The translations under genes were made by a program, and so were the position numbers. Positions 1-64,000 of a DNA stretch of 64,000 bases are shown here, piece by piece. The notes below the pieces were generated by a model, which saw nothing but the letters and a program-made list of their open reading frames with translations, did not search any database and was not told the origin of the DNA. This DNA is from Clostridia bacterium (lineage in GTDB: Bacteria > Bacillota > DSM-521 > Neomoorellales > SLTJ01), in assembly GCA_004347685.1 (NCBI GenBank), contig SLTJ01000017.1, forward strand, positions 62,001-126,000, read 5' to 3'. How positions within the stretch are numbered: the stretch's first letter is position 1; every line of letters begins with the position of its first letter.

Positions 1-696
1 CAGCATGGAATTAAAGGTCGCGGCCAGTTGCCCGACTTCGTCCGCCGGGCCGCCATCCGGCACCCTCCGGGCCAGGTCCGGCCCGGCACCTATGGCTGCC
101 GCTACCCGGGTCAGGTGGATGATAGGCCGCAAGGCCGCCCTGGCCAACTGATAGCCTAACGTGGCGGCCAGGACCAGGGCAAGGAAACTGCCGGCCAGCA
201 GCACCAGGCGCAAATAGGCCAGGGCGCTCGTCATGGGCCGCAGGGATCTCCCCACCTGCAGCACGCCCAGCACCTGGTCACGAACCGCCAGTGGCCGGTT
301 GTACAGGCGTAGCTTTTCTCCCTGCACCTCCACCGTCTCGTAATACCCGCTGCCGGCGGTAGTCCGCTGAATGGTGTCCTGGCTAAAGGGTAAATCCTGC
401 AGCCCCAGGTTCTCAGACCGCCCGACAATGCTGCCCTCCAGGTCCACCACCTGGAGGTAGGTGCCCGGACTGCTGAAGGCGTCCACATTGGGCAAGATGA
501 TGCGCTGAAAGCGCATCATCGGCATGTGCATCACTGTAACGGAGCGGATTACTTCGTCCGCCTTGGCCGTAATGGCCCGATCCGCCTCCAGGAGCAGCAT
601 CCGGCCCATGACCAGGTAGGTAACCAAGCCGAAAACCAGCAAGGTAAGGGCCAGCACGCCCGTATAGTATAGGGTTAACCTTGTCCTTAAACCCAT
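1..696 (-). CDS. Sensor histidine kinase, N-terminal part (runs off the left edge)
   Basis: The first 232 codons of a membrane sensor kinase are present; the catalytic half lies outside the window. A first membrane helix spans about residues 8-32. An extracytoplasmic loop of about 110 residues carries the Gln-Val-Val-Asp-Leu-Glu-Gly strand typical of Cache/PAS-like sensors. A second helix lies near residues 165-190, and a HAMP linker begins with Leu-Arg-Pro-Ile and includes a Glu-Val-Gly-Gln-Leu motif. ATG at 696 has a GGAGGG ribosome site five bases upstream. The gene starts 39 bases after the response regulator stop, so the two are an operon and presumably cognate partners. The signal sensed cannot be told from this fragment. 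Confidence 0.85.
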   Translation of the reverse strand, partial: MGLRTRLTLYYTGVLALTLLVFGLVTYLVMGRMLLLEADRAITAKADEVIRSVTVMHMPMMRFQRIILPNVDAFSSPGTYLQVVDLEGSIVGRSENLGLQDLPFSQDTIQRTTAGSGYYETVEVQGEKLRLYNRPLAVRDQVLGVLQVGRSLRPMTSALAYLRLVLLAGSFLALVLAATLGYQLARAALRPIIHLTRVAAAIGAGPDLARRVPDGGPADEVGQLAATFNSML

Positions 697-735
697 CGGT
701 ACCCTCCGTGGCAGCCTGTGTCCCGGCTGCCTGGC

Positions 736-1410
736 TTATTCTCGCATCACGTAACCGGCCCCGCGCACCGTGTGGATCAGGCGCTTCTCACCATCTGCCT
801 CCAGCTTGTTACGCAGGTAACCGATATATACTTCCAGGACATTAGACTCCCCAGCAAAATCGTAGCCCCAGATACGGTCCATCAACTCCTCCCGGGAAAT
901 CACCCGGCGGGGCTGGCGCAAAAAGTAATGCAGCAACTCGTATTCCTTGGTAGTGAGCGGGATCTGCCGGTCGCCCCGCCTGGCTTCCCGCAGGGAAGTA
1001 TCCAATTCCAGGTCGGCAAACCGCAGTTGCTGGTCGCCACCTGGCTGCGTCCGCCGTAACAGGGCCCTGACCCGGGCCAGCAATTCTTCCAGGGCAAATG
1101 GTTTGACCAGGTAGTCGTCCGCTCCGCTGTCTAGCCCTTGCACCCGGTCGGTAATTTCATCTCTGGCCGTAAGCATCAGAACCGGCACCCTGTCACCTCT
1201 CTCCCGGAGGCGACGGCAAACTTCAATTCCGCTTATTCCCGGGAGCATCACATCGAGAATCACCAGTTCAGGCTCTGTTTCTTCAGCCAGTTCCAGGGCC
1301 TGATGGCCTTCCCCTGCCTCCACCACCCGGTAACCTTCATAGGTGAGACTGCGGCGCAGCAGGGCGGTAATCTTCGCATCGTCATCAACAATCATGATGG
1401 TGGTAGCCAC
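736..1410 (-). CDS. OmpR/PhoB-family response regulator
   Basis: DNA-binding two-component regulator of about 224 residues. The receiver domain shows the Asp-Asp-Asp acidic pocket at the N-terminus, the phosphoacceptor Asp in Val-Ile-Leu-Asp-Val-Met-Leu-Pro, the Thr of Leu-Thr-Ala-Arg and the Lys of Val-Lys-Pro-Phe. The C-terminal half is a winged helix (Leu-Thr-Thr-Lys-Glu-Tyr-Glu-Leu-Leu, then a Val-Arg-Gly-Ala-Gly-Tyr end). The reading frame is open to 1479. A GGGGG ribosome site abuts the ATG at 1416 but lies six bases from the GTG at 1410, so GTG is the better start. It is cotranscribed with the downstream kinase; target genes are unknown. Confidence 0.93.
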   Translation of the reverse strand: MATTIMIVDDDAKITALLRRSLTYEGYRVVEAGEGHQALELAEETEPELVILDVMLPGISGIEVCRRLRERGDRVPVLMLTARDEITDRVQGLDSGADDYLVKPFALEELLARVRALLRRTQPGGDQQLRFADLELDTSLREARRGDRQIPLTTKEYELLHYFLRQPRRVISREELMDRIWGYDFAGESNVLEVYIGYLRNKLEADGEKRLIHTVRGAGYVMRE

Positions 1411-1593
1411 TAGCATCCCCCAAAAACTGCCAGGGTCAATATCTAACCAGCCTTCCGCGTCTGTGACCCCGGAGGCCACTTGTTCCTACTTATTGTACCA
1501 CAAAGCAAAGAGTTGGGGAATAAACCGGTGATAGCCGGGCATATTCAGGTTAGGCCCAATACTGCTATCAGCGGAACGGAGAGGAAGCCGCCA

Positions 1594-2043
1594 TTGACCA
1601 GCGAAGAAATGATCTCCAAGCTCAACTGGTTTTACAGCCTGGAGATGAACCAGGTGGACCTTTATACGGCCCAGAGCAAGCGCCAGGAAGATATCTATAC
1701 TTCCCGGACACTGGAACGCGTGGCCGCCATTGAGCAGCAGCACGTAGATAACATCGCCGCCATGATCAAAAAGCTGGGGGCCAACCCCACCCGGCTCGGC
1801 GACGTGATAGCCCCCCTTACCGGCCAGATAGCGGGTAAACTTCTGGGACTGGCCGGAACCGTTGTCACCCTTAAAGCCGATATCAAATTAGAAGAAAAAG
1901 CCATGCAGGACTACAAGACCTTCCTGCTGCATGCCGGCGGCCACGAAGAACTCTTCAAGCTCCTCTGGAATAACTTGATTGATGAGGACCTGCACACCGC
2001 CTGGTTTGCCAATAAGGTGAGAGAGTTAGAGAGGTGGCCGTAG
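1594..2043 (+). CDS. Ferritin-like di-iron (Coq7/rubrerythrin-type) protein
   Basis: A 149-residue helical protein with two Glu-x-x-His pairs (Glu-Gln-Gln-His and Glu-Asp-Leu-His) and further Glu residues spaced as in Coq7-like and rubrerythrin-like four-helix di-iron carriers. No rubredoxin domain or signal peptide is seen. The reading frame extends upstream to 1480, but GGAGAGGAAG at 1578-1587 is six bases from a TTG at 1594, and the ferritin-like part begins there. The function may be oxidative-stress protection or iron handling; the substrate is not indicated. It is transcribed alone, divergently from the two-component operon. Confidence 0.72.
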   Translation: MTSEEMISKLNWFYSLEMNQVDLYTAQSKRQEDIYTSRTLERVAAIEQQHVDNIAAMIKKLGANPTRLGDVIAPLTGQIAGKLLGLAGTVVTLKADIKLEEKAMQDYKTFLLHAGGHEELFKLLWNNLIDEDLHTAWFANKVRELERWP

Positions 2044-2082
2044 GAAGCCGCCCGCCAAACTTCGCCTGGCTTTGTTGGGCTA

Positions 2083-2114
2083 GCCGCCCGGTGGTCACGT
2101 AACGCGCGGGCGGC
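2083..2114. terminator. GC-rich hairpin between convergent genes
   Basis: An 8-bp perfect stem (GCCGCCCG / CGGGCGGC) with a 16-base loop lies between the convergent ferritin-like gene and the DUF6125-like gene. There is no T run on either side, so it may only weakly terminate or protect 3' ends. Confidence 0.45.
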
Positions 2115-2143
2115 CTGCCTACTGGCTTTCCAGGGTTGTCACC

Positions 2144-2644
2144 TCACAGGGAGAACTCCCACCGGCACCAGGTATCTTCAGGGTGATCGTCCGGCGGGCA
2201 GAAAACGCACGTGGTCTTCACCCTGGGGTCAATGGCCCTGGCAAAACCAGAATACTGCACGATCCCCACCGGCTGACAGGCAAAGTCGGCCAGGCCCTTG
2301 CGCTTTCTGGCCGATTGTACCCGGCAGCTATGGTTACGCAGGATGATTTTGTCCGGTGCCATCTCAAGCTGGGAATCGTTGATACGATACGCCAGCCGGA
2401 ATTTGAGGGCCGTAAACACTGCCTCGAGGCCGGGATTTTCCCCCAGACCGAGCATATTCTTGATGCGGTCGGCCTCAACGACCGTAAACTGGGACCAGGC
2501 CTTCTTGTCCAGCTCAATGGCGGCCTCCAGCCCGAATTTGTCCTCCACCGCCTGAAACCAGAGGCCGTCATGGGCGTACCACAACTTAGCCGCTTCCTTG
2601 AGCCAGTCCAGCAGTTCAGCCTTGCCCAAATCCTGTAAGTCCAA
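2144..2644 (-). CDS. Conserved protein, DUF6125-like, with a C-terminal cysteine cluster
   Basis: A 166-residue cytosolic protein of unknown function. The N-terminal half is helical with a Trp-Tyr-Ala-His-Asp-Gly-Leu-Trp-Phe motif. The C-terminal half has conserved-looking Cys residues in Asn-His-Cys-like, Phe-Ala-Cys-Gln-Pro-Val-Gly, Thr-Thr-Cys-Val-Phe-Cys-Pro-Pro-Asp and Trp-Cys-Arg-Trp contexts, suggesting a metal site. I recognise the pattern as close to the DUF6125 family of anaerobic Firmicutes, but from memory only. The frame is open to 2662; GGAGG sits seven bases before the TTG at 2644, which also gives the family-like Met-Asp-Leu N-terminus. It is monocistronic as far as can be seen. 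Confidence 0.7.
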   Translation of the reverse strand: MDLQDLGKAELLDWLKEAAKLWYAHDGLWFQAVEDKFGLEAAIELDKKAWSQFTVVEADRIKNMLGLGENPGLEAVFTALKFRLAYRINDSQLEMAPDKIILRNHSCRVQSARKRKGLADFACQPVGIVQYSGFARAIDPRVKTTCVFCPPDDHPEDTWCRWEFSL

Positions 2645-2773
2645 TTCCTCTCCTCCCGTCAAATGTGATTGTTATTTACATTTTCTTCGCCTCCAGCCTG
2701 GCAGTTACCTGCCGGCAACCACAGAAATTGCAAATCGAAGTCCCCCCGCCCACCCTTCTCTAGCCCTGATTGC

Positions 2774-2799
2774 CCTGCCGGTATAGCCCCACCGGCAGG
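2774..2799 (+). terminator. Leader hairpin upstream of the MFS gene
   Basis: A perfect 9-bp stem (CCTGCCGGT / ACCGGCAGG) with an 8-base loop, followed about ten bases later by a T-rich stretch (cttttgttttt). On the + strand this resembles an imperfect terminator or attenuator about 110 bases before the transporter start. Confidence 0.4.
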
Positions 2800-2911
2800 A
2801 CAGGCATGACTTTTGTTTTTCTGGAGGAAATCGGCTGGACATAGAGAATATCACATCCCAATGTCTGTCAGGAGGGTACAATCCCGATCCAGCAGGGGAG
2901 GAGTAGACGTT

Positions 2912-4411
2912 GTGAAAGAAAGTAGCCGCGTTCTAGTGGTGGCCTCCCTGATGCTGGCCATGTTCCTGGCTGCCATTGAGGCCACCATCGTCGCCACCGC
3001 CATGCCTACCATCATCGGCAGCCTGGGCGGGTTCCGGCTTTATAGCTGGGTCTTTTCCGCCTTCTTGCTTACGCAGGGGGCCTTTATCCCCATTTTCGGG
3101 CGCCTCTCCGACCTGTACGGCCGCAAGCCGGTCTTTACGGTGGCTACCCTTATCTTTTTGCTGGGAGCCTTTCTCAGCGGCCACGCCCGCAGTATGGAGC
3201 AACTCATTATCTTCCGGGCTGTCCAGGGACTGGGGGCGGCCGGAGTGCAGCCCATCACCCAGACTATCATCGGTGATATTTTCACGCTGGAAGAGAGGGC
3301 GCGGGTGCAGGGGTGGCTTTCCAGCGTCTGGGGCATTTCGTCCGTGGCCGGACCGACGCTGGGCGGGCTGATAGTTGATCACTGGAGCTGGCCCTGGATT
3401 TTCTATATCAATATTCCCCTGGGCTTGATCGCCATCGCCGGCCTCTGGCTTTTCCTGCGCGAGCGACCGGCCGCTCAGCGCCACAGCATTGATTATGCGG
3501 GATCCGCCCTCCTGGTGACGGCGGTAACGGCTCTGCTGGTGTTTGTGATCGAAGGCGGGAGCGGCTGGCCCTGGCTGTCCGCTGGCAGCCTCGGCTTCCT
3601 CGGCCTGGCCGCCGGTACGGGCGCAGTTTTTCTCTGGTGGGAAAACCGGGTGGCCGAACCCTTACTTCCCCCCGGGTTGTTCGCCAACCGGGTCATTGCT
3701 TTTTGCGATCTGGCGGTAGTATTCTCGGGAGCCCTTACCCTGGGCATAAGCTCCTTTACTCCTACCTTGGTCCAGGGCGTGATGGGGACATCCGCCACCG
3801 TGGCCGGCCTGGCTCTAGGGGCCATGTCCCTAGGCTGGCCTCTAGCCAGCACCTTTTCCGGCCGTCTCATGCTCCGAATAGGCTACCGCTCAACCGCCAT
3901 TGCCGGGAGCTTTTTTACCATCATCTCGGCCGGGGTCATGCTTTCCCTACCGTATGTTCCGAGTGTGGCCACCGCGGCCCTGGGATCTTTCTTAATGGGT
4001 ATGGGTATGGGACTGACCTCGACTACCTTCATCGTGGCCGTGCAAGGAGCAGTGAGTTGGGAACAGCGGGGAGTGGCTACCAGCTCCAACGCCTTCATGC
4101 GCATGCTTGGCAGCACGGTGGGTGTGGCTGTTTTCGGCAATATCCTAAACAACGGCCTCGTCCGGCAACTAGCGTCCTTGCCAGATACAGTGAAAAGCGC
4201 TGTCGGCACCAATCCCGACGTGGCCAGGATGCTTCTGGATCCGGTAACCCGCCATTCCCTGCCGGCATGGGTACTGCAGCCCCTGCGGGACGCCCTTTTT
4301 GTTTCCGTCCACGGTGTCTACGTTGCCCTCGCCGTCACGGCTGTGGCCGGAGCCCTGGTAGTGCGTCTCATCCCCCGTGGTCTGCCAGACGGCCTCCAGG
4401 CCAGGCGGTAA
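2912..4411 (+). CDS. DHA2-family (EmrB/QacA-type) MFS drug exporter
   Basis: A 499-residue integral membrane protein with the 14-helix length of the DHA2 proton antiporters that expel drugs and other amphipathic compounds. Visible signatures are the N-terminal Met-Phe-Leu-Ala-Ala-Ile-Glu-Ala-Thr-Ile-Val-Ala-Thr-Ala-Met-Pro (motif D1), the loop 2-3 motif Gly-Arg-Leu-Ser-Asp-Leu-Tyr-Gly-Arg-Lys, and motif C around Gly-Pro-Thr-Leu-Gly-Gly in helix 5. The frame is open from 2813, but AGGGGAGGAG at 2894-2903 lies eight bases before the GTG at 2912, just ahead of the first helix. No regulator gene adjoins it; the substrate cannot be predicted. Confidence 0.92.
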   Translation: MKESSRVLVVASLMLAMFLAAIEATIVATAMPTIIGSLGGFRLYSWVFSAFLLTQGAFIPIFGRLSDLYGRKPVFTVATLIFLLGAFLSGHARSMEQLIIFRAVQGLGAAGVQPITQTIIGDIFTLEERARVQGWLSSVWGISSVAGPTLGGLIVDHWSWPWIFYINIPLGLIAIAGLWLFLRERPAAQRHSIDYAGSALLVTAVTALLVFVIEGGSGWPWLSAGSLGFLGLAAGTGAVFLWWENRVAEPLLPPGLFANRVIAFCDLAVVFSGALTLGISSFTPTLVQGVMGTSATVAGLALGAMSLGWPLASTFSGRLMLRIGYRSTAIAGSFFTIISAGVMLSLPYVPSVATAALGSFLMGMGMGLTSTTFIVAVQGAVSWEQRGVATSSNAFMRMLGSTVGVAVFGNILNNGLVRQLASLPDTVKSAVGTNPDVARMLLDPVTRHSLPAWVLQPLRDALFVSVHGVYVALAVTAVAGALVVRLIPRGLPDGLQARR

Positions 4412-4425
4412 CCGAACGAATGACA

Positions 4426-4513
4426 TGGTGCCCGAGGCCGGGGTCGAACCGGCACGGGATATACTCCCGTGGGATTTTAAGTCCCATGCGTCTGCCTATT
4501 CCGCCACTCGGGC
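4426..4513 (-). tRNA. tRNA-Leu (anticodon UAA)
   Basis: A class II cloverleaf of 88 bases including an encoded CCA end. The acceptor arms GCCCGAG and CTCGGGC pair, the anticodon loop reads CTTAAAA (anticodon TAA), a variable arm of the leucine type is present and the T loop is GTTCGACCC. It sits between the MFS gene and endonuclease III, on the opposite strand to both. Confidence 0.97.
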
Positions 4514-4591
4514 ATTTCTATCTTACGGGGCTATTATAGCACGGGCAATACGTGTTTGCAATCCGCCTGGTTGGCCAGGGGAGGGACGAAG

Positions 4592-5251
4592 TTGGACAAC
4601 GAGCAAATAAGAGAAATACTTGATCTCCTGGCGGCAGCCTACCCGGAAGCCAGGACTGCCCTGGAATTTAGCAATCCATTTGAACTCCTCATCGCCACCA
4701 TTCTTTCAGCCCAGGCCACAGACGCTCAGGTAAACAAGGTTACGAAGCGCCTGTTTGCCCGGTACAAGACCCCCAGGGACATGGCTGCGCTAACGCCGGA
4801 GGAGCTGGCTGAGGAAATCAAGGGGTGCGGGTTATACCGCCACAAGAGCGCCAACATAATAGCCACCTGCCGCATCCTGTGCGAGAAATATGAGGGGCAG
4901 GTGCCAGAAACCCTGGAAGAGTTGACGGAGCTGCCGGGGGTGGGCCGCAAGACTGCCGGCGTGGTGCGCATCAATGCCTTTGGCCGGCCGGCCATGCCGG
5001 TAGACACCCATGTTTTCCGGGTGGCCAACCGCCTGGGCCTGGTCCGGGCCGGTAACGTGAAGCAAGCCGAAACGCAGTTGCGCCAAGCCATTCCCCCAGA
5101 CCTCTGGGGGCCGGCCCACCACTGGTTGATCGTCCATGGCCGCCAAGTCTGCCGGGCGAGAAGCCCGCGCTGTTCACAATGTGTCCTGAGTCACCGGTGT
5201 CAGTTCTGCAGCCGAAAAACAGATACCAGCGGGGAACACGACTGCAGTTAG
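4592..5251 (+). CDS. nth: Endonuclease III (base-excision-repair DNA glycosylase/AP lyase)
   Basis: A 219-residue enzyme that removes oxidised pyrimidines and cleaves the resulting abasic site. The helix-hairpin-helix is Leu-Pro-Gly-Val-Gly-Arg-Lys-Thr-Ala, containing the catalytic Lys, and the catalytic Asp follows in Val-Asp-Thr-His-Val. The C-terminal [4Fe-4S] ligands have the canonical spacing Cys-x6-Cys-x2-Cys-x5-Cys. The family position after the Lys-Thr-Ala is usually Asn but is Gly here. TTG at 4592 is preceded at seven bases by AGGGGAGG; the frame is open to 4556. It stands alone between a tRNA and the convergent polyamine genes. Confidence 0.95.
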   Translation: MDNEQIREILDLLAAAYPEARTALEFSNPFELLIATILSAQATDAQVNKVTKRLFARYKTPRDMAALTPEELAEEIKGCGLYRHKSANIIATCRILCEKYEGQVPETLEELTELPGVGRKTAGVVRINAFGRPAMPVDTHVFRVANRLGLVRAGNVKQAETQLRQAIPPDLWGPAHHWLIVHGRQVCRARSPRCSQCVLSHRCQFCSRKTDTSGEHDCS

Positions 5252-5367
5252 CCCCGGCACGGTGTGGGCGCGGGCTGACGGCTGCAACCAAACTGGAGGA
5301 TTTTCCATTTCCCGCCATCGCATAATGCTTGGGATGGCCGGCCCGCGCTGCGAAGACAAGGAGAATG

Positions 5368-5404
5368 GTAAGTACTCAGCCTCCAGGCCGGTCGGAGGTC
5401 GGGC
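5368..5404. repeat. Solitary end of the MITE-like element seen at 12.9 kb
   Basis: The stretch starting GTAAGTACTCAGCCTCCAGG matches, over about 36 bases with few differences, the right terminal repeat of the complete element at 12865-13001 (GTAACTGCTCAGCCTCCAGG, then GCCGGTCG). No second end is found nearby, so this is a remnant or single end. It lies in the 177-base gap between nth and the agmatinase gene. Confidence 0.6.
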
Positions 5405-5428
5405 AAGGAACGTATCTCCCGGGATCGT

Positions 5429-6283
5429 TTATGCCAGTATGCTCAACAGGGCTTCCCGCAGTACCTTGGCGGCCAGCAAGGCGGTAATGTCGCCGGGTCC
5501 GGCCAGCGGGCTCACTTCGACCAGATCCATCCCCACCACTTTTAATCCGTGCAGATGGCAAACTGCCTCCAGCAGTTCGGCGGCCATCGGCCCACCCGGC
5601 TCGGGGGTACCGGTACCCGGCGCCGCGGCCGGATCCGCCACGTCTATGTCTATGGATACGTAAACGGGCCGCCCAGCAAGTTCCTCCGCCGCCAGGACCA
5701 CCGACTGAGTCAGGGCATTGCCTGGAAAGAACCGGGTATGTTTACGGGCCAGGTCCCATTCCTCGGCCGTGGCCGACCGGATGCCTACCTGGTAAAGGTT
5801 AGCCCAGCCGATTTTTCTTCCCACCAGGTACATAACTGTAGCATGGGAAAGCTCATGTCCCATGTACTCTGCCCTCAGGTCGGCATGGGCGTCAAGTTGC
5901 AGGACCGCCAGATCCGGGTACCTGGCCGCCATTACCTGCACGACGGGCCAGGTGAGCAAATGCTCTCCCCCCAGGGTGACCGGCACCCGCCCTTGTCCGG
6001 TCACCTGTAAAATATGAGTAGCGATGAGGCCCAGGCCGGCGGCTACATCTCCCGGCGGGAGTTCCAGGTCTCCGGCGTCAAGGAACGGCACCTCTGCCAG
6101 GCAACGCTGCAGCCTGGGGCTGAATTCCTCCAGGGCTTGAGAGGCCTGGCGAATGGCTGCCGGCGCGAAACGCGTACCGGGACGATAAGAAGTGGTGACG
6201 TCCAGGGGAACTCCAGCCAGGACGGCCCGGGCGCGGTCGGCTTCACTGCCGGCGGCCAAGAACCGAAGCGGAGATAATGCCAT
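5429..6283 (-). CDS. speB: Agmatinase (ureohydrolase family)
   Basis: A 284-residue binuclear manganese enzyme expected to hydrolyse agmatine to putrescine and urea. Metal-binding signatures of the arginase/agmatinase superfamily are present in order: Gly-Gly-Glu-His near residue 106, Asp-Ala-His-Ala-Asp near 130, and Ser-Ile-Asp-Ile-Asp-Val-Ala-Asp-Pro near 213. The ATG at 6283 is eight bases after the spermidine synthase stop, and the AGGTAGGTGA ribosome site overlaps that stop. Pairing with speE places it in polyamine synthesis by the arginine-agmatine route. The arginine decarboxylase is not in the window. Confidence 0.92.
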   Translation of the reverse strand: MALSPLRFLAAGSEADRARAVLAGVPLDVTTSYRPGTRFAPAAIRQASQALEEFSPRLQRCLAEVPFLDAGDLELPPGDVAAGLGLIATHILQVTGQGRVPVTLGGEHLLTWPVVQVMAARYPDLAVLQLDAHADLRAEYMGHELSHATVMYLVGRKIGWANLYQVGIRSATAEEWDLARKHTRFFPGNALTQSVVLAAEELAGRPVYVSIDIDVADPAAAPGTGTPEPGGPMAAELLEAVCHLHGLKVVGMDLVEVSPLAGPGDITALLAAKVLREALLSILA

Positions 6284-6291
6284 GCAATCAC

Positions 6292-7116
6292 CTACCTTAC
6301 GGCCCCTTGCAGGAAGTTAGGAAGAACAAAGGCTGCCTGGTGTACCGCCGGGGAGTAGTAGCGGCCGGCTGCAACCACCTGCCCCCGGACGGCCACAGGA
6401 TCATGCTTCTTGCTCCCCAGGGTGAACGTCCACAAGCCGCCGGGATAGGAGGGGATAACGGCCTCATATATGCGTACTGTGGGGAAGATACCCCGCCAGG
6501 TGGCAAAGACTTTCTTAATCAGATCCAAATTATAAAAGGGGGATTCCGTCTGGGCTACCAGTATCCCCTCAGGGGCCAGGGCTCTTTCGATCTGGCGATA
6601 GAAGGGCTCCTCAAACAGCCCCCGGGCCGGGCCTACCGGGTCGGTAGAATCTACGATGATTACGTCGTAAGCCGATTCCTTGCCTTTCAGGTACTTTGTC
6701 CCATCCTCGTAACATATTTTTACCCTGGGATCGTCCAGACCGGAAGACAACTGGGGCAGGTACTGCCTGGACACCTCGACTACCCGGGCGTCAATTTCCA
6801 CCAGGGTCACTTCTTCTGGGGAGGGATGGCGCAGGCATTCCCGAACCGTGCCCCCGTCACCTCCGCCGATCACCAGGATCCGCTTCGGGTCAGGGTGGAC
6901 ATTGAGAGGCACCAGGGCTATCATTTCGTGGTAGGCGAATTCATCAAACACGGTGGTCTGGATCACGTCGTCCAGGGCTAGCATCAGACCAAAAGGGTCT
7001 GTATCGAGAACCTTTATTTGCTGGTAAGGTGTCCTCTCGGAATGCAGTATCTTCTTCACCACGCAAGATATAGCCAGGCTATCCAACTGCTTTTCACTAA
7101 ACCAGGTTCCCGGCAA
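6292..7116 (-). CDS. speE: Spermidine synthase (polyamine aminopropyltransferase)
   Basis: A 274-residue enzyme that transfers the aminopropyl group of decarboxylated SAM to putrescine. An N-terminal beta domain (Trp-Phe-Ser-Glu-Lys-Gln) precedes a Rossmann core with Ile-Gly-Gly-Gly-Asp-Gly-Gly, the acidic Val-Glu-Ile-Asp at the end of strand beta-2, Tyr-Glu-Asp-Gly and the catalytic Asp in Asp-Ser-Thr-Asp-Pro-Val-Gly-Pro. The frame is open to 7230. TTG at 7116 follows a GGGGGA ribosome site by eight bases and matches the usual family N-terminus and length. First gene of a two-gene polyamine operon with speB. Confidence 0.94.
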   Translation of the reverse strand: MPGTWFSEKQLDSLAISCVVKKILHSERTPYQQIKVLDTDPFGLMLALDDVIQTTVFDEFAYHEMIALVPLNVHPDPKRILVIGGGDGGTVRECLRHPSPEEVTLVEIDARVVEVSRQYLPQLSSGLDDPRVKICYEDGTKYLKGKESAYDVIIVDSTDPVGPARGLFEEPFYRQIERALAPEGILVAQTESPFYNLDLIKKVFATWRGIFPTVRIYEAVIPSYPGGLWTFTLGSKKHDPVAVRGQVVAAGRYYSPAVHQAAFVLPNFLQGAVR

Positions 7117-7266
7117 GGCTGTTTCCCCCTTTTCCCAGATATCTTCCTGAATACTAATGCTGGAGCCGGTGCAAAAAACTGACCTGCTACCTAGTTTCCC
7201 CACCAGCAGGCAAAATCCTTCCAGAACCAAAATTCAAAGGGGCCACCCGGGCCCCTGCTGCTAACT

Positions 7267-7410
7267 TCATCCACAACCAAACTGTCGCCAGTCTACGTCT
7301 AGCCATTCCAGCTCCCGGCTGCCACAATCCGGGCAAACAAGCCCTGCCTCTCCATACAAGTCAAGATAAGACTCCACGCCGCAACGACGGCACCTGGCGA
7401 GCGCGTCCAT
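7267..7410 (-). CDS. Small zinc-ribbon protein
   Basis: A 47-residue protein. It has two Cys-x-x-Cys knuckles (Cys-Arg-Arg-Cys-Gly and Cys-Pro-Asp-Cys-Gly) separated by about 20 residues, the layout of a zinc ribbon, and ends in an acidic Leu-Asp-Val-Asp-Trp tail. ATG at 7410 is preceded by GGGGAGGG at about seven bases. It starts four bases after the stop of the CoA-binding gene, so it is the last gene of the trxA operon. The function is unknown. Confidence 0.72.
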   Translation of the reverse strand: MDALARCRRCGVESYLDLYGEAGLVCPDCGSRELEWLDVDWRQFGCG

Positions 7411-7413
7411 GCA

Positions 7414-7821
7414 TCACCCTCCCCGGACCCGGGCTCTCTGGTGCTCTTGCATCAGGCACTTATCCATGACCACTACCCGGCCCGCGGCCGCGGCTGCAGC
7501 CGCGGCTTCTTCGTTTACTACCCCTTCCTGCATCCAGATGACCGGCACGCCTCGCTTGATGGCCGTTTCCACAATCGGGGGAACGTCCTCGGAGCGGCGG
7601 AAAATGTCCACAACATCAACGCTTATATCCTCCGGCACAGCCTCCAGGTTCGGGTAGCATTTCTCTCCCAGTACCCGGGTGAGGCTGGGGTTGACCGGGA
7701 TGATGCGGTAGCCTGCCTGCTGCAGGTACGCGGCCACCCGATAGCTGGCCCGCTCAGGCTTATCCGAAAGGCCCACTACAGCGATGTTTTTGATCCGGGC
7801 AAAATCTACAGTCCGCTGCAT
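7414..7821 (-). CDS. CoA-binding domain protein (YccU-like)
   Basis: A 135-residue stand-alone Rossmann protein of the CoA_binding_2 type, related to the N-terminal domain of succinyl-CoA synthetase alpha. Near the N-terminus it has Ile-Ala-Val-Val-Gly-Leu-Ser-Asp-Lys-Pro-Glu-Arg-Ala-Ser-Tyr. The middle part is Ile-Pro-Val-Asn-Pro, and Val-Trp-Met-Gln-Glu-Gly lies toward the end. An alanine run of nine follows Asn-Glu-Glu. ATG at 7821 is preferred because the upstream GTG at 7830 lies inside the AGGTGGGAG ribosome site. It follows trxA by 18 bases. The exact role of this family is not established. Confidence 0.85.
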   Translation of the reverse strand: MQRTVDFARIKNIAVVGLSDKPERASYRVAAYLQQAGYRIIPVNPSLTRVLGEKCYPNLEAVPEDISVDVVDIFRRSEDVPPIVETAIKRGVPVIWMQEGVVNEEAAAAAAAAGRVVVMDKCLMQEHQRARVRGG

Positions 7822-7839
7822 GACTCCCACCTGATCGGG

Positions 7840-8160
7840 TTAAAGCAGCATATTCAGCCGCTGCACCAGTTGCTCCTTGGGCTGGAAACCAATGATGCGA
7901 TCTACTTCCTGCCCACCTTTGAAAAGGACCAGGGTAGGAATGCTCATAACACCGTAGCGGGCCGCAGTATTCTGGTTTTCGTCCACATTCAGCTTGCAGA
8001 CCTTTACCTGCCCGGTATAGCTCTCGGCCAACTCCTCGATAATCGGGCCCAACATCCGGCACGGACCGCACCACTCGGCCCAAAAGTCCACCAGCACCGG
8101 CTCCGGGGCGGACAGTACTTCAGCGGCAAAACTACCCTCTGTGACCTTAACCGTACTCAA
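7840..8160 (-). CDS. trxA: Thioredoxin
   Basis: A 106-residue classical thioredoxin: active site Trp-Cys-Gly-Pro-Cys near residue 32, cis-proline in Ser-Ile-Pro-Thr, and the Val-Asp-Phe-Trp-Ala strand. It reduces protein disulfides in the cytosol using electrons from thioredoxin reductase, which is not encoded nearby. An ATG at 8169 directly abuts AGGAGG, leaving no spacing; the TTG at 8160, nine bases from AGGAGG, is the likely start. It heads the operon trxA, CoA-binding protein, zinc ribbon from the promoter at 8212-8240. Confidence 0.95.
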   Translation of the reverse strand: MSTVKVTEGSFAAEVLSAPEPVLVDFWAEWCGPCRMLGPIIEELAESYTGQVKVCKLNVDENQNTAARYGVMSIPTLVLFKGGQEVDRIIGFQPKEQLVQRLNMLL

Positions 8161-8211
8161 TGATCTCATCCTCCTGATAAGTTTTTACGTGCGGGATCAA
8201 TGTCTACGTTA

Positions 8212-8240
8212 ATTATACTGCATATGCCCTTCGCTGTAAA
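8212..8240 (-). promoter_or_regulatory. SigA-type promoter of the trxA operon
   Basis: On the minus strand TTTACA (8240-8235) and TATAAT (8217-8212) are separated by exactly 17 bases, about 50 bases before the trxA start. Confidence 0.75.
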
Positions 8241-8246
8241 TAGAGT

Positions 8247-9041
8247 TTAGTAAAGACGGCGGCCATCACGGGTATACCGCCACCGCTGACGGGAGCGCGC
8301 CCAACGCAACATCACGTAGGCAAAAACCATGACGAAAGGTGTGGATATCTGGGCCGCGGTAAGAAAGGCGATCCCCCATTGCTGGTTGACGTAAACCGGC
8401 CAGACCAGGGGCATCTCCCGCAGCGTCTCTTCCACCAGGCCCCGGAGAAGCTGGTGGTAAAAGATAAAAGACCAGAACTGGTATCCAGGCGGGGGGTCGC
8501 GGCGCTCTACCACGAAATAGCGGATAAGGAGAACCAGACCGATCAGAGAACCAATGGGCTGGGTAGGCCAGCGGTCAAACCCGAGGAAGACCGTAGACCG
8601 CCCGAGGATTTCCTGATTCAGGATATTGGCCACCCGGATGAGGGTATAACCCAGGGCTACTCCCGGCACTGCCAGGTCGGCCACCTGGTTGATGCTTACA
8701 CCCTTACGGCCGGCGTAGGCCCAGCCGGCCAGAAGACCGCCGGCAATGCCGCCGTGCCAAGCCAGACCCCCCTCCCAGACCCGGATCACCTGCACGGGGT
8801 CCTGGGTAAACCACCAGGGGAAGTTGACCGCTACAAACAGCAGGCGCGCCCCGACAATGCCCGCTACCATGACGATCAGGGCCAGATTCCAAAGAAAGTC
8901 CTCTCCCAAGCCGCGGCGCAGACCCTGGCGGTACAGGTACCAGGCACCGACCAGAAACGCAACGGCCATCATTACCCCGTACCAACGGATGCCAAAGGAA
9001 CCAATATGCAAGACGTATGGGTTTACGTTCTCAAGAAGCAT
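8247..9041 (-). CDS. lgt: Prolipoprotein diacylglyceryl transferase (divergent Lgt)
   Basis: A 264-residue polytopic membrane enzyme that transfers diacylglycerol from phosphatidylglycerol to the lipobox cysteine of prolipoproteins. Recognisable are the N-terminal Gly-Ile-Arg-Trp-Tyr-Gly helix and the Leu-Ala-Trp-His-Gly-Gly-Ile-Ala-Gly-Gly motif. The Arg-Val-Ala-Asn-Ile-Leu-Asn-Gln-Glu-x-x-Gly-Arg segment corresponds to the Lgt signature. The usual Arg-His-Pro-Ser-Gln-Leu-Tyr-Glu is replaced by Arg-Trp-Pro-Thr-Gln-Pro-Ile-Gly, so this is a divergent member. ATG at 9041 has GGGGGAAGAC upstream. It is read alone, from a leader containing a repeat element. Confidence 0.85.
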   Translation of the reverse strand: MLLENVNPYVLHIGSFGIRWYGVMMAVAFLVGAWYLYRQGLRRGLGEDFLWNLALIVMVAGIVGARLLFVAVNFPWWFTQDPVQVIRVWEGGLAWHGGIAGGLLAGWAYAGRKGVSINQVADLAVPGVALGYTLIRVANILNQEILGRSTVFLGFDRWPTQPIGSLIGLVLLIRYFVVERRDPPPGYQFWSFIFYHQLLRGLVEETLREMPLVWPVYVNQQWGIAFLTAAQISTPFVMVFAYVMLRWARSRQRWRYTRDGRRLY

Positions 9042-9058
9042 GTCTTCCCCCCTGCCGT

Positions 9059-9115
9059 GAAATTAGAGGTTAGAGGTTGGAGGTTGGAACTCGTAGAAAG
9101 TGGCTGCGCCACTTT
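9059..9115. repeat. Interspersed GAGGTTGG element with CTGCG-loop hairpin (copy 1)
   Basis: Short direct repeats TTAGAGG/TTAGAGGTTGG/AGGTTGGAACT at 9062-9091 are followed by a hairpin with a 7-bp stem (AAAGTGG / CCACTTT) and a CTGCG loop at 9097-9115. The same architecture recurs at 39484-39544, and shorter pieces occur at 45472 and 54742. It lies in the leader of lgt. Confidence 0.6.
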
Positions 9116-9360
9116 CGTTTCAAATCCAGGCCTCCACTTCGCCCCTGCGTTTATTCTCCTGCGGGCCTCGCCCCGGGCCACGCCCGCGCCTGCCTGGAAA
9201 AAACCGACCAGGGATATTATACCTTAAAATCGCCGCAAAAAAAATACCCAAATTGCCCGGAACAGCACTATTGTTTACTCTTTGTCGTCGCGAGCGCCCA
9301 TGAACCTCCTAAGTATTTGCCAGCGCAGACCGACCCAGGATATAATCATACCCCCCCCCA
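9116..9360. other. Non-coding stretch upstream of lgt
   Basis: No gene is supportable here. A TATAAT on the minus strand at about 9217-9222 could be the lgt -10 box, but no matching -35 is evident. A run of ten C residues adjoins the methyltransferase stop. Confidence 0.35.
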
Positions 9361-9975
9361 TTATTGCGGTGCGGCCACAATGAGCTTTACTATCCGGGCA
9401 AAAACATCTTGCACCTCGATTAGTCGCAACCCTGCAGCCTGGACATTGGCTACGGTGCGGCGGTTGATGTTATCACCAATTAGAGAGGCGCAAACCGGGT
9501 TGATGACATCCATGATGGCCCCGGCAACTGGGTTTTCGCTGCGGACGTGCTCCAAGAGGATGACCCTTCCTCCCGGCCTGCAGACGCGCCGCACTTCTTT
9601 TAGCCCTTTGACCGGGTCCGGTACCGAGCAAAAAACGCAGGTCGCCACCACGGTGTCAAAGGAAGCATCAGGGAAGCTCATGTTCTGCACATCCATTTCC
9701 AGCAACTGTACCGGCACCCGCGCCCCTGATGCTTTTTCCCTGGCCTTGGCCAGCATGGCCGGACTGAAGTCAATGGCCACCACTTCGCCACCCGGCGGGT
9801 AGTGCGGGAGATTTGCCCCTGTCCCCACCCCCACCTCCAGCACCTTTCCCATGGCCTGGGCAATAACCCGCCGGCGCAGGGACGCCGGGAAAAGCCAGTC
9901 CATCCAATCATAATAAAGAGCCGTGCGGTTATAGCGGCGGCGGATAGCCTTGGTTCTGTCGTCTGCTGCTTCCAA
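9361..9975 (-). CDS. Class I SAM-dependent methyltransferase (UbiE/PmtA-like)
   Basis: A 204-residue Rossmann methyltransferase. Motif I is Val-Leu-Glu-Val-Gly-Val-Gly-Thr-Gly near residue 47, followed by Ala-Ile-Asp-Phe-Ser-Pro-Ala-Met-Leu. Motif IV is Phe-Asp-Thr-Val-Val-Ala-Thr-Cys, and then come Arg-Pro-Gly-Gly-Arg and Leu-Leu-Glu-His-Val-Arg. The last two resemble lipid or quinone methyltransferases such as UbiE and phosphatidylethanolamine methylases, but the substrate is not determined. The frame is open to 9984 (GTG); the TTG at 9975 is six bases after GGAGGTG and is preferred. It follows the small DUF1540 gene on the same strand by about 100 bases. Confidence 0.85.
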   Translation of the reverse strand: MEAADDRTKAIRRRYNRTALYYDWMDWLFPASLRRRVIAQAMGKVLEVGVGTGANLPHYPPGGEVVAIDFSPAMLAKAREKASGARVPVQLLEMDVQNMSFPDASFDTVVATCVFCSVPDPVKGLKEVRRVCRPGGRVILLEHVRSENPVAGAIMDVINPVCASLIGDNINRRTVANVQAAGLRLIEVQDVFARIVKLIVAAPQ

Positions 9976-10034
9976 ATGTGTCACCTCCGCAAAACTTCAA
10001 GTTAACTGGAAGAAACAAGCCAGGGAAATACGAA

Positions 10035-10061
10035 GAACCCCAGCCGCCAAAGCCGGGGTTC
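10035..10061 (-). terminator. Probable terminator after the DUF1540 gene
   Basis: A 7-bp stem GAACCCC / GGGGTTC directly downstream of the DUF1540 stop, followed on the minus strand by a modest T-containing tail (TTCGTATTT). Confidence 0.5.
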
Positions 10062-10078
10062 CCAGGATAACCTTCTCC

Positions 10079-10240
10079 CTACCGCATGGATTGGCGCGGC
10101 TTAAAGGTCTCACAGGCCGTGTCGTCGGAAACGCTGATCATCAGGTCTGCCGCCGTAGGCCGGACCTGAATGCTGGAAGCCTTGCATTCAGACCCTTCCT
10201 GGTAAATGCACTGGTCTACTGCACACTTGATCCTGGGCAT
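10079..10240 (-). CDS. DUF1540 small cysteine protein
   Basis: A 53-residue protein. The order Ile-Lys-Cys-Ala-Val-Asp-x-Cys-x-Tyr, Cys-x-Ala-x-x-Ile-x-Val and Asp-Thr-Ala-Cys-x-Thr-Phe is the DUF1540 pattern: four Cys residues that could bind a metal. The function is unknown; the family is common in spore-forming Clostridia. ATG at 10240 has GGAGGTGG seven bases upstream. A paralogue lies at 14222-14389. Confidence 0.85.
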   Translation of the reverse strand: MPRIKCAVDQCIYQEGSECKASSIQVRPTAADLMISVSDDTACETFKPRQSMR

Positions 10241-10317
10241 CTGGCCACCTCCTTCAGGGTTTCTTACCGTATTTAGGTATGCCCCCGGTTGTCCGTTTTA
10301 TGCTCCACCGTTCGGCT

Positions 10318-11469
10318 TCACCGCCCGCGGTCTTCTCCCCGCAGGGCCGCCTCCAGGTCAGCGATGATGTCCTCCGGCTCCTCCAGCCCTACCGAATACC
10401 GCAGCAGGCGGCTATCAATGCCCAGCCGGTGCCGGTGTTCCTCAGCCAGGGAAGCGTGGGACATGCGGGCCGGCATGGAGATCAGGCTCTCAACCGATCC
10501 GAGGCTTACGGCCCGGAAGGGCAGCCTGGACCTGGCCAGCACCTGCTGCGCCGATTCAGCGGTAACCAGGCGGAAGGACAGAAGGCCGCTGGCGCCGCTG
10601 GCCTGGGAAAAATGTAACTCGTGCCCCGGGTGGGACGAAAGGCCGGGATAGTACACCTCCTCCACCTCGGGTCTGCCAGCCAACCAGGCCGCCACCGCCA
10701 TAGCCCCGGTCTGGTGCTGTTCCATGCGCACCTTGAGGGTCTTTGCCCCGCGCAGCACTAGCCAGCTATCCTGCGGCCCCAGGACAGCGCCGAAGGCATT
10801 CTGGATAAACCCCAGCTCCCGGGCCAGCCCGGCTTCCCGCACCACTGCCACCCCGGCAATCACATCACTGTGGCCAGCGAGATACTTAGTGGCACTGTGC
10901 ACCACGATATCCGCCCCCAGTTCCAGGGGCCGCTGGAAGTAAGGGGTCATAACCGTGTTATCTACGACCACCAATGCCCCGCGCGCATGGGCCAGTTCCG
11001 CTACCGCGCGCAAGTCCGTAATCCGCATCAGGGGATTGGAAGGAGTCTCCAGGTACACGGCGCGGGTATGGGGGTAAAAGGCCGCGGTTAGTTTCTCCAG
11101 GTCAGCCGTGTCCACGAAGGAAACATCAAAGCCAAAGCGGGGGAAGAGGCGGGTGAGCACGCGGTAAGTTCCGCCATAAATATCTTCGCCGGCAATAATA
11201 TGATCCCCCTGGGAAAAAAGGCACAGCACTGAGGAAATGGCGGCCATGCCTGAGGCAAAGGCAAAGCCGTGGCCGCCACCTTCAAGATCGGCCATGGTTT
11301 CTTCCAGGGCCTTGCGGGTAGGGTTGCCAGAACGGGAATAATCGTACTCCTGCTCTTGCCCCGGAGAAAACTGGTGAAAGGAAGAAACTTGGTAAACGGG
11401 AACCGAAAGGGCCCCAGTGGCCGGGTCCATCTCGTGCCCGGTATGTAACAACCTGGTTGCCCAGCGCAA
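10318..11469 (-). CDS. PLP-dependent trans-sulfuration enzyme (cystathionine gamma-synthase/lyase family), second copy
   Basis: A 383-residue Cys/Met-metabolism PLP enzyme. The Schiff-base lysine is in His-Ser-Ala-Thr-Lys-Tyr-Leu-Ala-Gly-His, the phosphate-binding loop is Ala-Ser-Gly-Met-Ala-Ala-Ile, Asp is in Val-Val-Asp-Asn-Thr, and Tyr-Asp-Tyr-Ser-Arg-x-Gly-Asn-Pro-Thr-Arg reaches the neighbouring subunit. Sequence alone does not decide between synthase, beta-lyase, gamma-lyase and O-acetylhomoserine sulfhydrylase. The frame is open to 11484; TTG at 11469 lies eight bases after GGGAG. It follows its paralogue by 60 bases in one SAM-riboswitch operon, so a methionine or cysteine biosynthetic role is likely. 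Confidence 0.9.
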   Translation of the reverse strand: MRWATRLLHTGHEMDPATGALSVPVYQVSSFHQFSPGQEQEYDYSRSGNPTRKALEETMADLEGGGHGFAFASGMAAISSVLCLFSQGDHIIAGEDIYGGTYRVLTRLFPRFGFDVSFVDTADLEKLTAAFYPHTRAVYLETPSNPLMRITDLRAVAELAHARGALVVVDNTVMTPYFQRPLELGADIVVHSATKYLAGHSDVIAGVAVVREAGLARELGFIQNAFGAVLGPQDSWLVLRGAKTLKVRMEQHQTGAMAVAAWLAGRPEVEEVYYPGLSSHPGHELHFSQASGASGLLSFRLVTAESAQQVLARSRLPFRAVSLGSVESLISMPARMSHASLAEEHRHRLGIDSRLLRYSVGLEEPEDIIADLEAALRGEDRGR

Positions 11470-11529
11470 TACGCTCACTCCCAATACAAGGGTTAGCCGC
11501 CCATACCGCGTACCACAGGCGGCACCAAC

Positions 11530-12681
11530 TCAACTTCCAATTTCCGAGCCGGCCATGGCCTGCTCCAAATCGGCGATCAGGTCGGCCACATTCTCGATCC
11601 CCACCGCCAGCCGCAGCAAGGTACTGGTAATACCCAGGCGTTCCCGCACTTCCTCGGGCAGATCGCCGTGAGTCTGAGTAGCCGGATAAGTGATCAGGCT
11701 CTCCACGCCTCCCAGGCTCTCAGCATAAGAGATCATCTTGAGCCGGCTGATTATCCTCGGCACCAGGCCCGGGTCGTCCACCTGGAAGGAGATGACGCTC
11801 CCGGCCCCACTCGCCTGGCGGAAATGGAGGCGGTGGCCGGGGTGGCTTTCCAGGCCAGGGTAGTAAACCCGCTGCACACGCGGATGCCCATGGAGCCAGC
11901 CGGCCAGGGCGGCCGCGTTCTCCTGGCTCTTGGCCAACCTGACGGCCAGCGTCTTCAGACCGCGCAGCAGCAGCCAGCAATCCTGCGGCCCCAGGATGCT
12001 GCCCACACAGTTATGCAGGTCGGCCAGGCGCTGGCCCAGCTCCGGGCTGGCTGTCACCACCATGCCTGCCACCAGGTCATGGTGGCCACCCAGGTATTTG
12101 GTGGCACTGTGCACCACGATATCCGCCCCCAGTTCCAGGGGCCGCTGGAAGTAGGGGGTCATAAAGGTATTGTCCACGATCAGGAGCAGCCCGAACCTTC
12201 TGGCCAGGGAAGCCAGGGCCCTCAGGTCGCTGACCTTCATGGTGGGGTTAGTGGGTGTCTCCACAAAAAGGGCGCCCGTGGTTGCCTTCACGGCCCTTTC
12301 TACGGCCATAATATCCGTTGTATCCACATAGTCTATCTCCAGCCCGTACCTAACCATAACCTGTTGGAAGAACCGGTAGGTGCCGCCGTAGAGGTCATCG
12401 GAAACCACCAGGTGGTCGCCGGGCGCAAACAACAGCGAGACAAGCTGAATAGCCGCCATTCCCGAGGCGCAGGCCAAGGCCCTGGCCCCTCCCTCCAGTT
12501 CGGCCATGGCTTTCTCCAGCACTTCCCGGGTGGGATTAATGGTTCGGGAGTAATCGTAACCAGTGCTTTGTTCCGGACCCGGGTGGCGGAAGGTAGCCGT
12601 TTGATAAATGGGGGTGCTGATGGCCCCGGTGCGCGGGTCGCTCACCAGGCCGGCCCGGACCAGGCGTGTCTCCAGGTGCAA
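11530..12681 (-). CDS. PLP-dependent trans-sulfuration enzyme (cystathionine gamma-synthase/lyase family), first copy
   Basis: A 383-residue paralogue of the next gene, the same length, with His-Ser-Ala-Thr-Lys-Tyr-Leu-Gly-Gly-His around the PLP lysine and Tyr-Asp-Tyr-Ser-Arg-Thr-x-Asn-Pro-Thr-Arg. One of the pair probably makes cystathionine from activated homoserine and the other cleaves it, but which is which is not visible. The open frame reaches a TTG at 12711, yet that codon is embedded in the T run of the riboswitch terminator. TTG at 12681 with GGAGAGG nine bases upstream is the more plausible start. First gene of the operon. Confidence 0.9.
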   Translation of the reverse strand: MHLETRLVRAGLVSDPRTGAISTPIYQTATFRHPGPEQSTGYDYSRTINPTREVLEKAMAELEGGARALACASGMAAIQLVSLLFAPGDHLVVSDDLYGGTYRFFQQVMVRYGLEIDYVDTTDIMAVERAVKATTGALFVETPTNPTMKVSDLRALASLARRFGLLLIVDNTFMTPYFQRPLELGADIVVHSATKYLGGHHDLVAGMVVTASPELGQRLADLHNCVGSILGPQDCWLLLRGLKTLAVRLAKSQENAAALAGWLHGHPRVQRVYYPGLESHPGHRLHFRQASGAGSVISFQVDDPGLVPRIISRLKMISYAESLGGVESLITYPATQTHGDLPEEVRERLGITSTLLRLAVGIENVADLIADLEQAMAGSEIGS

Positions 12682-12709
12682 TCTCCTCAACCTCTCCGCG
12701 AAAAGATAC

Positions 12710-12736
12710 AAAAATAGCCTCCCGCACAGGGAAGCT
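12710..12736 (-). terminator. Terminator of the SAM riboswitch
   Basis: An 8-bp stem AGCTTCCC / GGGAGGCT with a 5-base loop followed by ATTTTT. It sits just after the aptamer's last strand, the arrangement of a transcription-terminating OFF switch. Confidence 0.88.
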
Positions 12737-12747
12737 TGTGGTCAAAG

Positions 12748-12858
12748 CCTCTCATCTGCGGGAATCCATGTCCCCCAGGAATTGGCACCGCACTTCCCTG
12801 CGGCAAGCCGGTTGCCGGGCTTCATCGGGCCAGTCCCTCCGCCGCTCTGGATAAGAGG
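12748..12858 (-). ncRNA. SAM-I riboswitch (S box)
   Basis: The aptamer reads from CCTCTTATC (P1 5' strand, 12858-12850) through the invariant GCGGAGGGACTGGCCCGATG and GAAGCCCGGCAACC cores. It ends at GATGAGAGG (P1 3' strand, 12756-12748). P1 is a full 9-bp pair with one G-U. SAM binding should stabilise P1 and allow the following terminator to form, shutting off the two trans-sulfuration genes when SAM is plentiful. Confidence 0.96.
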
Positions 12859-12864
12859 TTATAG

Positions 12865-13001
12865 GTAACTGCTCAGACCACCGCCGGTCAGAGCCTTTGA
12901 GCGCGGCCTCGCCATCACTTTCGCGAAGCCTGATAACCCGGCTAGGGTCTTTTAGTCCTTCGCCGTCCGACCTTCGACCGGCCTGGAGGCTGAGCAGTTA
13001 C
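12865..13001. mobile_element. 137-bp MITE-like element with 8-bp target duplication
   Basis: Perfect 12-bp inverted ends GTAACTGCTCAG / CTGAGCAGTTAC extend imperfectly to about 26 bp (both arms reach CCGGTC). Direct repeats GGTTATAG flank the element exactly, at 12857-12864 and 13002-13009. There is no coding capacity. GTAA-type ends with 8-bp duplications are features of the IS66 family, so it may be a non-autonomous IS66-type derivative; that assignment is inference. A related single end is at 5368-5404. It lies inside the 5' leader of the trans-sulfuration operon. Confidence 0.85.
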
Positions 13002-13048
13002 GGTTATAGTAGTATTTACACTTGTTTACTTAGATCTGGGCTAGGCCT

Positions 13049-13077
13049 ATTATACCCGGACAGCAGGGGTGAGTCAA
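13049..13077 (-). promoter_or_regulatory. SigA-type promoter of the SAM-riboswitch operon
   Basis: TTGACT (13077-13072) and TATAAT (13054-13049) on the minus strand are separated by 17 bases. Transcription would start near 13042, cross the MITE-like element and then enter the riboswitch. Confidence 0.85.
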
Positions 13078-13209
13078 GAAGGTTTTTCAAAAGTGTCCTG
13101 AGCTGGGCGCCTGCGTACGCCGCCATGGACATGAATTCCCCCAAAGCCGCCCGCACCTTCTTCTTGCTGGCGCATATCATGGAAATGTCCGGTCTGGAGG
13201 TGAACACCT

Positions 13210-13989
13210 TTGCCTGGAGAGACCCTAGCCACCAACCTCATCCTCCTGGGTTTTGCCGCCAGTTTTCTGGCCGGCACGGCCACCGGCATAGGATCCCTGC
13301 CCATCTTCTTTACCAGGAATATCCCCAAGGGGCTTCTGGACATCCTCCTGGGCTTTGCCGCCGGAATTATGCTGGCCGCCACTTCCTTCAGCCTGATTAT
13401 CCCGGCCATAGAGGCAGGCGGGGGCGGGATACTCGGGGCCGGGGTGGCCCTGGTGGGCATTCTGGCCGGCGGGGTCTTTCTCGACCAGGTAGACCGCGTA
13501 TTTCCTGACACCAACCTCCTGGGCGGCCCGGGTAAAAATCACGATAACCTCCGCCGGGCCTGGCTCTTTGTCGCGGCCATCACGGTACACAATGTGCCCG
13601 AGGGTATGGCCGTAGGGGTGGCCTTTGCCGGCGGGGACATGAGCAACGGGTTGAGTATCGCCGTTGCCATCGGGCTGCAGAACATCCCCGAAGGGCTGGC
13701 TGTGGCCCTGCCCCTGCTGCGGGAAGGCTACAGTCGCAGTGCCGCCTTTGGCGTCGCCTTGGCCTCCGGGTTGGTGGAACCCCTAGGCGGACTATTCGGG
13801 GTTACGGTAGCGAAATTTGCCCCTCCCGTACTCCCCCTTGGGCTTTCCTTTGCCGCCGGAGCCATGCTCTTCGTTATCAGCCACGAGATCATCCCGGAAA
13901 CCCAAAAGGGGCTGGCCTCAAAACCGGCCACCCACGCCCTCATGATCGGCTTTGTTATCATGATGTTCCTGGATAACGTCCTCGGATAG
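13210..13989 (+). CDS. ZIP-family divalent metal transporter (ZupT/GufA-like)
   Basis: A 259-residue membrane protein with eight likely helices. The metal path of ZIP carriers is seen in helix 4, His-Asn-Val-Pro-Glu-Gly-Met-Ala-Val-Gly, and helix 5, Gln-Asn-Ile-Pro-Glu-Gly-Leu-Ala-Val. It probably imports zinc, iron or related ions; selectivity is not predictable. TTG at 13210 is preceded by GGAGGTGA (13196-13203). The gene is divergent from the SAM-riboswitch operon, and no metal-regulator site was recognised in the 130 bases between them. Confidence 0.92.
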   Translation: MPGETLATNLILLGFAASFLAGTATGIGSLPIFFTRNIPKGLLDILLGFAAGIMLAATSFSLIIPAIEAGGGGILGAGVALVGILAGGVFLDQVDRVFPDTNLLGGPGKNHDNLRRAWLFVAAITVHNVPEGMAVGVAFAGGDMSNGLSIAVAIGLQNIPEGLAVALPLLREGYSRSAAFGVALASGLVEPLGGLFGVTVAKFAPPVLPLGLSFAAGAMLFVISHEIIPETQKGLASKPATHALMIGFVIMMFLDNVLG

Positions 13990-14075
13990 AAAAACCGATA
14001 AAACTAAAGAAACTAAGGCGATAGGGGTAAATAGGTGTACGGATTGCCCCCGAGCCGCAGGGTCTCAACCAAACA

Positions 14076-14112
14076 GAAAAGCCCACAGGCTTTTGATAGC
14101 CCTGGGCTTTTC
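14076..14112. terminator. Bidirectional intrinsic terminator
   Basis: The stem GAAAAGCCCA / TGGGCTTTTC, extended inward by CAGG / CCTG-type pairs, has A-rich and T-rich arms and so can serve the ZIP gene on the + strand and the DUF1540 gene on the minus strand. Confidence 0.8.
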
Positions 14113-14221
14113 CGCCTCCAGGCCAGGTTCTACACCTGGCTTAACTTTGCTGTAAGCCAACCGCTTTTTGCGGTCAAGGGGCAGTCCAAGCCTGGATTGC
14201 AAAATCGGCACGTACCCCGAG

Positions 14222-14389
14222 CTACATCCCGCCCCGGTTCAGGGTACGCGGCTTAAAGGTCTCGCAGCAGGTATCGTCGGACGCGGCTGCCCGGCGGCCC
14301 CGGCTGCTCCGTACTTCAATGGCAGGCGCGTTACACTCCGTATTGTCTTGGTACATACATTCTTCCACCGCACACTTTATCCCGGCCAA
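14222..14389 (-). CDS. DUF1540 small cysteine protein (paralogue)
   Basis: A 55-residue protein with the same pattern as the gene at 10079: Ile-Lys-Cys-Ala-Val-Glu-Glu-Cys-Met-Tyr, Cys-Asn-Ala-Pro-Ala-Ile-Glu-Val and Asp-Asp-Thr-Cys-Cys-Glu-Thr-Phe-Lys-Pro-Arg. It has a basic insert before the last Cys pair and one extra Cys. The open frame extends to 14467, but GGGGGTG six bases before the TTG at 14389 fixes the start. Function unknown. Confidence 0.82.
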   Translation of the reverse strand: MAGIKCAVEECMYQDNTECNAPAIEVRSSRGRRAAASDDTCCETFKPRTLNRGGM

Positions 14390-14423
14390 TCTCGTCACCC
14401 CCTTTTGTCCCGCGGCCTCCAAG

Positions 14424-14606
14424 CTAAAACTGCTGGACTGCCGAATGACATTTCTGAATGCAGTCACTCAGCGACTGACTGGCCTGGTCAATCGTGCTCC
14501 TGGCCTGAGCATTGGTTGCAGTTCGGGCCAGGTTCTGCAGGTCGCTGAGAGTTACCTGGCAATGAGAAATGCAGGATTGGAGCGCTTGCGATTCGTGCAC
14601 CGGCAT
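14424..14606 (-). CDS. Small helical Cys-x3-Cys protein
   Basis: A 60-residue protein made of two predicted amphipathic helices, each carrying a Cys-x3-Cys pair (Cys-Ile-Ser-His-Cys and Cys-Ile-Gln-Lys-Cys). Two such helices per chain resemble half of a four-helix Cys-rich metal-binding bundle or a small coat-type protein; neither is proved. ATG at 14606 has GGGAAGGGG about eleven bases upstream. It lies 35 bases before the DUF1540 start on the same strand, so they may be cotranscribed. Confidence 0.65.
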   Translation of the reverse strand: MPVHESQALQSCISHCQVTLSDLQNLARTATNAQARSTIDQASQSLSDCIQKCHSAVQQF

Positions 14607-14745
14607 GGTTCGATCTGCCCCTTCCCTTAGGCTGGATTTCTACAGATAGTTTCTGCTTCCCTCGCCCTTTTATGCGCGGGCCCGGTTTGATAACACTCGT
14701 CTTCCGGATTGCCCGCCCCACTCACCCCGGCCTACCAGGGCATGA

Positions 14746-15060
14746 TCATTGCCAACCTGTTTCAGGGGGCATCTCCCCGGTTCCGGGTTCCTCAACCCCC
14801 AGTCCTGGCCCCTGTACCAGGGTGGGGACCAACCTCCCGCCCAGCATCTGCCCCGCTACCGCCGCCCCCACCAGGATGGGAATGGCCCAGATGGGGCTGC
14901 CTGTCTGCACCCGGAGAAGATAGATCAGAGGCACGGACAAATGAATGGTCACAAACCACCAGAAAGAAAGCTTGGGAAACACCTGGCGCCAGGCTCCCAG
15001 GGCGAAATTTATGGTCAGGGAAACCACTGCCAGGCTGAGTAGGAGCCAGAAAACAGACAA
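14746..15060 (-). CDS. Small integral membrane protein, unknown function
   Basis: A 104-residue protein with three hydrophobic segments (about residues 2-25, 36-50 and 60-80) and a Gly/Pro-rich hydrophilic tail ending Pro-Pro-Glu-Thr-Gly-Trp-Gln. No family is recognised. TTG at 15060 is about eight bases from AAAGGTGG; the frame is open to a GTG at 15072 that overlaps that ribosome site. No operon partner is evident. Confidence 0.6.
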   Translation of the reverse strand: MSVFWLLLSLAVVSLTINFALGAWRQVFPKLSFWWFVTIHLSVPLIYLLRVQTGSPIWAIPILVGAAVAGQMLGGRLVPTLVQGPGLGVEEPGTGEMPPETGWQ

Positions 15061-15295
15061 CTGCCCTGCCACCTTTCTTACAGGATCCGTCCGATCGGAG
15101 ACCTAACCGCCCTTTTCTTACCGCCCATAAAGAATAAATTCTCACCCATTATACCCCTTTCGCGCCGTCCGTCAATATGCTTGTAGCCACGCCGCTCCAC
15201 CGCCGGCGCCCGGATAAAGGATGGGGCCTCACGACTGTTGCTCTTTCGTTGTATCAGGGGATGGGGGGGCACTTCACTTGGTAGCGGGCAATTCC

Positions 15296-16174
15296 TTACT
15301 CGACCAATTCCAGCAGAGGCTCCAGGTCGTTTGTCGTTTTCCGCAACCCCGCGTAAAGGTCGCCGTGGGTTTCCACTCGCTGTAGGAGAGTGTGGATGTT
15401 AAAATCCTGGGGACGGACATCTTTGGCCAGCACTTCCTCCCAGGTCAAGGGGGCGGAAACAGGCGCCCCGGGTAAAGCTCGGAGGCTGTAGGGTGAGACC
15501 ATGCTACGGCCACGGGCGTTTTGCAGGTAGTCCAGGTAGACTTTACCATGCCGTTTTGCCAGCTGGCGCTCTATGCTAGCCTTTTTGGGATGGACGGCGA
15601 CAATGAAGCGGGCCAGACGGCCCATGGCGGCCGTTACCTCCTTGAAGGTCCAGCGGGGCGGGAGGGGCAGAAAAACATGGAGCCCAGTGGCACCGGACGT
15701 TTTGGGAAAGCCCTTGAGGCCAAATTCCTCCAAAGCCTGGTGGGCAAGGGCCGCGATTTCTAATACGTCTGCAAAGCCTACCCCCGGGGCGGGATCCAGG
15801 TCCACCACGCCTATGTCGGGGTATTCCAGGTGTTCAACCCGGGAAAGCCAGGCGTGCATCTCAATGCAGCCCTGGTTAGCCAGCCAGGTCAGGGTTTCGA
15901 CGTTATTGCCGAGGATGTAGTTGACGGTTTTGCGGCTGTCCGCGTGGTACACAGGGAAGGTTTCTACCCATGCTGGCGCGTAAGCCGGACATTCCTTCTG
16001 GTAGAAGAAGTCACCCCCGATGCCGTCAGGGTAGCGTTTCATCACCAGGGGCCGGTGCTTCAGGTAGGGCAGGATAAGGCCGGCAGCATCGCTGTAGTAC
16101 TTGATAAGGTGGTATTTGGTCAGGCCTTCCGGCCAGAACACCTTGGTCAGGTGGGAGAACTCCGGCTCTGACAT
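15296..16174 (-). CDS. LigD-type polymerase/primase domain protein (NHEJ)
   Basis: A 292-residue stand-alone LigD polymerase domain (archaeo-eukaryotic primase fold) that fills and adds nucleotides at double-strand breaks. Seen are the N-terminal Lys-Val-Phe-Trp-Pro-Glu-Gly-Leu-Thr-Lys, the metal motif Asp-Leu-Asp-Pro-Ala-Pro-Gly, Ser-Gly-x-x-Gly-Leu-His-Val-Phe-Leu-Pro, and a late Val-Tyr-Leu-Asp-Tyr-Leu-Gln-Asn segment. ATG at 16174 has AAGGAG upstream and overlaps the end of the ligase gene by 28 bases. It is the third gene of the ku-ligase-polymerase operon; in many bacteria the last two are one LigD protein. Confidence 0.92.
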   Translation of the reverse strand: MSEPEFSHLTKVFWPEGLTKYHLIKYYSDAAGLILPYLKHRPLVMKRYPDGIGGDFFYQKECPAYAPAWVETFPVYHADSRKTVNYILGNNVETLTWLANQGCIEMHAWLSRVEHLEYPDIGVVDLDPAPGVGFADVLEIAALAHQALEEFGLKGFPKTSGATGLHVFLPLPPRWTFKEVTAAMGRLARFIVAVHPKKASIERQLAKRHGKVYLDYLQNARGRSMVSPYSLRALPGAPVSAPLTWEEVLAKDVRPQDFNIHTLLQRVETHGDLYAGLRKTTNDLEPLLELVE

Positions 16175-17103
16175 TCTTCCGGCTCCTTGTCAGGTCTCAA
16201 CCCCGCATAGACAGGGTGTCGCAGGCAACCTTCCGGCGTCATCTCCAGGTATCTCACGGTACAGACGAGCCTGGCTTGCACCCAGATGGCCCGGCTGGCT
16301 TCCTGAGGAATCGCGCTGAAGGGCGGCGGAGAGGGGGCAAGGTTCAGCAGTTGTTGCCAGAGATATTCTTCTTCTCCCCTGTCGAACCCGGTTCCCACCT
16401 TGCCGCGGTAGACGAGGTTTCCATCCCGCGACTCGGCCAAGATGAGGGAACCAAGGAGGCGCTTGCCCCGGCCCGGCTCATAGCCCACCACTACGAAATC
16501 CCCCTGGCGGGTGTGCCGGAACTTGCGCCAGTGGGGCGAACGCTTGCCGGGCAGGTAGAGACTGCCCTTCTCCTTGGCCATGGTCCCTTCCAGCCCCGCT
16601 TGCACGCAGGCGCGGAAAAAGTCCCTCCCGTGTTCCTCGACATACCGGGAAATTATCAAGTTCTCCCGCTCCGGTACCGCCTGTTCGAGCCTTTCCTTAC
16701 GTCTTAGCAGTGGCTCCCGGCAGATGTTTTGCCCCTGATAGAAGAGGGCATCGAAGGCTACATAGATGGCGGGGGTGCGGCGAGGTTCGCTCAACCGCCC
16801 CCTGGCCTGCAGCCGGCTGAAGGAAGGGCGCCCATCTTCCCCCAAAACGATGATCTCACCGTCCAACACCACTGGTGTGGCTGTTACCGTCCGGTGGAGG
16901 TCCGCCAGCTCCGGGAAGCGGGCCGAAATGTCCAAAAGGTTCCGTGACTGGAGCCGGGTCTCCCTGTCAAGATAGGCCAGGCAGCGATAACCATCCCATT
17001 TTACTTCGTAGATGAATTCCGGGGAATCAAAGGGACTGCCTGGTACGGCCAGCATGGGCCTGAGGCGCAACCAGGGGAGGGTGCCAGTAGTGGTAGGCGT
17101 CAT
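16147..17103 (-). CDS. ATP-dependent DNA ligase (LigD ligase-type, NHEJ)
   Basis: A 318-residue ligase that seals breaks held by Ku. The nucleotidyl-transfer motif Glu-Val-Lys-Trp-Asp-Gly-Tyr-Arg carries the adenylated Lys near residue 35. Further motifs are Leu-Asp-Gly-Glu-Ile, Glu-Gly-Thr-Met-Ala-Lys-Glu, and the OB-fold segment Gly-Lys-Val-Gly-Thr-Gly-Phe. It has no polymerase or phosphoesterase domain. ATG at 17103 overlaps the Ku stop (ATGA), indicating translational coupling. Confidence 0.94.
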   Translation of the reverse strand: MTPTTTGTLPWLRLRPMLAVPGSPFDSPEFIYEVKWDGYRCLAYLDRETRLQSRNLLDISARFPELADLHRTVTATPVVLDGEIIVLGEDGRPSFSRLQARGRLSEPRRTPAIYVAFDALFYQGQNICREPLLRRKERLEQAVPERENLIISRYVEEHGRDFFRACVQAGLEGTMAKEKGSLYLPGKRSPHWRKFRHTRQGDFVVVGYEPGRGKRLLGSLILAESRDGNLVYRGKVGTGFDRGEEEYLWQQLLNLAPSPPPFSAIPQEASRAIWVQARLVCTVRYLEMTPEGCLRHPVYAGLRPDKEPEECQSRSSPT

Positions 17104-17930
17104 GACGTTTTCCGGCGGGGGGGCTCCTTTTCCCCTTCCCCGGCCTCCACCGCACCCTTTTCCTTTTTGGCCAACTCGATGCTTTTCTTGAGGGCCTCCA
17201 TGAGGTCCACCACCTTGCCGGGCTCCGGTTTAGCCGGAACCTCCACCTCCTGGCCGGCGATCTTGGCCTCGATGAGCTCGAGAAGGGCTGCCCGGTATTC
17301 GTTAGTGTACTTGGAGGGGTCGAAGGCTGCGGCCAGGCTCTCGATCAGTCTGACGGCCATTTCCACCTCGTTTTGGTGGAGTTTTACCTCGGCCGCGAGT
17401 TCTGGCAGTTCGGCGGCCGACCTCACCTCGTCAGGGTAGAGCATGGTGTTCATTACCAGGACCTTCCCACTGGGCCGCAAGGCCGCCAGAGACTGCTTCG
17501 CCCTCAGGCTGACCCGGGCCACGGCAATCCTCCCCGTTTCCTCCATGGCTTGCTTCAACAGGACGTAGGCCTTCTGGCCCATCTCCGCCGGAGCCAGATA
17601 GTAGGCCTTCACAAAGTAGATGGGGTCAATCTCTTTCAGGTCCACGAAATCTATGATGTCAATGCTGCGGCTGGCCTCGGGGGAAATGGCTTCCAGATCC
17701 TCCTCCTGGAGCACGACGTACTTGCCCTTCTCATATTCATAACCACGGACGATTTCCTCCTGGGTAACGTCCGTGGCACATATCGGGCAGTACTTGTGGT
17801 ACTGGACAGGGGTTTTGCACCTGGCGTGGAGATAGGTGAACCTGATATCGTGTTCCTCGGTGGCGGCGTAGAGCTTTACCGGCACGTTCACCAAGCCAAA
17901 ACTGATGGCACCTTTCCAGAAAGGACGCAT
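17100..17930 (-). CDS. ku: Ku DNA-end-binding protein
   Basis: A 276-residue bacterial Ku homodimer subunit that rings broken DNA ends and recruits the ligase. The N-terminus Met-Arg-Pro-Phe-Trp-Lys-Gly-Ala-Ile-Ser-Phe-Gly-Leu-Val is diagnostic. A zinc-like Cys set (Arg-Cys-Lys-Thr; Cys-Pro-Ile-Cys) follows, as does Gly-Tyr-Glu-Tyr-Glu-Lys-Gly. The tail is Lys/Glu-rich, as usual for the ligase-contacting C-terminus. ATG at 17930 has AAGGGATGA upstream. First gene of the NHEJ operon; such operons in sporeformers often act during germination, but no spore promoter was identified. Confidence 0.95.
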   Translation of the reverse strand: MRPFWKGAISFGLVNVPVKLYAATEEHDIRFTYLHARCKTPVQYHKYCPICATDVTQEEIVRGYEYEKGKYVVLQEEDLEAISPEASRSIDIIDFVDLKEIDPIYFVKAYYLAPAEMGQKAYVLLKQAMEETGRIAVARVSLRAKQSLAALRPSGKVLVMNTMLYPDEVRSAAELPELAAEVKLHQNEVEMAVRLIESLAAAFDPSKYTNEYRAALLELIEAKIAGQEVEVPAKPEPGKVVDLMEALKKSIELAKKEKGAVEAGEGEKEPPRRKTS

Positions 17931-18328
17931 TTGCCGTCATCCCTTTTTTCTGTAGTATCCCCAGATACCTGCCAAAATAGGTGCCCGCATTGACAGTCAG
18001 CACCAGGAGGAACACTCCTCGACTTCACGCCACAAGGAGTATAGTATCTCCCACGGGAAAACATCTGCCGGTTAATGCCGCCCCCGCCCCAGGGGCGTTG
18101 CCCGCCCTCGGCAGGCGCAACATGGGATAAATACCGAGTATGTTAACCGCAATGCCAGCAGTTCCAAACCCCGTGGCAATGGCTGCCACGTAGTAGCGGC
18201 CCTGGGCCAGTAGTTCCAGGCTGTGCTGCCAGGAGCGCGAACTCAGCCCCACCAGCGACATTCGATAACTGTTGATCGCTTCCTGGCATAAAATAACATA
18301 AAACGCCGGGGGTAAGCCGGGCGAAGAG
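17931..18328. other. Intergenic stretch between ku and the DUF6385 island
   Basis: About 400 bases between divergent genes. A minus-strand open frame at 18025-18270 encodes one strongly hydrophobic segment (Tyr-Val-Ala-Ala-Ile-Ala-Thr-Gly-Phe) but has no ribosome site or recognisable family. It could be a decayed membrane-protein fragment. No clear promoter was found. Confidence 0.3.
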
Positions 18329-19357
18329 ATGGGCGTTACAGGACATTTGCTCAACCAAGTATATAACAGCGATCTCCGGCTGGTCAGGGAAACACAACCT
18401 GATTTCCCAGACGGCTGGCTTCAAGTGGGCGGGGACAAGAACACCGTCTGGGAGTGGGTAGACGTAGCGTCAGGCCGCCGGGCCATAGCCATTCACCACC
18501 CTTCCGGCCCACCTGCCGGTGTCGTGCAGGCCATGGAGGTGGCGATAGCAGCCGGAGAGCTTCAGCGCTGGGAGGCGCGGGTTAACATGGCAGCCGCGGG
18601 AGGGGCTACCGGCTACCTGCGGGTCTATATGTCAACCCCTGCCGGGTACCTCGTCGGCCGCCTGGAGTTCATCCTTAACCCCGGTCCCGAGCCAGAAACC
18701 CTTAGCCGGATATTTACTACCCCTGCCGGCACTGGTAGCCTGCGCCTGGAAGCAGGTATCGCCGGGCCAGGAGAGGCGGTAATCCACAGCGTGGAAGCCT
18801 TCCGGCTCTATCCCCTGCGCGCATTGCGGCTAGACGAAAAGGGCCGTCTCTTCGTGCGGCACGTGCAGACGGTGGAAGAAATCCTGAAACCGGTGCGCCT
18901 GGCCGGCCCCATACCGGTAAATGTCAAGGCGACGGTGGCTGCCGATATTCGCAACCTTACCCCAGACCGGGATGGGGTGCGCATCTACGGCAGCAGCCCA
19001 GTACCACTGGCCACCACCGGCGACGGCACCGCCATGGTACAGGTAGCCGGCAGCAGTTTTTACGAGTTCACGGAATACGTTACGGCTACGGCCTCCGCGG
19101 CTGCTACCGCGGCCCGGGACGTGTCGCGTTTGCGGCTTTTTTCCTTTGCCATACTTAATTCCGGGTCTGTTCCGGCCCTGGTACAAATGGAGGTCAGTCC
19201 CGACGGCAGCCACTGGGCCGCCGGCACCCCTGAGCAGCAGGTAGAGGGCGGGGGCCTGGTGGCCCTGGCCAGTTACTTTTTCCTGCGGTATGCCCGGATA
19301 GTCTACCGGGCTGCTGCGGCTACCCCGCTCACCATTTGGCTTCAGGGCCAGGGTTAG
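18329..19357 (+). CDS. DUF6385-type protein with N-terminal carbohydrate-binding-like module
   Basis: A 342-residue protein with no signal peptide. Residues about 1-160 (Asn-Ser-Asp, Pro-Asp-Gly-Trp, then beta-rich) resemble CBM4/9-like jelly-roll modules. The C-terminal 120 residues match what I recall as DUF6385: Ile-Tyr-Gly-Ser, Arg-Asp-Val-Ser-Arg-Leu, Val-Ser-Pro-Asp-Gly-Ser-His-Trp and a Tyr-Ala-Arg-Ile-Val-Tyr strand near the end. ATG at 18329 has only a weak GGGCGAAGAG site. It is followed by an acyltransferase gene 28 bases later. The context suggests a structural surface or spore protein that is glycosylated, which is inference. Confidence 0.68.
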   Translation: MGVTGHLLNQVYNSDLRLVRETQPDFPDGWLQVGGDKNTVWEWVDVASGRRAIAIHHPSGPPAGVVQAMEVAIAAGELQRWEARVNMAAAGGATGYLRVYMSTPAGYLVGRLEFILNPGPEPETLSRIFTTPAGTGSLRLEAGIAGPGEAVIHSVEAFRLYPLRALRLDEKGRLFVRHVQTVEEILKPVRLAGPIPVNVKATVAADIRNLTPDRDGVRIYGSSPVPLATTGDGTAMVQVAGSSFYEFTEYVTATASAAATAARDVSRLRLFSFAILNSGSVPALVQMEVSPDGSHWAAGTPEQQVEGGGLVALASYFFLRYARIVYRAAAATPLTIWLQGQG

Positions 19358-19385
19358 GGACGCGATGTTGAAGGAGGGGGGTCCC

Positions 19386-20048
19386 ATGGCCAAGGGCAGG
19401 AAGTTTCCTGAGGGTGTGGTGATTGAAAAAGGCGCCAGGGTGTACCCCGGCGCCAAGCTGGGGGCCGGAGTGAAGGTGGGGGCCTTCAGCCAAGTGTTTC
19501 CGAGGACCGTAGTCGGAGAAGGGTGTGTCATCGAGCCGTACTGCCTGGTTGGACTCCCGGTTCCCGGCCGCCGCGAGAATACGGTGATCGGCAAAGGCTC
19601 CCTGATCCGGTCCGGGAGCGTCATTTATGCCGGGGTGGTGGCCGGGCCCAATCTCCGCACCGGCCACCACTGCGTCATCCGCGAGGGCACGAGGCTAGGC
19701 GAAAACGTGCTGGTGGGAAGCCATGTAGTAATTGACGGGTGCGCCTTTATCGGGGCGAGGGTAAGCCTGCAGACAGGGGCCTACGTTACCAGAAATACGG
19801 TAATCGAGGACGAGGTCTTCTTCGGGCCTTACGCGGCCACCACCAACGACCGGTATATGCGGCCTGGAGCAGAACTAAAGGGACCCCGGATCGGGGCCAG
19901 TGCCAGGGTGGGGAGCCAGGCGGTGATCCTGCCGGGAATTACCGTGGGAGAAGGGTCTGTGATCGGGGCCGGCGCGCTGGTTAACCGGGATACCGGCCCC
20001 GGGGAAACTGTGGCCGGCGTCCCGGCCCGGGCCTTGATAAAACAATGA
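19386..20048 (+). CDS. Hexapeptide-repeat acyltransferase (left-handed beta-helix)
   Basis: A 220-residue protein built almost entirely of hexapeptide repeats (Ile-Gly-x-Gly-Ser/Val-x patterns, about ten coils). It ends Ala-Gly-Val-Pro-Ala-Arg, the usual last coil of sugar O- or N-acetyltransferases. A catalytic-type His is present in Gly-His-His-Cys-Val-Ile. The frame is open from 19365, but AAGGAGGGG lies just before the ATG at 19386. It probably acetylates a nucleotide sugar or glycan used by the neighbouring glycosyltransferases; the acceptor is unknown. Confidence 0.85.
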   Translation: MAKGRKFPEGVVIEKGARVYPGAKLGAGVKVGAFSQVFPRTVVGEGCVIEPYCLVGLPVPGRRENTVIGKGSLIRSGSVIYAGVVAGPNLRTGHHCVIREGTRLGENVLVGSHVVIDGCAFIGARVSLQTGAYVTRNTVIEDEVFFGPYAATTNDRYMRPGAELKGPRIGASARVGSQAVILPGITVGEGSVIGAGALVNRDTGPGETVAGVPARALIKQ

Positions 20049-20157
20049 TACGGTGGTGTTGCCGGTGATCCCCATATTACGGCCCGAGGCCCGGGGTCAG
20101 GCAGCCAAGCCTGATAAACAGGGGGCACCGCTGTTGGCATGCGGGTCTCCCGTATTT

Positions 20158-21129
20158 TTAGCCAGCCGCGCCGGTGGCCAGGAAGGTGTAGGAAACCGGG
20201 GCGGCAGCGTGGTTGGCGACCCTGACTACCAGAGGCGGTCCCCCGGGAATCACCCGCAGCGGCCGCGAGAAATAGAGACATATTCTCGCGGCCGGCAGTT
20301 CGCAGCGTATGGTTTGCCCGGCCTGCCCAGCAGCCACTTCCACTGCTACCGGCCCGGTGGAACTGAAATAAAACTGCTGGAAAGAAACCTCCACCGGGGA
20401 AGAAGGCGAAAAGGTAATCTGCTCCTGCTTCTTTCCGGCCAAAAGACCCAGGTGGCGGCCAAACTGCACTTCCGGTTCCGCGCCCCGGGCGGGCCGGACG
20501 GCCACGAAATAGAAATTGCCTTCTCCAGGGTCCGGGTGATCCTGGCCCGTGCCGGGCTGCGGTTGACTGCGGTTAACGGGCGGGACCGGCGCCGGCTTTC
20601 CCCGGTTAACCCCATCTCCCTGCCCAAGGGTCCTTGGCTGCGGGGCTTCTGCCAGCCTGGCCTTCACTACCCGGTCGAGCCACACCCGGTTTGGCCCGAC
20701 CACCCCTACCTCCACCAGGGCTTCGGCTGCAGCGGGTGGGATGAAGTACTCCAGGGCGTACTCCTGCATCGCCACGGCCAGTTCGAAATCCTGCTGGAGG
20801 CTGCTCACCGCTCGCCCGCTCCCGTCCAGGAAAATGACGGCTACCCGCCCTTTCCCCTGTTGCTCGGCCCGCATGGTTACAGCCACGCGCCATTTCTCCC
20901 CCGGGGTCACGGCTACCCTGTGCGGCGGACTTTCCCTTACCCCGCAAAAGCCTGCGGCTGAAGGGTTTTCCACCAGCAGGCAGTAGCGGCCGTCCTGGGC
21001 GTATTCGACTACCCTTTGCCAAGAACTATCCCCGTTACCTCCAACCTTCTCCCAGCCCGGGGGCCACCGCCTTATGGAATTAGGCGGGTGCTGGAAGTTG
21101 TAGTTGTATATGCAGTTCTCAGGTAACAC
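20158..21129 (-). CDS. Hypothetical protein with carbohydrate-binding-like N-terminus
   Basis: A 323-residue protein on the opposite strand to its neighbours. Residues 1-155 (Tyr-Asn-Tyr-Asn-Phe, Pro-Pro-Gly-Trp, Gly-Asp-Ser-Ser-Trp-Gln) resemble the N-terminal module of the gene at 18329. A Pro/Gln-rich linker (about 165-200) joins it to a beta-rich C-terminal domain of unknown type. No signal peptide. GTG at 21129 is eight bases from GGGGGTAG. The shared module places it in the same surface-protein system; function unknown. Confidence 0.6.
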   Translation of the reverse strand: MLPENCIYNYNFQHPPNSIRRWPPGWEKVGGNGDSSWQRVVEYAQDGRYCLLVENPSAAGFCGVRESPPHRVAVTPGEKWRVAVTMRAEQQGKGRVAVIFLDGSGRAVSSLQQDFELAVAMQEYALEYFIPPAAAEALVEVGVVGPNRVWLDRVVKARLAEAPQPRTLGQGDGVNRGKPAPVPPVNRSQPQPGTGQDHPDPGEGNFYFVAVRPARGAEPEVQFGRHLGLLAGKKQEQITFSPSSPVEVSFQQFYFSSTGPVAVEVAAGQAGQTIRCELPAARICLYFSRPLRVIPGGPPLVVRVANHAAAPVSYTFLATGAAG

Positions 21130-21269
21130 GATTTCTACCCCCTCTTATGCCTCAAAATATTCTATTCAGCCTCATTTGGTATTCCCACAACCGCTCCCGT
21201 CACCTTTATTATATGGGATGCATACCATAAACTACCAGTAGCTTATATCAAGAAATGGAGGGAACAACA

Positions 21270-22115
21270 ATGCCTAACTACGTTGTGTTTAACCCGCAGC
21301 CCGAGCAGCTAAAGGTACAGGTTTTCGGCAGCGATACGACCAGCGCTCTGTCCACCACCAACGGCCGGCTGAACATCGAGAGCATTTCCGCCGACGTGAG
21401 CATCACCGCCACCGACCTGGACATCCGAAACCTCGCCTATACCCAGGATACCATCCAAATCTACGGCTCGGAAACGCTGCCCATCTCCACCACCGGCGGC
21501 AGGCTGAACATCGAGAGCATTTCCGCCGACGTAACCGTCACCGCCACTGACCTGGACATCCGAAACCTCGCCTATACCCAGGATACCATCCAAATCTACG
21601 GCTCGGAAACGCTGCCCATCTCCACCACCGGCGGCAGGCTGAACATCGAGAGCATTTCCGCCGACGTAACCGTCACCGCCACTGACCTGGACATCCGAAA
21701 CCTCGCCTATACCCAGGATACCATCCAAATCTACGGCTCGGAAACGGTGCCCCTCTCTACCACCAACGGCTGGGCCAATATCCTGCACCGCTCCAGGTAT
21801 TTTGCTTCGGATACGGCCACCACGGTCACGGGGACATCCGCCACGTATACCGGCCTGCTGGTTGAGGACGTCTCCGACAAAACAAACGTATCCTTTGCCG
21901 TGCACAACACGGGCACGGCCCAGGTCAGCGTCAGGATTGACGTCAGCCCTGATGCCAGCCTGTGGATTACCGATACCGCGGCCCAGACCCTGGACGGCAA
22001 CGCGGCTACCATCTTTGTGCCCAAGTACTTCCTCAAGTACGCCCGCATTGCCTACGCTGCCCTCACTGATGGTTCGGCCTTCACCTTTAACGCCTGGTTC
22101 CAGGCTGCCGTATAA
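21270..22115 (+). CDS. DUF6385-type protein with three 45-residue tandem repeats
   Basis: A 281-residue protein without signal peptide. After about 30 residues come three copies of a 45-residue unit (Leu-Asn-Ile-Glu-Ser-Ile-Ser-Ala-Asp-Val, then Asp-Ile-Arg-Asn-Leu-Ala, then Ile-Tyr-Gly-Ser-Glu-Thr). A DUF6385-like C-terminal domain follows (Val-Ser-Pro-Asp-Ala-Ser, Phe-Leu-Lys-Tyr-Ala-Arg-Ile-Ala-Tyr). Repeats rich in Ser/Thr are plausible glycosylation targets for the two adjoining glycosyltransferases. ATG at 21270 follows GGAGGGA by six bases. Function unknown; a fibrous surface or spore-layer protein is the working guess. Confidence 0.72.
   Translation: MPNYVVFNPQPEQLKVQVFGSDTTSALSTTNGRLNIESISADVSITATDLDIRNLAYTQDTIQIYGSETLPISTTGGRLNIESISADVTVTATDLDIRNLAYTQDTIQIYGSETLPISTTGGRLNIESISADVTVTATDLDIRNLAYTQDTIQIYGSETVPLSTTNGWANILHRSRYFASDTATTVTGTSATYTGLLVEDVSDKTNVSFAVHNTGTAQVSVRIDVSPDASLWITDTAAQTLDGNAATIFVPKYFLKYARIAYAALTDGSAFTFNAWFQAAV
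21361..21765 (+). repeat. Three tandem 135-bp coding repeats
   Basis: The repeat landmark (ggctgaacatcgagagca) recurs with exact 135-base period at about 21366, 21501 and 21636. Units 2 and 3 are nearly identical at the DNA level, including third codon positions, indicating recent duplication. Confidence 0.9.
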
Positions 22116-22188
22116 CCAGGTCACCAGAGGCAAGCCCATCCGGAAGGGCTCCTTAGCCACGTTTCCTGGCCGTGTCAGGAGGATAATT

Positions 22189-23670
22189 ATGGAGGAAATC
22201 GCGCCCGGGGTCAGTCTGTGCATGATTGTAAGGGACGAAGAGGAAAACCTGCCGCGCTGCCTGGACAGTGTGGCCGGCCTGGTGGATGAAATCGTCCTGG
22301 TGGACACCGGTTCTGCCGACCACACTGTATCCCTGGCCCGAAGCTACGGGGCCAGGGTGTTCCGGCTCGAGTGGCCGGAAAACTTTGCCATGGCCCGCAA
22401 TTTCTCCCTGGACCAGGCCACACGGCAGTGGATCTTTTGCCTGGACGCCGACGAGGAACTGGCACCTGCCGGCCGCGCGTCCTTCCGTCCGCTCCTGGCG
22501 CGCGAGGGCGTGGAGGGATACCTGTCCACCATCCTAAACCTGGTTGACAACCCGGCCGGTGAGCGGGAGATCCTGCGGCATAGCAGCCTGCGCCTCTTCC
22601 GCAACCGGCCGGGATACCGCTTTCGCGGGCCGCTGCACGAAGAAATACTCACCTCAATCCGGGAGAGCTCCCCGCAGGCCGTGATAGCAGCCAGCCCCGT
22701 GGAGATTATCCACCACGGCTACACCTCCCCGGCCAAGGCGGCCAGGAACAAGGCCGGCCGCAACCTGGGTATCCTGCGGCAGGCCCTGGCGGGAAATCCC
22801 GGGGACCTGTTCCTGCAGTATAACCTTGGCCTGGAATACTGGCAGTTGGGCGATTTCCCCGCGGCGGCCAGGTGGCTGGGGCAGGTCTATGCCGGGTGCG
22901 GCCGCGAGTGGCCCCATGCCGCCGCCCTGACCAGAAACTACGCCATCTGCCTGCTGGAACTCGGGGATCCGGCCACGGCCGTAGCCGTACTTGAGCAGGG
23001 CGCCGCCCGGTTTCCCGCCTACACCGACCTGTTTTACCTCCTGGCCGTGGCCCACCGCCGGCTGGGGCAGCCGGAAAAGGCGGTGGAGTTGGCCAGCCGG
23101 TGTCTGGAACTGGGGGAGCCCCCGGCCGGGTACGTTTCCACCTGGGGCGTCGGCGGCCACAAGGCCTGCATGCTGGCGGGTGAAATGCTGGAGGAACTGG
23201 AGGATTATGAGCAGGCGGCCCGGGCCTACACCGTGGCCCTGCAGCGCCACCCGCAGTACGTCCCAGCACTGTTCGGCCTGGTACGGGTCCTGGGCCGGTT
23301 ATATGATGCTCAGGGATGCGTTTCATACCTGGAGCAGTACTTTGATTTCAGCACGGCCCGGGCCGTGGAGGTGCTGCTGGAGGCCCTGGCAACCGCGAGA
23401 ATGAACGAGGCCGGCCTCCTGGTGGCCAGGAAAGCGGTACGGCTTTGGCCGGAGAACCAGAGATTACGCCTTCTCCTGGCCCGCGCCTTGATGTTGCGGG
23501 AAAGGGAAGTGCTGGCCGCGGCACGCGGCCGGTTCCGCGGGGTGCCGGTGCTGGAGCGGGAATGGTATGGAGCGGCGCTGGCCCTGGAACGCCTGGAGGC
23601 GTTAATTTCCGGCCGGAAACGGACGGGAGGTGAAGCGGAGTGTCCTCCCCCACCCTCAGCCTGTGCCTGA
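22189..23670 (+). CDS. GT2-family glycosyltransferase with TPR region
   Basis: A 493-residue cytosolic glycosyltransferase. The N-terminal GT-A domain has Leu-Cys-Met-Ile-Val-Arg-Asp-Glu-Glu-Asn-Leu-Pro-Arg-Cys-Leu, Val-Asp-Thr-Gly-Ser, and the metal/nucleotide motif Leu-Asp-Ala-Asp-Glu-Glu-Leu at about residue 85. Residues about 200-420 are TPR helices. This GT2-TPR architecture is typical of enzymes that glycosylate proteins. ATG at 22189 has AGGAGG at six bases, although the frame is open far upstream. It overlaps the next glycosyltransferase by 31 bases. Confidence 0.9.
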   Translation: MEEIAPGVSLCMIVRDEEENLPRCLDSVAGLVDEIVLVDTGSADHTVSLARSYGARVFRLEWPENFAMARNFSLDQATRQWIFCLDADEELAPAGRASFRPLLAREGVEGYLSTILNLVDNPAGEREILRHSSLRLFRNRPGYRFRGPLHEEILTSIRESSPQAVIAASPVEIIHHGYTSPAKAARNKAGRNLGILRQALAGNPGDLFLQYNLGLEYWQLGDFPAAARWLGQVYAGCGREWPHAAALTRNYAICLLELGDPATAVAVLEQGAARFPAYTDLFYLLAVAHRRLGQPEKAVELASRCLELGEPPAGYVSTWGVGGHKACMLAGEMLEELEDYEQAARAYTVALQRHPQYVPALFGLVRVLGRLYDAQGCVSYLEQYFDFSTARAVEVLLEALATARMNEAGLLVARKAVRLWPENQRLRLLLARALMLREREVLAAARGRFRGVPVLEREWYGAALALERLEALISGRKRTGGEAECPPPPSACA

Positions 23671-26600
23671 TCGCCCGGGACGAGGCTACCAACCTTCCCC
23701 GTTGCCTTTCTTCGGTGCAGGGTCTGGTAGACCAGATCGTAGTGGTAGACACCGGGTCCAAGGACAACACCATAGAGGTAGCCAGGCGGCTGGGAGCCGA
23801 AGTATACCTTTTCCCCTGGACGGATAGTTTTAGCGAGGCCCGCAACCGGTCCCTGGAACTGGCCCGGGGCGACTGGGTACTCATCCTGGACGGAGACGAC
23901 GAGTTCGTAGCCGAAGACGCGCCGCTTGTGCGTGAACTCCTGATCTCCCCCGGCTATGAGGCCTTTTTCCTCCAAACGATCAACGTGCTGGGCACCGGCA
24001 CCCCCGAGGGAGGGTTGCGCCACCCAACCTTGCGCCTTTTCCGCAACCGGCCGGAGTACCGCTATATCGGCCGCATCCACGAGTCGGTCATTCCCAGCAT
24101 CCTGGAACGGGCCGGCCGGGAGGCCATCAGGGTGACGGACATCCGGGTACGCCATTACGGCTATCTGAAACAGGCGGTACAAGAGAAAGACAAGGCCCAC
24201 CGCAACCTGGCCCTCCTGGAAAAGGAGATGGCCAGCCGCGAACCCGATAGCTTCCTCTTTTACAACCTCGGGGTAGAGTACATGCGGCTGGGGAACAATT
24301 CCCGGGCCCTGGAGCATTTCAACCTGGCGGAAAAGGATATCCAGTGGAGGGCGGCCTTTGCCCCCTCCCTGGCCAGGAAAAAGGCCGACTGCCTGGCCAT
24401 CCTGGGCCGCAGGCAGGAAGCCCTGGCCTACCTGCAGCAGATGACGACCATCTATCCCGACTTCACCGATCTGTTCTACCAGATGGGCTTCCTCTGTATA
24501 GAGGAAGGTGACTTCCCCCGGGCCGTCCAGGCCTTTAACAAGTGCCTGGCCATGGGCGAAGCCCCGAGCCACTATCCCGGTGAGCTGGGCGTTGGGGGTA
24601 CCCTGGCCTGGAGGGTCCTGGGTAACATCTACGAACTCATGCTGGAGAGGGAAAAGGCCTGCGAGGCCTTTCGCCAGGAACTGGCTTCCAACCCCAGGGA
24701 CATGCGGCCCCTGGGCCGGATCATCCGGGCGCTGCTGGCCGGAGGAACAGAGGAAGAGGCGGTGGCGTACCTGGAGGCCTGCTTCAACTTCCCCACCCCG
24801 GCCGCCAACCTGGGGGTGGCCGGATTCTTCCTCGCCCAGGGGCACCCCCGGCCGGCCCTGCCTTTCCTGGAGGCGGCCGCCAGGCTAGGGGCCGGCGACG
24901 ACTACTGCCACACCTTGCTGGGGGAAGCGCTGCTCCTCACGGGCGAAGGGGAAAAGGCCGCCCGGGCCCTTGAGCGGGTGGACTGCCAGAGCCCCCTCTA
25001 CCCGCGAGCCCTGAGAAACATGTTTCTCTACCATTGCCTGGAGCGGGATTGCTCCCGGGCCGGGGAACTGGCAGCCAGGGAGACGGACATGCCGGTACGG
25101 GAAATGTACCACTACCTGTGCCGCTCCCTGGCTGGCCGGCCATCCCCGGCCTTGGAGGCCGAAACGCTTGCCGCTGCCGGTCCGGCCATGCTGGACCTGC
25201 TGGAAAAAACCATCATCGCCGGCGACAGGGAACTGGCCGGGAAGATACTGGAATTGGCCGTTACGCCAGACCTGGCGGCTGCCGCCGGCAAGGCCGCCTA
25301 CCGCCACGGGTGGCAGGAGAAGGCCAGGGAACTCCTGCTCCAGGGCCTGGAGGGCGGCTGCCAGGACGACGAGGCGGCCCGGACCCTGGCCCGGATTTGC
25401 CGGCAGGAAAAGGCTTATGAAGCCTCGGCGGCGTGGTACGCCAAGGCCATGGAGTGGGACCCGGATAACCTGGAAACCTACGTGGAAGCGGCCCGCAACT
25501 GCCGGGAGGAAGCCATGGCCGCCCTGGCCGGCCTGCCGGACACGGCAGCGGTGATTGCGGCCCTGGCCGGGGACGACAGGCCCCGCCTCAGCCTGTGCAT
25601 GATCGTCAGGGACGAAGAGGAACGCCTGCCGCGCTGCCTCGCCAGCGTCCGGGGTGTGGTGGACGAAATCGTCGTGGTAGATACCGGCTCGAGGGATAAC
25701 ACCGTAGACGTGGCCAGGGAGTTCGGCGCCCGCGTCTATTCCCTCCCCTGGAAGGGTGATTTCGCCGCGGCCCGCAATTTCGCGCTGGAACAGGCCCGCG
25801 GGGACTGGCTCCTGGTCATGGATGCCGACGAGGAGCTCAAGTCCGGAGACGGCAACAAGATTAGGGCCCTGCTCACCATAGACGGCGTAGAAGCTTACTG
25901 CTTCCAACTGGTCAACTTTTACGGCCGCCAGGCCGGCTGCGATTACGTCACGGATCTGGCCTGCCGCATGTTCAAGAACAGGCCTGCCTACAGCTTCCGG
26001 CGCGCCCTCCACGAGCAGGTAATAGACCAGATCCTGGCCGTCCGTGGCCCCGGGGCCGTCAAGGTGGCCAACTTGCAGGTCCTGCACTACGGCTACCTGG
26101 CCCCGGTGGCGGACCGGAAAAACAAGTCCCGGCGGAACATGGAGATCATCCGGCAGGCTGTGGCGCAAGATCCGGAAAACAAGTTTTTGCGCTACAGCCT
26201 CGGGGTAGAACTGCTAAACCAGGGCGCTTACGAAGAGGCCCTACTCAGGCTTGAAGAAGCCTGGCAGCCGGGGTGTAGCTACATGTCCGACTTGGTACTA
26301 AAGATGGCCGTCTGCCTGAGGGAAATGCGGCGCCATACCCAGGCCCTGCGCCTGATTGAGCAAGCTGCCCGGGTCTACCCGGATTTCACCGACTTGTTTT
26401 TCCTCCAGGGGGAGATCCACCTAGAACAGGGAGCATACCGGGAAGCGGCCGCATGCTTTGAGAAATGCCTGGAGATGGGCGATGCGCCTGTTAATTATGC
26501 CGGAACGAGCGGCGCGGGTAGCTTCCGCGCCCTCTACAACCTGGGCCGGGCGTGCGAAGGCCTGGACCAGACTGAGAAAGCAATCGCTGCCTACCGCCGC

Positions 26601-27212
26601 GCCTTGCAGGACAATCCCAAGTTCCACCTGCCCCTGTATCCCCTGGCCCGTGGCTTGCGCCGGCTCTACGGCCCGGCGCAGGCGGCTGCGAGCCTGGAAG
26701 CCTTCTTTGATCTATCGCGGACCGCGGACCTCGAGCTTTTGGCGGACGTTCTCATGGGCTGCGGCGACTTCGATCTGGCCCTCGGCTACCTGGAGCAGGT
26801 AGCACCGCAAGGCAGGGAAGATAACCCCGGTACAGGGCGTCCGGCCTATATGCAGGGCCTGTGCCTGGCCCACCTGGGCCGGAACAGTGAAGCCAGCCGC
26901 TGCTGGCAGCAAGTCAGGCCGGGCAGCGCCTATCACCTTTCCGCCCTTACCTGGCGCTACCTGCTGGCCCTCCGTGCCGGCGACGGAGAGCAGGCAGCCG
27001 GGCTGGCAAAGGAAATAGCGTTGGCCAGCCCGGGTACCGGCCGCGCCTACGGCCTGATAGCAGATATTTTGTTCCAGGCCGGGCCCCACACCACCGGGCC
27101 GGGCTGCCAGGGAGAGCTTGATACCGCCTTAAAAGATCTGGCCGCCAGGTGCCGCTCCCTCGGCGACCACAAACTGGCCGAACGGCTAACCGCCCTGGGC
27201 GAATGTGCGTGA
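23640..27212 (+). CDS. Double GT2-TPR glycosyltransferase
   Basis: A 1190-residue protein consisting of two copies of the preceding enzyme's architecture. The first GT2 domain is residues 1-200 (Leu-Cys-Leu-Ile-Ala-Arg-Asp-Glu; Leu-Asp-Gly-Asp-Asp-Glu), with TPR helices to about 630. A second GT2 domain starts near 648 (Leu-Cys-Met-Ile-Val-Arg-Asp-Glu-Glu; Met-Asp-Ala-Asp-Glu-Glu-Leu), with TPR to the end. It could add two sugars in succession to one carrier protein. GTG at 23640 is seven bases after GGGAGGTG. With the upstream gene it makes three homologous units in tandem, suggesting duplication and fusion. Confidence 0.9.
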   Translation: MSSPTLSLCLIARDEATNLPRCLSSVQGLVDQIVVVDTGSKDNTIEVARRLGAEVYLFPWTDSFSEARNRSLELARGDWVLILDGDDEFVAEDAPLVRELLISPGYEAFFLQTINVLGTGTPEGGLRHPTLRLFRNRPEYRYIGRIHESVIPSILERAGREAIRVTDIRVRHYGYLKQAVQEKDKAHRNLALLEKEMASREPDSFLFYNLGVEYMRLGNNSRALEHFNLAEKDIQWRAAFAPSLARKKADCLAILGRRQEALAYLQQMTTIYPDFTDLFYQMGFLCIEEGDFPRAVQAFNKCLAMGEAPSHYPGELGVGGTLAWRVLGNIYELMLEREKACEAFRQELASNPRDMRPLGRIIRALLAGGTEEEAVAYLEACFNFPTPAANLGVAGFFLAQGHPRPALPFLEAAARLGAGDDYCHTLLGEALLLTGEGEKAARALERVDCQSPLYPRALRNMFLYHCLERDCSRAGELAARETDMPVREMYHYLCRSLAGRPSPALEAETLAAAGPAMLDLLEKTIIAGDRELAGKILELAVTPDLAAAAGKAAYRHGWQEKARELLLQGLEGGCQDDEAARTLARICRQEKAYEASAAWYAKAMEWDPDNLETYVEAARNCREEAMAALAGLPDTAAVIAALAGDDRPRLSLCMIVRDEEERLPRCLASVRGVVDEIVVVDTGSRDNTVDVAREFGARVYSLPWKGDFAAARNFALEQARGDWLLVMDADEELKSGDGNKIRALLTIDGVEAYCFQLVNFYGRQAGCDYVTDLACRMFKNRPAYSFRRALHEQVIDQILAVRGPGAVKVANLQVLHYGYLAPVADRKNKSRRNMEIIRQAVAQDPENKFLRYSLGVELLNQGAYEEALLRLEEAWQPGCSYMSDLVLKMAVCLREMRRHTQALRLIEQAARVYPDFTDLFFLQGEIHLEQGAYREAAACFEKCLEMGDAPVNYAGTSGAGSFRALYNLGRACEGLDQTEKAIAAYRRALQDNPKFHLPLYPLARGLRRLYGPAQAAASLEAFFDLSRTADLELLADVLMGCGDFDLALGYLEQVAPQGREDNPGTGRPAYMQGLCLAHLGRNSEASRCWQQVRPGSAYHLSALTWRYLLALRAGDGEQAAGLAKEIALASPGTGRAYGLIADILFQAGPHTTGPGCQGELDTALKDLAARCRSLGDHKLAERLTALGECA

Positions 27213-27240
27213 AGAAAGGCTTGCTGGAGGAGGAAGGATA

Positions 27241-28365
27241 ATGGACTTGGCCGTGGTCGGCGCCGGCAGGTGGGGGCAAAACTATCTCCGGGTACTGGGA
27301 GAGATGCCCGGCTGCCGGGTCAAATGGTGCGTAGACTTGGATCCCCGGCGGCTGGAGGTGATGGGCGCCAGGCACCCCACAATATCCTTCTCCAGCCGGC
27401 TGGAGGACGTGCTGGCCGATACCGGGGTTGAGGCGGTAGTTGTAGCCACCCCGCCGGCCACCCATTTTCCCATCGCCCTGGCTTGCCTGGAACACGGCAA
27501 GCACGTCCTGGTGGAAAAGCCCTGCGCCCGCACCACTGGGGAAATTCTCCGCCTGCGGGAGGCGGCCGCCAGCCGCCAGAAGGTTTTCATGGCCGGCCAC
27601 ATTATGGAATACAACCCGGCGTTACAGTGGCTGAAGAATTACCTGCAGGAGGGCCGGCTAGGAAATCTGCTCTACCTGTACCTGACGCGTACTGGCCTGG
27701 GCACGGTCCGCCAGGATGTCAACGTGCTCTGGGACCTGGCGGTTCACGACCTGACCATCTTGCGCTTCCTTGTCGGGGCCGAACCGGAAGCAATTAGCGC
27801 CCAGGGGGCCTGTTACCTCCAGCCCGGGGTCCACGACCTGGTCTTCGTCACCCTGAAATTCCCGGGTAACGTCATGGCCCAAATCCACGCCACCTGGCTG
27901 GCTCCCCGCAAAATCCGGCAGGTAACCGTGGTCGGCGACCGGCAAATGGCGATCTTTGACGATGTGGCCGGCGAAGACAAGATCCGGGTTTACGACCGCG
28001 GGGTGAACAGCCTCTACGAGCCGGGCGGAGCAGGCGAGGGAGGGTACGCCATGGTGCCCCGCTACGGCGATATCTACCTGCCGGCAATAACCGTGCAGGA
28101 ACCGCTGGCCGGCCAGTGCCGTCATTTCCTGGACTGCATCCGGGAGGGAAAGGAACCCCTTACCGGGTGGCAGGATGCCTTGTGGGTGATCGCGGCCCTG
28201 GAAGCGGCCCAGCGCTCCTTGGAAAGCCAGGGCCTATGTCACACCCCCACGCTGGCCGCTCCCGGTCCGCCTGACATCCGGCCTGCCGTACTATCTCCAC
28301 GTTCCGGTGCACCAGGTCCAGCCTCGTCTCCCCTGGCTTCTGGTTGGCGCCAGCCGCAAAGATAA
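27241..28365 (+). CDS. Gfo/Idh/MocA-family NAD(P)-dependent oxidoreductase
   Basis: A 374-residue sugar-type dehydrogenase. The Rossmann motif is Val-Val-Gly-Ala-Gly-Arg-Trp-Gly, then Val-Val-Ala-Thr-Pro-Pro and Glu-Lys-Pro-Cys-Ala, the last containing the catalytic-type Lys. In such clusters it usually makes an oxidised or keto nucleotide sugar. ATG at 27241 follows GGAGGAGGAAGG. The last 40 or so residues (Pro/Ala/Gly-rich) do not look like the family: they are read antisense through a truncated lactate dehydrogenase gene, so the natural C-terminus may have been lost at a DNA junction. Confidence 0.88.
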
Positions 28366-28594
28366 TTACGACAGAGTCCCGGGTGTCAGCGACCTCCCCG
28401 GCCGAAATGCGGAGCGGAAATCCCAGGGAGGCGGCATGATTCAGGTCCATGGCCTCGCCCTCGGCCCGTGCCCGGTTAATGTCCAGGAGGACCAGATCAC
28501 TCACCAGGCCACTGTGCAGCAAAGTAAAGGCAGTGGTGGCACCAACATATCCCGCACCTACAATGGTAATCTTCGCCGGGGATGCTTCCCGCAC
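28289..28594 (-). pseudogene. Truncated L-lactate/malate dehydrogenase (N-terminal fragment)
   Basis: The first about 100 codons of an LDH/MDH-type enzyme are intact: [10 protein letters not shown] (NAD site), Leu-Leu-Asp-Ile-Asn, [11 protein letters not shown] and Asn-Val-Glu-Ile-Val. Similarity then stops abruptly and the frame continues antisense to the oxidoreductase gene, so the catalytic His/Asp half is missing. GTG at 28594 has GAGGTG six bases upstream and lies just after the DUF438 gene stop, so it was once cotranscribed with that gene. Confidence 0.85.
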
Positions 28595-28616
28595 ACCTTT
28601 CACCTCAGAGTTCCCT

Positions 28617-29837
28617 TTACCCGTCCAGCCTCTTTTCCCCTTCAATGGCTTTGAAGGGCTGGATGTCCTGGATGGTTTCCAGGGCGCCCAGGTATTCGCC
28701 CCTCTCGTCGCGGACGGCGTAATAGGAGATGTAGGCGTACTTTTCGCCGACGTGAAGCCAGAAATGGGCCGCATCCCGCCGCCCGTTGCGGAAATCGTCA
28801 ATGATCTGGTTTACCCTGTCCACGCTTTTCTGGGGGTGACATTGCTGTACCTTGCGGCCCAGGGAGGCCGGGGTGCGGACAAAGATCCGCTCCTTGGTGT
28901 CGTTGTAATAGCGAAAGACATCGTTCTTGTCCACAAAGGTGATATCCACCGGGAGGGTATTAAGCAGGCCCAGGAGTTCTTGCCTGGTCAGGCTGCCGGT
29001 GGGGAAAGTCAGGCGGCCATCAGCTTCGGCTACCGTACGGCCTTCCCCAGCCGGCTCAACCTGAGCTGGCGCCGGTTCCGGGGTAAAGCAGCAGTAGCCT
29101 ATTTGATCGCACTGGCGGCGGATCTCCTGCCACTCCTGAGGTGATAATACCCTGAGGGCCATAGGGTAGAGGACGTTGTTCTCTTTGAAGATATGGCCGG
29201 AAAGCTGCTGGCGCAAAGATTCCGCCACCGCGGCCAGCCGGCTTGCCAGTTCGGCCGGCCTGGTCTGCCCGTATTCTTCCACCGCTTCCTTCAACTGCTT
29301 CTTCAAGCGGCGCAGGTCGTCGTGTTCTGCCCACATGACGTTGGGCGGCTCGGTTATCCCGTGCTTTTCGAGATAAGGGAAAAGCACGTTTTCCTCCCGC
29401 AGGTTGTGGTTTTCTACTTCCATCAGGTGGTCAACCAGGTGCTTCAATACAGGCAGCTTCTCCTGCCATACCTCCTGGTCTTCCGCACTGGCCTGCAGTT
29501 CTGAGACTACCCGGCCGAGGTCTTCCAGGAACTCGATAATGCGGTCGTGCTCCTGGCGGAAGGTATGCACCGGATGGCCGGGAGGTACGTCGGGCTGGTT
29601 TCGTCCCAAAGCCTCCCCTAAGACCTCCAGGTGCACGTCGCAGAGGCGGCGCACCTCCTCCCGGGGCAGGCCCTCCCGCACCAGTTCCTCCTCGGCGCGG
29701 CCGATGTCTTCCGGGCTGACCCGGGCCAGTACAGCCTTAAATTTCCGCCTAGTTGCCTCCGGGTCGGCTCCGGCATGAATTTCACGGATTACTTCCTTCA
29801 AAGCTTCGGCAGTAGCCTGGGAAGCCGTGGCTCTCAC
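28617..29837 (-). CDS. DUF438 protein with hemerythrin and PAS domains
   Basis: A 406-residue cytosolic protein. An N-terminal helical DUF438 segment is followed by a hemerythrin-like bundle at about residues 90-235 (His-Asp-Arg-Ile, His-Leu-Val-Asp-His, His-Asn-x-x-Glu-Glu, His-Asp-Asp-Leu and His-Ile-Phe-Lys-Glu-Asn-Asn) and a C-terminal PAS-like domain (Asp-Ile-Thr-Phe-Val-Asp-Lys-Asn-Asp, near the end Ile-Gln-Asp-Ile-Gln-Pro). Such proteins are thought to sense oxygen or nitric oxide through a non-heme di-iron site. GTG at 29837 overlaps its AGAGG site, so the exact start is uncertain. The truncated LDH gene follows. Confidence 0.9.
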
Positions 29838-30064
29838 CTCTTTCTCTTGTTACCTGATATTATGGCCGCGCCGGCCTCCCCTCATTCCTTGTGGCCTTCG
29901 AAGGAGCCCCTGACCATACCCCCTGGCGGCTGGGACGCCGCAAGGCCATGAAATACTGGCCTGATTTACCCCCCCCCTCCTCAGCAGCCGAATATTTACC
30001 TAACTTATGATAGATTTTACCCAGAAGAGCACTGTCCTGGCAACACCGAAAACCTTACCCCACC

Positions 30065-30289
30065 TCACACCCGGCCCAGGTACCGCTTTCTCATGGCCGG
30101 GATGACAATGGGCATGAGGATGATCATGGAGAGGATAAAAACCCAGACCATACCGCCGATCCTGGCCATTGGCGGGTAAGTCCTGCCGGTGAGGTAAGTG
30201 GCGGCCAGGAACAGAAGGGCCAGACCCAGGGAAATGGTCGTGTAAACAAGCGCGCTCACCCGCGCGGCCCTGACTTCCAAATCTTGCAT
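30065..30289 (-). CDS. Small two-helix membrane protein
   Basis: A 74-residue protein with two clear membrane helices (about 12-34 and 45-66) and basic ends. ATG at 30289 is preceded by GAGGCGG. It lies about 140 bases downstream of copA on the same strand, with no recognised family. It could be an accessory membrane protein; no function can be assigned. Confidence 0.65.
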   Translation of the reverse strand: MQDLEVRAARVSALVYTTISLGLALLFLAATYLTGRTYPPMARIGGMVWVFILSMIILMPIVIPAMRKRYLGRV

Positions 30290-30429
30290 TTACAACCGCC
30301 TCCTCGAAAATGGAGAGAGATTCCAGCCCTGGAAGGGCATCCGGGCGTGCCACCAGATGGCGCGACAAAGTGGTCTGCCTCCCCGACACGTCAGCGGTGC
30401 CCGGCAGCCGGTGGCGCCTGGCAGCATTT

Positions 30430-32997
30430 TTAATGCGCTTCGGCTGTTACGCCGGCTGGCGCTCCGGCTTGACCCTCCGGGCGGCGCCTGATGGAGGGCT
30501 CAAAGCGCCGGAGCAACAAGGTGTTTAACGTCACCGAAACCGAACTCATGGCCATGAAGAAGGCGGCCAGCTCCGGGCTGACGATCAGCCCCGTCCAGGG
30601 ATAGAAAATGCCGGCGGCAATGGGGATACCCAGGGTATTGTAGATAAAGGCCCAGACGAGGTTCTGCCTTATTTTCCTCATGGTGGCCCGGCCGATCTCG
30701 ATGGCTCCCACCACGTCCCGGATGTCGTCTTTGACTAGGATCACGTCCCCGGTTTCTTTGGCTACATCGGTGCCCGAACCGATGGCAATGCCCACGTCGG
30801 CCTGGGCCAGGGCCGGGGCATCGTTAATGCCGTCCCCCACCATGGCCACCTTCAGGCCCTGCTCCTGGAGCTTCTTGACCTCGCTGGCCTTATCCTGAGG
30901 TAGGACTTCCGCCAGGACGTGGTCAATGCCGATCTCGCGGGCAATGGCCTGGGCCGTGCGCCGGTTATCCCCGGTAATCATGCCCACCTGGATACCCATC
31001 TCGTGTAGCCGCCGGATGGCCACGTCTACATGCTCCTTGAGAGTATCGGCCACGGCGATCAGTCCGGCCGGCTGGCCGCCGACCGCCACCAGCATGACTG
31101 TCTTACCCTGCTCCTCCAACTCCTCCATTCGAGGCAGCAATTCGTCCACGGCAATCTCCCGCTGGGCAAAAAGCCGCCGGTTGCCCAGGAGAACCTCCCG
31201 GCCCTGGTAAGTGGCCGCCACCCCGTGGCCGGGTATGGCCTCAAAGCCCTCCGCATCCGGCACCTCCAGCCCCTTATCCCTGGCACCCCGGACGATGGCC
31301 TCGCCCAGCGGGTGCTCTGATCCCTTCTCTGCCACCGCGGCCAGACCCAGGACCTCCTGCGGGTCAGCGCCAGCCACGGCTACCACGTCCGCCACAGAGG
31401 GTTGCCCCCGGGTCAGGGTGCCGGTCTTGTCAAAGACCACGGCGTTCAGCTTGCTGCTCATTTCCACCGCGTCGGCGCCCTTGAAGAGGATGCCGTTTTC
31501 CGCCCCCTTGCCGGTACCGGCCATGACCGCGCTGGGGGTGGCCAAGCCCAGGGCGCAAGGGCAAGAAATGACCAGGGTGGTCACGGACAAAAGCAGGCTG
31601 AAGCCGAAGACGCCTACCTCGGCGAGGCTGTAGGGCGAGAGGATAAAGTGGCTGTCAGGGGTAAAGAAAGCATTAAACCCGTAAAAAAACCAGAAAGCGA
31701 AAACTATCAGTGCCAGCACATGCACGCCGGCAATAAAGTGCCCGGCCACAAAGTCGGCCAGTTTCTGGATAGGGGCCTTTGACGCCTGGGCGTCCTCCAC
31801 CATCTTGATTATCTGGGCCAGGGCCGTATCCCCGCCCACCCGGGTGGCCCGGAACTTGAAGGATCCGGTCTTGTTGATGGTAGCGCCCACCACCTGGTCC
31901 CCGGCTTTCTTTTCCACCGGGATGCTCTCTCCGGTCAGCATGGACTCGTCTACCGCCGAATAGCCTTCGACAACCTCGCCGTCCACCGGTATGCTTTCAC
32001 CCGGACGTACCACCACTATGTCCCCCACCTGCACTTCGTCAGCGGCGATCTCCACCTCCTGGCCATCGCGGATCACCCTGGCAGTCTTGGCCTGCAAACT
32101 CATGAGCTTGCGGATGGCTTCCGAGGTACGGCCCCGGGTGATGGCCTCCAGGTAGCGGCCCAAGATAATGAAGGCTGTCAAAAGGGCCGCGGACTCGAAG
32201 AAGGTGGCGCCGCGGCCGCCGAAACCGGCGTCAGGCCAGAGGGTATTGATGGTGGCGATGATATAAGCCGCGCCAATACCGGTGGCATAGAGCAGGTTCA
32301 TGTCGGTGGAACCCTTTTTCAACCCGTTCCAGCTATGGACGAAAAACTGCCAGCCGGGAATAAAGACCACCGGCGTGGTGATGAGCCAGAGAACGTAGAC
32401 GTTACCTAGGAATTCCGGCACGAAGTAAGGAAAAATCCACATATCCCGGAACATGCCCACCATGACCAGGATGGCCAGGGGCCAGGCGATCCACATATTC
32501 AGCGTCTGTTTCCTGATCTCTCGCTGCCGGGCCTCCTTCTCCCGGTCCAGGGCGGCCTGGCCGGTGAGTTTCTCGCTGGCTTCGTAGCCCAGCTCGTTGA
32601 TCTCTTTCTTGATCCGGGCCTTCTCCACCGCCCCCGGATAGTACTTCACCCGGGCCGATTCCGCCGGGAGGCTTACCGCCACTTCCGTCACTCCCGGAAG
32701 TGACTTCACCGCTTTTTCCACCCGGGCCACGCAGGCGGCGCAGGTCATGCCCCGCACAGTAAGCACCAATTCTTCCTGGGGCACGTTGTAGCCGGTGTCC
32801 CGGACTGCCTGGACCATCTGCTCCACCCCCACCTGCCCGGGGACGTATTCCACCGCAGCCTTGCCCGACATGAGGTTGACCGTAACTCCCTTTACGCCCG
32901 GCAGCTCGGCCAAACTTTTCTCCACCCGGGCCACGCAGGCCGCGCAAGTCATGCCCTCAACCGGCAGGCTAATCTGGCTGGTACTCTCCGCTGTCAT
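30430..32997 (-). CDS. copA: Copper-translocating P-type ATPase
   Basis: An 855-residue P1B ATPase exporting Cu(I). Two N-terminal heavy-metal-associated domains each carry Met-Thr-Cys-Ala-Ala-Cys (near residues 16 and 85). The ion-path motif is Ser-Cys-Pro-Cys-Ala-Leu. The phosphorylation site is Asp-Lys-Thr-Gly-Thr-Leu-Thr, the nucleotide site has Ser-Glu-His-Pro-Leu, and the hinge is Gly-Asp-Gly-Ile-Asn-Asp-Ala-Pro-Ala. Length and order match CopA. ATG at 32997 has AAGGAGAG upstream. A promoter with an inserted CsoR-like operator lies about 50 bases before it. Confidence 0.96.
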
Positions 32998-33048
32998 GCT
33001 ATCTCTCCTTTCTAGGCTAAGGCTAGCCAGAGTTTTCCTGGCTGTTTA

Positions 33049-33077
33049 ATTATATACCCCCCAGGGGTAGTTGTCAA
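33049..33077 (-). promoter_or_regulatory. copA promoter with CsoR-like operator in the spacer
   Basis: TTGACA (33077-33072) and TATAAT (33054-33049) on the minus strand are separated by 17 bases. The spacer contains the near-palindrome TACCCCTGGGGGGTA (33069-33055), matching the G/C-tract palindromes bound by the copper-sensing repressor CsoR. Binding there would block polymerase until Cu(I) releases the repressor. No csoR gene is in the window. Confidence 0.85.
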
Positions 33078-33171
33078 GATACAGGCCGCAGAAATAGTAT
33101 CTCCATAGCCGCGCGGGAAATGCTGTCCGCCTTTGCCCGCACCCGCAGCAAACGCCGCAGGGAAAACCGGG

Positions 33172-33234
33172 CAAAAAAAAACCGGCGGACCTGGAAGGGT
33201 CGCCGTAAAAACGTCGAAAGGAAGACCGCCGGTT
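33172..33234 (-). terminator. Terminator of the cobalamin-riboswitch operon
   Basis: AACCGGCGG and CCGCCGGTT arms about 35 bases apart form a strong stem, followed on the minus strand by eight T residues. It lies about 60 bases after the last gene of the operon (stop at 33291). Confidence 0.85.
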
Positions 33235-33290
33235 CACTGCGATGCGTGACAGTACCTGCCGTAAGAGTGGATGGCCACAGCCGGCCGGAT

Positions 33291-34775
33291 TCAACGGCCG
33301 GCCAGGAGCCGGGCTATGCTATAGGCGCACTGGGCCCGGGTGGCCGGAGCCGCGGCGGCAAAATCCGGGTACAGGAAGCCTTTTTGCCGGGCTAGATCCA
33401 GATAGGCGCTGTACCAGGCCGGCCCGCGGGCCTCCACCTCCGGACCAGCCAGGCCGGCCGCCCGGACCAGGATGGCCACCACTTCAGCGCCGGTTATTTT
33501 GTCGCCCGGCGCAAAGGCTTCCTTTCCCCTGCCGCGCAGATAGCCTTTATCCACCGCCACCTTGATGACAGCATTGGCCCAGTGGTTGCGGCCCACATCG
33601 TTAAACTGCTCCGTAGCCGGCCCCACCTGGTCTTGCTGTCCCATGGCGTAGACGATTATCTTGGCGAATTCGGCCCGGGTCACGCTGTTTTCCGGCTTGA
33701 AGGTACCATCCGGGTAGCCGTTGATTATGCCAGAGGCCGCCAGGGAAGTGACCGCCTCGTAAGCCCAGTGACCGGCCGGCAGGTCGGTAAAGCCCGGCGC
33801 CCGCGGCAGGAGGGCCAAAAATCGCCACCCAGAGAGGGCAATCAGGGCCTGAGAGGTCATCCACACCGGGTAAGAAGTTTCCGCCTGCCGGTACATGAAG
33901 CTGCCGTCTGCCGCCTGCAAACCGAGGAGATGGGCCACCGGCCCACCGGATCTGGCGGTCCACGGTACAGCCAGGGGATCCCGGCCGGCGGCCAGCAGGG
34001 CCAGGATTACCATGGCGTCGGAGCCGGCGTTACCCCGGTTATCACCGTAGGCAAAACCGCCGTCCGGGAGTTGCTGCTGGCGCAAGAAAGCCAGTGCCCG
34101 ACCAATGGCCGGGTCACCCTCACTTACCCCCAGGAGGCGCAGGGCGAGGATGGCCGTGGCCGTGTCGTCCGGGTCGCTGGGAAGACCACGGGCATAGCCC
34201 CAGCCGCCATCCTCATTTTGCGCTTCTTCCAGCCATTTCCGGGCCAGACCGGTATTCGGGATCTTTACCCCCGCCAAGCCCAGGGCGATAATACTCCAAA
34301 CGTGACTGTTAACCAACTCCTCCTCCCCCTGGCGGCCGAAATGCCCGCCGGCGTCCTGCCCGGCCAGCAGGTAGCCGGCCAGGTCCCGGCCGGCGAAATC
34401 CCGGCCATTGGCCCCGGCTAGACTCACGGCCAGGAGTAATCGGGCATAATCAGTGGTCGCCGCCAGGGTGCCGGGGTTCTTCTCCAGGTAGCTGACCGGC
34501 GTTTCTCCACCCCTGGTCCATTTCGGGCCGCCGACATCCTCGCCGGCCAGAGCCAGGCCCATCACCGCCCAGGCGGTGAATTCCGGCGAGCCAAAGCCCC
34601 CGTCGCTGACCTGGGCCCGGCGCAGGTAATCTACCGCCCGGGGGCGCGCCGCTGCCACGGTATCCGTAGAAATACCGGCGGCCTGAACCGGCAGCGGCAG
34701 CACCCCCAGTACCATAACGGCCGCCAAGACCAGGGCCAGGGCTCTAATCGCGCCTCTCTCCCTCCACCTGTTCAC
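33291..34775 (-). CDS. SLH-anchored alpha/alpha-toroid protein (intrinsic-factor alpha-domain-like)
   Basis: A 494-residue secreted protein. It has a signal peptide (residues 1-33, ending Val-Gln-Ala-Ala). Residues 40-330 contain prenyltransferase/terpenoid-toroid repeats (Asp-Gly-Gly-Phe-Gly, Glu-Asp-Gly-Gly-Trp-Gly-Tyr, Pro-Asp-Gly-Gly-Phe-Ala-Tyr, Ala-Asp-Gly-Ser-Phe). Three SLH domains follow to the end (Phe-Thr-Asp-Leu-Pro-Ala-Gly-His-Trp-Ala; Ile-Ile-Asn-Gly-Tyr-Pro-Asp-Gly-Thr-Phe-Lys-Pro). The toroid is the fold of the corrinoid-binding alpha domain of transcobalamin. GTG at 34775 has GGGGGTAG six bases upstream and overlaps the ecfS end. Last gene of the operon. Corrinoid binding is inferred. 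Confidence 0.85.
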   Translation of the reverse strand: MNRWRERGAIRALALVLAAVMVLGVLPLPVQAAGISTDTVAAARPRAVDYLRRAQVSDGGFGSPEFTAWAVMGLALAGEDVGGPKWTRGGETPVSYLEKNPGTLAATTDYARLLLAVSLAGANGRDFAGRDLAGYLLAGQDAGGHFGRQGEEELVNSHVWSIIALGLAGVKIPNTGLARKWLEEAQNEDGGWGYARGLPSDPDDTATAILALRLLGVSEGDPAIGRALAFLRQQQLPDGGFAYGDNRGNAGSDAMVILALLAAGRDPLAVPWTARSGGPVAHLLGLQAADGSFMYRQAETSYPVWMTSQALIALSGWRFLALLPRAPGFTDLPAGHWAYEAVTSLAASGIINGYPDGTFKPENSVTRAEFAKIIVYAMGQQDQVGPATEQFNDVGRNHWANAVIKVAVDKGYLRGRGKEAFAPGDKITGAEVVAILVRAAGLAGPEVEARGPAWYSAYLDLARQKGFLYPDFAAAAPATRAQCAYSIARLLAGR

Positions 34776-35388
34776 CAAAATCTACCCCCTCTCGCACTTC
34801 GTAGGTAACCCGCAACCTCTCCTGAAACCTCCGTATAATGGCCAGGCAGCCCGGGCCGAAGGCCAGGGCCAGGACTATATTGCCAGCCGCATGGGCCGTA
34901 TCAAACCAGAAGCCGGCGGCCCAGGTAGCCAGAAAACCTGTCCAGGTAAGCGGAAAGATAAAGGTCAGCCAGTGCCAGACATCCATGATGGCCCCAAAGA
35001 GGTAGCCCCAGAGGCCAAGGAATATGGCCAGCAAAAACCGGTCCGGTTCCCGATAAAGTCTGCCCAGCCAGCCTGCGCTCAAGCCTACCAGGCCCCAGGC
35101 CAGCATCTGCCACGGTGTCCAGGGCCCCTGGCCCAAGAAAAGATTAGAGAGGAAGGCCGCCAGGGAGCCGACTATAAATCCGGCCCGGCCGCCCATAACC
35201 CATCCGGCCGCAGCCACGAAAAAGGTAGTTGGCTGCACCCCGGGCAGCGCCGCCAGGGGTACCCGCGTCACCGCCGCCAGCGCCGCCAGGGAGGCCATAA
35301 CGGGTATTTCCTTAACCGCCATCCGGCCCCAGGCCAGACCGCTCACCAGAACAACAGCCACTATCGCCAGAGCTATCAACCAGGCCAA
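34744..35388 (-). CDS. ECF transporter S component, CbrT-like (predicted cobalamin)
   Basis: A 214-residue, six-helix substrate-binding membrane protein of an energy-coupling-factor transporter. The segment Gly-Val-Gln-Pro-Thr-Thr and the later Gly-Phe-Ile-Val-Gly-x-x-Ala-Ala-Phe-x-Ser-Asn, followed by Gly-Gln-Gly-Pro-Trp-Thr-Pro-Trp-Gln-Met, resemble the CbrT cobalamin family as I remember it. TTG at 35388 is seven bases from GGGAGG. It lies between the EcfA-A and toroid genes in the cobalamin-riboswitch operon, which supports corrinoid as substrate. Confidence 0.85.
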   Translation of the reverse strand: MAWLIALAIVAVVLVSGLAWGRMAVKEIPVMASLAALAAVTRVPLAALPGVQPTTFFVAAAGWVMGGRAGFIVGSLAAFLSNLFLGQGPWTPWQMLAWGLVGLSAGWLGRLYREPDRFLLAIFLGLWGYLFGAIMDVWHWLTFIFPLTWTGFLATWAAGFWFDTAHAAGNIVLALAFGPGCLAIIRRFQERLRVTYEVREGVDFGEQVEGERRD

Positions 35389-35415
35389 AACCCGGCCTCC
35401 CTTCTCCTACAGGTT

Positions 35416-37245
35416 TCACCGCTTGGCCAAAACGGCAGGCAGCGGGACAGCCGCGCGGCTTACCAGGCGGCGCAACTCCGCTTCCGCCTTGGCCACCGTC
35501 AGGACGCCGGGTACGAAGCCGCGAAACAGCCGGTAGACCTGGGGCGTGAAAAAGAAAAACTCCGGCAGAACTTCTTCTTTCGGCCCCTGGGCCACTAGCC
35601 GGCCCCCGGAGAGGAAAAGAATTGCCTCGGCAAACTCGGCTACAAACTCCACATCGTGGCTCACCAGCAACACCAGTTTACCCTCCCCGGCCAGCGTGCA
35701 GAGGACATTCCCTACCCTCTCCTTGACCTGGTAATCCAGCCCCCGCGTCGGCTCGTCCAGGACCAGGACCCGCGGGTCACCAGCCAGGACAGCAGCCAGG
35801 GCCGCCAGTTGCCGCTCACCGCCGCCCAGATCCCGCGGGTTAGATTCCGCCCGGGTGGCCAGACCCACCAGCTCCAGCCACCTGTTCACCTGGTCAGGCT
35901 CCACTTTTTTATCCCTGGCCCGCAGGGTGAACTCCACTTCGGCCCGGACGGTGCTCTGAAAGAGCATGTCGCCCGGGTTCTGGGGCAGGTACCCCACCAC
36001 CTCGGCCATGACCTCCACCGGCACCTGCCCGGTATCCTGGCCGGCCACCAGCACCCTTCCCCGGGTCGGCCGCAGGAGACCGTTGAGATGCCTGACCAGG
36101 GTGGACTTACCAGCACCGTTGGCCCCCATGACAGCCACCACCCTGCCGGGAGACAGGCTAAAACTGATATCCTCCAAAACCCGTTTCCCATTCCCGTAGG
36201 TGAAGGAAAGGCGCTCGACCACCACTAGCGGCTCCCGAGCCCCAGCGTCCCCGTCCGGCCGCCGCACTTCGGCCTGGCAGCCCTCGTCTCCCCGCCTCTC
36301 GCTGGCGTCAGGGGAGAGACCGTTGACGCGCGGAAACCAGGAAACCCGCCGGCGCCGGTGGTGAAGCTCCAGCTCTTGCGCCGGTGCCGTTTCTTCCCGG
36401 TCACCGGAACCGGATCCCGCACCGGCCTCACCCAGCCGGGCCAGCCACTGCCGCCCTTCTTTGACCGTCAGAGGCAGGGGGGAAAGACCTCCAGAGGCGA
36501 AGACCCTGGGCAAGGGCGGCACCAGGCCATCCCAGGCCCGGATATTCTTCAACACCTCGACCGGCCTGCCATCTTGGCCGACCGTACCCTCCCGCATGAG
36601 AATAACCCGGTCAGCCAGGTGCAGGCACCGCTCCAGGCGCTGCTCCACCAACAGGATGGTCAGGCCGTTTTCCTCGTTGATCCGCTTGAATAACTGCAGG
36701 ATTTCCTCAGCCGCCACCGGGTCAAGCTGGGAAGTCGGCTCATCGGCCAGCAGGACCGAGGGGTGCGGCGCCAGGGCCGCAGCCAAGGCCACTTTCTGTT
36801 TTTCCCCGCCGGAAAGCTGGCTCACCGGCGCCTGGCGCAAAGAGTCTAGGGCAAAAAAATGTAGCATTTCCGCCACTCGCCGGCTGACAACTTCCCGGCC
36901 CCAACCCATGTTCTGCAGGCCAAAGGCGATTTCCGTCTCCACCACCGGCGTCACAAGCTGGCTTTCGGGGTCCTGGAAAACCATACCTGCCAACCGCGCC
37001 ACCTGGTCCGGCCGGGCCAGCCAGACATCTTGACCGGCCAGCCTCACCCGGCCGGAGATCTCGCCACCGTAAAAATTAGGTATTAGGCCGGTCACCGCCC
37101 GCAGGAGGGTAGACTTGCCGGAACCGGAAAGCCCGGCCAGCAGAACAAACTCTCCCGCCTCCACCGCCACGGTCACCCCCTGCAAAGCCGGGTACCCGGC
37201 CCCAGGGTAACGATAGGTGAGTTCAGCTATCTCGATCAGGGCCAT
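35416..37245 (-). CDS. Fused double ATPase of the ECF transporter (EcfA-EcfA')
   Basis: A 609-residue cytosolic protein with two ABC ATPase domains that power vitamin uptake. Domain 1 has Gly-Leu-Ser-Gly-Ser-Gly-Lys-Ser-Thr (about 38-46), Leu-Ser-Gly-Gly-Glu-Lys-Gln and Leu-Ala-Asp-Glu-Pro-Thr-Ser. Domain 2 has Gly-Ala-Asn-Gly-Ala-Gly-Lys-Ser-Thr (near 400), Leu-Gly-Gly-Gly-Glu-Arg-Gln and Leu-Asp-Glu-Pro-Thr-Arg. A hydrophilic linker of about 80 residues joins them. In most Firmicutes the two are separate. ATG at 37245 follows GGAGATGG and overlaps the ecfT stop; the frame is open to 37398. Confidence 0.92.
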   Translation of the reverse strand: MALIEIAELTYRYPGAGYPALQGVTVAVEAGEFVLLAGLSGSGKSTLLRAVTGLIPNFYGGEISGRVRLAGQDVWLARPDQVARLAGMVFQDPESQLVTPVVETEIAFGLQNMGWGREVVSRRVAEMLHFFALDSLRQAPVSQLSGGEKQKVALAAALAPHPSVLLADEPTSQLDPVAAEEILQLFKRINEENGLTILLVEQRLERCLHLADRVILMREGTVGQDGRPVEVLKNIRAWDGLVPPLPRVFASGGLSPLPLTVKEGRQWLARLGEAGAGSGSGDREETAPAQELELHHRRRRVSWFPRVNGLSPDASERRGDEGCQAEVRRPDGDAGAREPLVVVERLSFTYGNGKRVLEDISFSLSPGRVVAVMGANGAGKSTLVRHLNGLLRPTRGRVLVAGQDTGQVPVEVMAEVVGYLPQNPGDMLFQSTVRAEVEFTLRARDKKVEPDQVNRWLELVGLATRAESNPRDLGGGERQLAALAAVLAGDPRVLVLDEPTRGLDYQVKERVGNVLCTLAGEGKLVLLVSHDVEFVAEFAEAILFLSGGRLVAQGPKEEVLPEFFFFTPQVYRLFRGFVPGVLTVAKAEAELRRLVSRAAVPLPAVLAKR

Positions 37246-38110
37246 ATCGCCATCTCCACGCCAGAAGACTGGGCCAGAATAACCCGGCCGCCAGGAAAGG
37301 AAGCCAGCGCAAGGCCGTCGGGTTAAAGGGGCTCTCCGCTGCTGGATAGAAAGTAAAGCTGGCCGCCCCGGTAGCCAGGGCCCCGATAGCGGCGCCAAGG
37401 GTCACGGCCAGTCCGGCCAGCACCAGCTTGTCTTCCTGCTGCCAGGCCAGCTCGTGCCACGGGTAGCGGCGGCCACCGACGTACCCGCGGGCCAGCATGG
37501 CCTCGCCCAACTGCCAGCTCCGCTCCAGGGTAGTTAACAGCAGGGGCTGCCAGACAGCCAGGCTATTCGCCAGCCGCCGTGACCAAGGTATCCCGGCAAA
37601 TCTTACCCCCCGGGAACGCATGGCCTCGGTAATCCGCCGCTGTTCTTCCAACAGCAGGGGAAAAAGCCTCACCCCCAGGCTAATGACCAGTCCGGCCCGG
37701 CCGGAAAACAGGCGGCTGTGCCCGAGGAGTTCCTCGATAGGCACTGTGAGGCTGAAAACCGCCCAGCCGGCCAGCAAAGTAAAGAGCCGCAGGCCCATGA
37801 CCGTCCCGTAGGCCAGGGCCTCCCGGCTGAAGGGCAGACCGGATACCAGAGCCGTTTGGCCGCTGCGGCTGATGAGAACGTTAAACAATATCACCGTCCC
37901 CACCAGGGGCCCGGCCAGGCGAAGCAGTTGCCGGAGCGTCTGTTTCCCTCCGCTGCTGGCCGTTCCGGCCACGGCAGCCGCAGCCAGCACCAGCAGGTAA
38001 AGAGGATGGGAAAAGATAAGGGCCGGGAAGAAAAGGCCGGCGCAGACCAGGAGGACGCTGGCCGGGTGCAACCGGTGCCAAAAATCGTCGCGGTGAGTGT
38101 AGGCAAACAA
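37223..38110 (-). CDS. ECF transporter transmembrane component EcfT
   Basis: A 295-residue membrane scaffold of the vitamin transporter. It shows the EcfT/CbiQ-like N-terminal Thr-His-Arg-Asp-Asp-Phe-Trp-His-Arg-Leu-His-Pro and the two coupling motifs Ala-Met-Arg-Ser-Arg-Gly and Ala-Met-Leu-Ala-Arg-Gly that contact the ATPases. The frame is open to 38317; TTG at 38110 is eight bases after GGGAG and gives the family N-terminus. It lies 22 bases after the DUF4430 protein stop and overlaps the ATPase gene start. Confidence 0.9.
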   Translation of the reverse strand: MFAYTHRDDFWHRLHPASVLLVCAGLFFPALIFSHPLYLLVLAAAAVAGTASSGGKQTLRQLLRLAGPLVGTVILFNVLISRSGQTALVSGLPFSREALAYGTVMGLRLFTLLAGWAVFSLTVPIEELLGHSRLFSGRAGLVISLGVRLFPLLLEEQRRITEAMRSRGVRFAGIPWSRRLANSLAVWQPLLLTTLERSWQLGEAMLARGYVGGRRYPWHELAWQQEDKLVLAGLAVTLGAAIGALATGAASFTFYPAAESPFNPTALRWLPFLAAGLFWPSLLAWRWRYGPDRDS

Positions 38111-38132
38111 TCTCTTCACTCCCAGACAAGGC

Positions 38133-39443
38133 TCATTCCGCCGGTAGTCTAGTTGCCCCGTCTTCACCCAGGGCCAGGCCGTAAGCCTGGTGCAACTGAT
38201 CCGGCGCCTGCCGCATAAGCCGGACCGCCGCCTCCACCCATTTTCTTTCCGTACCCACCACCAGCCACAGCGGCGCAGCGTCTCCCAAGCCCTGGCCGGT
38301 GGCCTGGATGGCCGCACCGGCCTTCAGGACCGCCGCCTTATCCCCGGCCGCGTCCAGGAGTTCTATCCCATCGGAGGTGAACCTGGCAAAAATCCCGACC
38401 CGCGCCCCCCGCTGGTTAAGCTCCTTCACCGAGGATAGCTTCTCTAGTTCGGCCCAGGTGCCCAGCAGGAGTACGGGTGCCGGCCGCTGCTCCAACACGG
38501 CCTCGTCCACTACCTTTACCTCAACCTCTATCCCCAGGGAAGCCCAGGCTTCCTGTAACCCGTCCACGGCCCTGGCCGCCTCCGGCGTAAACATGATGAC
38601 CGGCCCGGGAGTCCGGCCGCCACCGGCCGGGCGGAAGGGGTAAGGATAACTCCCCACCACGGCCGGCACCAGGCCGCTTGCCTGCCATGAGTGGTAGTCC
38701 CACCACACCCGGTCACCGGACTGCAGCCGGTATTCGCCGGCACCAACCCCGGCGGCCACACCGTTGACGTAATAAAACCAGTCCCGGCCCGGCTCACTGC
38801 TGAGACCATTGATCCCCCGGACAAAATTGCCGCCGTAACCCGTGTCCACTTTTGCCAACCCCTGGAGCAAGGCCAGTACTGTCCCGGCGCTCTCCAACTC
38901 CGCCTCCTTGTCTAGCAATACCTGGCGGCCGAAATCCCGGGTGACCACCAGGCTGACACTGGGTTTCTCCGTCGTACCTCCAGCCAGCGCCGCCGTTTTT
39001 CCCCGGCCGGCGGATTCGCCGGCCGGCGCCCCTGTGGCCCGGAGAGCAGCGCCGGCCAGGGCACCACCGGTAGCCTCGCTACCTGCCAGGTCCCCTGGAG
39101 GCCTGAACTCGTTGTCTTCCTCACCCGGAGGGTAGGCCGGCGTATCTTCGGGGGCAGCCTGGGGAGCGTGGCTCCCGGCCGGGCCTGCCTCTGCAGGCGC
39201 GGTCACACCGGGCGCATTGCCGGCCTTAGCCGCGACCTGCGGCAGGTGTGGATACAGGACGCCCCCGGCTCCGCCACCATGTTCCACGGGCTCACCGCTC
39301 GCCGCCACCTCACCGCCCGGGGAGGCACCCGGGCCCGCGGCAGGCTGGTCCCCCGAGGTCACCTGCCAGCTCCAGAAACCGAGGGCTGCCACCATCACCA
39401 AGGCTGCCAGCAACACTATCGTAACCCTTCGCCTGTCATGCAT
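38133..39443 (-). CDS. Membrane-anchored DUF4430 protein (transcobalamin beta-domain-like)
   Basis: A 436-residue exported protein. An N-terminal signal-anchor helix (residues 6-27) precedes a low-complexity Ala/Gly/Pro/Glu linker to about 165 and a DUF4430 domain at about 170-265 (Val-Leu-Ala-Leu-Leu-Gln, Gly-Tyr-Gly-Gly-Asn-Phe, Phe-Tyr-Tyr-Val-Asn-Gly, Gly-Glu-Tyr-Arg-Leu-Gln-Ser-Gly-Asp-Arg-Val). A C-terminal domain of unknown family follows. DUF4430 is the fold of the C-terminal beta domain of transcobalamin and intrinsic factor. ATG at 39443 follows GGGGGAG by seven bases. It may pass corrinoid from wall-bound proteins to the ECF transporter (inference). Confidence 0.85.
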   Translation of the reverse strand: MHDRRRVTIVLLAALVMVAALGFWSWQVTSGDQPAAGPGASPGGEVAASGEPVEHGGGAGGVLYPHLPQVAAKAGNAPGVTAPAEAGPAGSHAPQAAPEDTPAYPPGEEDNEFRPPGDLAGSEATGGALAGAALRATGAPAGESAGRGKTAALAGGTTEKPSVSLVVTRDFGRQVLLDKEAELESAGTVLALLQGLAKVDTGYGGNFVRGINGLSSEPGRDWFYYVNGVAAGVGAGEYRLQSGDRVWWDYHSWQASGLVPAVVGSYPYPFRPAGGGRTPGPVIMFTPEAARAVDGLQEAWASLGIEVEVKVVDEAVLEQRPAPVLLLGTWAELEKLSSVKELNQRGARVGIFARFTSDGIELLDAAGDKAAVLKAGAAIQATGQGLGDAAPLWLVVGTERKWVEAAVRLMRQAPDQLHQAYGLALGEDGATRLPAE

Positions 39444-39483
39444 ACGTGGGCTCCCCCTCGAATACGTCCTCTGCCCTGAAAAT

Positions 39484-39544
39484 GCGGAGGTTGGAAGTTG
39501 GAGGTTAGAGGTTGGAACTTGTGGGAACTTGCTGCGCAAGTTCC
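39484..39544. repeat. Interspersed GAGGTTGG element with CTGCG-loop hairpin (copy 2)
   Basis: GGAGGTTGGAAGTTGGAGG and TTAGAGGTTGGAACTT are followed by a hairpin with an 8-bp stem GGAACTTG / CAAGTTCC and the same CTGCG loop (39524-39544) as the copy at 9059. It lies between two genes of the cobalamin operon. Confidence 0.65.
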
Positions 39545-39628
39545 AGATCTAACTCCCATCCTCGCACCTCGGTTTTCATCCCCCTGCTGGTAACGCCGCC
39601 GGCGCCGTGGACGTCCGGCCTGAGTAAC

Positions 39629-42367
39629 TTACTCAGGCCGGGCCTGGTGGAGCAACAACCGGTAGATGAAGACTGCCGCCTGGGCCCGCGTCACCGCTTC
39701 CCGGGGCCGCAGCGAACCGCCCGGCAGCCCTTCCAAAAGCCCGGACCGGGCCGCCGCCGCCACCCCGGCCTCGGCCCAAGGGGCAATGGCCTCTCTATCG
39801 GCAAATACCGCCAACAACTCCTGTGTCTCCGGCCCTGCAGCTTCCTCATTTTTGGCTACGGCGCGGGCCAGCACGCAGGCCATTTCCTGCCGGGATACTG
39901 GCCGCTCCGGGGAGAAGAAACCACGTTCGTCACCCCGGAAAAGGCCCATCTCCTGGACCCGGCTCACATATGAGGCATACCAGGCCGCCGGGGATATGTC
40001 GGCAAAGGGCGGAGACGATACCTTGCCCGAGTCGCCCTTATCAGCCCCCATGGCCAGCAACAGCATCTTGGCTGCCTCGGCCCGGGTCACGGCTCTGGCG
40101 GGCGCAAAGGTCTTCTCGCCCACCCCTTGCAATATGCCTCGCCCGGCCAGCATTTCCACAGCTTCACGGGCCCAGGGGTATTCCTCCCCGGTGACATCGG
40201 TAAAGGAAACCGGTTCCCACTGCCGCGCCAGGACCGCGAACCGGGTGAAATGCCGGACCTCGGCCACCAAGTACCCGTTGGCCAGGTCCAGGACCGCCGG
40301 CACCGGCAGCCATTGCTCCTTCTCCTCGTCCAGCCAGGCCAACACCAAGTGGCCAGGATCCGTGTCTTCCCGGTCGGGGACAAAGCGGAGCTTCATGACG
40401 GCCGGCGCATCAAAGACTAATCCATCCGGGCCAAAGGTATAGACCGGCGAGGCTAGCCGGTAGTTGAGCGGCAGGTAAAGAGGTATATCCCGGGCTTTCT
40501 CCTCCCGTACGGTAAGGGTTGTATCGGCCTTGAGGCTGCCGGCCGGGACCTGTAGAGCTACCTCCTCCCCGGTGTCCTTGAGAGTGCCGCCGGCCGAGGC
40601 CTTCACTTCTTGCTGCACCTGCACCCGGTTCGCGGCCAGGGCCTCCCGTAACCCAGCCTTTTCTTCCGGCCCCATGGGGTTGTCGCGGCCCACCACGGCC
40701 ATGAGACTCTCCCGCAGCCACTGCACCGGCTGGTCTAGGATCTCCACCCTCTGCCCCACTTCCTCCTGCACCTGGCTTAAAGCTTCCACGGCCCGGGCGG
40801 CAATTTCCTGCCGGGCTTGCTGCTGCTTGGGTGGGATTGGAGCCAAGCTTTGCTCCTCCGCGAAACCGCCGGTATCCAGGTAATCGGAAGCGTAGAACCA
40901 GACAACGCGATCACCGTCCCGCAGCCGGTAATCCCCAGCCGATACGGCCGGCACTACCCCGTTGACAGCGTATTTCCACCCGGCGGCCCCGGCGGCGCTA
41001 ATCCCGTCCACAGCCACCACATAACTACCGCCGTAGCCCAATTCCACTTCAGCTCCAGTGGCCCGCAAAGCCTCCAGGGCCGTTTGCCCCCCGGGCGCGA
41101 GCCCTACTTGCTCCTCGTACAGCACCCCGCTCGGGCCGCGAACCTCAACGGTTATGGTAATCGCTCCCGGTCCCGGGCCGTCTCCCCCCGGCGGCGGAGC
41201 CCCCTGGGGATCAACCCAGGTGCCGGGATCAGCCTCCGGGTAGGTAGAGGCAAGGGCTGCCAGGGCCAGGAGCACCTTGCCGGCCAGTTCCGGCCGGTTC
41301 CAATGCTGTCCGCCATAGAGGTCGAGGGCAAAGGAGCCATCCTCCTGCTGCAGGCACAAGAGGAAATTGACCGGGTTATTCTGGCCCTGCGGCCCCGTAC
41401 TCCACTCAACCGGATTGTGGCCCAGCGTGATCAGGGCCTGGACAACCTCGGCGGTAGTAGCCGCGTTACCCTTTGTATCTGGACCAATTGGGCTGAAATT
41501 CTCATCATAAGCCAGGGAGGCAAAACCGCCGTCTTCCTTCTGGAAGGTCTTGAGGTAAGCCAGACCGGCATCAACCGCCTGATTCACATCATCCCCGTAT
41601 ACCTGGGCAACCAGCGTATCCCCGGCCAGGACCTTCAGGGCCCGCAGGGCCGTGGCCGTCATATCCGGATCGCTCGAGGTGGACGAAACATCGTATCCCC
41701 AGCCACCGTCCCCATTTTGGGCCGCTAGCAGCCAGTCAGTAGCATACACCGCCTGGGGCACGCTCTCCCCTGCCGCCTCCAGGGCCAGAATGGACCAGAC
41801 ATGTGGGCTTACATATGTACTTTCATCGGTCGGCCAGCCCCAGCTCTGGTACTGCTGGTTGCCAAAATGGCCGTTCTCGTTCTCCTGGCGAGACTTTAGC
41901 AACTCCACCAGGCTGCGGCCGCCAAAGTTAGCAAAATCATAGGTAGTACCATAGTGGCCATAGGTAGCCCCGGCCACGGTAAGCAGCACCCGGGCTATCT
42001 CCGCCGTGGCGGGGAAGGGCGGGGAAACAGGAAGCCCTTCGGCCGGCAAGGTCAAATCCCACCCTGCCACCTGCTCCTGGAGGTAATCCAGGTGGTTCTG
42101 GCCGTCCCTACTCCACGCCGGACCCAAAATGACTTCGCCTGCGGCCGTCAGCCCCATGGCGGCCCAGTCGCTGCCCAGGTAACCGTTCCCCTGCTGGCTG
42201 GACAGCAGGTAATATACAGCCTCGGCCACGGACTGGTAAACTGCCTCCGAAACCGAGGGAGGCAGACCGGCAGTGGCTTCCTCTGGCCCCGGCCCAAGGC
42301 TGAGAGAAAAAAAGGAAATCAGGAATACCATTAGGACGACTAGAGATGTGAGTTTAGTCTTAAACAA
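39629..42367 (-). CDS. SLH-anchored intrinsic-factor-like protein (toroid + DUF4430)
   Basis: A 912-residue secreted protein, first gene of the operon. Order: signal peptide (1-33); alpha/alpha-toroid repeats (about 40-400: Gly-Asp-Gly-Gly-Trp-Gly-Tyr, Glu-Asp-Gly-Gly-Phe-Ala-Ser, Glu-Asp-Gly-Ser-Phe); DUF4430 (about 420-510: Gly-Tyr-Gly-Gly-Ser-Tyr, Trp-Lys-Tyr-Ala-Val-Asn-Gly, Gly-Asp-Tyr-Arg-Leu-Arg-Asp-Gly-Asp); a ZU5-like beta domain (about 590-710); three SLH domains to the end. Toroid plus DUF4430 is the two-domain plan of vertebrate cobalamin carriers. TTG at 42367 follows GAGGAGG by seven bases. Corrinoid binding is inferred from fold and riboswitch control. Confidence 0.88.
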   Translation of the reverse strand: MFKTKLTSLVVLMVFLISFFSLSLGPGPEEATAGLPPSVSEAVYQSVAEAVYYLLSSQQGNGYLGSDWAAMGLTAAGEVILGPAWSRDGQNHLDYLQEQVAGWDLTLPAEGLPVSPPFPATAEIARVLLTVAGATYGHYGTTYDFANFGGRSLVELLKSRQENENGHFGNQQYQSWGWPTDESTYVSPHVWSILALEAAGESVPQAVYATDWLLAAQNGDGGWGYDVSSTSSDPDMTATALRALKVLAGDTLVAQVYGDDVNQAVDAGLAYLKTFQKEDGGFASLAYDENFSPIGPDTKGNAATTAEVVQALITLGHNPVEWSTGPQGQNNPVNFLLCLQQEDGSFALDLYGGQHWNRPELAGKVLLALAALASTYPEADPGTWVDPQGAPPPGGDGPGPGAITITVEVRGPSGVLYEEQVGLAPGGQTALEALRATGAEVELGYGGSYVVAVDGISAAGAAGWKYAVNGVVPAVSAGDYRLRDGDRVVWFYASDYLDTGGFAEEQSLAPIPPKQQQARQEIAARAVEALSQVQEEVGQRVEILDQPVQWLRESLMAVVGRDNPMGPEEKAGLREALAANRVQVQQEVKASAGGTLKDTGEEVALQVPAGSLKADTTLTVREEKARDIPLYLPLNYRLASPVYTFGPDGLVFDAPAVMKLRFVPDREDTDPGHLVLAWLDEEKEQWLPVPAVLDLANGYLVAEVRHFTRFAVLARQWEPVSFTDVTGEEYPWAREAVEMLAGRGILQGVGEKTFAPARAVTRAEAAKMLLLAMGADKGDSGKVSSPPFADISPAAWYASYVSRVQEMGLFRGDERGFFSPERPVSRQEMACVLARAVAKNEEAAGPETQELLAVFADREAIAPWAEAGVAAAARSGLLEGLPGGSLRPREAVTRAQAAVFIYRLLLHQARPE

Positions 42368-42529
42368 CGGTAAGCCTCCTCGTATGCCTAATCTCTGGCC
42401 CCAACAACTGCCGCAGCAGGGCCACTGCTCATCCCTTTTTCCGGAAACTGCCACCACCGAACCCGCGCCATCAGCCTATCCGCATGCCGCCGCCAGCCGG
42501 CCACCGCCCGGAACAATCTTCCCGCCAAT

Positions 42530-42561
42530 AAAAAACCTCAACCCGGTCGAAAGGTTGAGGT
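42530..42561 (-). terminator. Terminator of the cobalamin riboswitch
   Basis: A CCTCAACC / GGTTGAGG-type stem followed by TTTTTTATT about 40 bases after the aptamer. It indicates control by transcription termination about 160 bases before the first gene. Confidence 0.88.
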
Positions 42562-42604
42562 AGCGCGTTCCATGTGCAAAAGGCACTCCCCCTTTCCGCC
42601 GAAG

Positions 42605-42782
42605 GTGCAAGAGCGCCGCTCTCAGGCAGGTTTCCTGACTCATGGGTCACCGCTTTCTCCGCCTTCCCGGAAATACCAGTGGCCTTGTGGAGAAAACTAC
42701 CCATTTACAGTGGCGGGGCCGTCCGGGATTTGCACCCGGTTCCCTTTTACCCGGCATACCCTGCCGGGCACCTGAAAGCGTC
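42605..42782 (-). ncRNA. Cobalamin (AdoCbl/B12) riboswitch
   Basis: The minus strand carries the diagnostic blocks in order: CAGGTGCCC, AAAAGGGAACCGGGTGCAAA, CCCGCCACTGTAA, GCCACTGG, GGGAAGGC, and the B12 box GAGTCAGGAAACCTGCCTG. Cobalamin binding should favour the terminator at 42530-42561 and switch off the six downstream genes. It lies about 65 bases after the cbiO stop, so transcripts from the metal transporter could also run into it. Confidence 0.96.
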
Positions 42783-42848
42783 GTTAAGTTGTTAATTAAA
42801 GCTTGCCACAAAAGTAAAACCTTGTCAAGGGATAATTTCTCGCTGTTC

Positions 42849-43685
42849 TCACTGGCAGGCCATGATCTTTTGCAGCAGGGCCGCAGCCTGGGAAACGGTC
42901 CGCGGCCGGGCTCCCACAGTATCAAGCTGCGGCACGGCCGCGAAAACCTGGGCAATGAGGGGCAGGCGCAATCCGGCCTGGGAAGTCAACTCCGGGTCGG
43001 TAAGGATCTCCGGCCCGCCGCTGACCAGCAGGTGGCCCTGCTCCAGGATAAGCACCTGGTCGGCCCAGGCGCAGGCCATATCCACATCGTGGGTGGCAAC
43101 GATAATAGTTTTTCCCTGAGCGTGCAGCTCGGTCATAATATCCAGCACTTCCTGCTGCCCCTGGGGATCAAGAAAAGCCATGGGTTCGTCCAGGACGATT
43201 ATCTCCGGCTGCATGGCCAGCACCCCGGCGATGGCCACCCTTTTCTTCTGGCCAAAGCTCAGGTGGTGGGGGGCTTTACGGGCCAGGTGTTCCATGCCGA
43301 CCGCCTGCAGGGCCGCCCTTACCCGGCGTTGCACCTGGGTGTCGTCCAGACCCAGGTTAAGAGGGCCAAAGGCTACGTCATCAGCTACCGAGGGGGCAAA
43401 GACCTGGTTATCGGGGTCCTGAAAGACCAGACCCACGCTACTGCGCAGCCAGGATTCCGGCGCCTGGCGCGTATCCTGCCCCAGGATCCGGAGGGTACCG
43501 CGCTGCACCCGGTATACACCGTTCAAGTGGAGGAGAAAGGTGGATTTACCAGCGCCGTTGGCCCCCATCATGGCTACCCGCTGCCCCCTGGGAACTGACA
43601 GGCTCACCCCGTCCAGGGCCACCGTACCGTCAGCGTATGCGTAGTGCAGCCCACTGGCTTCGATGGCCCGGGTCTCTACCCCCAA
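42849..43685 (-). CDS. cbiO: Cobalt/nickel ECF transporter ATPase CbiO
   Basis: A 278-residue ABC ATPase. It has Walker A Gly-Ala-Asn-Gly-Ala-Gly-Lys-Ser-Thr, Q loop Phe-Gln-Asp-Pro-Asp-Asn-Gln-Val-Phe (typical of CbiO/EcfA), signature Leu-Ser-Phe-Gly-Gln-Lys-Lys, Walker B Ile-Ile-Val-Leu-Asp-Glu-Pro, and switch His in Ala-Thr-His-Asp-Val. The frame is open to 44057; TTG at 43685 follows GGGGGG by seven bases and overlaps the cbiQ stop by ten bases. Fourth gene of cbiM-PDGLE-cbiQ-cbiO. Confidence 0.92.
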   Translation of the reverse strand: MGVETRAIEASGLHYAYADGTVALDGVSLSVPRGQRVAMMGANGAGKSTFLLHLNGVYRVQRGTLRILGQDTRQAPESWLRSSVGLVFQDPDNQVFAPSVADDVAFGPLNLGLDDTQVQRRVRAALQAVGMEHLARKAPHHLSFGQKKRVAIAGVLAMQPEIIVLDEPMAFLDPQGQQEVLDIMTELHAQGKTIIVATHDVDMACAWADQVLILEQGHLLVSGGPEILTDPELTSQAGLRLPLIAQVFAAVPQLDTVGARPRTVSQAAALLQKIMACQ

Positions 43686-44482
43686 GGCAATGCCCCCCGG
43701 TCCAGCCAAAACAGCACCAGACCCGCCCCCACCAGGCCCGCGCCCTGGAGCAACTGCAGCCTGGGCACTTCCCGGGAGCGGCCAGCCGGTATCTGGCCGC
43801 CGAACCCCCGGGAAACCAGGGCCAGATAAACCATTTGGCTGCGGGCCAAGGAACGGAGGAAAAAAGCGCCCAGCATCTGCCCCAGGAGACGGAAGGTACG
43901 CCGGTCGAGGAGGCTCCGGCCGGGCCGGAACCCCCGGGCCCGGCAAGCCAGTTGCAGGGCCAAAAGGTCTGCCAGCAAGACATCCAGGTACCGCAGGATA
44001 AAGATGAAAAGCTGGACCATAAGGGGCGGTATGCGAAGACCCACCAGGGCCAGCCAAAGTTCGCGCTGGCTGATGGTGGCCAGCAGGGTAACGACAAAAC
44101 TGACGGCTAAGAGCAAACGCAAGCCGATAACGGCCGCGGCCGTCAGGCCTTCCAGGGTAACCTGCTGCCCCAAAAAACCTGCCACCACGTGGCCGCCCGG
44201 ATGGGTAAAGGGCACGAAAAGGAGGAAAAACCCGGCAAAGGGCAAGGCCAGGAGGAGCCGTTCCCCGAGATAGCGGAAAGGTACGCCGCAGAACACAGCC
44301 ATACCGGCCACCACGACCGCCGCCAGGGCCAGCACCGGCAACTCCCGCAGGCTCACCAGCAAGGCCAGAAAGATGAACCCGGCCACCAGCTTAACCCTGG
44401 GATCAAGGCCTGCCAAGAAGAATGGTGATCTCGTATGATATTCCGGGCCAGACACCGCCTTGGCAACCGGTTCAAAGCACAA
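43676..44482 (-). CDS. cbiQ: Cobalt/nickel ECF transporter membrane component CbiQ
   Basis: A 268-residue EcfT-type membrane protein: Asp-Pro-Arg-Val-Lys-Leu near residue 25, five to six helices, and the coupling motifs Ala-Cys-Arg-Ala-Arg-Gly and Leu-Val-Ser-Arg-Gly toward the C-terminus. It links CbiM to the CbiO ATPase. The frame is open to 44746; TTG at 44482 is six bases after GGAGGG and three bases after the PDGLE gene stop. An alternative is a nickel (NikQ) transporter. Confidence 0.9.
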   Translation of the reverse strand: MCFEPVAKAVSGPEYHTRSPFFLAGLDPRVKLVAGFIFLALLVSLRELPVLALAAVVVAGMAVFCGVPFRYLGERLLLALPFAGFFLLFVPFTHPGGHVVAGFLGQQVTLEGLTAAAVIGLRLLLAVSFVVTLLATISQRELWLALVGLRIPPLMVQLFIFILRYLDVLLADLLALQLACRARGFRPGRSLLDRRTFRLLGQMLGAFFLRSLARSQMVYLALVSRGFGGQIPAGRSREVPRLQLLQGAGLVGAGLVLFWLDRGALPWG

Positions 44483-44484
44483 GC

Positions 44485-44769
44485 TTATCCCTCCCTTCTC
44501 CGCCGCCATAAACCTCCCAGCGTGAACACGGCCAGGACCAGAACTGCACCTATCAGGCCGGCCAACACGGTGGAAAGCCCCTGGCCGGCCACGCCGGGGA
44601 CCTGGTATTCGGCCATGGGGGCCAGCGCCGGCCCCGTGGTCGGACTCAGGCCCAGCAGTCCCAGGGAACTTTCCAGCCCGTCCGGGCTGGAAGATGCCAG
44701 TGGGGCCAAGAGCAGCAAAGCGCCGGTTAAGGCCAGCCAGGGCCACAATCTAAATACCACCTTCTTCAA
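44485..44769 (-). CDS. PDGLE-domain metal-transporter subunit (CbiN/NikN-like)
   Basis: A 94-residue membrane protein with two helices. The first is followed by the Ser-Pro-Asp-Gly-Leu-Glu signature (PDGLE domain) and the second lies near the basic C-terminus. Such small subunits assist the M component of cobalt or nickel ECF transporters. PDGLE-type subunits occur with both metals, so specificity is open. TTG at 44769 has GGGGTGAG five bases upstream and overlaps the cbiM end by 20 bases. Confidence 0.88.
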   Translation of the reverse strand: MKKVVFRLWPWLALTGALLLLAPLASSSPDGLESSLGLLGLSPTTGPALAPMAEYQVPGVAGQGLSTVLAGLIGAVLVLAVFTLGGLWRRRREG

Positions 44770-45382
44770 CGCGACTCACCCCCTGCTGTATCTCTGGAAC
44801 CGTTGCTGACAGATAGTGGTAAGCTACCGTAGTTATCAGTCCCTCGCCCAGACCGATCAAAAAGTGCCAGCCCAGCATAGGCGCCAGGATAACCCCCAGG
44901 GGAGCCAGCCCCGAGGCTGCCAGTTCGAGAGAGGCCACTAAGGCCGCGGCCAGCACCGACAGCCAGGACGCCAGGAAAATACCCAGGCGGCTCCGGGATA
45001 ACAGCTTGAACACTATATAGCCCGTCCAAGGAGCAACTATCGCCATGTTCAGGATGTTTGCGCCCAGGGCGGTCAAGCCGCCGTCGAAGAAAACCAGGGC
45101 CTGAATGACCAGAATAACCGTCACCAAAATACTGGCCGCCCAGGGTCCAAAGAGCATGGCCGCCAGGGCCGCGCCGATCAGGTGCCCGGAAGTGCCCCCG
45201 GCTACAGGAAAGTTCAGCATCTGGGCGGCGAATATGAAGGCCCCCATGACGCCCAGGTATGGCACGAGCCTTTCCCCGGCCTGGTGCTGCAGCTTCCGCA
45301 CCGCCCCTCCCAGGTAACCGGCAGAGACCACCGCCGTAGTTGCCCATGTCGGCGTGGTGAGCAAACCATCAGGAATGTGCAT
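44750..45382 (-). CDS. cbiM: Cobalt/nickel ECF transporter substrate-capture protein CbiM
   Basis: A 210-residue membrane protein starting Met-His-Ile-Pro-Asp-Gly-Leu-Leu, whose N-terminal amine and His form the metal site in CbiM/NikM. Gly-Gly-Thr-Ser-Gly-His-Leu-Ile-Gly-Ala-Ala follows near residue 65 and His-Phe-Leu-Ile-Gly-Leu-Gly-Glu-Gly near 170, all family signatures. ATG at 45382 follows GGGAGGGGG. Adjacency to the cobalamin operon favours cobalt. It is preceded by a leader of about 250 bases ending in a terminator-like hairpin. Confidence 0.93.
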   Translation of the reverse strand: MHIPDGLLTTPTWATTAVVSAGYLGGAVRKLQHQAGERLVPYLGVMGAFIFAAQMLNFPVAGGTSGHLIGAALAAMLFGPWAASILVTVILVIQALVFFDGGLTALGANILNMAIVAPWTGYIVFKLLSRSRLGIFLASWLSVLAAALVASLELAASGLAPLGVILAPMLGWHFLIGLGEGLITTVAYHYLSATVPEIQQGVSRVEEGGI

Positions 45383-45399
45383 AGCCTATCCCCCTCCCG

Positions 45400-45456
45400 A
45401 AAAATAAAATACCACGACAGTCACTCCTGCTGCTGCAGGATGATGACCGCCGTGGT
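45400..45456 (-). terminator. Attenuator-like hairpin in the cbiM leader
   Basis: On the minus strand ACCACGGCGGTCA pairs with TGACTGTCGTGGT over 13 bp (two G-U pairs), with an inner CCTGC / GCAGG stem, followed by ATTTTATTTTT and then the cbiM ribosome site. It could terminate readthrough or regulate cbiM. The region 45457-45632 upstream has further hairpins (GCCTGGGG / CCCCAGGC; CCGGTC / GACCGG) but no riboswitch I can name. Confidence 0.7.
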
Positions 45457-45632
45457 CACCTTTTCCGAAATTAGAGGTTGGTCGCCAAGGTCACACGTAA
45501 CCGGTCTCCGTGACCGGGTATTCTACCTCGTAGGATATTCAACGCCCCAGGCCATTTTCCTGCCTGGAAGCGAAAATTTTTCCCACCGTCCCGCGGCTGC
45601 CTGGGGAGGAACCCCAGGCACCGGGCTGTCCG

Positions 45633-45920
45633 CTAACTGGCTGTGGACCCTGCCTTTTCCGTGGAACTGCTTGTGGCGCTACTCGTGTCGCCAGCCGAAC
45701 TGCTTTCTCCCCTTTCTTCCTTGGCCTTGCTTTGGTAATCCGTAGGACGGTAATCGGTGGTGTGAAAACCGGAGCCCTTGTAAATAATCCCGACGTTACG
45801 GCTGATCAGCCTTTGTACCGGTGCGCCGCACGTAGGGCATTCCTTCAGGGGAGCAGCAGTTATCGGCTGCTGCTGTTCAAAAACACCGCAGTTAGCACAC
45901 CTGTACTCGTAAGTCGGCAA
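45633..45920 (-). CDS. FmdB-family zinc-ribbon protein
   Basis: A 95-residue protein starting Leu/Met-Pro-Thr-Tyr-Glu-Tyr-Arg-Cys-Ala-Asn-Cys-Gly, with a second pair Cys-Pro-Thr-Cys-Gly-Ala-Pro-Val-Gln-Arg: the FmdB/CxxC-CxxC-SSSS zinc ribbon. A Tyr-Lys-Gly-Ser-Gly-Phe-His-Thr-Thr-Asp-Tyr motif follows, and the tail is Ser/Thr-rich. TTG at 45920 starts one base after the FeoA-like gene stop, with GGGGGTGG upstream, so it ends the feo operon. Members are thought to act as small regulators; the role here is unknown. Confidence 0.88.
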   Translation of the reverse strand: MPTYEYRCANCGVFEQQQPITAAPLKECPTCGAPVQRLISRNVGIIYKGSGFHTTDYRPTDYQSKAKEERGESSSAGDTSSATSSSTEKAGSTAS

Positions 45921-45921
45921 T

Positions 45922-46410
45922 CTATCCACCCCCCATCTTGGTCTCTTTATTTTTATAGTCCAGTGCCGGGCCTTTGTCAATATCCACCTCCAGATGCGCC
46001 GCCAGATCCTTGTCTATGGCCACCAGGATATGCCCTATCTGGAGCACATAGGCGGGAAACTTCTGCACCACCTTTACCTGACGGCCGGGGAAAAGGCCCA
46101 GGGAAGCCAGCTTCTGCAACACGCCGGCCTCATTGCTGCCAATCTGCGCTATCACCCCCGTCCCTCCCACCGGCAGGGAAGTGAGGGGCCGCATGCTGGT
46201 CGATTCCGGCACGCCGATTCCGGGTCTGGTCCCTCCCCGCCGCCCGCGCCGCCGCCATGGAGGCTGCCAGGGCCTGAGCGCCAACTCGTAGCCACATTTG
46301 GGGCAGCAGGTGTGCCCGCAAGAAGAAGATAGGGAACAGCCGCGGCAGCCGCTGGCCGCTTCCTCGGCCGTAAATTCGTACCCGCAGAAGGGACATTTCT
46401 CCCGCTTCAC
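45922..46410 (-). CDS. FeoA-domain protein with N-terminal zinc ribbons
   Basis: A 162-residue protein. Residues 1-50 carry three Cys pairs (Cys-Pro-Phe-Cys-Gly, Cys-Arg-Gly-Cys, Cys-Pro-Lys-Cys-Gly) plus Ser-Ser-Ser-Cys-Gly-His-Thr-Cys. A Pro/Arg-rich linker leads to a FeoA SH3-like domain at about 75-150 (Ala-Ser-Leu-Gly-Leu-Phe-Pro-Gly-Arg). FeoA partners FeoB in ferrous iron import; the ribbons may add iron or redox sensing. GTG at 46410 overlaps the FeoB permease stop by four bases; the frame is open to 46548. Confidence 0.85.
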   Translation of the reverse strand: MKREKCPFCGYEFTAEEAASGCRGCSLSSSCGHTCCPKCGYELALRPWQPPWRRRGRRGGTRPGIGVPESTSMRPLTSLPVGGTGVIAQIGSNEAGVLQKLASLGLFPGRQVKVVQKFPAYVLQIGHILVAIDKDLAAHLEVDIDKGPALDYKNKETKMGGG

Positions 46411-47852
46411 GCTGCCACCCCCAACCAGGTCAAAGCCAGATTCAGCACATAGCCGGCCACAAAAGCGAAGGGGAAAATAAAGACGACGATAGCCAGGGTG
46501 GCCTTCCAACCCCTCTCCTTCAGCATCATGCTGAACTGAGCGATACAAGGGACAAAGAGGGTCAGGGTGGCCGCCGCCACCACCAGTTGCTGCCCAGTCA
46601 AGGTACCGGCCATATCGTACAGGCCGGCAGCGCCGTAATCACGGCGGAAAAAGCCAAAGAGGAAAACCCTGGCCGTTTCCCCGGGCAGGCCGATCCACTC
46701 TACCACCGGGGTCAGCCAACTGATTATTACCCCGAAGGCCCCTGTTATCTGGCCGGCCCAGAGCAGAACGCTGGCCAGGACAAACAAAGGAAAAACCTCT
46801 ATAAAGTACCACTGCATGCGGATCAAAGTTTTCGCCAGCACGTTCCGCCACTGCGGGAGACGCAGAGGGGGCAGTTCCAGGTAAAAGCTCGGCCGGGAGC
46901 CAGGGAGGAGGCGGGAAGTGAGGTAGCCGACAAGCAAGAAGACCAGGAGCAGGAAGCCGGCCCAGAGAGCCATGGCTGTCGGCCGGCCGCTCAAGAGGGC
47001 CAGGATAACCCCGAGCTGGGCCGAACAGGGGATGGCCAGGGCTAGGAGCAGGGTGGCGATGAGCTTTTCCCTCCTGGTCTCCAGAGTGCGGCTCACCAGG
47101 GTGGCCATGGTGTCACAGCCGAAGCCGAGGGCCATAGGGATGACTGCCCGCCCGTTCAGGCCAATGCGCTTGAAGAGCCAGTCCACCAACATGGCCAGCC
47201 GGGGAAGGTAGCCGCTGTCTTCGATCACGGAAAAAACCAGGAAAAACGAGCCGACAATCGGCAGGATGATGGCTACGGCATAGCGCACACCCAGGGTGAT
47301 AATGCCGTAATCGCCGGCAATCAAGGACTGCAGCACCATCCAGGGAACATGAATCTGCACTGTGGAATTTACCCAGGGATTGATATACCCGGCAAACAGG
47401 GTTGCCTCCAGAAAATCTACTACCGTACCGGCGCCGAAAACGCCGACAAACTGGTATAGACCAAAATAGAGGACGACCGCCAGGATGGGGATGCCGGTAA
47501 CCGGCCACATGGTCAGCCAGCCCAGCCAGTCGGCCAGGCTGCGGCCCGGGCTCTGTGCCTGCTGGCCCACGACGTCGGCCGCCAGATCGGCGGTCGCCTG
47601 CTGCCGCCACTGGGCGATGACGAAATTGAGGGGGCGCTGATAGCCGGCCTGGGTTTGCCTGACTATCTCCTGAACCAGCTCGTAGCTCTTGCTTTCTTCG
47701 GTGGCCGCCACTTCAGCCTGCATCTCCGCGTCGCCCTGCAACAACAAAAGGGCTACGGCCCTCTTGCTGAAAGGGTAGCGCCCCTGAAGCAACTCGCAAA
47801 TCCGGGCGACAGCCTCCTCCAGAGGGGCCTCGTAGGTTATCTGGAGGGACAT
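46407..47852 (-). CDS. FeoB permease part (ferrous iron transporter)
   Basis: A 481-residue membrane protein equivalent to the C-terminal part of FeoB. An N-terminal soluble stretch (residues 1-110) is followed by about nine helices with the gate motifs Gly-Phe-Gly-Cys-Asp-Thr-Met-Ala-Thr (gate 1) and, downstream, Ile-Pro-Cys-Ser-Ala-Gln-Leu; gate 2 is Val-Pro-Cys-Ile-Ala-Gln-Phe. The GTPase half is encoded separately just upstream, with stop and start codons overlapping at 47852, so FeoB is naturally split here. ATG at 47852. Confidence 0.93.
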   Translation of the reverse strand: MSLQITYEAPLEEAVARICELLQGRYPFSKRAVALLLLQGDAEMQAEVAATEESKSYELVQEIVRQTQAGYQRPLNFVIAQWRQQATADLAADVVGQQAQSPGRSLADWLGWLTMWPVTGIPILAVVLYFGLYQFVGVFGAGTVVDFLEATLFAGYINPWVNSTVQIHVPWMVLQSLIAGDYGIITLGVRYAVAIILPIVGSFFLVFSVIEDSGYLPRLAMLVDWLFKRIGLNGRAVIPMALGFGCDTMATLVSRTLETRREKLIATLLLALAIPCSAQLGVILALLSGRPTAMALWAGFLLLVFLLVGYLTSRLLPGSRPSFYLELPPLRLPQWRNVLAKTLIRMQWYFIEVFPLFVLASVLLWAGQITGAFGVIISWLTPVVEWIGLPGETARVFLFGFFRRDYGAAGLYDMAGTLTGQQLVVAAATLTLFVPCIAQFSMMLKERGWKATLAIVVFIFPFAFVAGYVLNLALTWLGVAA

Positions 47853-48415
47853 CAGACGGCCACCCTTTCTGCGGGCCGGCCGGTCAAGCGCTCGACAATG
47901 GCCTTCTTGAGCAAATCAACCCCCTGACCCCGCACCGCTGCGGTACCAACCACTGGTATCCCCAACCTGCGGGACAACTTTTCCAGATCCACCTCCAGGC
48001 CGAGCCGGCGCGCCTCATCAAGAATGTTTACCACCAGGATCACAGTCAACCCGGCTTCCAGCAACTGCAGGGTGAGGGAAAGGGAGCGATCCATGGCTCG
48101 GGCCTCCATTACGTGCACCACCAGGTCTGGGCGTTCCTGCCAGAGCAGGCGCCGGCTCACCTGTTCCTCTTCGCTGATGCCGAGAAGGGAATACATCCCG
48201 GGGGTATCTATCACCTCGAACTCGCACTCTCCAGCCCGTCCGCGGCCCCGAGAGACCTCCACCGTCGTCCCCGGATAGTTGGACACAGTAACGTAAGCCC
48301 CGGTAAGCAGGTTAAAAAGCACGCTCTTGCCTACATTGGGCGCCCCAACGAGAACTACCTTCGGCAACCCGGTCGGCCCAACTTCTCCTGGTGATCCATG
48401 ACAACTTCCAGCCAT
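47852..48415 (-). CDS. FeoB GTPase part
   Basis: A 187-residue soluble G protein equivalent to FeoB's N-terminal domain. G1 is Gly-Ala-Pro-Asn-Val-Gly-Lys-Ser, G2 lies in Tyr-Pro-Gly-Thr-Thr, G3 is Asp-Thr-Pro-Gly, G4 is Asn-Ile-Leu-Asp and G5 is Gly-Thr-Ala-Ala. No helical GDI domain or membrane segment is attached; part of the GDI region begins the next gene. ATG at 48415 is six bases after GGAGGG; the open frame extends to 48562. First gene of the feo operon, behind a promoter with a Fur-like site. Confidence 0.92.
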   Translation of the reverse strand: MAGSCHGSPGEVGPTGLPKVVLVGAPNVGKSVLFNLLTGAYVTVSNYPGTTVEVSRGRGRAGECEFEVIDTPGMYSLLGISEEEQVSRRLLWQERPDLVVHVMEARAMDRSLSLTLQLLEAGLTVILVVNILDEARRLGLEVDLEKLSRRLGIPVVGTAAVRGQGVDLLKKAIVERLTGRPAERVAV

Positions 48416-48443
48416 ACCCATCCCTCCGCCTCTCGCCTGAACA

Positions 48444-48502
48444 TGAAATTCATTCTCATCCAGCTCCAACAATATTATATGATAACCCTTCTCACCTGTC
48501 AA
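48444..48502 (-). promoter_or_regulatory. feo promoter and Fur-like operator
   Basis: TTGACA (48502-48497) and TATAAT (48479-48474) are separated by 17 bases on the minus strand. Just downstream, GATGAGAATGAATTTCA (48460-48444) resembles the AT-rich inverted repeat bound by Fur or DtxR-type iron repressors, placed to block transcription of feo. Confidence 0.75.
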
Positions 48503-48503
48503 G

Positions 48504-48527
48504 AAAAAAAGCGAGCTTTTAGCCCGC
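48504..48527 (-). terminator. Terminator after the LysM gene
   Basis: Stem GCGGGC / GCTCGC (one mismatch) with a TAAAA loop, followed by seven T residues on the minus strand. The T run ends one base before the feo -35 box. Confidence 0.8.
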
Positions 48528-48615
48528 ATGTTAAAACCATACTCTTTTGGTCTTTTGGTCACTCCGGCAGGTTTGTCAGTATCCAGGAGCCGGGGGCTCG
48601 CCGTCTTTACCTAAA

Positions 48616-49812
48616 CTAAAGTCTCCCGGCGGCCCGGAGCACGTTGTTCTGGTGCTGCGGATCAATTTCGTTGGTGTTGTGGCTGCGGCTATTCCAGAAA
48701 TACAGGTCGAAATGCCCGGGGAAATCGTTATCATATATCGTCTCCACCGAATGCGGCATACCGGCCATGGAGGCCGCCAAAGTACGGTCCCCCACCGTAA
48801 GCAGGATGGGCCGCTTGGCCCAGCTCCAATAGCCGCCAAAGACTTGCTTAATTACTGCCGTGTCCGCAGGCGTCAGCGGCTCGGAATCGGCGTGATTAGA
48901 CCCACCCAGATACCGGACCCGAAAGCTCCTGCCGGTGTCCAGATCCACTACTGTCGCCACGGTACCGACATTGTAGATCCACCTGGCCCATTCCCAGTCC
49001 AGGAACTCACCGTAACCCGGCTTCTGCTCACCCCGCGGCCCCTCGACCTGGACCGGCTGCTTGCTGTTAACGGGTACGTAAAGGGGCTGATTCGGCATGA
49101 GGATGTCAGAGTGCAGGTTGTTGGTCTCGTAGATGGCCGCCGGGCTGCTACCGTAGCGTAACGCTATCTCACTCAGGGTTTCTCCCGGCTGCACCCGGTA
49201 CAGGATAACCTTTTCCGCCGGAGCAGGCGCCGGCCCTACCGGCGGTGCCGGCAGTTCTTGAATTGGACCCTGGGGTACCAGGATGATCTGCCCGGCCCAG
49301 ACCTGGCCGCCGACCAGGTTATTGGCGGCCTGGAGGGCGGCCACGGTCGTGCCGAAGCGCCGGGCCAGCAAGAAGAGGCTTTCCCCTTCCTTGGCCGTGT
49401 AGGTAAAGGTCCCCGGTTTGGCCAGGGGCAGGAAAATCTGCTGCCCCACCTGCAGATGGTCAAAATCCACGTCGTTTATCCGCTGGATTTCCTCCAGGGG
49501 AAGGCCTGTCCGCTGTGAAAGCAAATACAGGGTATCCCCCGGCTGCACCCAGTACATGACTCCCTTTTCCTGCAACCTGACCGGCAGCACCACAATTTCG
49601 CCCGCGTCCAACTGCGGGCCAGTATGGCCATTAAGCCCCTGCAATGCACTGAGGCTTGTCCCGTACCTCTTGGCCAACAACCACCAGGTGTCGCCGGCGG
49701 CAACTCGATAACCCTGTACCAGCGACCCGGCCAAAGCCTGTCCACTCCAGAAACAGGTGACAAACAGAACCGTAAGCAGGGCTAGATAGCCCAGCTTGTG
49801 CCTTCGCCCCAT
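48616..49812 (-). CDS. Secreted four-LysM cell-wall protein
   Basis: A 398-residue exported protein. Its signal peptide (1-30) precedes four LysM peptidoglycan-binding modules at about 35-80, 90-130, 140-185 and 210-255 (Tyr-Arg-Val-Ala-Ala-Gly-Asp-Thr, Tyr-Trp-Val-Gln-Pro-Gly-Asp-Thr, Tyr-Thr-Ala-Lys-Glu-Gly-Glu-Ser, Tyr-Arg-Val-Gln-Pro-Gly-Glu-Thr). The C-terminal 110 residues carry conserved-looking Gly-Gly-Ser-Asn-His-Ala-Asp, Gly-Met-Pro-His-Ser and Phe-x-Gly-His-Phe-Asp-Leu, a His-rich set that could be catalytic; I do not recognise the family. ATG at 49812 follows GGAGAGGAG. Confidence 0.88.
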   Translation of the reverse strand: MGRRHKLGYLALLTVLFVTCFWSGQALAGSLVQGYRVAAGDTWWLLAKRYGTSLSALQGLNGHTGPQLDAGEIVVLPVRLQEKGVMYWVQPGDTLYLLSQRTGLPLEEIQRINDVDFDHLQVGQQIFLPLAKPGTFTYTAKEGESLFLLARRFGTTVAALQAANNLVGGQVWAGQIILVPQGPIQELPAPPVGPAPAPAEKVILYRVQPGETLSEIALRYGSSPAAIYETNNLHSDILMPNQPLYVPVNSKQPVQVEGPRGEQKPGYGEFLDWEWARWIYNVGTVATVVDLDTGRSFRVRYLGGSNHADSEPLTPADTAVIKQVFGGYWSWAKRPILLTVGDRTLAASMAGMPHSVETIYDNDFPGHFDLYFWNSRSHNTNEIDPQHQNNVLRAAGRL

Positions 49813-49944
49813 TTTCTCCTCTCCCTGGTAATATAATAAACCCTTGGGGAGGCCTCCCAACACTATTAATCATTTCTGGGAGAAGAAAAAAATTCCTGCC
49901 GGTAATTTCAACCAATATTGGGGAGAGAAAGGCAATCAGACCGG

Positions 49945-50286
49945 CTATTCTCCCACTGCCGGCCTGCGGCTCTCTTTCTTGCCTTCGAATGCCTTTTCCT
50001 GCCCTTCCGGCTTTTTGTTCAGTGCGTTCAGCAGGCTCAGGACACTGGCGTTCTTGCCCAGCATCCCGGCCAGGTCATTGAGGTTCAGTCCGCCCTCATC
50101 CTCTGCTTGCAGGACCTGGTTGATGGCCCGGGTCAGGGTATCCGGGACCTGCTTCTTGCCCGGCTGGTTTTCCTGGACGATACTGAGAACGTTGATCACG
50201 GAAAACAGGCTTAACAGGGCAATGAGTTCATGAACAGCGTAAGGCTTCTCGAGCAGGCTCAAAAACGACTCGAGGTTGCCAGTCAA
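49945..50286 (-). CDS. Hypothetical small protein
   Basis: A 113-residue protein with a hydrophobic stretch near residues 20-38 and a basic, Lys/Glu-rich tail. No family recognised. TTG at 50286 is six bases after GAGGTG; the frame is open to 50295. It lies 20 bases after the next listed gene, so the two are an operon divergent from sleB-ypeB. Proximity to spore genes hints at a sporulation link, but nothing in the sequence proves it. Confidence 0.6.
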   Translation of the reverse strand: MTGNLESFLSLLEKPYAVHELIALLSLFSVINVLSIVQENQPGKKQVPDTLTRAINQVLQAEDEGGLNLNDLAGMLGKNASVLSLLNALNKKPEGQEKAFEGKKESRRPAVGE

Positions 50287-50306
50287 TATTGTCACCTCAC
50301 CTGAAT

Positions 50307-50657
50307 TTATTCTTCGTCTTCTTCTTCGGCTGGTCCCGTAGCCACTGGAACGACACCGACACCCGAGATCTGCCCTTCCTCATGTTGACGGTCAAAGGAA
50401 CTGGACAGAATCAGCAAGAACAAAATCAGGAACAGCGTATAGGGATTGCCCTGGATGTTGTTACTGGTGGCCGCCATGCTCGCCGCTCCCCCCCCAACTA
50501 AAAGGCTGCTGAACTTTTCGTGGACCAGGCTGCCCCCTTCACTGCTGACGAGATTTACCAGGGCCTCAGCGGTTTCGACCATCTGGCCTCCCCTGCGCCC
50601 GATGAAGGGTTTTACGCTGCGCATGAAGTCCACGAGCGCCAAGTTGACTACTGGCAT
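50307..50657 (-). CDS. Hypothetical small protein with one hydrophobic helix
   Basis: A 116-residue protein: a charged N-terminal half, a Gly/Ala-rich stretch, one probable membrane helix (about 72-86: Leu-Phe-Leu-Ile-Leu-Phe-Leu-Leu-Ile-Leu) and an acidic C-terminus ending Glu-Glu-Glu-Asp-Glu-Glu. No family recognised. ATG at 50657 follows GGAGGGAAAGG. First of a two-gene operon divergent from sleB. Confidence 0.6.
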   Translation of the reverse strand: MPVVNLALVDFMRSVKPFIGRRGGQMVETAEALVNLVSSEGGSLVHEKFSSLLVGGGAASMAATSNNIQGNPYTLFLILFLLILSSSFDRQHEEGQISGVGVVPVATGPAEEEDEE

Positions 50658-50723
50658 ACCTTTCCCTCCTTACAAGTGCAGTGCTGGCATGGATGCTATA
50701 ACTTATGAAGCCGGGCCGAGTAT

Positions 50724-50757
50724 GGTTACCCCGACCGGCCCGGGTCGGGCGGTAACC
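50724..50757. promoter_or_regulatory. 34-bp palindrome between divergent genes
   Basis: GGTTACC-CCGACC and GGTCGG-GC-GGTAACC form a 13-bp inverted repeat with a two-base bulge, within about 65 bases of both gene starts. It may be an operator shared by the small-protein operon and sleB-ypeB. Confidence 0.5.
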
Positions 50758-50768
50758 GAGCCGGGCCT

Positions 50769-50799
50769 GCATAAACAGCCCCGGTCTCGCGACAAACTA
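50769..50799 (+). promoter_or_regulatory. Possible sigma-G-like promoter of sleB-ypeB
   Basis: GCATA (50769-50773) and CAAACTA (50793-50799) loosely match the forespore sigma-G/F boxes (GHATR and CATNHTA), with 19 bases between. The spacing is one or two longer than usual. sleB is known to be sigma-G-controlled in Bacillus. Confidence 0.35.
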
Positions 50800-50822
50800 A
50801 GGGTAAAACGGAAGGTGAGAGG

Positions 50823-51293
50823 ATGCGTAGAAAACTCATCTCTTATTCGGCTTTCTGCCTGTTGTTTCTGCTGTTGCTGTTCCTGGGTCAGGAGCCGGGG
50901 CAAGCACAGGTCTATTCCCCCACTGTGGGAGTAGTCCGCAGCGACGAAGTAAACCTCCTGACCCGGCTGGTGGCTGCCGAGGCTGGAAACGAGCCCTACT
51001 CCGGCCAGGTGGGAGTGGCCAGCGTGGTCCTTAACCGGGCTCAGCACCCGGCCTTTCCCAGCACGGTAGCCGCCATAATCTACCAACCAGGGGCCTTTGA
51101 GAGCGTGAGCAACGGTTTGATCTGGCGCGTTTCACCTGGCGGCACCCAACGACGGGCGGCCCTGGATGCGGTTAACGGCTGGGATCCCACCTATGGCTCC
51201 ATCTATTTCTGGAACCCGGCCAAGCCGGTCAGCCCTTGGATCTGGACCCGTACCATCATCACCCAAATCGGCCGGCATGTATTTGCCCGCTAA
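50823..51293 (+). CDS. sleB: Spore cortex-lytic enzyme SleB-type hydrolase
   Basis: A 156-residue exported hydrolase with a signal peptide (1-29) and the SleB catalytic domain: Leu-Val-Ala-Ala-Glu-Ala-Gly-Asn-Glu-Pro-Tyr-Ser-Gly-Gln with the catalytic Glu, Ser-Val-Val-Leu-Asn-Arg, Phe-x-Ser-Val, and Ala-x-x-Ala-Val-Asn-Gly-Trp-Asp-Pro. It lacks the N-terminal peptidoglycan-binding domain of Bacillus SleB. It degrades muramic-lactam cortex during germination. ATG at 50823 follows GGTGAGAGG closely. ypeB follows 15 bases later, the classic pair. Confidence 0.92.
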   Translation: MRRKLISYSAFCLLFLLLLFLGQEPGQAQVYSPTVGVVRSDEVNLLTRLVAAEAGNEPYSGQVGVASVVLNRAQHPAFPSTVAAIIYQPGAFESVSNGLIWRVSPGGTQRRAALDAVNGWDPTYGSIYFWNPAKPVSPWIWTRTIITQIGRHVFAR

Positions 51294-51308
51294 CAGGAGG
51301 AGAGAACT

Positions 51309-52661
51309 TTGCGCCGATGGACCATAGCCCTGGCTGCTCTGGGCATAGGAATAATACTGCTGGTCGGCTGGGCCCTTTCCGAACGCAGCAGCCGCTTAGC
51401 TGCGGCCAACGCCGTGGAAGCCGATTATCAGCGAGAATTCTATGATCTGCTAAGCAATACGGAGCAAACAGAGGTGCTGCTGGCCAAGACTTTGGCTGCC
51501 AACTCGGCCCGCCAGCATATCTTTTACCTCACCGAGGTCTGGAACCACGCCAACGCGGCCCAGGCCTCTATGGCCAAACTCCCGGTCACCAACGTCAACC
51601 TGTCAGCCAGCCGCAAGTTCCTCAGCCAAGTAAGTGACTATTGCTACAGCCTGGCCCGCCAAGTAGCCTCCGGCCGCGATGTATCGCCCCGGGAGTGGGG
51701 CCAATTGACCGACTTTCACACGCGCACCGGCGAGATGGCCCGCGACCTCCATGCTACCGAAGCCAAGATGACGCAAACTAACTTCCGCTGGACAGCCGCC
51801 ATGGGCGGGGGCGTTCGCGGTCGGGTTCATGCCGCAGATGACCCGCTGCAGGAATTTGCCCGCATCAACCAGCGCCTGGAGCAATTACCGGCCATGATAT
51901 ACGACGGCCCCTTCTCGGACGCCAGGCTCGAGGTCAAACCCCGCGGCCTCACCGGGAGCCAGATCAGCCTAGACCAGGCCAAGAAGACGGCCGTGGCCAT
52001 GGTAGACGTACCCGGGCGCAACGATTACCACGTGACCCGGTCTGACCGCCTTGATAACGCGCCCATCAAAACCTATTCCTTTTCTTTAGACAGCCCGTCC
52101 CGCCCTGGCCCCGTCAACCTGGATATCAGCCAGAAGGGCGGGCACCTGGTCTGGCTACGGAATAACCGCCTGGTAAGCGAGAAAAAAATCTCTCTCCCCA
52201 CAGCCCTGGAAAAGGCCCGCGCCTACCTCGCCCGGCATGGTTACGGCCAGATGGAGCTGACCGGCAGCATGGAACAGGGGAATACCCTGATAGCCACCTT
52301 CGCTTACGCCAATCAGGGGGTAATCCACTATCCAGACCAGGTAAAAGTTATGGTGGCCCTGGACAACGGCCAGGTCACCGGACTGGAAGCCAGCACCTAC
52401 CTGACCAACCACCATCCGCGAAACCTACCCCGGCCGCGCCTTAATCCGGCCCAGGTAAAGGACGGGTTAAGCCCGCGCTTGGTGGCGGAGAGAACCCGGC
52501 TGGCCCTCATCCCCCTCCCCAGCGGGCAGGAGGCCTTGACGTACGAAACCAGGGCCCGCCTCAAACAGGACGAGTTCCTGGTATACGTTAACGCCCTGAC
52601 CGGCGAGGAAGAACAGATCCTCAAGGTAATAAAGGAACCGGGCGGAGAGATAACCATGTAG
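51309..52661 (+). CDS. ypeB: Germination protein YpeB
   Basis: A 450-residue protein with an N-terminal membrane anchor (residues 5-25), a helical middle and PepSY-like domains in the second half (about 220-440). Seen are Ser-Leu-Asp-Gln-Ala-Lys-Lys-Thr, Pro-Thr-Ala-Leu-Glu-Lys-Ala-Arg-Ala-Tyr-Leu, and a final Tyr-Val-Asn-Ala-Leu-Thr-Gly-Glu-Glu-Glu-Gln-Ile. YpeB stabilises and localises SleB in the spore. TTG at 51309 has GGAGGAGAG upstream. Second gene of the sleB operon. Confidence 0.93.
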   Translation: MRRWTIALAALGIGIILLVGWALSERSSRLAAANAVEADYQREFYDLLSNTEQTEVLLAKTLAANSARQHIFYLTEVWNHANAAQASMAKLPVTNVNLSASRKFLSQVSDYCYSLARQVASGRDVSPREWGQLTDFHTRTGEMARDLHATEAKMTQTNFRWTAAMGGGVRGRVHAADDPLQEFARINQRLEQLPAMIYDGPFSDARLEVKPRGLTGSQISLDQAKKTAVAMVDVPGRNDYHVTRSDRLDNAPIKTYSFSLDSPSRPGPVNLDISQKGGHLVWLRNNRLVSEKKISLPTALEKARAYLARHGYGQMELTGSMEQGNTLIATFAYANQGVIHYPDQVKVMVALDNGQVTGLEASTYLTNHHPRNLPRPRLNPAQVKDGLSPRLVAERTRLALIPLPSGQEALTYETRARLKQDEFLVYVNALTGEEEQILKVIKEPGGEITM

Positions 52662-52698
52662 CCCAAAAAGCTGCCTCTGGGCATTCGGCAACATCCAC

Positions 52699-53703
52699 CT
52701 AAAAGGTTATCTGCAGTACCTCCATCACATTTTGAATCCGGTTACAGATGGTGGCCAGGTCGGAGCCGGCAAAGAGCAGGCCCACGGCCTGGCCCTGTTC
52801 GTTCACCACCAGGGAACCACTGTCCCCGGGTTGGGCCATGGGGCCGGTCACTATTTGGTCAGTAAAAATACCTACCTCCCTAGTTTCTAAGCCAACCTGC
52901 ACAGTGGCCTCCATGGCCCGGATCTGCGACCGGTTTAACCCGCTGGTGCGCCCGCTTTTCATCACTGCCATCCCCACATCGCCTTCGGCCACCCCGGTTA
53001 CCATCCCTATCTCCAAGATCTCTGGGGAAACAGCCTCCGGGCTGACTGGCCTGGCCACGGCTGCGTCTACGATATTGTGCTGGTTCGCCCGGCGCTCAAA
53101 AACCAGCCGATAATTTGGCCGGACTAGGTGCAGCATGGCGTTGGCCACCCGGCCCACAGACGAGGCCTTCTCGCACTCCGAGGCTGCATATGGCCTTACC
53201 AGGGGAGAAAACCGTACCAGGTGCCCGATAACCTGGTCCATCCGCCCGCCGTCGTAACGGCCCGGCTGCAGGACGGGGTCGCCGTTGCCGGCCCGGCCGT
53301 CGCTGCCATTGGTGCTGTTGGCCAGGACATGATTATTAGATAAGATGAGCGGCTCCCCGGTTTTCCGGTCTTTCACCACTGCGCCCAAGGTCCCGGCCGT
53401 TATCTTGTAATGGCCGATGCTCACCCCGGGATGGGCCGGGCGCTGGTAAGAAGTGCGGACGTTTAGAAGTTGCAGGCTGCCGACCTCGATGACATCGGTC
53501 GGTACCTTGGCCAGGGACCGGGGGACTTTATCCACGCGGCGCAATGCGGCTTCAGGCACCTTCGTCTCCACCAGCACCACGATGGCTTCTTCCCCGGTGT
53601 CCTCCCCGCGGACTAGTTTCCGTCCTCTCCCCACTCCCACCACATTGGGCAAAGCCAGCAATTCGTGCCGGCGACGTTGCAATATGCTCTTGACCTGCGA
53701 CAT
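52699..53703 (-). CDS. Trypsin-like serine protease without signal peptide (Nal1-like)
   Basis: A 334-residue protein with a chymotrypsin-fold triad in order: His125 in Leu-Ser-Asn-Asn-His-Val-Leu, Asp213 in Ile-Val-Asp-Ala-Ala-Val, Ser295 in Gln-Pro-Gly-Asp-Ser-Gly-Ser-Leu-Val. The N-terminal 80 residues (Pro-Asn-Val-Val-Gly-Val-Gly-Arg-Gly) form a separate module. No signal peptide or PDZ domain is seen, so it appears cytosolic or spore-internal. ATG at 53703 follows a G-rich site. The substrate is unknown. It converges on ypeB. Confidence 0.82.
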   Translation of the reverse strand: MSQVKSILQRRRHELLALPNVVGVGRGRKLVRGEDTGEEAIVVLVETKVPEAALRRVDKVPRSLAKVPTDVIEVGSLQLLNVRTSYQRPAHPGVSIGHYKITAGTLGAVVKDRKTGEPLILSNNHVLANSTNGSDGRAGNGDPVLQPGRYDGGRMDQVIGHLVRFSPLVRPYAASECEKASSVGRVANAMLHLVRPNYRLVFERRANQHNIVDAAVARPVSPEAVSPEILEIGMVTGVAEGDVGMAVMKSGRTSGLNRSQIRAMEATVQVGLETREVGIFTDQIVTGPMAQPGDSGSLVVNEQGQAVGLLFAGSDLATICNRIQNVMEVLQITF

Positions 53704-53915
53704 GTGATACCCCCCCCTCTTACCGGCACATTATGCGGTGATGCCGGCAAAGGTGCGAGGAGATAGCTGGGGTTATGGCAGGATTAAGGATCCCGGCCTG
53801 TCCAGAACTGTACGAGCTAACCTTGCCTCGCTGGCAGGGTTTCGGCCCCTTGCGGCGAATTTCTTCCTAAATCGAAGGCCAGGCTGTCTATCCCATATGT
53901 TAAGGAATGGTTACT

Positions 53916-54743
53916 ATGGAAATTGACTGGCACCTGCAGTTGGTAATAACCGTACGGCTGATGACCGCCCTTTCTCTGGGCGCTATCCTGGGCTACGAGC
54001 GCAGCCACCAGCAAAAGCCGGCCGGTTCCCGTACCCATGCCCTGGTGGCCGTGGCCGCAGCCTTGTTCATGGTCATCTCCCTGTACGGTTTTCCCAACGG
54101 TAACCGTGACCCCGCCCGTCTAGCGGCCCAGGTGGTTGCCGGCATGGGCTTTATCGGCGCCGGGACTATCTGGAAGGAAGGCTCCTGGGTCCGCGGCCTC
54201 ACCACGGCCACCACCTTGTGGCTTTCCAGCGCCCTGGGGCTGGCCGTGGGCGGGGGGATGTACCTGCCGGCCGTGACCGCCTGCGGCCTGGCCCTGCTGG
54301 ATCTGGAGATTTCCCGGGTCAGGCAGATTTTTTCCCGAGACCACCGGCCGACGGTCAATCTGATGGAGGAACTGGACCTGGGATTGTTGAAGGCCGGCCT
54401 GGAGCGGATCATGGCCCTGCCCATGCGCCTGCACACCTTCAACGCCAGTGGGACGGATCCGTACATTGTTTCCTTTGAGGGCCTGAGCCGGCAGCACCCG
54501 GATCCTTTTACCCTTACCCTCTCTATTAAGAGCAACACCCTTACGTTGGTGCTTCTATATATCCCCGAGGGTATGCGTGGCAAAGGGTATTCCCTGGACA
54601 TCCTCCGGCTTCTCCTGGAGTGGGCGAGAAAACAATACTTCACCCAGCTAAACCTGACTTCCAAAAAGGAAGTGGAGGGCCTATGGAAGAAACTCGGCTT
54701 TGCCCAGGTGAGCGATTCTACCTATATATACCGGCTGAACTAG
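53916..54743 (+). CDS. MgtC/SapB-family membrane protein with GNAT-like C-terminus
   Basis: A 275-residue protein. Residues 1-140 are the MgtC domain, about five helices, with Gly-Ala-Ile-Leu-Gly-Tyr-Glu-Arg and Gly-Met-Gly-Phe-Ile-Gly-Ala-Gly-Thr-Ile signatures; MgtC proteins affect magnesium homeostasis and ATP synthase. The C-terminal part (about 150-275) ends with Gly-Met-Arg-Gly-Lys-Gly-Tyr-Ser, then Trp-Lys-Lys-Leu-Gly-Phe, strongly resembling the acetyl-CoA loop and last strand of GNAT acetyltransferases. That fusion is unusual. ATG at 53916 follows AAGGAATGG. Confidence 0.85.
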   Translation: MEIDWHLQLVITVRLMTALSLGAILGYERSHQQKPAGSRTHALVAVAAALFMVISLYGFPNGNRDPARLAAQVVAGMGFIGAGTIWKEGSWVRGLTTATTLWLSSALGLAVGGGMYLPAVTACGLALLDLEISRVRQIFSRDHRPTVNLMEELDLGLLKAGLERIMALPMRLHTFNASGTDPYIVSFEGLSRQHPDPFTLTLSIKSNTLTLVLLYIPEGMRGKGYSLDILRLLLEWARKQYFTQLNLTSKKEVEGLWKKLGFAQVSDSTYIYRLN

Positions 54744-54814
54744 AGGTTGGGGGTTGCCAAAGGTCCGTATAAACCATCCCGGTGTATGTGTAGGTCTGCG
54801 GCGAGCGGCGTATT

Positions 54815-54841
54815 GGTAGGGGCGGCCCCCTGTGGCCGCCC
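54815..54841. repeat. GTAGGGGCGG-type interspersed repeat with hairpin
   Basis: GTAGGGGCGGCC and GGCCGCCC flank a CCCTGT loop; the stem is 8 bp. GTAGGGGCGG...CCGCCC elements recur in many bacterial intergenic regions as I recall. It lies between mgtC and the groESL terminator, near a short GAGGTTGGGGGTTG piece at 54742. Confidence 0.5.
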
Positions 54842-54843
54842 AT

Positions 54844-54874
54844 AAAAAAGCCCCTGCCGTAAGACAGGAGCCTT
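54844..54874 (-). terminator. groESL operon terminator
   Basis: On the minus strand GGCTCCTG and CAGGGGCT pair (one mismatch) and are followed by TTTTTTAT, about 70 bases after the groL stop. Confidence 0.82.
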
Positions 54875-54945
54875 GGTGTTGCTATCTGGCAAGGAAGCCC
54901 GCTTAGGAGGCTGTTAGAAGCCTCTGGGCGTCCTGCCATATCCGC

Positions 54946-56577
<1,632 letters not shown>

Positions 56578-56862
56578 TTATTCTTTGATAGCTAGGATGT
56601 CGCTTTCCCGCATGATCAAGTATTCTTCCCCTTCAACCTTAACCTCGGTGCCGCTATACTTGGCAAACAGTACCCGGTCGCCTACCTTGACCGTCGGCGG
56701 CACCCGATTGCCGTTCTCCAGCATCCGGCCTGGGCCGACAGCCTTCACTTCGCCCTCCTGGGGCTTTTCCTTGGCCGTATCGGGCAGAACGATGCCGGCC
56801 TGGGTCTTCTCCTCCTGTTCGATCGTCTTAATGATCACCCGATCGTCAAGCGGTTTTAACAT
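56578..56862 (-). CDS. groS: Co-chaperonin GroES (10 kDa)
   Basis: A 94-residue lid of the GroEL chamber: Leu-Lys-Pro-Leu-Asp-Asp-Arg-Val-Ile, the mobile loop [13 protein letters not shown], and Val-Lys-Val-Gly-Asp-Arg-Val-Leu-Phe. The frame is open to 56898; ATG at 56862 follows AAGGAGG. First gene of the operon, 15 bases before groL. Confidence 0.98.
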
Positions 56863-56891
56863 AGACACCCCTCCTTGGAAGAAAATTGGTG

Positions 56892-56918
56892 TTAGCACTC
56901 ACTCGAGATGAGTGCTAA
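56892..56918 (-). promoter_or_regulatory. CIRCE operator
   Basis: A perfect TTAGCACTC-N9-GAGTGCTAA inverted repeat, the HrcA repressor site of heat-shock operons. It lies downstream of the groESL promoter and upstream of the groS ribosome site. hrcA is not in the window. Confidence 0.98.
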
Positions 56919-56934
56919 CAGCTTCCACCTAATA

Positions 56935-56962
56935 AGTATAGAAGCCAAAAAGCATTTGTCAA
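56935..56962 (-). promoter_or_regulatory. groESL promoter
   Basis: TTGACA (56962-56957) and TATACT (56940-56935), 16 bases apart on the minus strand, just upstream of CIRCE. Confidence 0.88.
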
Positions 56963-57114
56963 GAGGTTAGTCTAAACAAATTTGCCCCGTTTTATACAGG
57001 CCGCTGGCCGGAGCGGAAAACTCCTGGCGCCCGGCCTCGCGGAGGGCCCCGGTCCTCGTCCCGGCAGGCCCGGAAGAACCGCGGCCAGGCTCCAGACGGA
57101 CCGCGTGTCTGCGG

Positions 57115-58983
57115 TTACGGCTTGATATGCCAGATACCGCCTTGCCCCGGCCCTAAAACTACCCAGGAAAGCCGGCCTAGTTTTTCTCCGCTGACCAGAT
57201 CCGTAACCTTCCCCCCCACTACCCGGCCAGGCAAGGGTACGGTTGCTGCGGATTGGCCGTGGTTCACCGCCACCAGCCAGCCGGCCCTGGCCTCCCTTTC
57301 CTCGGCGGCTTCCGGCAAAAACAGCCGGGTTTCCGTAAGGCAGGGCTGCCAGTCGTCCTCTCCCTCCACCAGCCCGGCCTCCCTGGCCAGGTGGCGGTAC
57401 AAGCTGAAGGCCGGATGAAGTTCACCCCGGCCGGCCAGGCCGGCCTCCAAGGGGTAGGTAAGCAAAAAGGCTCGACCCTTTCCCAGGGAGTGGCGGCAGA
57501 AAATCGGAGGCCCGCCAGCTTCCACAGCCAGCACTTTGGCTTCAACAGGGCGTATTCTCAGGCTGGGAAAACGAGCCGGCCCCAGGCTGAGGTCCGGCCC
57601 ACCTTCCTGCCGCAGGACAATCTCCCCTTTCCTCACCTCACGCCCCACGAGTTGTACCCCAAAAGTTTCGGCCAGGCCCTCCACGGCCAGACCGGCATAG
57701 GAAAGGTACAGGACCCCGCCCGCCCGCACAAAAGCCTCTAGGCGGCGCCAATGGGAGGTCTTGAGGTATCCCCTGGCTGTGGCCGCCGGGCAGAGAAGCA
57801 GACGATAAGGGGTAAAATCAGCATCAGGGAATACGAAATCCACGTCGAACCCGGCCAGCCTGGCCAGGGAAAAGGCGGCAAAGAGGCGGCCCATAGACTC
57901 CTCCGGCTCTATTTCCGGGTGCGTGAAGTAAGCCCAGGGCATGATTATGGCCGCCCGAGGCTTTTCAGCCGCTACGCTCCCAAAGGGGAAACTCCGGAGC
58001 AAGTTGGCAAAGGCGACCATGGCCTGACCGCTGGCCTTGAGGCGGCCGTCAGCCCGAATCAAGCCGAACCCGGCCTCATGGGGCACGGTTTCATAGGGAA
58101 TCCGGTCTGACCGGGCCAGGTCGCTGTAACACCAGGCTAGGGCCCCTACCGCCCCGTTGATGAGGGAACTGAACAGGGTCCGGCGAAAAAACCCGGCCGC
58201 TTCTTCTTCCCCGCTGATCAGGGTGGTGGTGCCGAATTCCTCCAGCAGTACCGGCCTCTGCCCCAGGCCCGCCAGCAGCTTGAGACAAAAGGCGGGAAAA
58301 TAGGTGGATGGCGGCCTGTCCAGGGGACCGGGGCAGAGAGGGGTGTACAAAGGGTAGGGGTGGGCACAGAGAACCGGGTGCAGGGCCCCCAGGTCGGCCG
58401 GACGAAAGGTGTCCCGCCGGCTGAGGGAAGTTACATGGATACCCTGGATTACCGGCGTCTGCGGATCCAGCAATTGCAATTCGCGGGTAAGAAGATGCGC
58501 CCACAGCCAGGCCGCCTCACTGCTTTCCGGCAGCGCGTAGTTGTCGTGCTCGTTGGCCAGGTCCCAGGCCAAAATCGCCGGGTGACCCCGGTAGCGGCCG
58601 GCCAGCTCGCGGACGAAAAAAACCTGGGCCTTAAGCATGGACGGGTCAGTGTACGGAGACCGCCCGGCCCGCCAGGGCACGTCAAAGTTTTCCCCGCTCA
58701 TGTGGCCGGTAAACAAAGTAATTATCAGGCCCAGCCCGCACTCCGCCGCCATCCTCAGGACTTCGCCCAGATTCTTAAAGGCCTCCTCGTTCACCCGCCC
58801 CGGCTCCGGCTGGAAATCCTCCCACACCAAGAAAAGACGCACACAGTTCAGACCCCAGGACCGGATACGGGCAAAATCCCGGGCCACGGCGGCGGGGTCA
58901 AATTCTTTCCAAAAATGGACGCCAGCCTCTGCCGGCCAGTAATTAACGCCCAGCAGAAAGGTGTCACCAAAGGAACTGTCCAT
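57115..58983 (-). CDS. Clan-A glycoside hydrolase (cellulase/beta-mannosidase-like TIM barrel)
   Basis: A 622-residue cytosolic glycoside hydrolase. The barrel starts Gly-Val-Asn-Tyr-Trp-Pro and carries an acid/base Glu145 in Asp-Leu-Ala-Asn-Glu-His-Asp-Asn and a nucleophile in Leu-Leu-Glu-Glu-Phe-Gly (Glu248/249), like GH5/GH2/GH42-type retaining enzymes. Residues about 350-520 resemble a glutamine-amidotransferase-like (GH42 trimerisation) domain. The final 90 residues form a beta domain. The substrate is unknown. ATG at 58983 has no ribosome site because the promoter TATAAT ends eight bases before it; the mRNA looks leaderless. Confidence 0.82.
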   Translation of the reverse strand: MDSSFGDTFLLGVNYWPAEAGVHFWKEFDPAAVARDFARIRSWGLNCVRLFLVWEDFQPEPGRVNEEAFKNLGEVLRMAAECGLGLIITLFTGHMSGENFDVPWRAGRSPYTDPSMLKAQVFFVRELAGRYRGHPAILAWDLANEHDNYALPESSEAAWLWAHLLTRELQLLDPQTPVIQGIHVTSLSRRDTFRPADLGALHPVLCAHPYPLYTPLCPGPLDRPPSTYFPAFCLKLLAGLGQRPVLLEEFGTTTLISGEEEAAGFFRRTLFSSLINGAVGALAWCYSDLARSDRIPYETVPHEAGFGLIRADGRLKASGQAMVAFANLLRSFPFGSVAAEKPRAAIIMPWAYFTHPEIEPEESMGRLFAAFSLARLAGFDVDFVFPDADFTPYRLLLCPAATARGYLKTSHWRRLEAFVRAGGVLYLSYAGLAVEGLAETFGVQLVGREVRKGEIVLRQEGGPDLSLGPARFPSLRIRPVEAKVLAVEAGGPPIFCRHSLGKGRAFLLTYPLEAGLAGRGELHPAFSLYRHLAREAGLVEGEDDWQPCLTETRLFLPEAAEEREARAGWLVAVNHGQSAATVPLPGRVVGGKVTDLVSGEKLGRLSWVVLGPGQGGIWHIKP

Positions 58984-58990
58984 GGTCATT

Positions 58991-59019
58991 ATTATAACAG
59001 CAGAGGCAAAACTTGACAA
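58991..59019 (-). promoter_or_regulatory. Promoter of the glycoside hydrolase, giving a leaderless mRNA
   Basis: TTGTCA (59019-59014) and TATAAT (58996-58991) on the minus strand, 17 bases apart. The expected start site coincides with the ATG at 58983. Its -35 box occupies the same bases as that of the divergent promoter. Confidence 0.75.
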
Positions 59020-59041
59020 CGGCTATAGTTACAGTTATAGT
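59013..59041 (+). promoter_or_regulatory. Promoter of the chemoreceptor gene
   Basis: TTGACA (59013-59018) and TATAGT (59036-59041) on the + strand, 17 bases apart. The -10 is one unit of a tandem TATAGT array, and the -35 overlaps that of the divergent promoter. Confidence 0.72.
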
Positions 59042-59053
59042 TATAGTTATAGT
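59024..59053. repeat. Five tandem TATAGT hexamers
   Basis: Units at 59024, 59030 (TACAGT), 59036, 59042 and 59048. The third unit is at ideal -10 spacing for the chemoreceptor promoter; gain or loss of a unit before it would change the promoter spacing by six. Confidence 0.85.
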
Positions 59054-59089
59054 GTACCTACATAATTCTACAGGTGGGAGAGGATCTCA

Positions 59090-60862
59090 TTGGCCGGCTT
59101 GCGCCTTTTCTCCAGCCAGAGCCTAGCTACCAGGCTCATCGTTCCTATGGTAATTATCGTGGTTGTAGCCGTAGGGGGAGTCATGACCTGGCTGGTACGG
59201 CAACAGCGGCAGCAGGTCATTGACGAACAGGTGTCCAGGCTGCGGACTGTCGCCACGCAGATGAACATCGCCCGCGATTACATGGCCTCGGTGCAAAGCC
59301 GGGACTATGCCAACCCTGACTTCGTTCCCATAGTAGTGGCCATGCGTACCGGGGCCAAATACGCGGAAACGGCCGGGGACGGCCTGGTGGTCCGTACTCC
59401 CAGCGACAAGCCCCGCAACCCCAAAAACACCGCCGATCCCTGGGAATTGAAACAACTGGCCCGGTTTAAGGCTGACCCAAACCTGCCCGAGGTATACGAA
59501 ATAACCAAGGTAGATAATACCCAGGTGTTGCGCTACGCCATGCCGGTGCGGGTAACTGAGGACTGCCTGGTATGTCACGGTTTCCCGGTGGGGGAAAAGG
59601 ACCGGTTCGGCTATGCCAAGGAAGGCTACCAGGTGGGCGACATCCGCGCCCTCTATAGCCTGTACATACCTACCGCCGTTACCGACCAGCTTTACCGGAA
59701 CAACCTTATCCAGCTTTACGGGGTAGGCTTGCTGGTTATCCTCCTCATCATCGCCGCCGTTATCTTGCTTACTCGCTCCAACATTTCTCGCCCCCTGGGA
59801 GCCATCACTGCGCAACTGCGGGAAATTAACCAAGGCCGGGGGGACCTTTCCCGCCGCCTGCAATTCCAGGGCGCGGACGAGGTAGGTACCCTGGCCTGCG
59901 AGTTCAACCAGTTTGTGGATAACCTGGCCAGCATGGTCAGCAGCCTGAATGATGTAGCCGCCCACGTGGCCAGCATCAGCAGCGAAGTGGCCCAGGCTTC
60001 TACCCAGACCGGGATGGCCACGCAGGAAGTGGCCCTCAATATCGAGCAACTTGCCCAGCGCATCGCTGACCTCACCGACCAGGTACTGGCCAGCAAGGAC
60101 GAGGTTAGAAATTTGGCCGATACGGCCGGCCAGGTGGCCGACAATGCCCGGCAGGCCGCCCGGGCTGCCAGCCAGTCGGCAGCCTCGGCCCGCCATGGCG
60201 AAGAGGCGTTGAAAGACGCCGTGGGTGGCATGCAGGAAATAAACAGGACGGTAAATGAAGCTGCCGCCACGGTTAACGAGTTGGGAGAGAGGAGCAAGGA
60301 AATAGGGCAGATCCTGGAGATGATCCAGAACTTCGCCGCTGAAACCAAACTGCTGGCGCTGAACGCGGCCATCGAGGCTGCCCGGGCCGGCGACGCTGGT
60401 CGTGGTTTCTCGGTGGTGGCCGAGGAAGTGCGCAAGCTGGCCGAGGAGTCCAGCCGGGCCGCCGCCCGCATTGCCGACATGGTGAGCCAGATCCAGAATG
60501 ACACCTGCGCCGCCGCCGCGGCCATGGGCCAGGGAACGGAAAAGACCAATGAAGGGTTAAAGCTCATTGCCCAGGCCCGCGCCGCCCTGCAGGAGATCGT
60601 TGCCGCGGCCCAGGAAACCGACCTACAGATCCAAGCCATCAGCCAGGCGGCCGGGCGGCTGGCGGCCAGCAACCAGCAGGTGGCGCAAACCATGCAGGAG
60701 GTTAGCCAGGCCGCCGAGGAAATCAGCACCCGGGCCACCAATATCAGCGCGGCAGCCGAAGAGCAGACGGCCGCGGTGGAGGAAATAAGCGCCAGCGCCA
60801 ACAGCCTGGCCAGCGACGCCGAAACCTTAAACACTATGGTTCAGCGGTTTCAGTCCGGGTAG
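59090..60862 (+). CDS. Methyl-accepting chemotaxis protein with heme-type DUF3365 sensor
   Basis: A 590-residue chemoreceptor. It has one membrane helix at 15-37 and an extracytoplasmic DUF3365/Tll0287-like sensor with a c-type heme motif Cys-Leu-Val-Cys-His near residue 160. A second helix at about 205-227 and a HAMP domain follow, then a long signalling coiled coil with the hairpin tip [18 protein letters not shown]. It probably senses redox, oxygen or NO through heme. TTG at 59090 follows GGAGAGGA. No che genes are nearby. Confidence 0.93.
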
Positions 60863-61200
60863 AAACGGCGGTGACGAGGCCAAAGGACCGCAGTCGGCAA
60901 GATCCTTCTTCTGAACGTTTATTCAGAGGCTCCGCCAGTCTGGGGCCGGCCGGCGTGCAGGGCCAGGAAGCGACAGGCTCCGGCAACCCCGGGCGTATGT
61001 TATCCGCCGGAATCGGCCATACTATCGAGCGTCGGGGGCAGGCCCGCTGGCGCCCGGAATTGGACCGCCATGGTGGAGGATCGCCTCCGGCCTGAGGCCA
61101 GATCTTCCGGTCTGGGGGGAGTACCACGGGTTCTCGAGCCTATGCATGCCCGCCGGGAGCGGGGCGGGAACACGATACGGACAACTCACCGTCGCCGTTA
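60863..61200. other. Stretch before the polyprenyl synthetase gene
   Basis: No complete gene is supported. A short frame from ATG 61070 (Met-Val-Glu-Asp-Arg-Leu-Arg-Pro-Glu) ends at a TAG at 61199-61201 in a different frame from the synthetase. It could be the frameshifted N-terminus of that gene. The in-frame stop upstream of the synthetase is at 61093. Confidence 0.4.
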
Positions 61201-62118
61201 GAAGAACTGCAGGGAATTGAGCAACTGCTTCGGTCCGTTACGGCCAGCCAGGAAGAAACGGTACAGAGCCTCCTGGACTACTGTCTCCCGGGCGGCAAGA
61301 GGCTGCGATCCAGGTTGGTAGCGGTGGTCGCCACCTACGCCCCCCACAACCCGGAACAGGTTAAGCGAGTGGGCGCGGCCATTGAACTTATCCACCTGGC
61401 CTCGCTGGTACATGACGACCTCCTGGACGGTGCCAGCACCCGCCGCTCCCGCCCAGCCCTTTACCGCGTTTGCGGCTCGACCCCGGCCGTGCTGGCCGGC
61501 GATTACCTCTTCGCCTCTGCCTTCGACCTTCTCAGCAACGCCCCCCAGGACATACTAAAGAAAGTGACCCGGGCCATCCGGGCCATGTGTGAAGGAGAGA
61601 TCGCCGAACTCCTGCAGAGCGATTGCAGCGAAGCCGGCTACTACCGGCGGGTGGAAAAGAAAACAGCCGTACTCATGGCTGCTGCCTGCGCCTCTGGGGC
61701 CATCCTGGCCGGGATGGACCAACCCCGGATCGCCATTTTGGAAACCTTAGGCCACCACATGGGCATCGCCTTTCAGATCGCCGACGACCTCCTGGACCTG
61801 GAGGCCGATCCCGCAATAACGGGGAAGGATGCCTGGCAGGACATCAGGCGGGGGGTCGTTACCCTGCCACTCATCCATTTTCTCTCTACCGCACCGCCGG
61901 GTCCTCCCTGGCTGGAAAAGCTGGCGGCCGGCACCATCTCCCACGAGGAAGCCGGAGTCCTGCTGGCCTCCCTGCGGGAAGCCGGTTCCCTGGAGTACGC
62001 GCGACAACAGGCGGCCCGGCACGTAAGCCTGGCCCTGCAAGCCCTGGAACAGCTTCCCCCCTCCCGCGCCAGGGATACCCTGGCCCGCATGGCCGCAGAT
62101 ATTGCTACTCCTGCCTGA
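61201..62118 (+). CDS. Polyprenyl diphosphate synthase (trans-isoprenyl synthetase)
   Basis: The enzyme elongates allylic diphosphates with isopentenyl diphosphate to make quinone side chains or carriers. Seen are Gly-Gly-Lys-Arg-Leu-Arg-Ser-Arg (61291 on), the first Asp-rich motif Asp-Asp-Leu-Leu-Asp followed by Gly-Ala-Ser-Thr-Arg-Arg-Ser-Arg-Pro, Lys-Thr-Ala, and the second motif Asp-Asp-Leu-Leu-Asp-Leu-Glu-Ala-Asp. The conserved frame has no ATG, GTG or TTG between the stop at 61093 and TTG 61315, yet the essential GGKR motif lies before 61315. The true start is thus non-canonical or lost by a frameshift; 61201 marks the first clearly family-like codons. Confidence 0.85.
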   Translation, partial: EELQGIEQLLRSVTASQEETVQSLLDYCLPGGKRLRSRLVAVVATYAPHNPEQVKRVGAAIELIHLASLVHDDLLDGASTRRSRPALYRVCGSTPAVLAGDYLFASAFDLLSNAPQDILKKVTRAIRAMCEGEIAELLQSDCSEAGYYRRVEKKTAVLMAAACASGAILAGMDQPRIAILETLGHHMGIAFQIADDLLDLEADPAITGKDAWQDIRRGVVTLPLIHFLSTAPPGPPWLEKLAAGTISHEEAGVLLASLREAGSLEYARQQAARHVSLALQALEQLPPSRARDTLARMAADIATPA

Positions 62119-62401
62119 AGGCCGCCTCCGAAGTTTTCAGGGTACTGTTCCCGGCCACAAAATAAGCCAGCCGCAAGGCTTCAGCTATTTCCGCGTCAGA
62201 AACCCCCATACTGCGGGCCCGACTAGCTAGGGTGGCCACCCCTTCGGCCGCGCCGTGGGAAGCATCCAGGGCAATGAGAGTCTTGGTTCTGGCATCCAGG
62301 GCCCCTGGGCTCAAAGCCTTCTCGTATAGCTGCGAGACAATGGCATGTAACTCCGGGTCCCTCTTGGCTATTTCCTGGATAAAGGGCGGCAAGTTTGCCA
62401 A
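62105..62401 (-). CDS. AhpD-like/carboxymuconolactone decarboxylase-fold protein lacking cysteines
   Basis: A 98-residue all-helical protein of the CMD/AhpD superfamily (Leu-Asp-Ala-Arg-Thr-Lys-Thr-Leu-Ile-Ala-Leu, Gly-Val-Ser-Asp-Ala-Glu-Ile-Ala-Glu-Ala-Leu). The family's redox Cys-x-x-Cys is absent; the corresponding stretch reads Ala-Ala-Glu-Gly-Val-Ala, and the whole protein has no Cys, so it is not a peroxidase of the usual type. TTG at 62401 is preceded six bases away by a run of 19 G, which must act as the ribosome site. Its end overlaps the convergent synthetase gene. Confidence 0.8.
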   Translation of the reverse strand: MANLPPFIQEIAKRDPELHAIVSQLYEKALSPGALDARTKTLIALDASHGAAEGVATLASRARSMGVSDAEIAEALRLAYFVAGNSTLKTSEAAFRQE

Positions 62402-62407
62402 GATAAT

Positions 62408-62426
62408 CCCCCCCCCCCCCCCCCCC
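62408..62426. repeat. Homopolymer tract of 19 C (G on the minus strand)
   Basis: Nineteen consecutive C residues directly upstream of the AhpD-like gene's start codon, in the ribosome-site position. Tracts this long are prone to slippage and to sequencing or assembly error. Confidence 0.9.
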
Positions 62427-62460
62427 TCACAAAAATTCTTAAATGTGCTTATTCGCCTCG

Positions 62461-62489
62461 ATTATACTGTTCACCCCCAGACTGGTCAA
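62461..62489 (-). promoter_or_regulatory. Promoter of the AhpD-like gene
   Basis: TTGACC (62489-62484) and TATAAT (62466-62461), 17 bases apart on the minus strand, about 60 bases before the start codon and upstream of the G tract. Confidence 0.78.
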
Positions 62490-62525
62490 GATGTCAAGAT
62501 ATATGAGCCGCCGATAACCTACGCT

Positions 62526-63858
62526 CTATCCTGGAGCCTCAGGGATATGGCCCCGTTCCATGAGAAGACGGGTGATGTCACGGGCTTCTTTAATCATAGC
62601 CTCGGCCTGAGCGTAAAGTTCCTGGTAGGTACGGTTTATCCTGGCCACACCCTGCTCCACAGCCTTAGCTCCTACTGCAGCAGCTACACGCGGATAAACT
62701 TCCCATTCATCCATAGTGGGAATCAAATAGTCTTCGGACAGCATTATCCTCCGCGTACCTAGCCAGTTCCTGAGCCGCGGCAATGCACATTTCATCGGTA
62801 ATGGTTTTGGCCCGCACATCCAAAGCTCCCCGGAAAATGGCGGGGAAGCCAAGTGAGTTATTTATCTGGTTAGGGAAATCTGACCGGCCAGTGGCCACAA
62901 TCCTTGCTCCTGCTTCCTTGGCTTCCCAAGGCCAGATTTCAGGAACCGGATTGGCACAGGCAAAGACTACTGCATCGTCAGCCATGGTTTGAATCCATTC
63001 TTTCTGCAAGACATTCGGGCCAGGTGTAGAGAGAGCAATAACAATGTCGGCTCCCCGCATGGCCTCGGATATACCACCTGCCGTGCCTGCAGCATTCGTT
63101 TTCTCGCATATCTCCCACTTTTCCGGGTGTGTGCCCTTGAGTTCAATCCGATCCGGGTTAAGAATACCTTTGCTGTCGGTCATAATGATGTTGCCCGGCG
63201 TCACTCCTGCGGCCATCAGTATCCGGGCGATACAGATGTTGGCCGCTCCCGCCCCAATCATCGCTACTTTCACTTTGTCAATTTCCTTGCCCACCAGCTT
63301 GAGGGCATTGATTACCCCGGCCAGGGTAACGGCGGCTGTCCCCTGCTGGTCGTCATGCCACACGGGTATCTCCATCTCTTGCCGCAACCTTTCCAGGATG
63401 GTAAAACATTTCGGCTGGGCGATATCCTCCAAGTTGATGCCTCCAAAGGAGGGCTGGAGGATCTTAACGGTTCTAATGATTTCCTCGGGGTCTTTGGTGT
63501 CCAGGCAAATTGGCACCGCATCTATCCCGCCCAGGTATTTAAAAAGCAGAGCCTTGCCCTCCATGACTGGCATTGCCGCTTCTGGGCCGATGTCTCCAAG
63601 CCCCAATACCCGGGTGCCGTCTGAAACCACGGCCACGCTGTTCCACTTGCTGGTATACTCGTAAACCACTTCCTTGTTCTGCTTGATAACTTTACAAGGC
63701 TCGGCCACTCCAGGGGTATACCAGATGGCAAAATCATCAAGGCTGCGCACGCAGCAGCGGGGCAAAATCTGTATTTTCCCCCGGTAGAAGGGGTGGAGCC
63801 GCAGGGCGTCTTCCGCTGGTTTTCCGGCTTTGGTCAAGAGATCTTCCTTGCTGATCAT
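62526..63858 (-). pseudogene. NAD(P)-dependent malic enzyme with a one-base frameshift
   Basis: About 443 codons of a malic enzyme (malate to pyruvate + CO2). The first frame (63858-62707) has Trp-Tyr-Thr-Pro-Gly-Val-Ala-Glu-Pro, Ser-Asp-Gly-Thr-Arg-Val-Leu-Gly-Leu-Gly-Asp-Ile-Gly, Trp-His-Asp-Asp-Gln-Gln-Gly-Thr-Ala, and Gly-Ala-Gly-Ala-Ala-Asn for NAD. At about 62755 one extra base after Glu-Asp-Asn shifts the frame; the next frame resumes Leu-Ser-Glu-Asp-Tyr-Leu-Ile-Pro-Thr-Met-Asp-Glu-Trp and ends at 62526. This is either a recent mutation or a sequence error. ATG 63858 follows GGGTGGGAAG. It follows an acyl-CoA dehydrogenase gene. Confidence 0.88.
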
Positions 63859-63874
63859 ATTCTTCCCACCCTTG

Positions 63875-64000
63875 CTATGCATGCTCATGCTCCTTCAAGA
63901 GTTCTCGCGCAACAATCAGACGCTGAATCTGGTTGGTACCTTCGTAAATCTGCCCCACCTTGGCGTCCCGCATCAGCTTTTCTATTCCATAATCCCGCAT
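63875..64000 (-). CDS. Acyl-CoA dehydrogenase, C-terminal end (runs off the right edge)
   Basis: The last 41 codons: [12 protein letters not shown] and Tyr-Glu-Gly-Thr-Asn-Gln-Ile-Gln-Arg, the C-terminal signature of FAD-dependent acyl-CoA dehydrogenases, which includes the helix lining the FAD and substrate site. The stop lies 16 bases before the malic enzyme start, so the genes are probably cotranscribed. Confidence 0.93.

Follow-up and report, generated by a model that had tools for sequence, protein, structure and literature searches.

The operon lies on the minus strand of the window (the whole 64-kb stretch of DNA that was analysed) and consists of six genes, g1 to g6, which encode proteins of 912, 436, 298, 609, 214 and 494 or 495 amino acids and are separated by small gaps or overlap; all coordinates below refer to that strand. 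It is headed by a cobalamin riboswitch aptamer (RF00174; 42608..42790), the only copy in the window, which was scored by cmscan at 130.4 bits (E = 1.6e-32) against a gathering threshold of 31.5 bits and, as a full-length aptamer (model positions 1-189) upstream of g1, can be assigned to that family. The expression platform is a Rho-independent terminator that precedes g1 (42527..42559), with a CTCAACC hairpin and then a T-run (-10.5 kcal/mol). The gene order and the riboswitch were computed directly, and they bear out the preliminary description, which had reported a cobalamin riboswitch with a terminator followed by six packed genes on the same strand. A perfect 27-nt hairpin without a T-run (39615..39641; -22 kcal/mol), located at the end of g1 ahead of g2, is possibly a processing or polarity element, a function that is only inferred. 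Judged from sequence and folding, a hairpin followed by T9 (33173..33233) probably ends the operon. A separate cbiM-cbiQ-cbiO-like cobalt transporter unit is found directly upstream (42849..45382; PF01891, E = 1.6e-60; PF02361, E = 9.5e-27; ABC_tran), and is a piece of context missing from the earlier description.

The first gene, g1 (39629..42367, with a TTG start at 42367), encodes a secreted 912-residue protein with a signal peptide, an alpha/alpha toroid (approx. 42253-41249; SQHop_cyclase_C, E = 6e-9), a DUF4430 or transcobalamin-beta-like domain (approx. 41122-40877; E = 1.2e-13), a ZU5 domain (approx. 40600-40370; E = 1e-5) and three SLH domains (approx. 40207-39653). All of these domains were identified using Pfam, including the toroid, DUF4430 and three SLH domains originally assigned to this protein; the ZU5 domain had been overlooked. 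The last gene, g6 (33291..34778), encodes a secreted protein of 494 residues (GTG start) or 495 residues (TTG start), and its start overlaps g5. Its toroid (approx. 34670-33822; E = 1.6e-10) was correctly described, but of the three SLH repeats previously attributed to it only two are significant in Pfam, with the third appearing degenerate. The N-termini of g1 and g6, read from the sequence, are hydrophobic, and together with the SLH domains this places both among the predicted SLH-anchored surface proteins.

The product of g2 (38133..39443) is, as first reported, a 436-residue membrane-anchored DUF4430 protein; the anchor is N-terminal. Its DUF4430 domain (approx. 38918-38682; Pfam E = 6e-17) carries a conserved WDYHxW motif, and a second conserved domain, of alpha/beta type and about 185 residues, must now be added at its C-terminus. 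Similar WDYx-W-like motifs end 28 DUF4430 segments, with histidine at the variable position in 25 of the 28; that this histidine is a cobalt ligand is speculation.

The three remaining genes encode the importer, which had been described as an ECF T component, a fused A-A' ATPase and a CbrT-like S component, and that assignment holds. The 298-residue T component g3 (37223..38119) matches PF02361 (CbiQ; E = 2.5e-20), and the 609-residue g4 (35416..37245) contains two ABC_tran domains and scores above the cut-off of the ECF_ATPase NCBIfam model. For the 214-residue g5 (34744..35388), a profile (A1) was built from an alignment of ten S-component sequences from the host's class; searched against all PDB sequences, it matched 6fnp_A with an E-value of 2.4e-19, and the next and last match had an E-value of 0.87. 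The search output labels 6fnp_A just "membrane protein", and we take PDB 6FNP to be ECF-CbrT. By profile, then, g5 is CbrT-like, and the operon has two of the features of a CbrT-type ECF transporter, an S component homologous to CbrT and the accompanying T and A/A' components; the third, transport of cobalamin or cobinamide, is inferred for g3-g5 from this homology. CbrT itself has both cobalamin and cobinamide as ligands and transport substrates (PMC5997447).

The relationship of the other three proteins to B12 carriers rests on profiles and models. PF14478 was matched by all 37 DUF4430 segments tested, with g1 and g2 above the cut-off. A DUF4430 profile (A3) searched against the PDB matched transcobalamin-1 (E = 1.4e-4), transcobalamin-2 (E = 1.3e-3) and 3u7z (E = 3.1e-3), with a non-significant match to intrinsic factor (E = 0.5). 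When g1 and g2 were searched against the PDB as single sequences, no B12 carrier was found; only the profiles retrieved one. The 3u7z structure shares a CATH superfamily with the beta domains of transcobalamin and intrinsic factor, in which a beta-hairpin offers a surface for cobalamin (PMC13385337). A joint profile of toroid and DUF4430 (A2) aligned colinearly with transcobalamin-1 (4kki) over columns 24-407 of 415 (E = 3.8e-6), and its PDB matches were dominated by cyclase toroids. The toroid-only profile (A5) favours squalene-hopene cyclases, and transcobalamin is absent among the best 60 PDB matches listed for it. On its own, the toroid is equally close to squalene cyclases and to transcobalamin, and g6, which has only this alpha-type domain, is therefore assigned by association and not by its own sequence. 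Relatives of the operon toroids are also collected in NCBIfam NF053823 (SCO2321 family membrane protein), a family name that gives no role; 25 of 29 operon toroids match this model at E <0.001, and g6 scores 78.7 bits, under the curated cut-off of 300.

AlphaFold2 modelling of the toroid and DUF4430 domains of g1 (40865-42268) gave a pLDDT of 85.3 and a pTM of 0.74, with low confidence in residues 346-367 between the two domains. Helices precede strands in the model, so that, as expected of a carrier of this type, a single chain has the toroid first and the beta domain after it. The best 15 PDB matches of this model in Foldseek consist entirely of B12 carriers (transcobalamin, haptocorrin or intrinsic factor; E = 1.4e-11 to 1.3e-8), and cyclase matches rank below them (E = 1.5e-6). 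Taken separately, the beta domain matches 5no0 (TMt 0.69) and 3u7z (TMt 0.75) and, on the combined evidence of PF14478, the transcobalamin profile matches and 5no0, belongs to the DUF4430/CATH 2.170.130.30 type. The structural comparison with transcobalamin that had been proposed thus succeeds domain by domain, but not for the whole chain, in which the ligand-free model superposes on B12 carriers with a TM of only 0.34-0.50 and an rmsd of about 14 A. Given these values, the two domains of the model are placed differently from those of transcobalamin, the match is one per domain, and the ligand-sandwich arrangement of alpha and beta domains, which a model without ligand can neither establish nor exclude, is not reproduced. 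Since the cyclase 8pak also fits the model with a TMt of 0.62, the resemblance of the toroid by itself is not specific to transcobalamin; as modelled, the specific resemblance lies in the colinear pair of toroid and DUF4430. For g2, a model of ORF residues 190-468 (pLDDT 93.7, pTM 0.92) matches transcobalamin beta domains and 3u7z in its N-terminal part, and the nearest folds to the remainder are BcsB and GH115 domains.

Genomes were scanned with A1, and the best 80 of 574 confirmed loci were analysed, using profiles built in this analysis to call neighbouring genes; requiring at least 6 kb of sequence upstream of the S gene left 62 loci. DUF4430 is found beside the CbrT-type S gene in 62/62 of these and a toroid in 55/62, with the ECF partners similarly preserved (T in 61/62, A in 62/62). 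According to the same profiles, the position of the g3-type gene between the DUF4430 and AA' genes is conserved at S-component loci. These counts describe the closest relatives, a clade of S components that includes g5, and not all CbrT homologues. Moorella, Desulfotomaculum, Clostridium, Bacillus, Paenibacillus and lactobacilli are represented among these loci, as are Actinomycetota, Chloroflexi and MAGs of archaea (for MAGs, the taxon labels come from the depositors). Six loci (L115, L116, L118, L126, L129 and L130) have no dedicated ECF genes in their vicinity and yet keep a minimal pair, an S gene with a small DUF4430 gene. In two others (L117 and L128), DUF4430 is present and no S neighbour was detected in the sequence examined. 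Inspection by eye and by pattern suggests that the surface anchors are interchangeable: toroid-DUF4430 proteins without SLH domains, in Clostridium and Bacillus relatives, have a sortase-like (LPXTG-like) motif and a C-terminal hydrophobic stretch, some toroid proteins have such a stretch (a predicted C-terminal helix) without the motif, and the partner DUF4430 proteins frequently begin with a lipobox-like sequence. Surface location is inferred from these features.

DUF4430 is present in 15/20 genomes of the host's class and, among the matches listed, in 94/300 genomes of a phylum sample. Within the class, 23 of 29 DUF4430 domains have a same-strand RF00174 riboswitch no more than 6.5 kb upstream. 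The corresponding count for the phylum was made in 39 genomes from different families, one per family, and 48 of the 65 DUF4430 domains among the matches listed, from which weaker ones are missing, have such a riboswitch. No opposite-strand RF00174 was found near any of the 29 domains in the class or the 65 listed from the 39 genomes, and a same-strand copy downstream was seen once in the class and four times among the matches listed for the 39 genomes. By our own estimate, assuming about 3-4 riboswitches per 2-3 Mb genome, fewer than 1% would be expected by chance. The DUF4430 sites without a riboswitch are partly at contig ends (L121, L122, L125), and others (L115, L116, L118) are minimal S and DUF4430 pairs. 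For 26 of 50 S-component loci, a strict motif placed a riboswitch no more than 800 bp from the first gene, but calibration indicated that this motif misses known sites (L017, L028). Rfam, applied to 22 of the 24 motif-negative loci (all but L074 and L080), recovered a riboswitch in 11. Nine of these riboswitches are no farther than about 1 kb from the first gene, and the other two (L082, L109) are located some 3.3 kb upstream. No RF00174 was detected in the sequence examined at the other 11 of the 22, archaeal, Dehalococcoidia and Lactobacillales loci among them, and the gene set therefore persists without control by a cobalamin riboswitch. This co-conservation is directly computed, and it answers the survey that had been called for: CbrT-type S genes are almost invariably accompanied by DUF4430 or toroid genes, mostly under cobalamin riboswitches.

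In the 3.1-Mb host genome, the operon holds both DUF4430 hits and both close toroid copies, a confinement that is more than chance. Other cobalamin riboswitches of the host are found close to genes that encode a BtuF-like binding protein and FecCD, CobT and CbiM, and close to cbiD with corrin methylase genes. Because of these BtuF/FecCD-like and corrin-synthesis genes, the host is probably a corrinoid producer with a further importer, and the operon is not its sole corrinoid source.

That the operon serves corrinoid uptake can be stated with very little doubt. The fuller proposal, that a corrinoid-repressed surface capture module feeds a CbrT-type importer, has a high probability in our judgement, with binding, surface location and handover all inferred. 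Low intracellular corrinoid would let transcription pass the terminator at the riboswitch, although repression by B12 is itself an inference, and the ECF importer (a CbrT-type S, T and AA') would then be made alongside secreted proteins of the intrinsic factor and transcobalamin type. The SLH domains would hold g1 (toroid alpha and DUF4430 beta) and g6 (toroid) in the wall, and the N-terminal helix would tether g2 (DUF4430 and the alpha/beta domain) to the membrane beside CbrT. Most probably, alpha and beta domains would then enclose the corrinoid between them in the manner of intrinsic factor, concentrating it at the surface, and g2 would hand it to CbrT for ATP-driven import powered by T and AA'. 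There are no binding data, and we nevertheless expect the surface proteins to bind corrinoid with good confidence. An ordered relay from g1 and g6 to g2 and on to CbrT is more tentative, since its direction is inferred, and is advanced here as a possibility that could well be wrong. The surface corrinoid-trapping system with an ECF importer that was envisaged from the start thus has computational support, in the CbrT profile, the B12-carrier folds and the co-conservation.

It is possible, if on balance unlikely, that the substrate is not a complete cobamide but a precursor such as cobinamide, another incomplete corrinoid or a breakdown product, and that the system works mainly in salvage. The dual specificity of CbrT (PMC5997447) would allow this, as would the corrin-synthesis and CobT genes of the host, but no evidence here separates the ligands, and the riboswitch senses the end product and not the substrate. 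Salvage differs from the preferred reading only in the ligand and is compatible with it, which is why the confidence placed in the main reading and in its rivals does not sum to one. An improbable alternative is that only the importer handles corrinoids, with the toroid and DUF4430 proteins being structural, adhesive or active on, for example, a wall polymer, and merely sharing the operon. Toroid folds are multifunctional, SLH and ZU5 domains are generic, the C-terminal domain of g2 resembles those of BcsB and GH115, and binding data are lacking; against this stand the 62/62 association with CbrT-type S genes among the best 80 of 574 loci, which extends to the minimal S and DUF4430 pairs, the B12 carriers as best PDB relatives of both the DUF4430 profile and the alpha-beta model, and the restriction of both domains to this operon within the genome. 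That the toroid proteins are secreted enzymes resembling class II terpene cyclases can hardly be credited, despite the closeness of their sequences to squalene-hopene cyclases and a DPDDTA in g6 that matches the cyclase DxDDTA acid motif, as the motif is present in no more than 6 of 108 toroid ORFs, in no toroid-DUF4430 protein and not in g1, and, carrying signal peptides and wall anchors, the proteins would act outside the cell, where a prenyl substrate is not expected; the cyclase reading was rejected on the motif counts. Equally hard to sustain is an importer of cobalt rather than corrinoid, for which the adjacent cbiMQO-like genes and the control of cobalt uptake by cobalamin riboswitches might speak, given that the S component matches CbrT and not CbiM, which is encoded separately, and that the DUF4430 relatives with known function bind cobalamin.

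Several known systems resemble parts of the corrinoid capture and import system preferred here. ECF-CbrT of Lactobacillus delbrueckii (PMC5997447; PDB 6FNP on the assignment above) has an S component of the same family (E = 2.4e-19) and the same T and AA' partners, but it shares its ECF module with other vitamins and is encoded in an nrdJ-cbrS-cbrT-pduO locus (PMC5997447), whereas the present operon adds its own T and AA' genes, three predicted extracellular proteins and a riboswitch. Like vertebrate intrinsic factor, haptocorrin and transcobalamin, g1 has a toroid followed colinearly by a CATH 2.170.130.30 beta domain. Unlike those carriers, g1, g2 and g6 are bacterial and predicted to be wall- or membrane-anchored, include alpha-only and beta-only versions, are accompanied by an ABC-type importer where the animal proteins rely on endocytic receptors, and differ in modelled domain placement. 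RUMGNA_00854 of Ruminococcus gnavus (PDB 3U7Z), a structural-genomics entry named as a putative metal-binding protein but without an assigned function, has a stand-alone bacterial DUF4430 fold (TMt 0.70-0.75), with a single domain and no toroid or SLH. The BtuG and BtuH lipoproteins in the B12 transport loci of Bacteroides work similarly, in surface capture ahead of an importer, but represent separate protein families and feed an outer-membrane transporter (PMC6143338, PMC8941943).

There is thus precedent for CbrT importers, cobalamin riboswitches, the homology of DUF4430 to transcobalamin and the capture of B12 at the surface of Bacteroides. The joint system of surface carriers and CbrT appears new, in that no paper on it, or on a link of bacterial DUF4430 or toroid proteins to CbrT, was found in the open-access literature, which leaves most subscription journals uncovered; part of it may already be annotated in SEED. 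SEED probably has a role name for an extra lipoprotein component in a predicted cobalamin ECF transporter, and InterPro presumably describes PF14478 as transcobalamin-like. If these names apply, the small DUF4430 protein is already annotated as part of the importer; the exact SEED phrase had no match in papers in the open-access literature.

Little is known about extracellular B12 capture in Gram-positive bacteria, and the proposed system, if true, would supply a definite group of proteins for testing across many genera and would explain DUF4430, still of "unknown function" in Pfam. A broader and rather doubtful extension is that alpha-beta carriers of the intrinsic factor type routinely serve as the surface receptors for ECF-CbrT import throughout a wide range of prokaryotes, in a system older and broader than the animal carriers, with a relay from carriers anchored in the wall to g2-type, membrane-tethered DUF4430 proteins that load CbrT. 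If confirmed, a place in B12 uptake for bacterial proteins related to intrinsic factor and transcobalamin would bear on the origin of the animal carriers.

The C-terminal domain of g2, the membrane-anchored DUF4430 protein of 436 amino acids, spans about 185 amino acids (window 38621-38136). No significant match to this domain was found in a Pfam search, and a confident structure model gives it an alpha/beta fold, with BcsB as the nearest structure. About 25 loci, including some from Chloroflexi and Actinomycetota, preserve a g2-type C-terminal domain behind DUF4430. Before g2, at the end of the toroid-DUF4430-SLH gene g1, lies a perfect 27-nt hairpin without a T-run (window 39641-39615), which may set the g1:g2 ratio.

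In a genome of the same family (L021, 4907-13144), a gene for a 2114-aa protein containing two DUF4430 domains, a toroid and SLH adjoins a second toroid and SLH gene, and the pair is flanked by same-strand cobalamin riboswitches, one about 5 kb upstream and one just downstream. A minimal pair in L118, DUF4430 with a CbrT-type S component (5481-6382), is enclosed by a cluster that, from its sequence, reads like a biotin-dependent decarboxylase operon with carrier, membrane and carboxyltransferase subunits.

The toroid and SLH protein g6 (window 34778-33291) retains a cyclase-like DPDDTA motif, absent from g1 and nearly all related toroids.

Elsewhere in the window, a minus-strand SAM riboswitch (12857-12749, 81.6 bits) precedes two minus-strand genes (12711-10318) whose products, judged from their sequences, look like PLP sulfur-amino-acid enzymes. 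On another contig of the host genome (C9:110000-122676), the L015 region (positions 2503-7311) contains two cobalamin riboswitch matches, one strong (6148-6337, plus strand) and one weak (7184-7311, minus strand). Close to both matches, the minus strand encodes an LTD/cohesin/dockerin protein and an SLH protein, which possibly form another surface protein set under B12 control.
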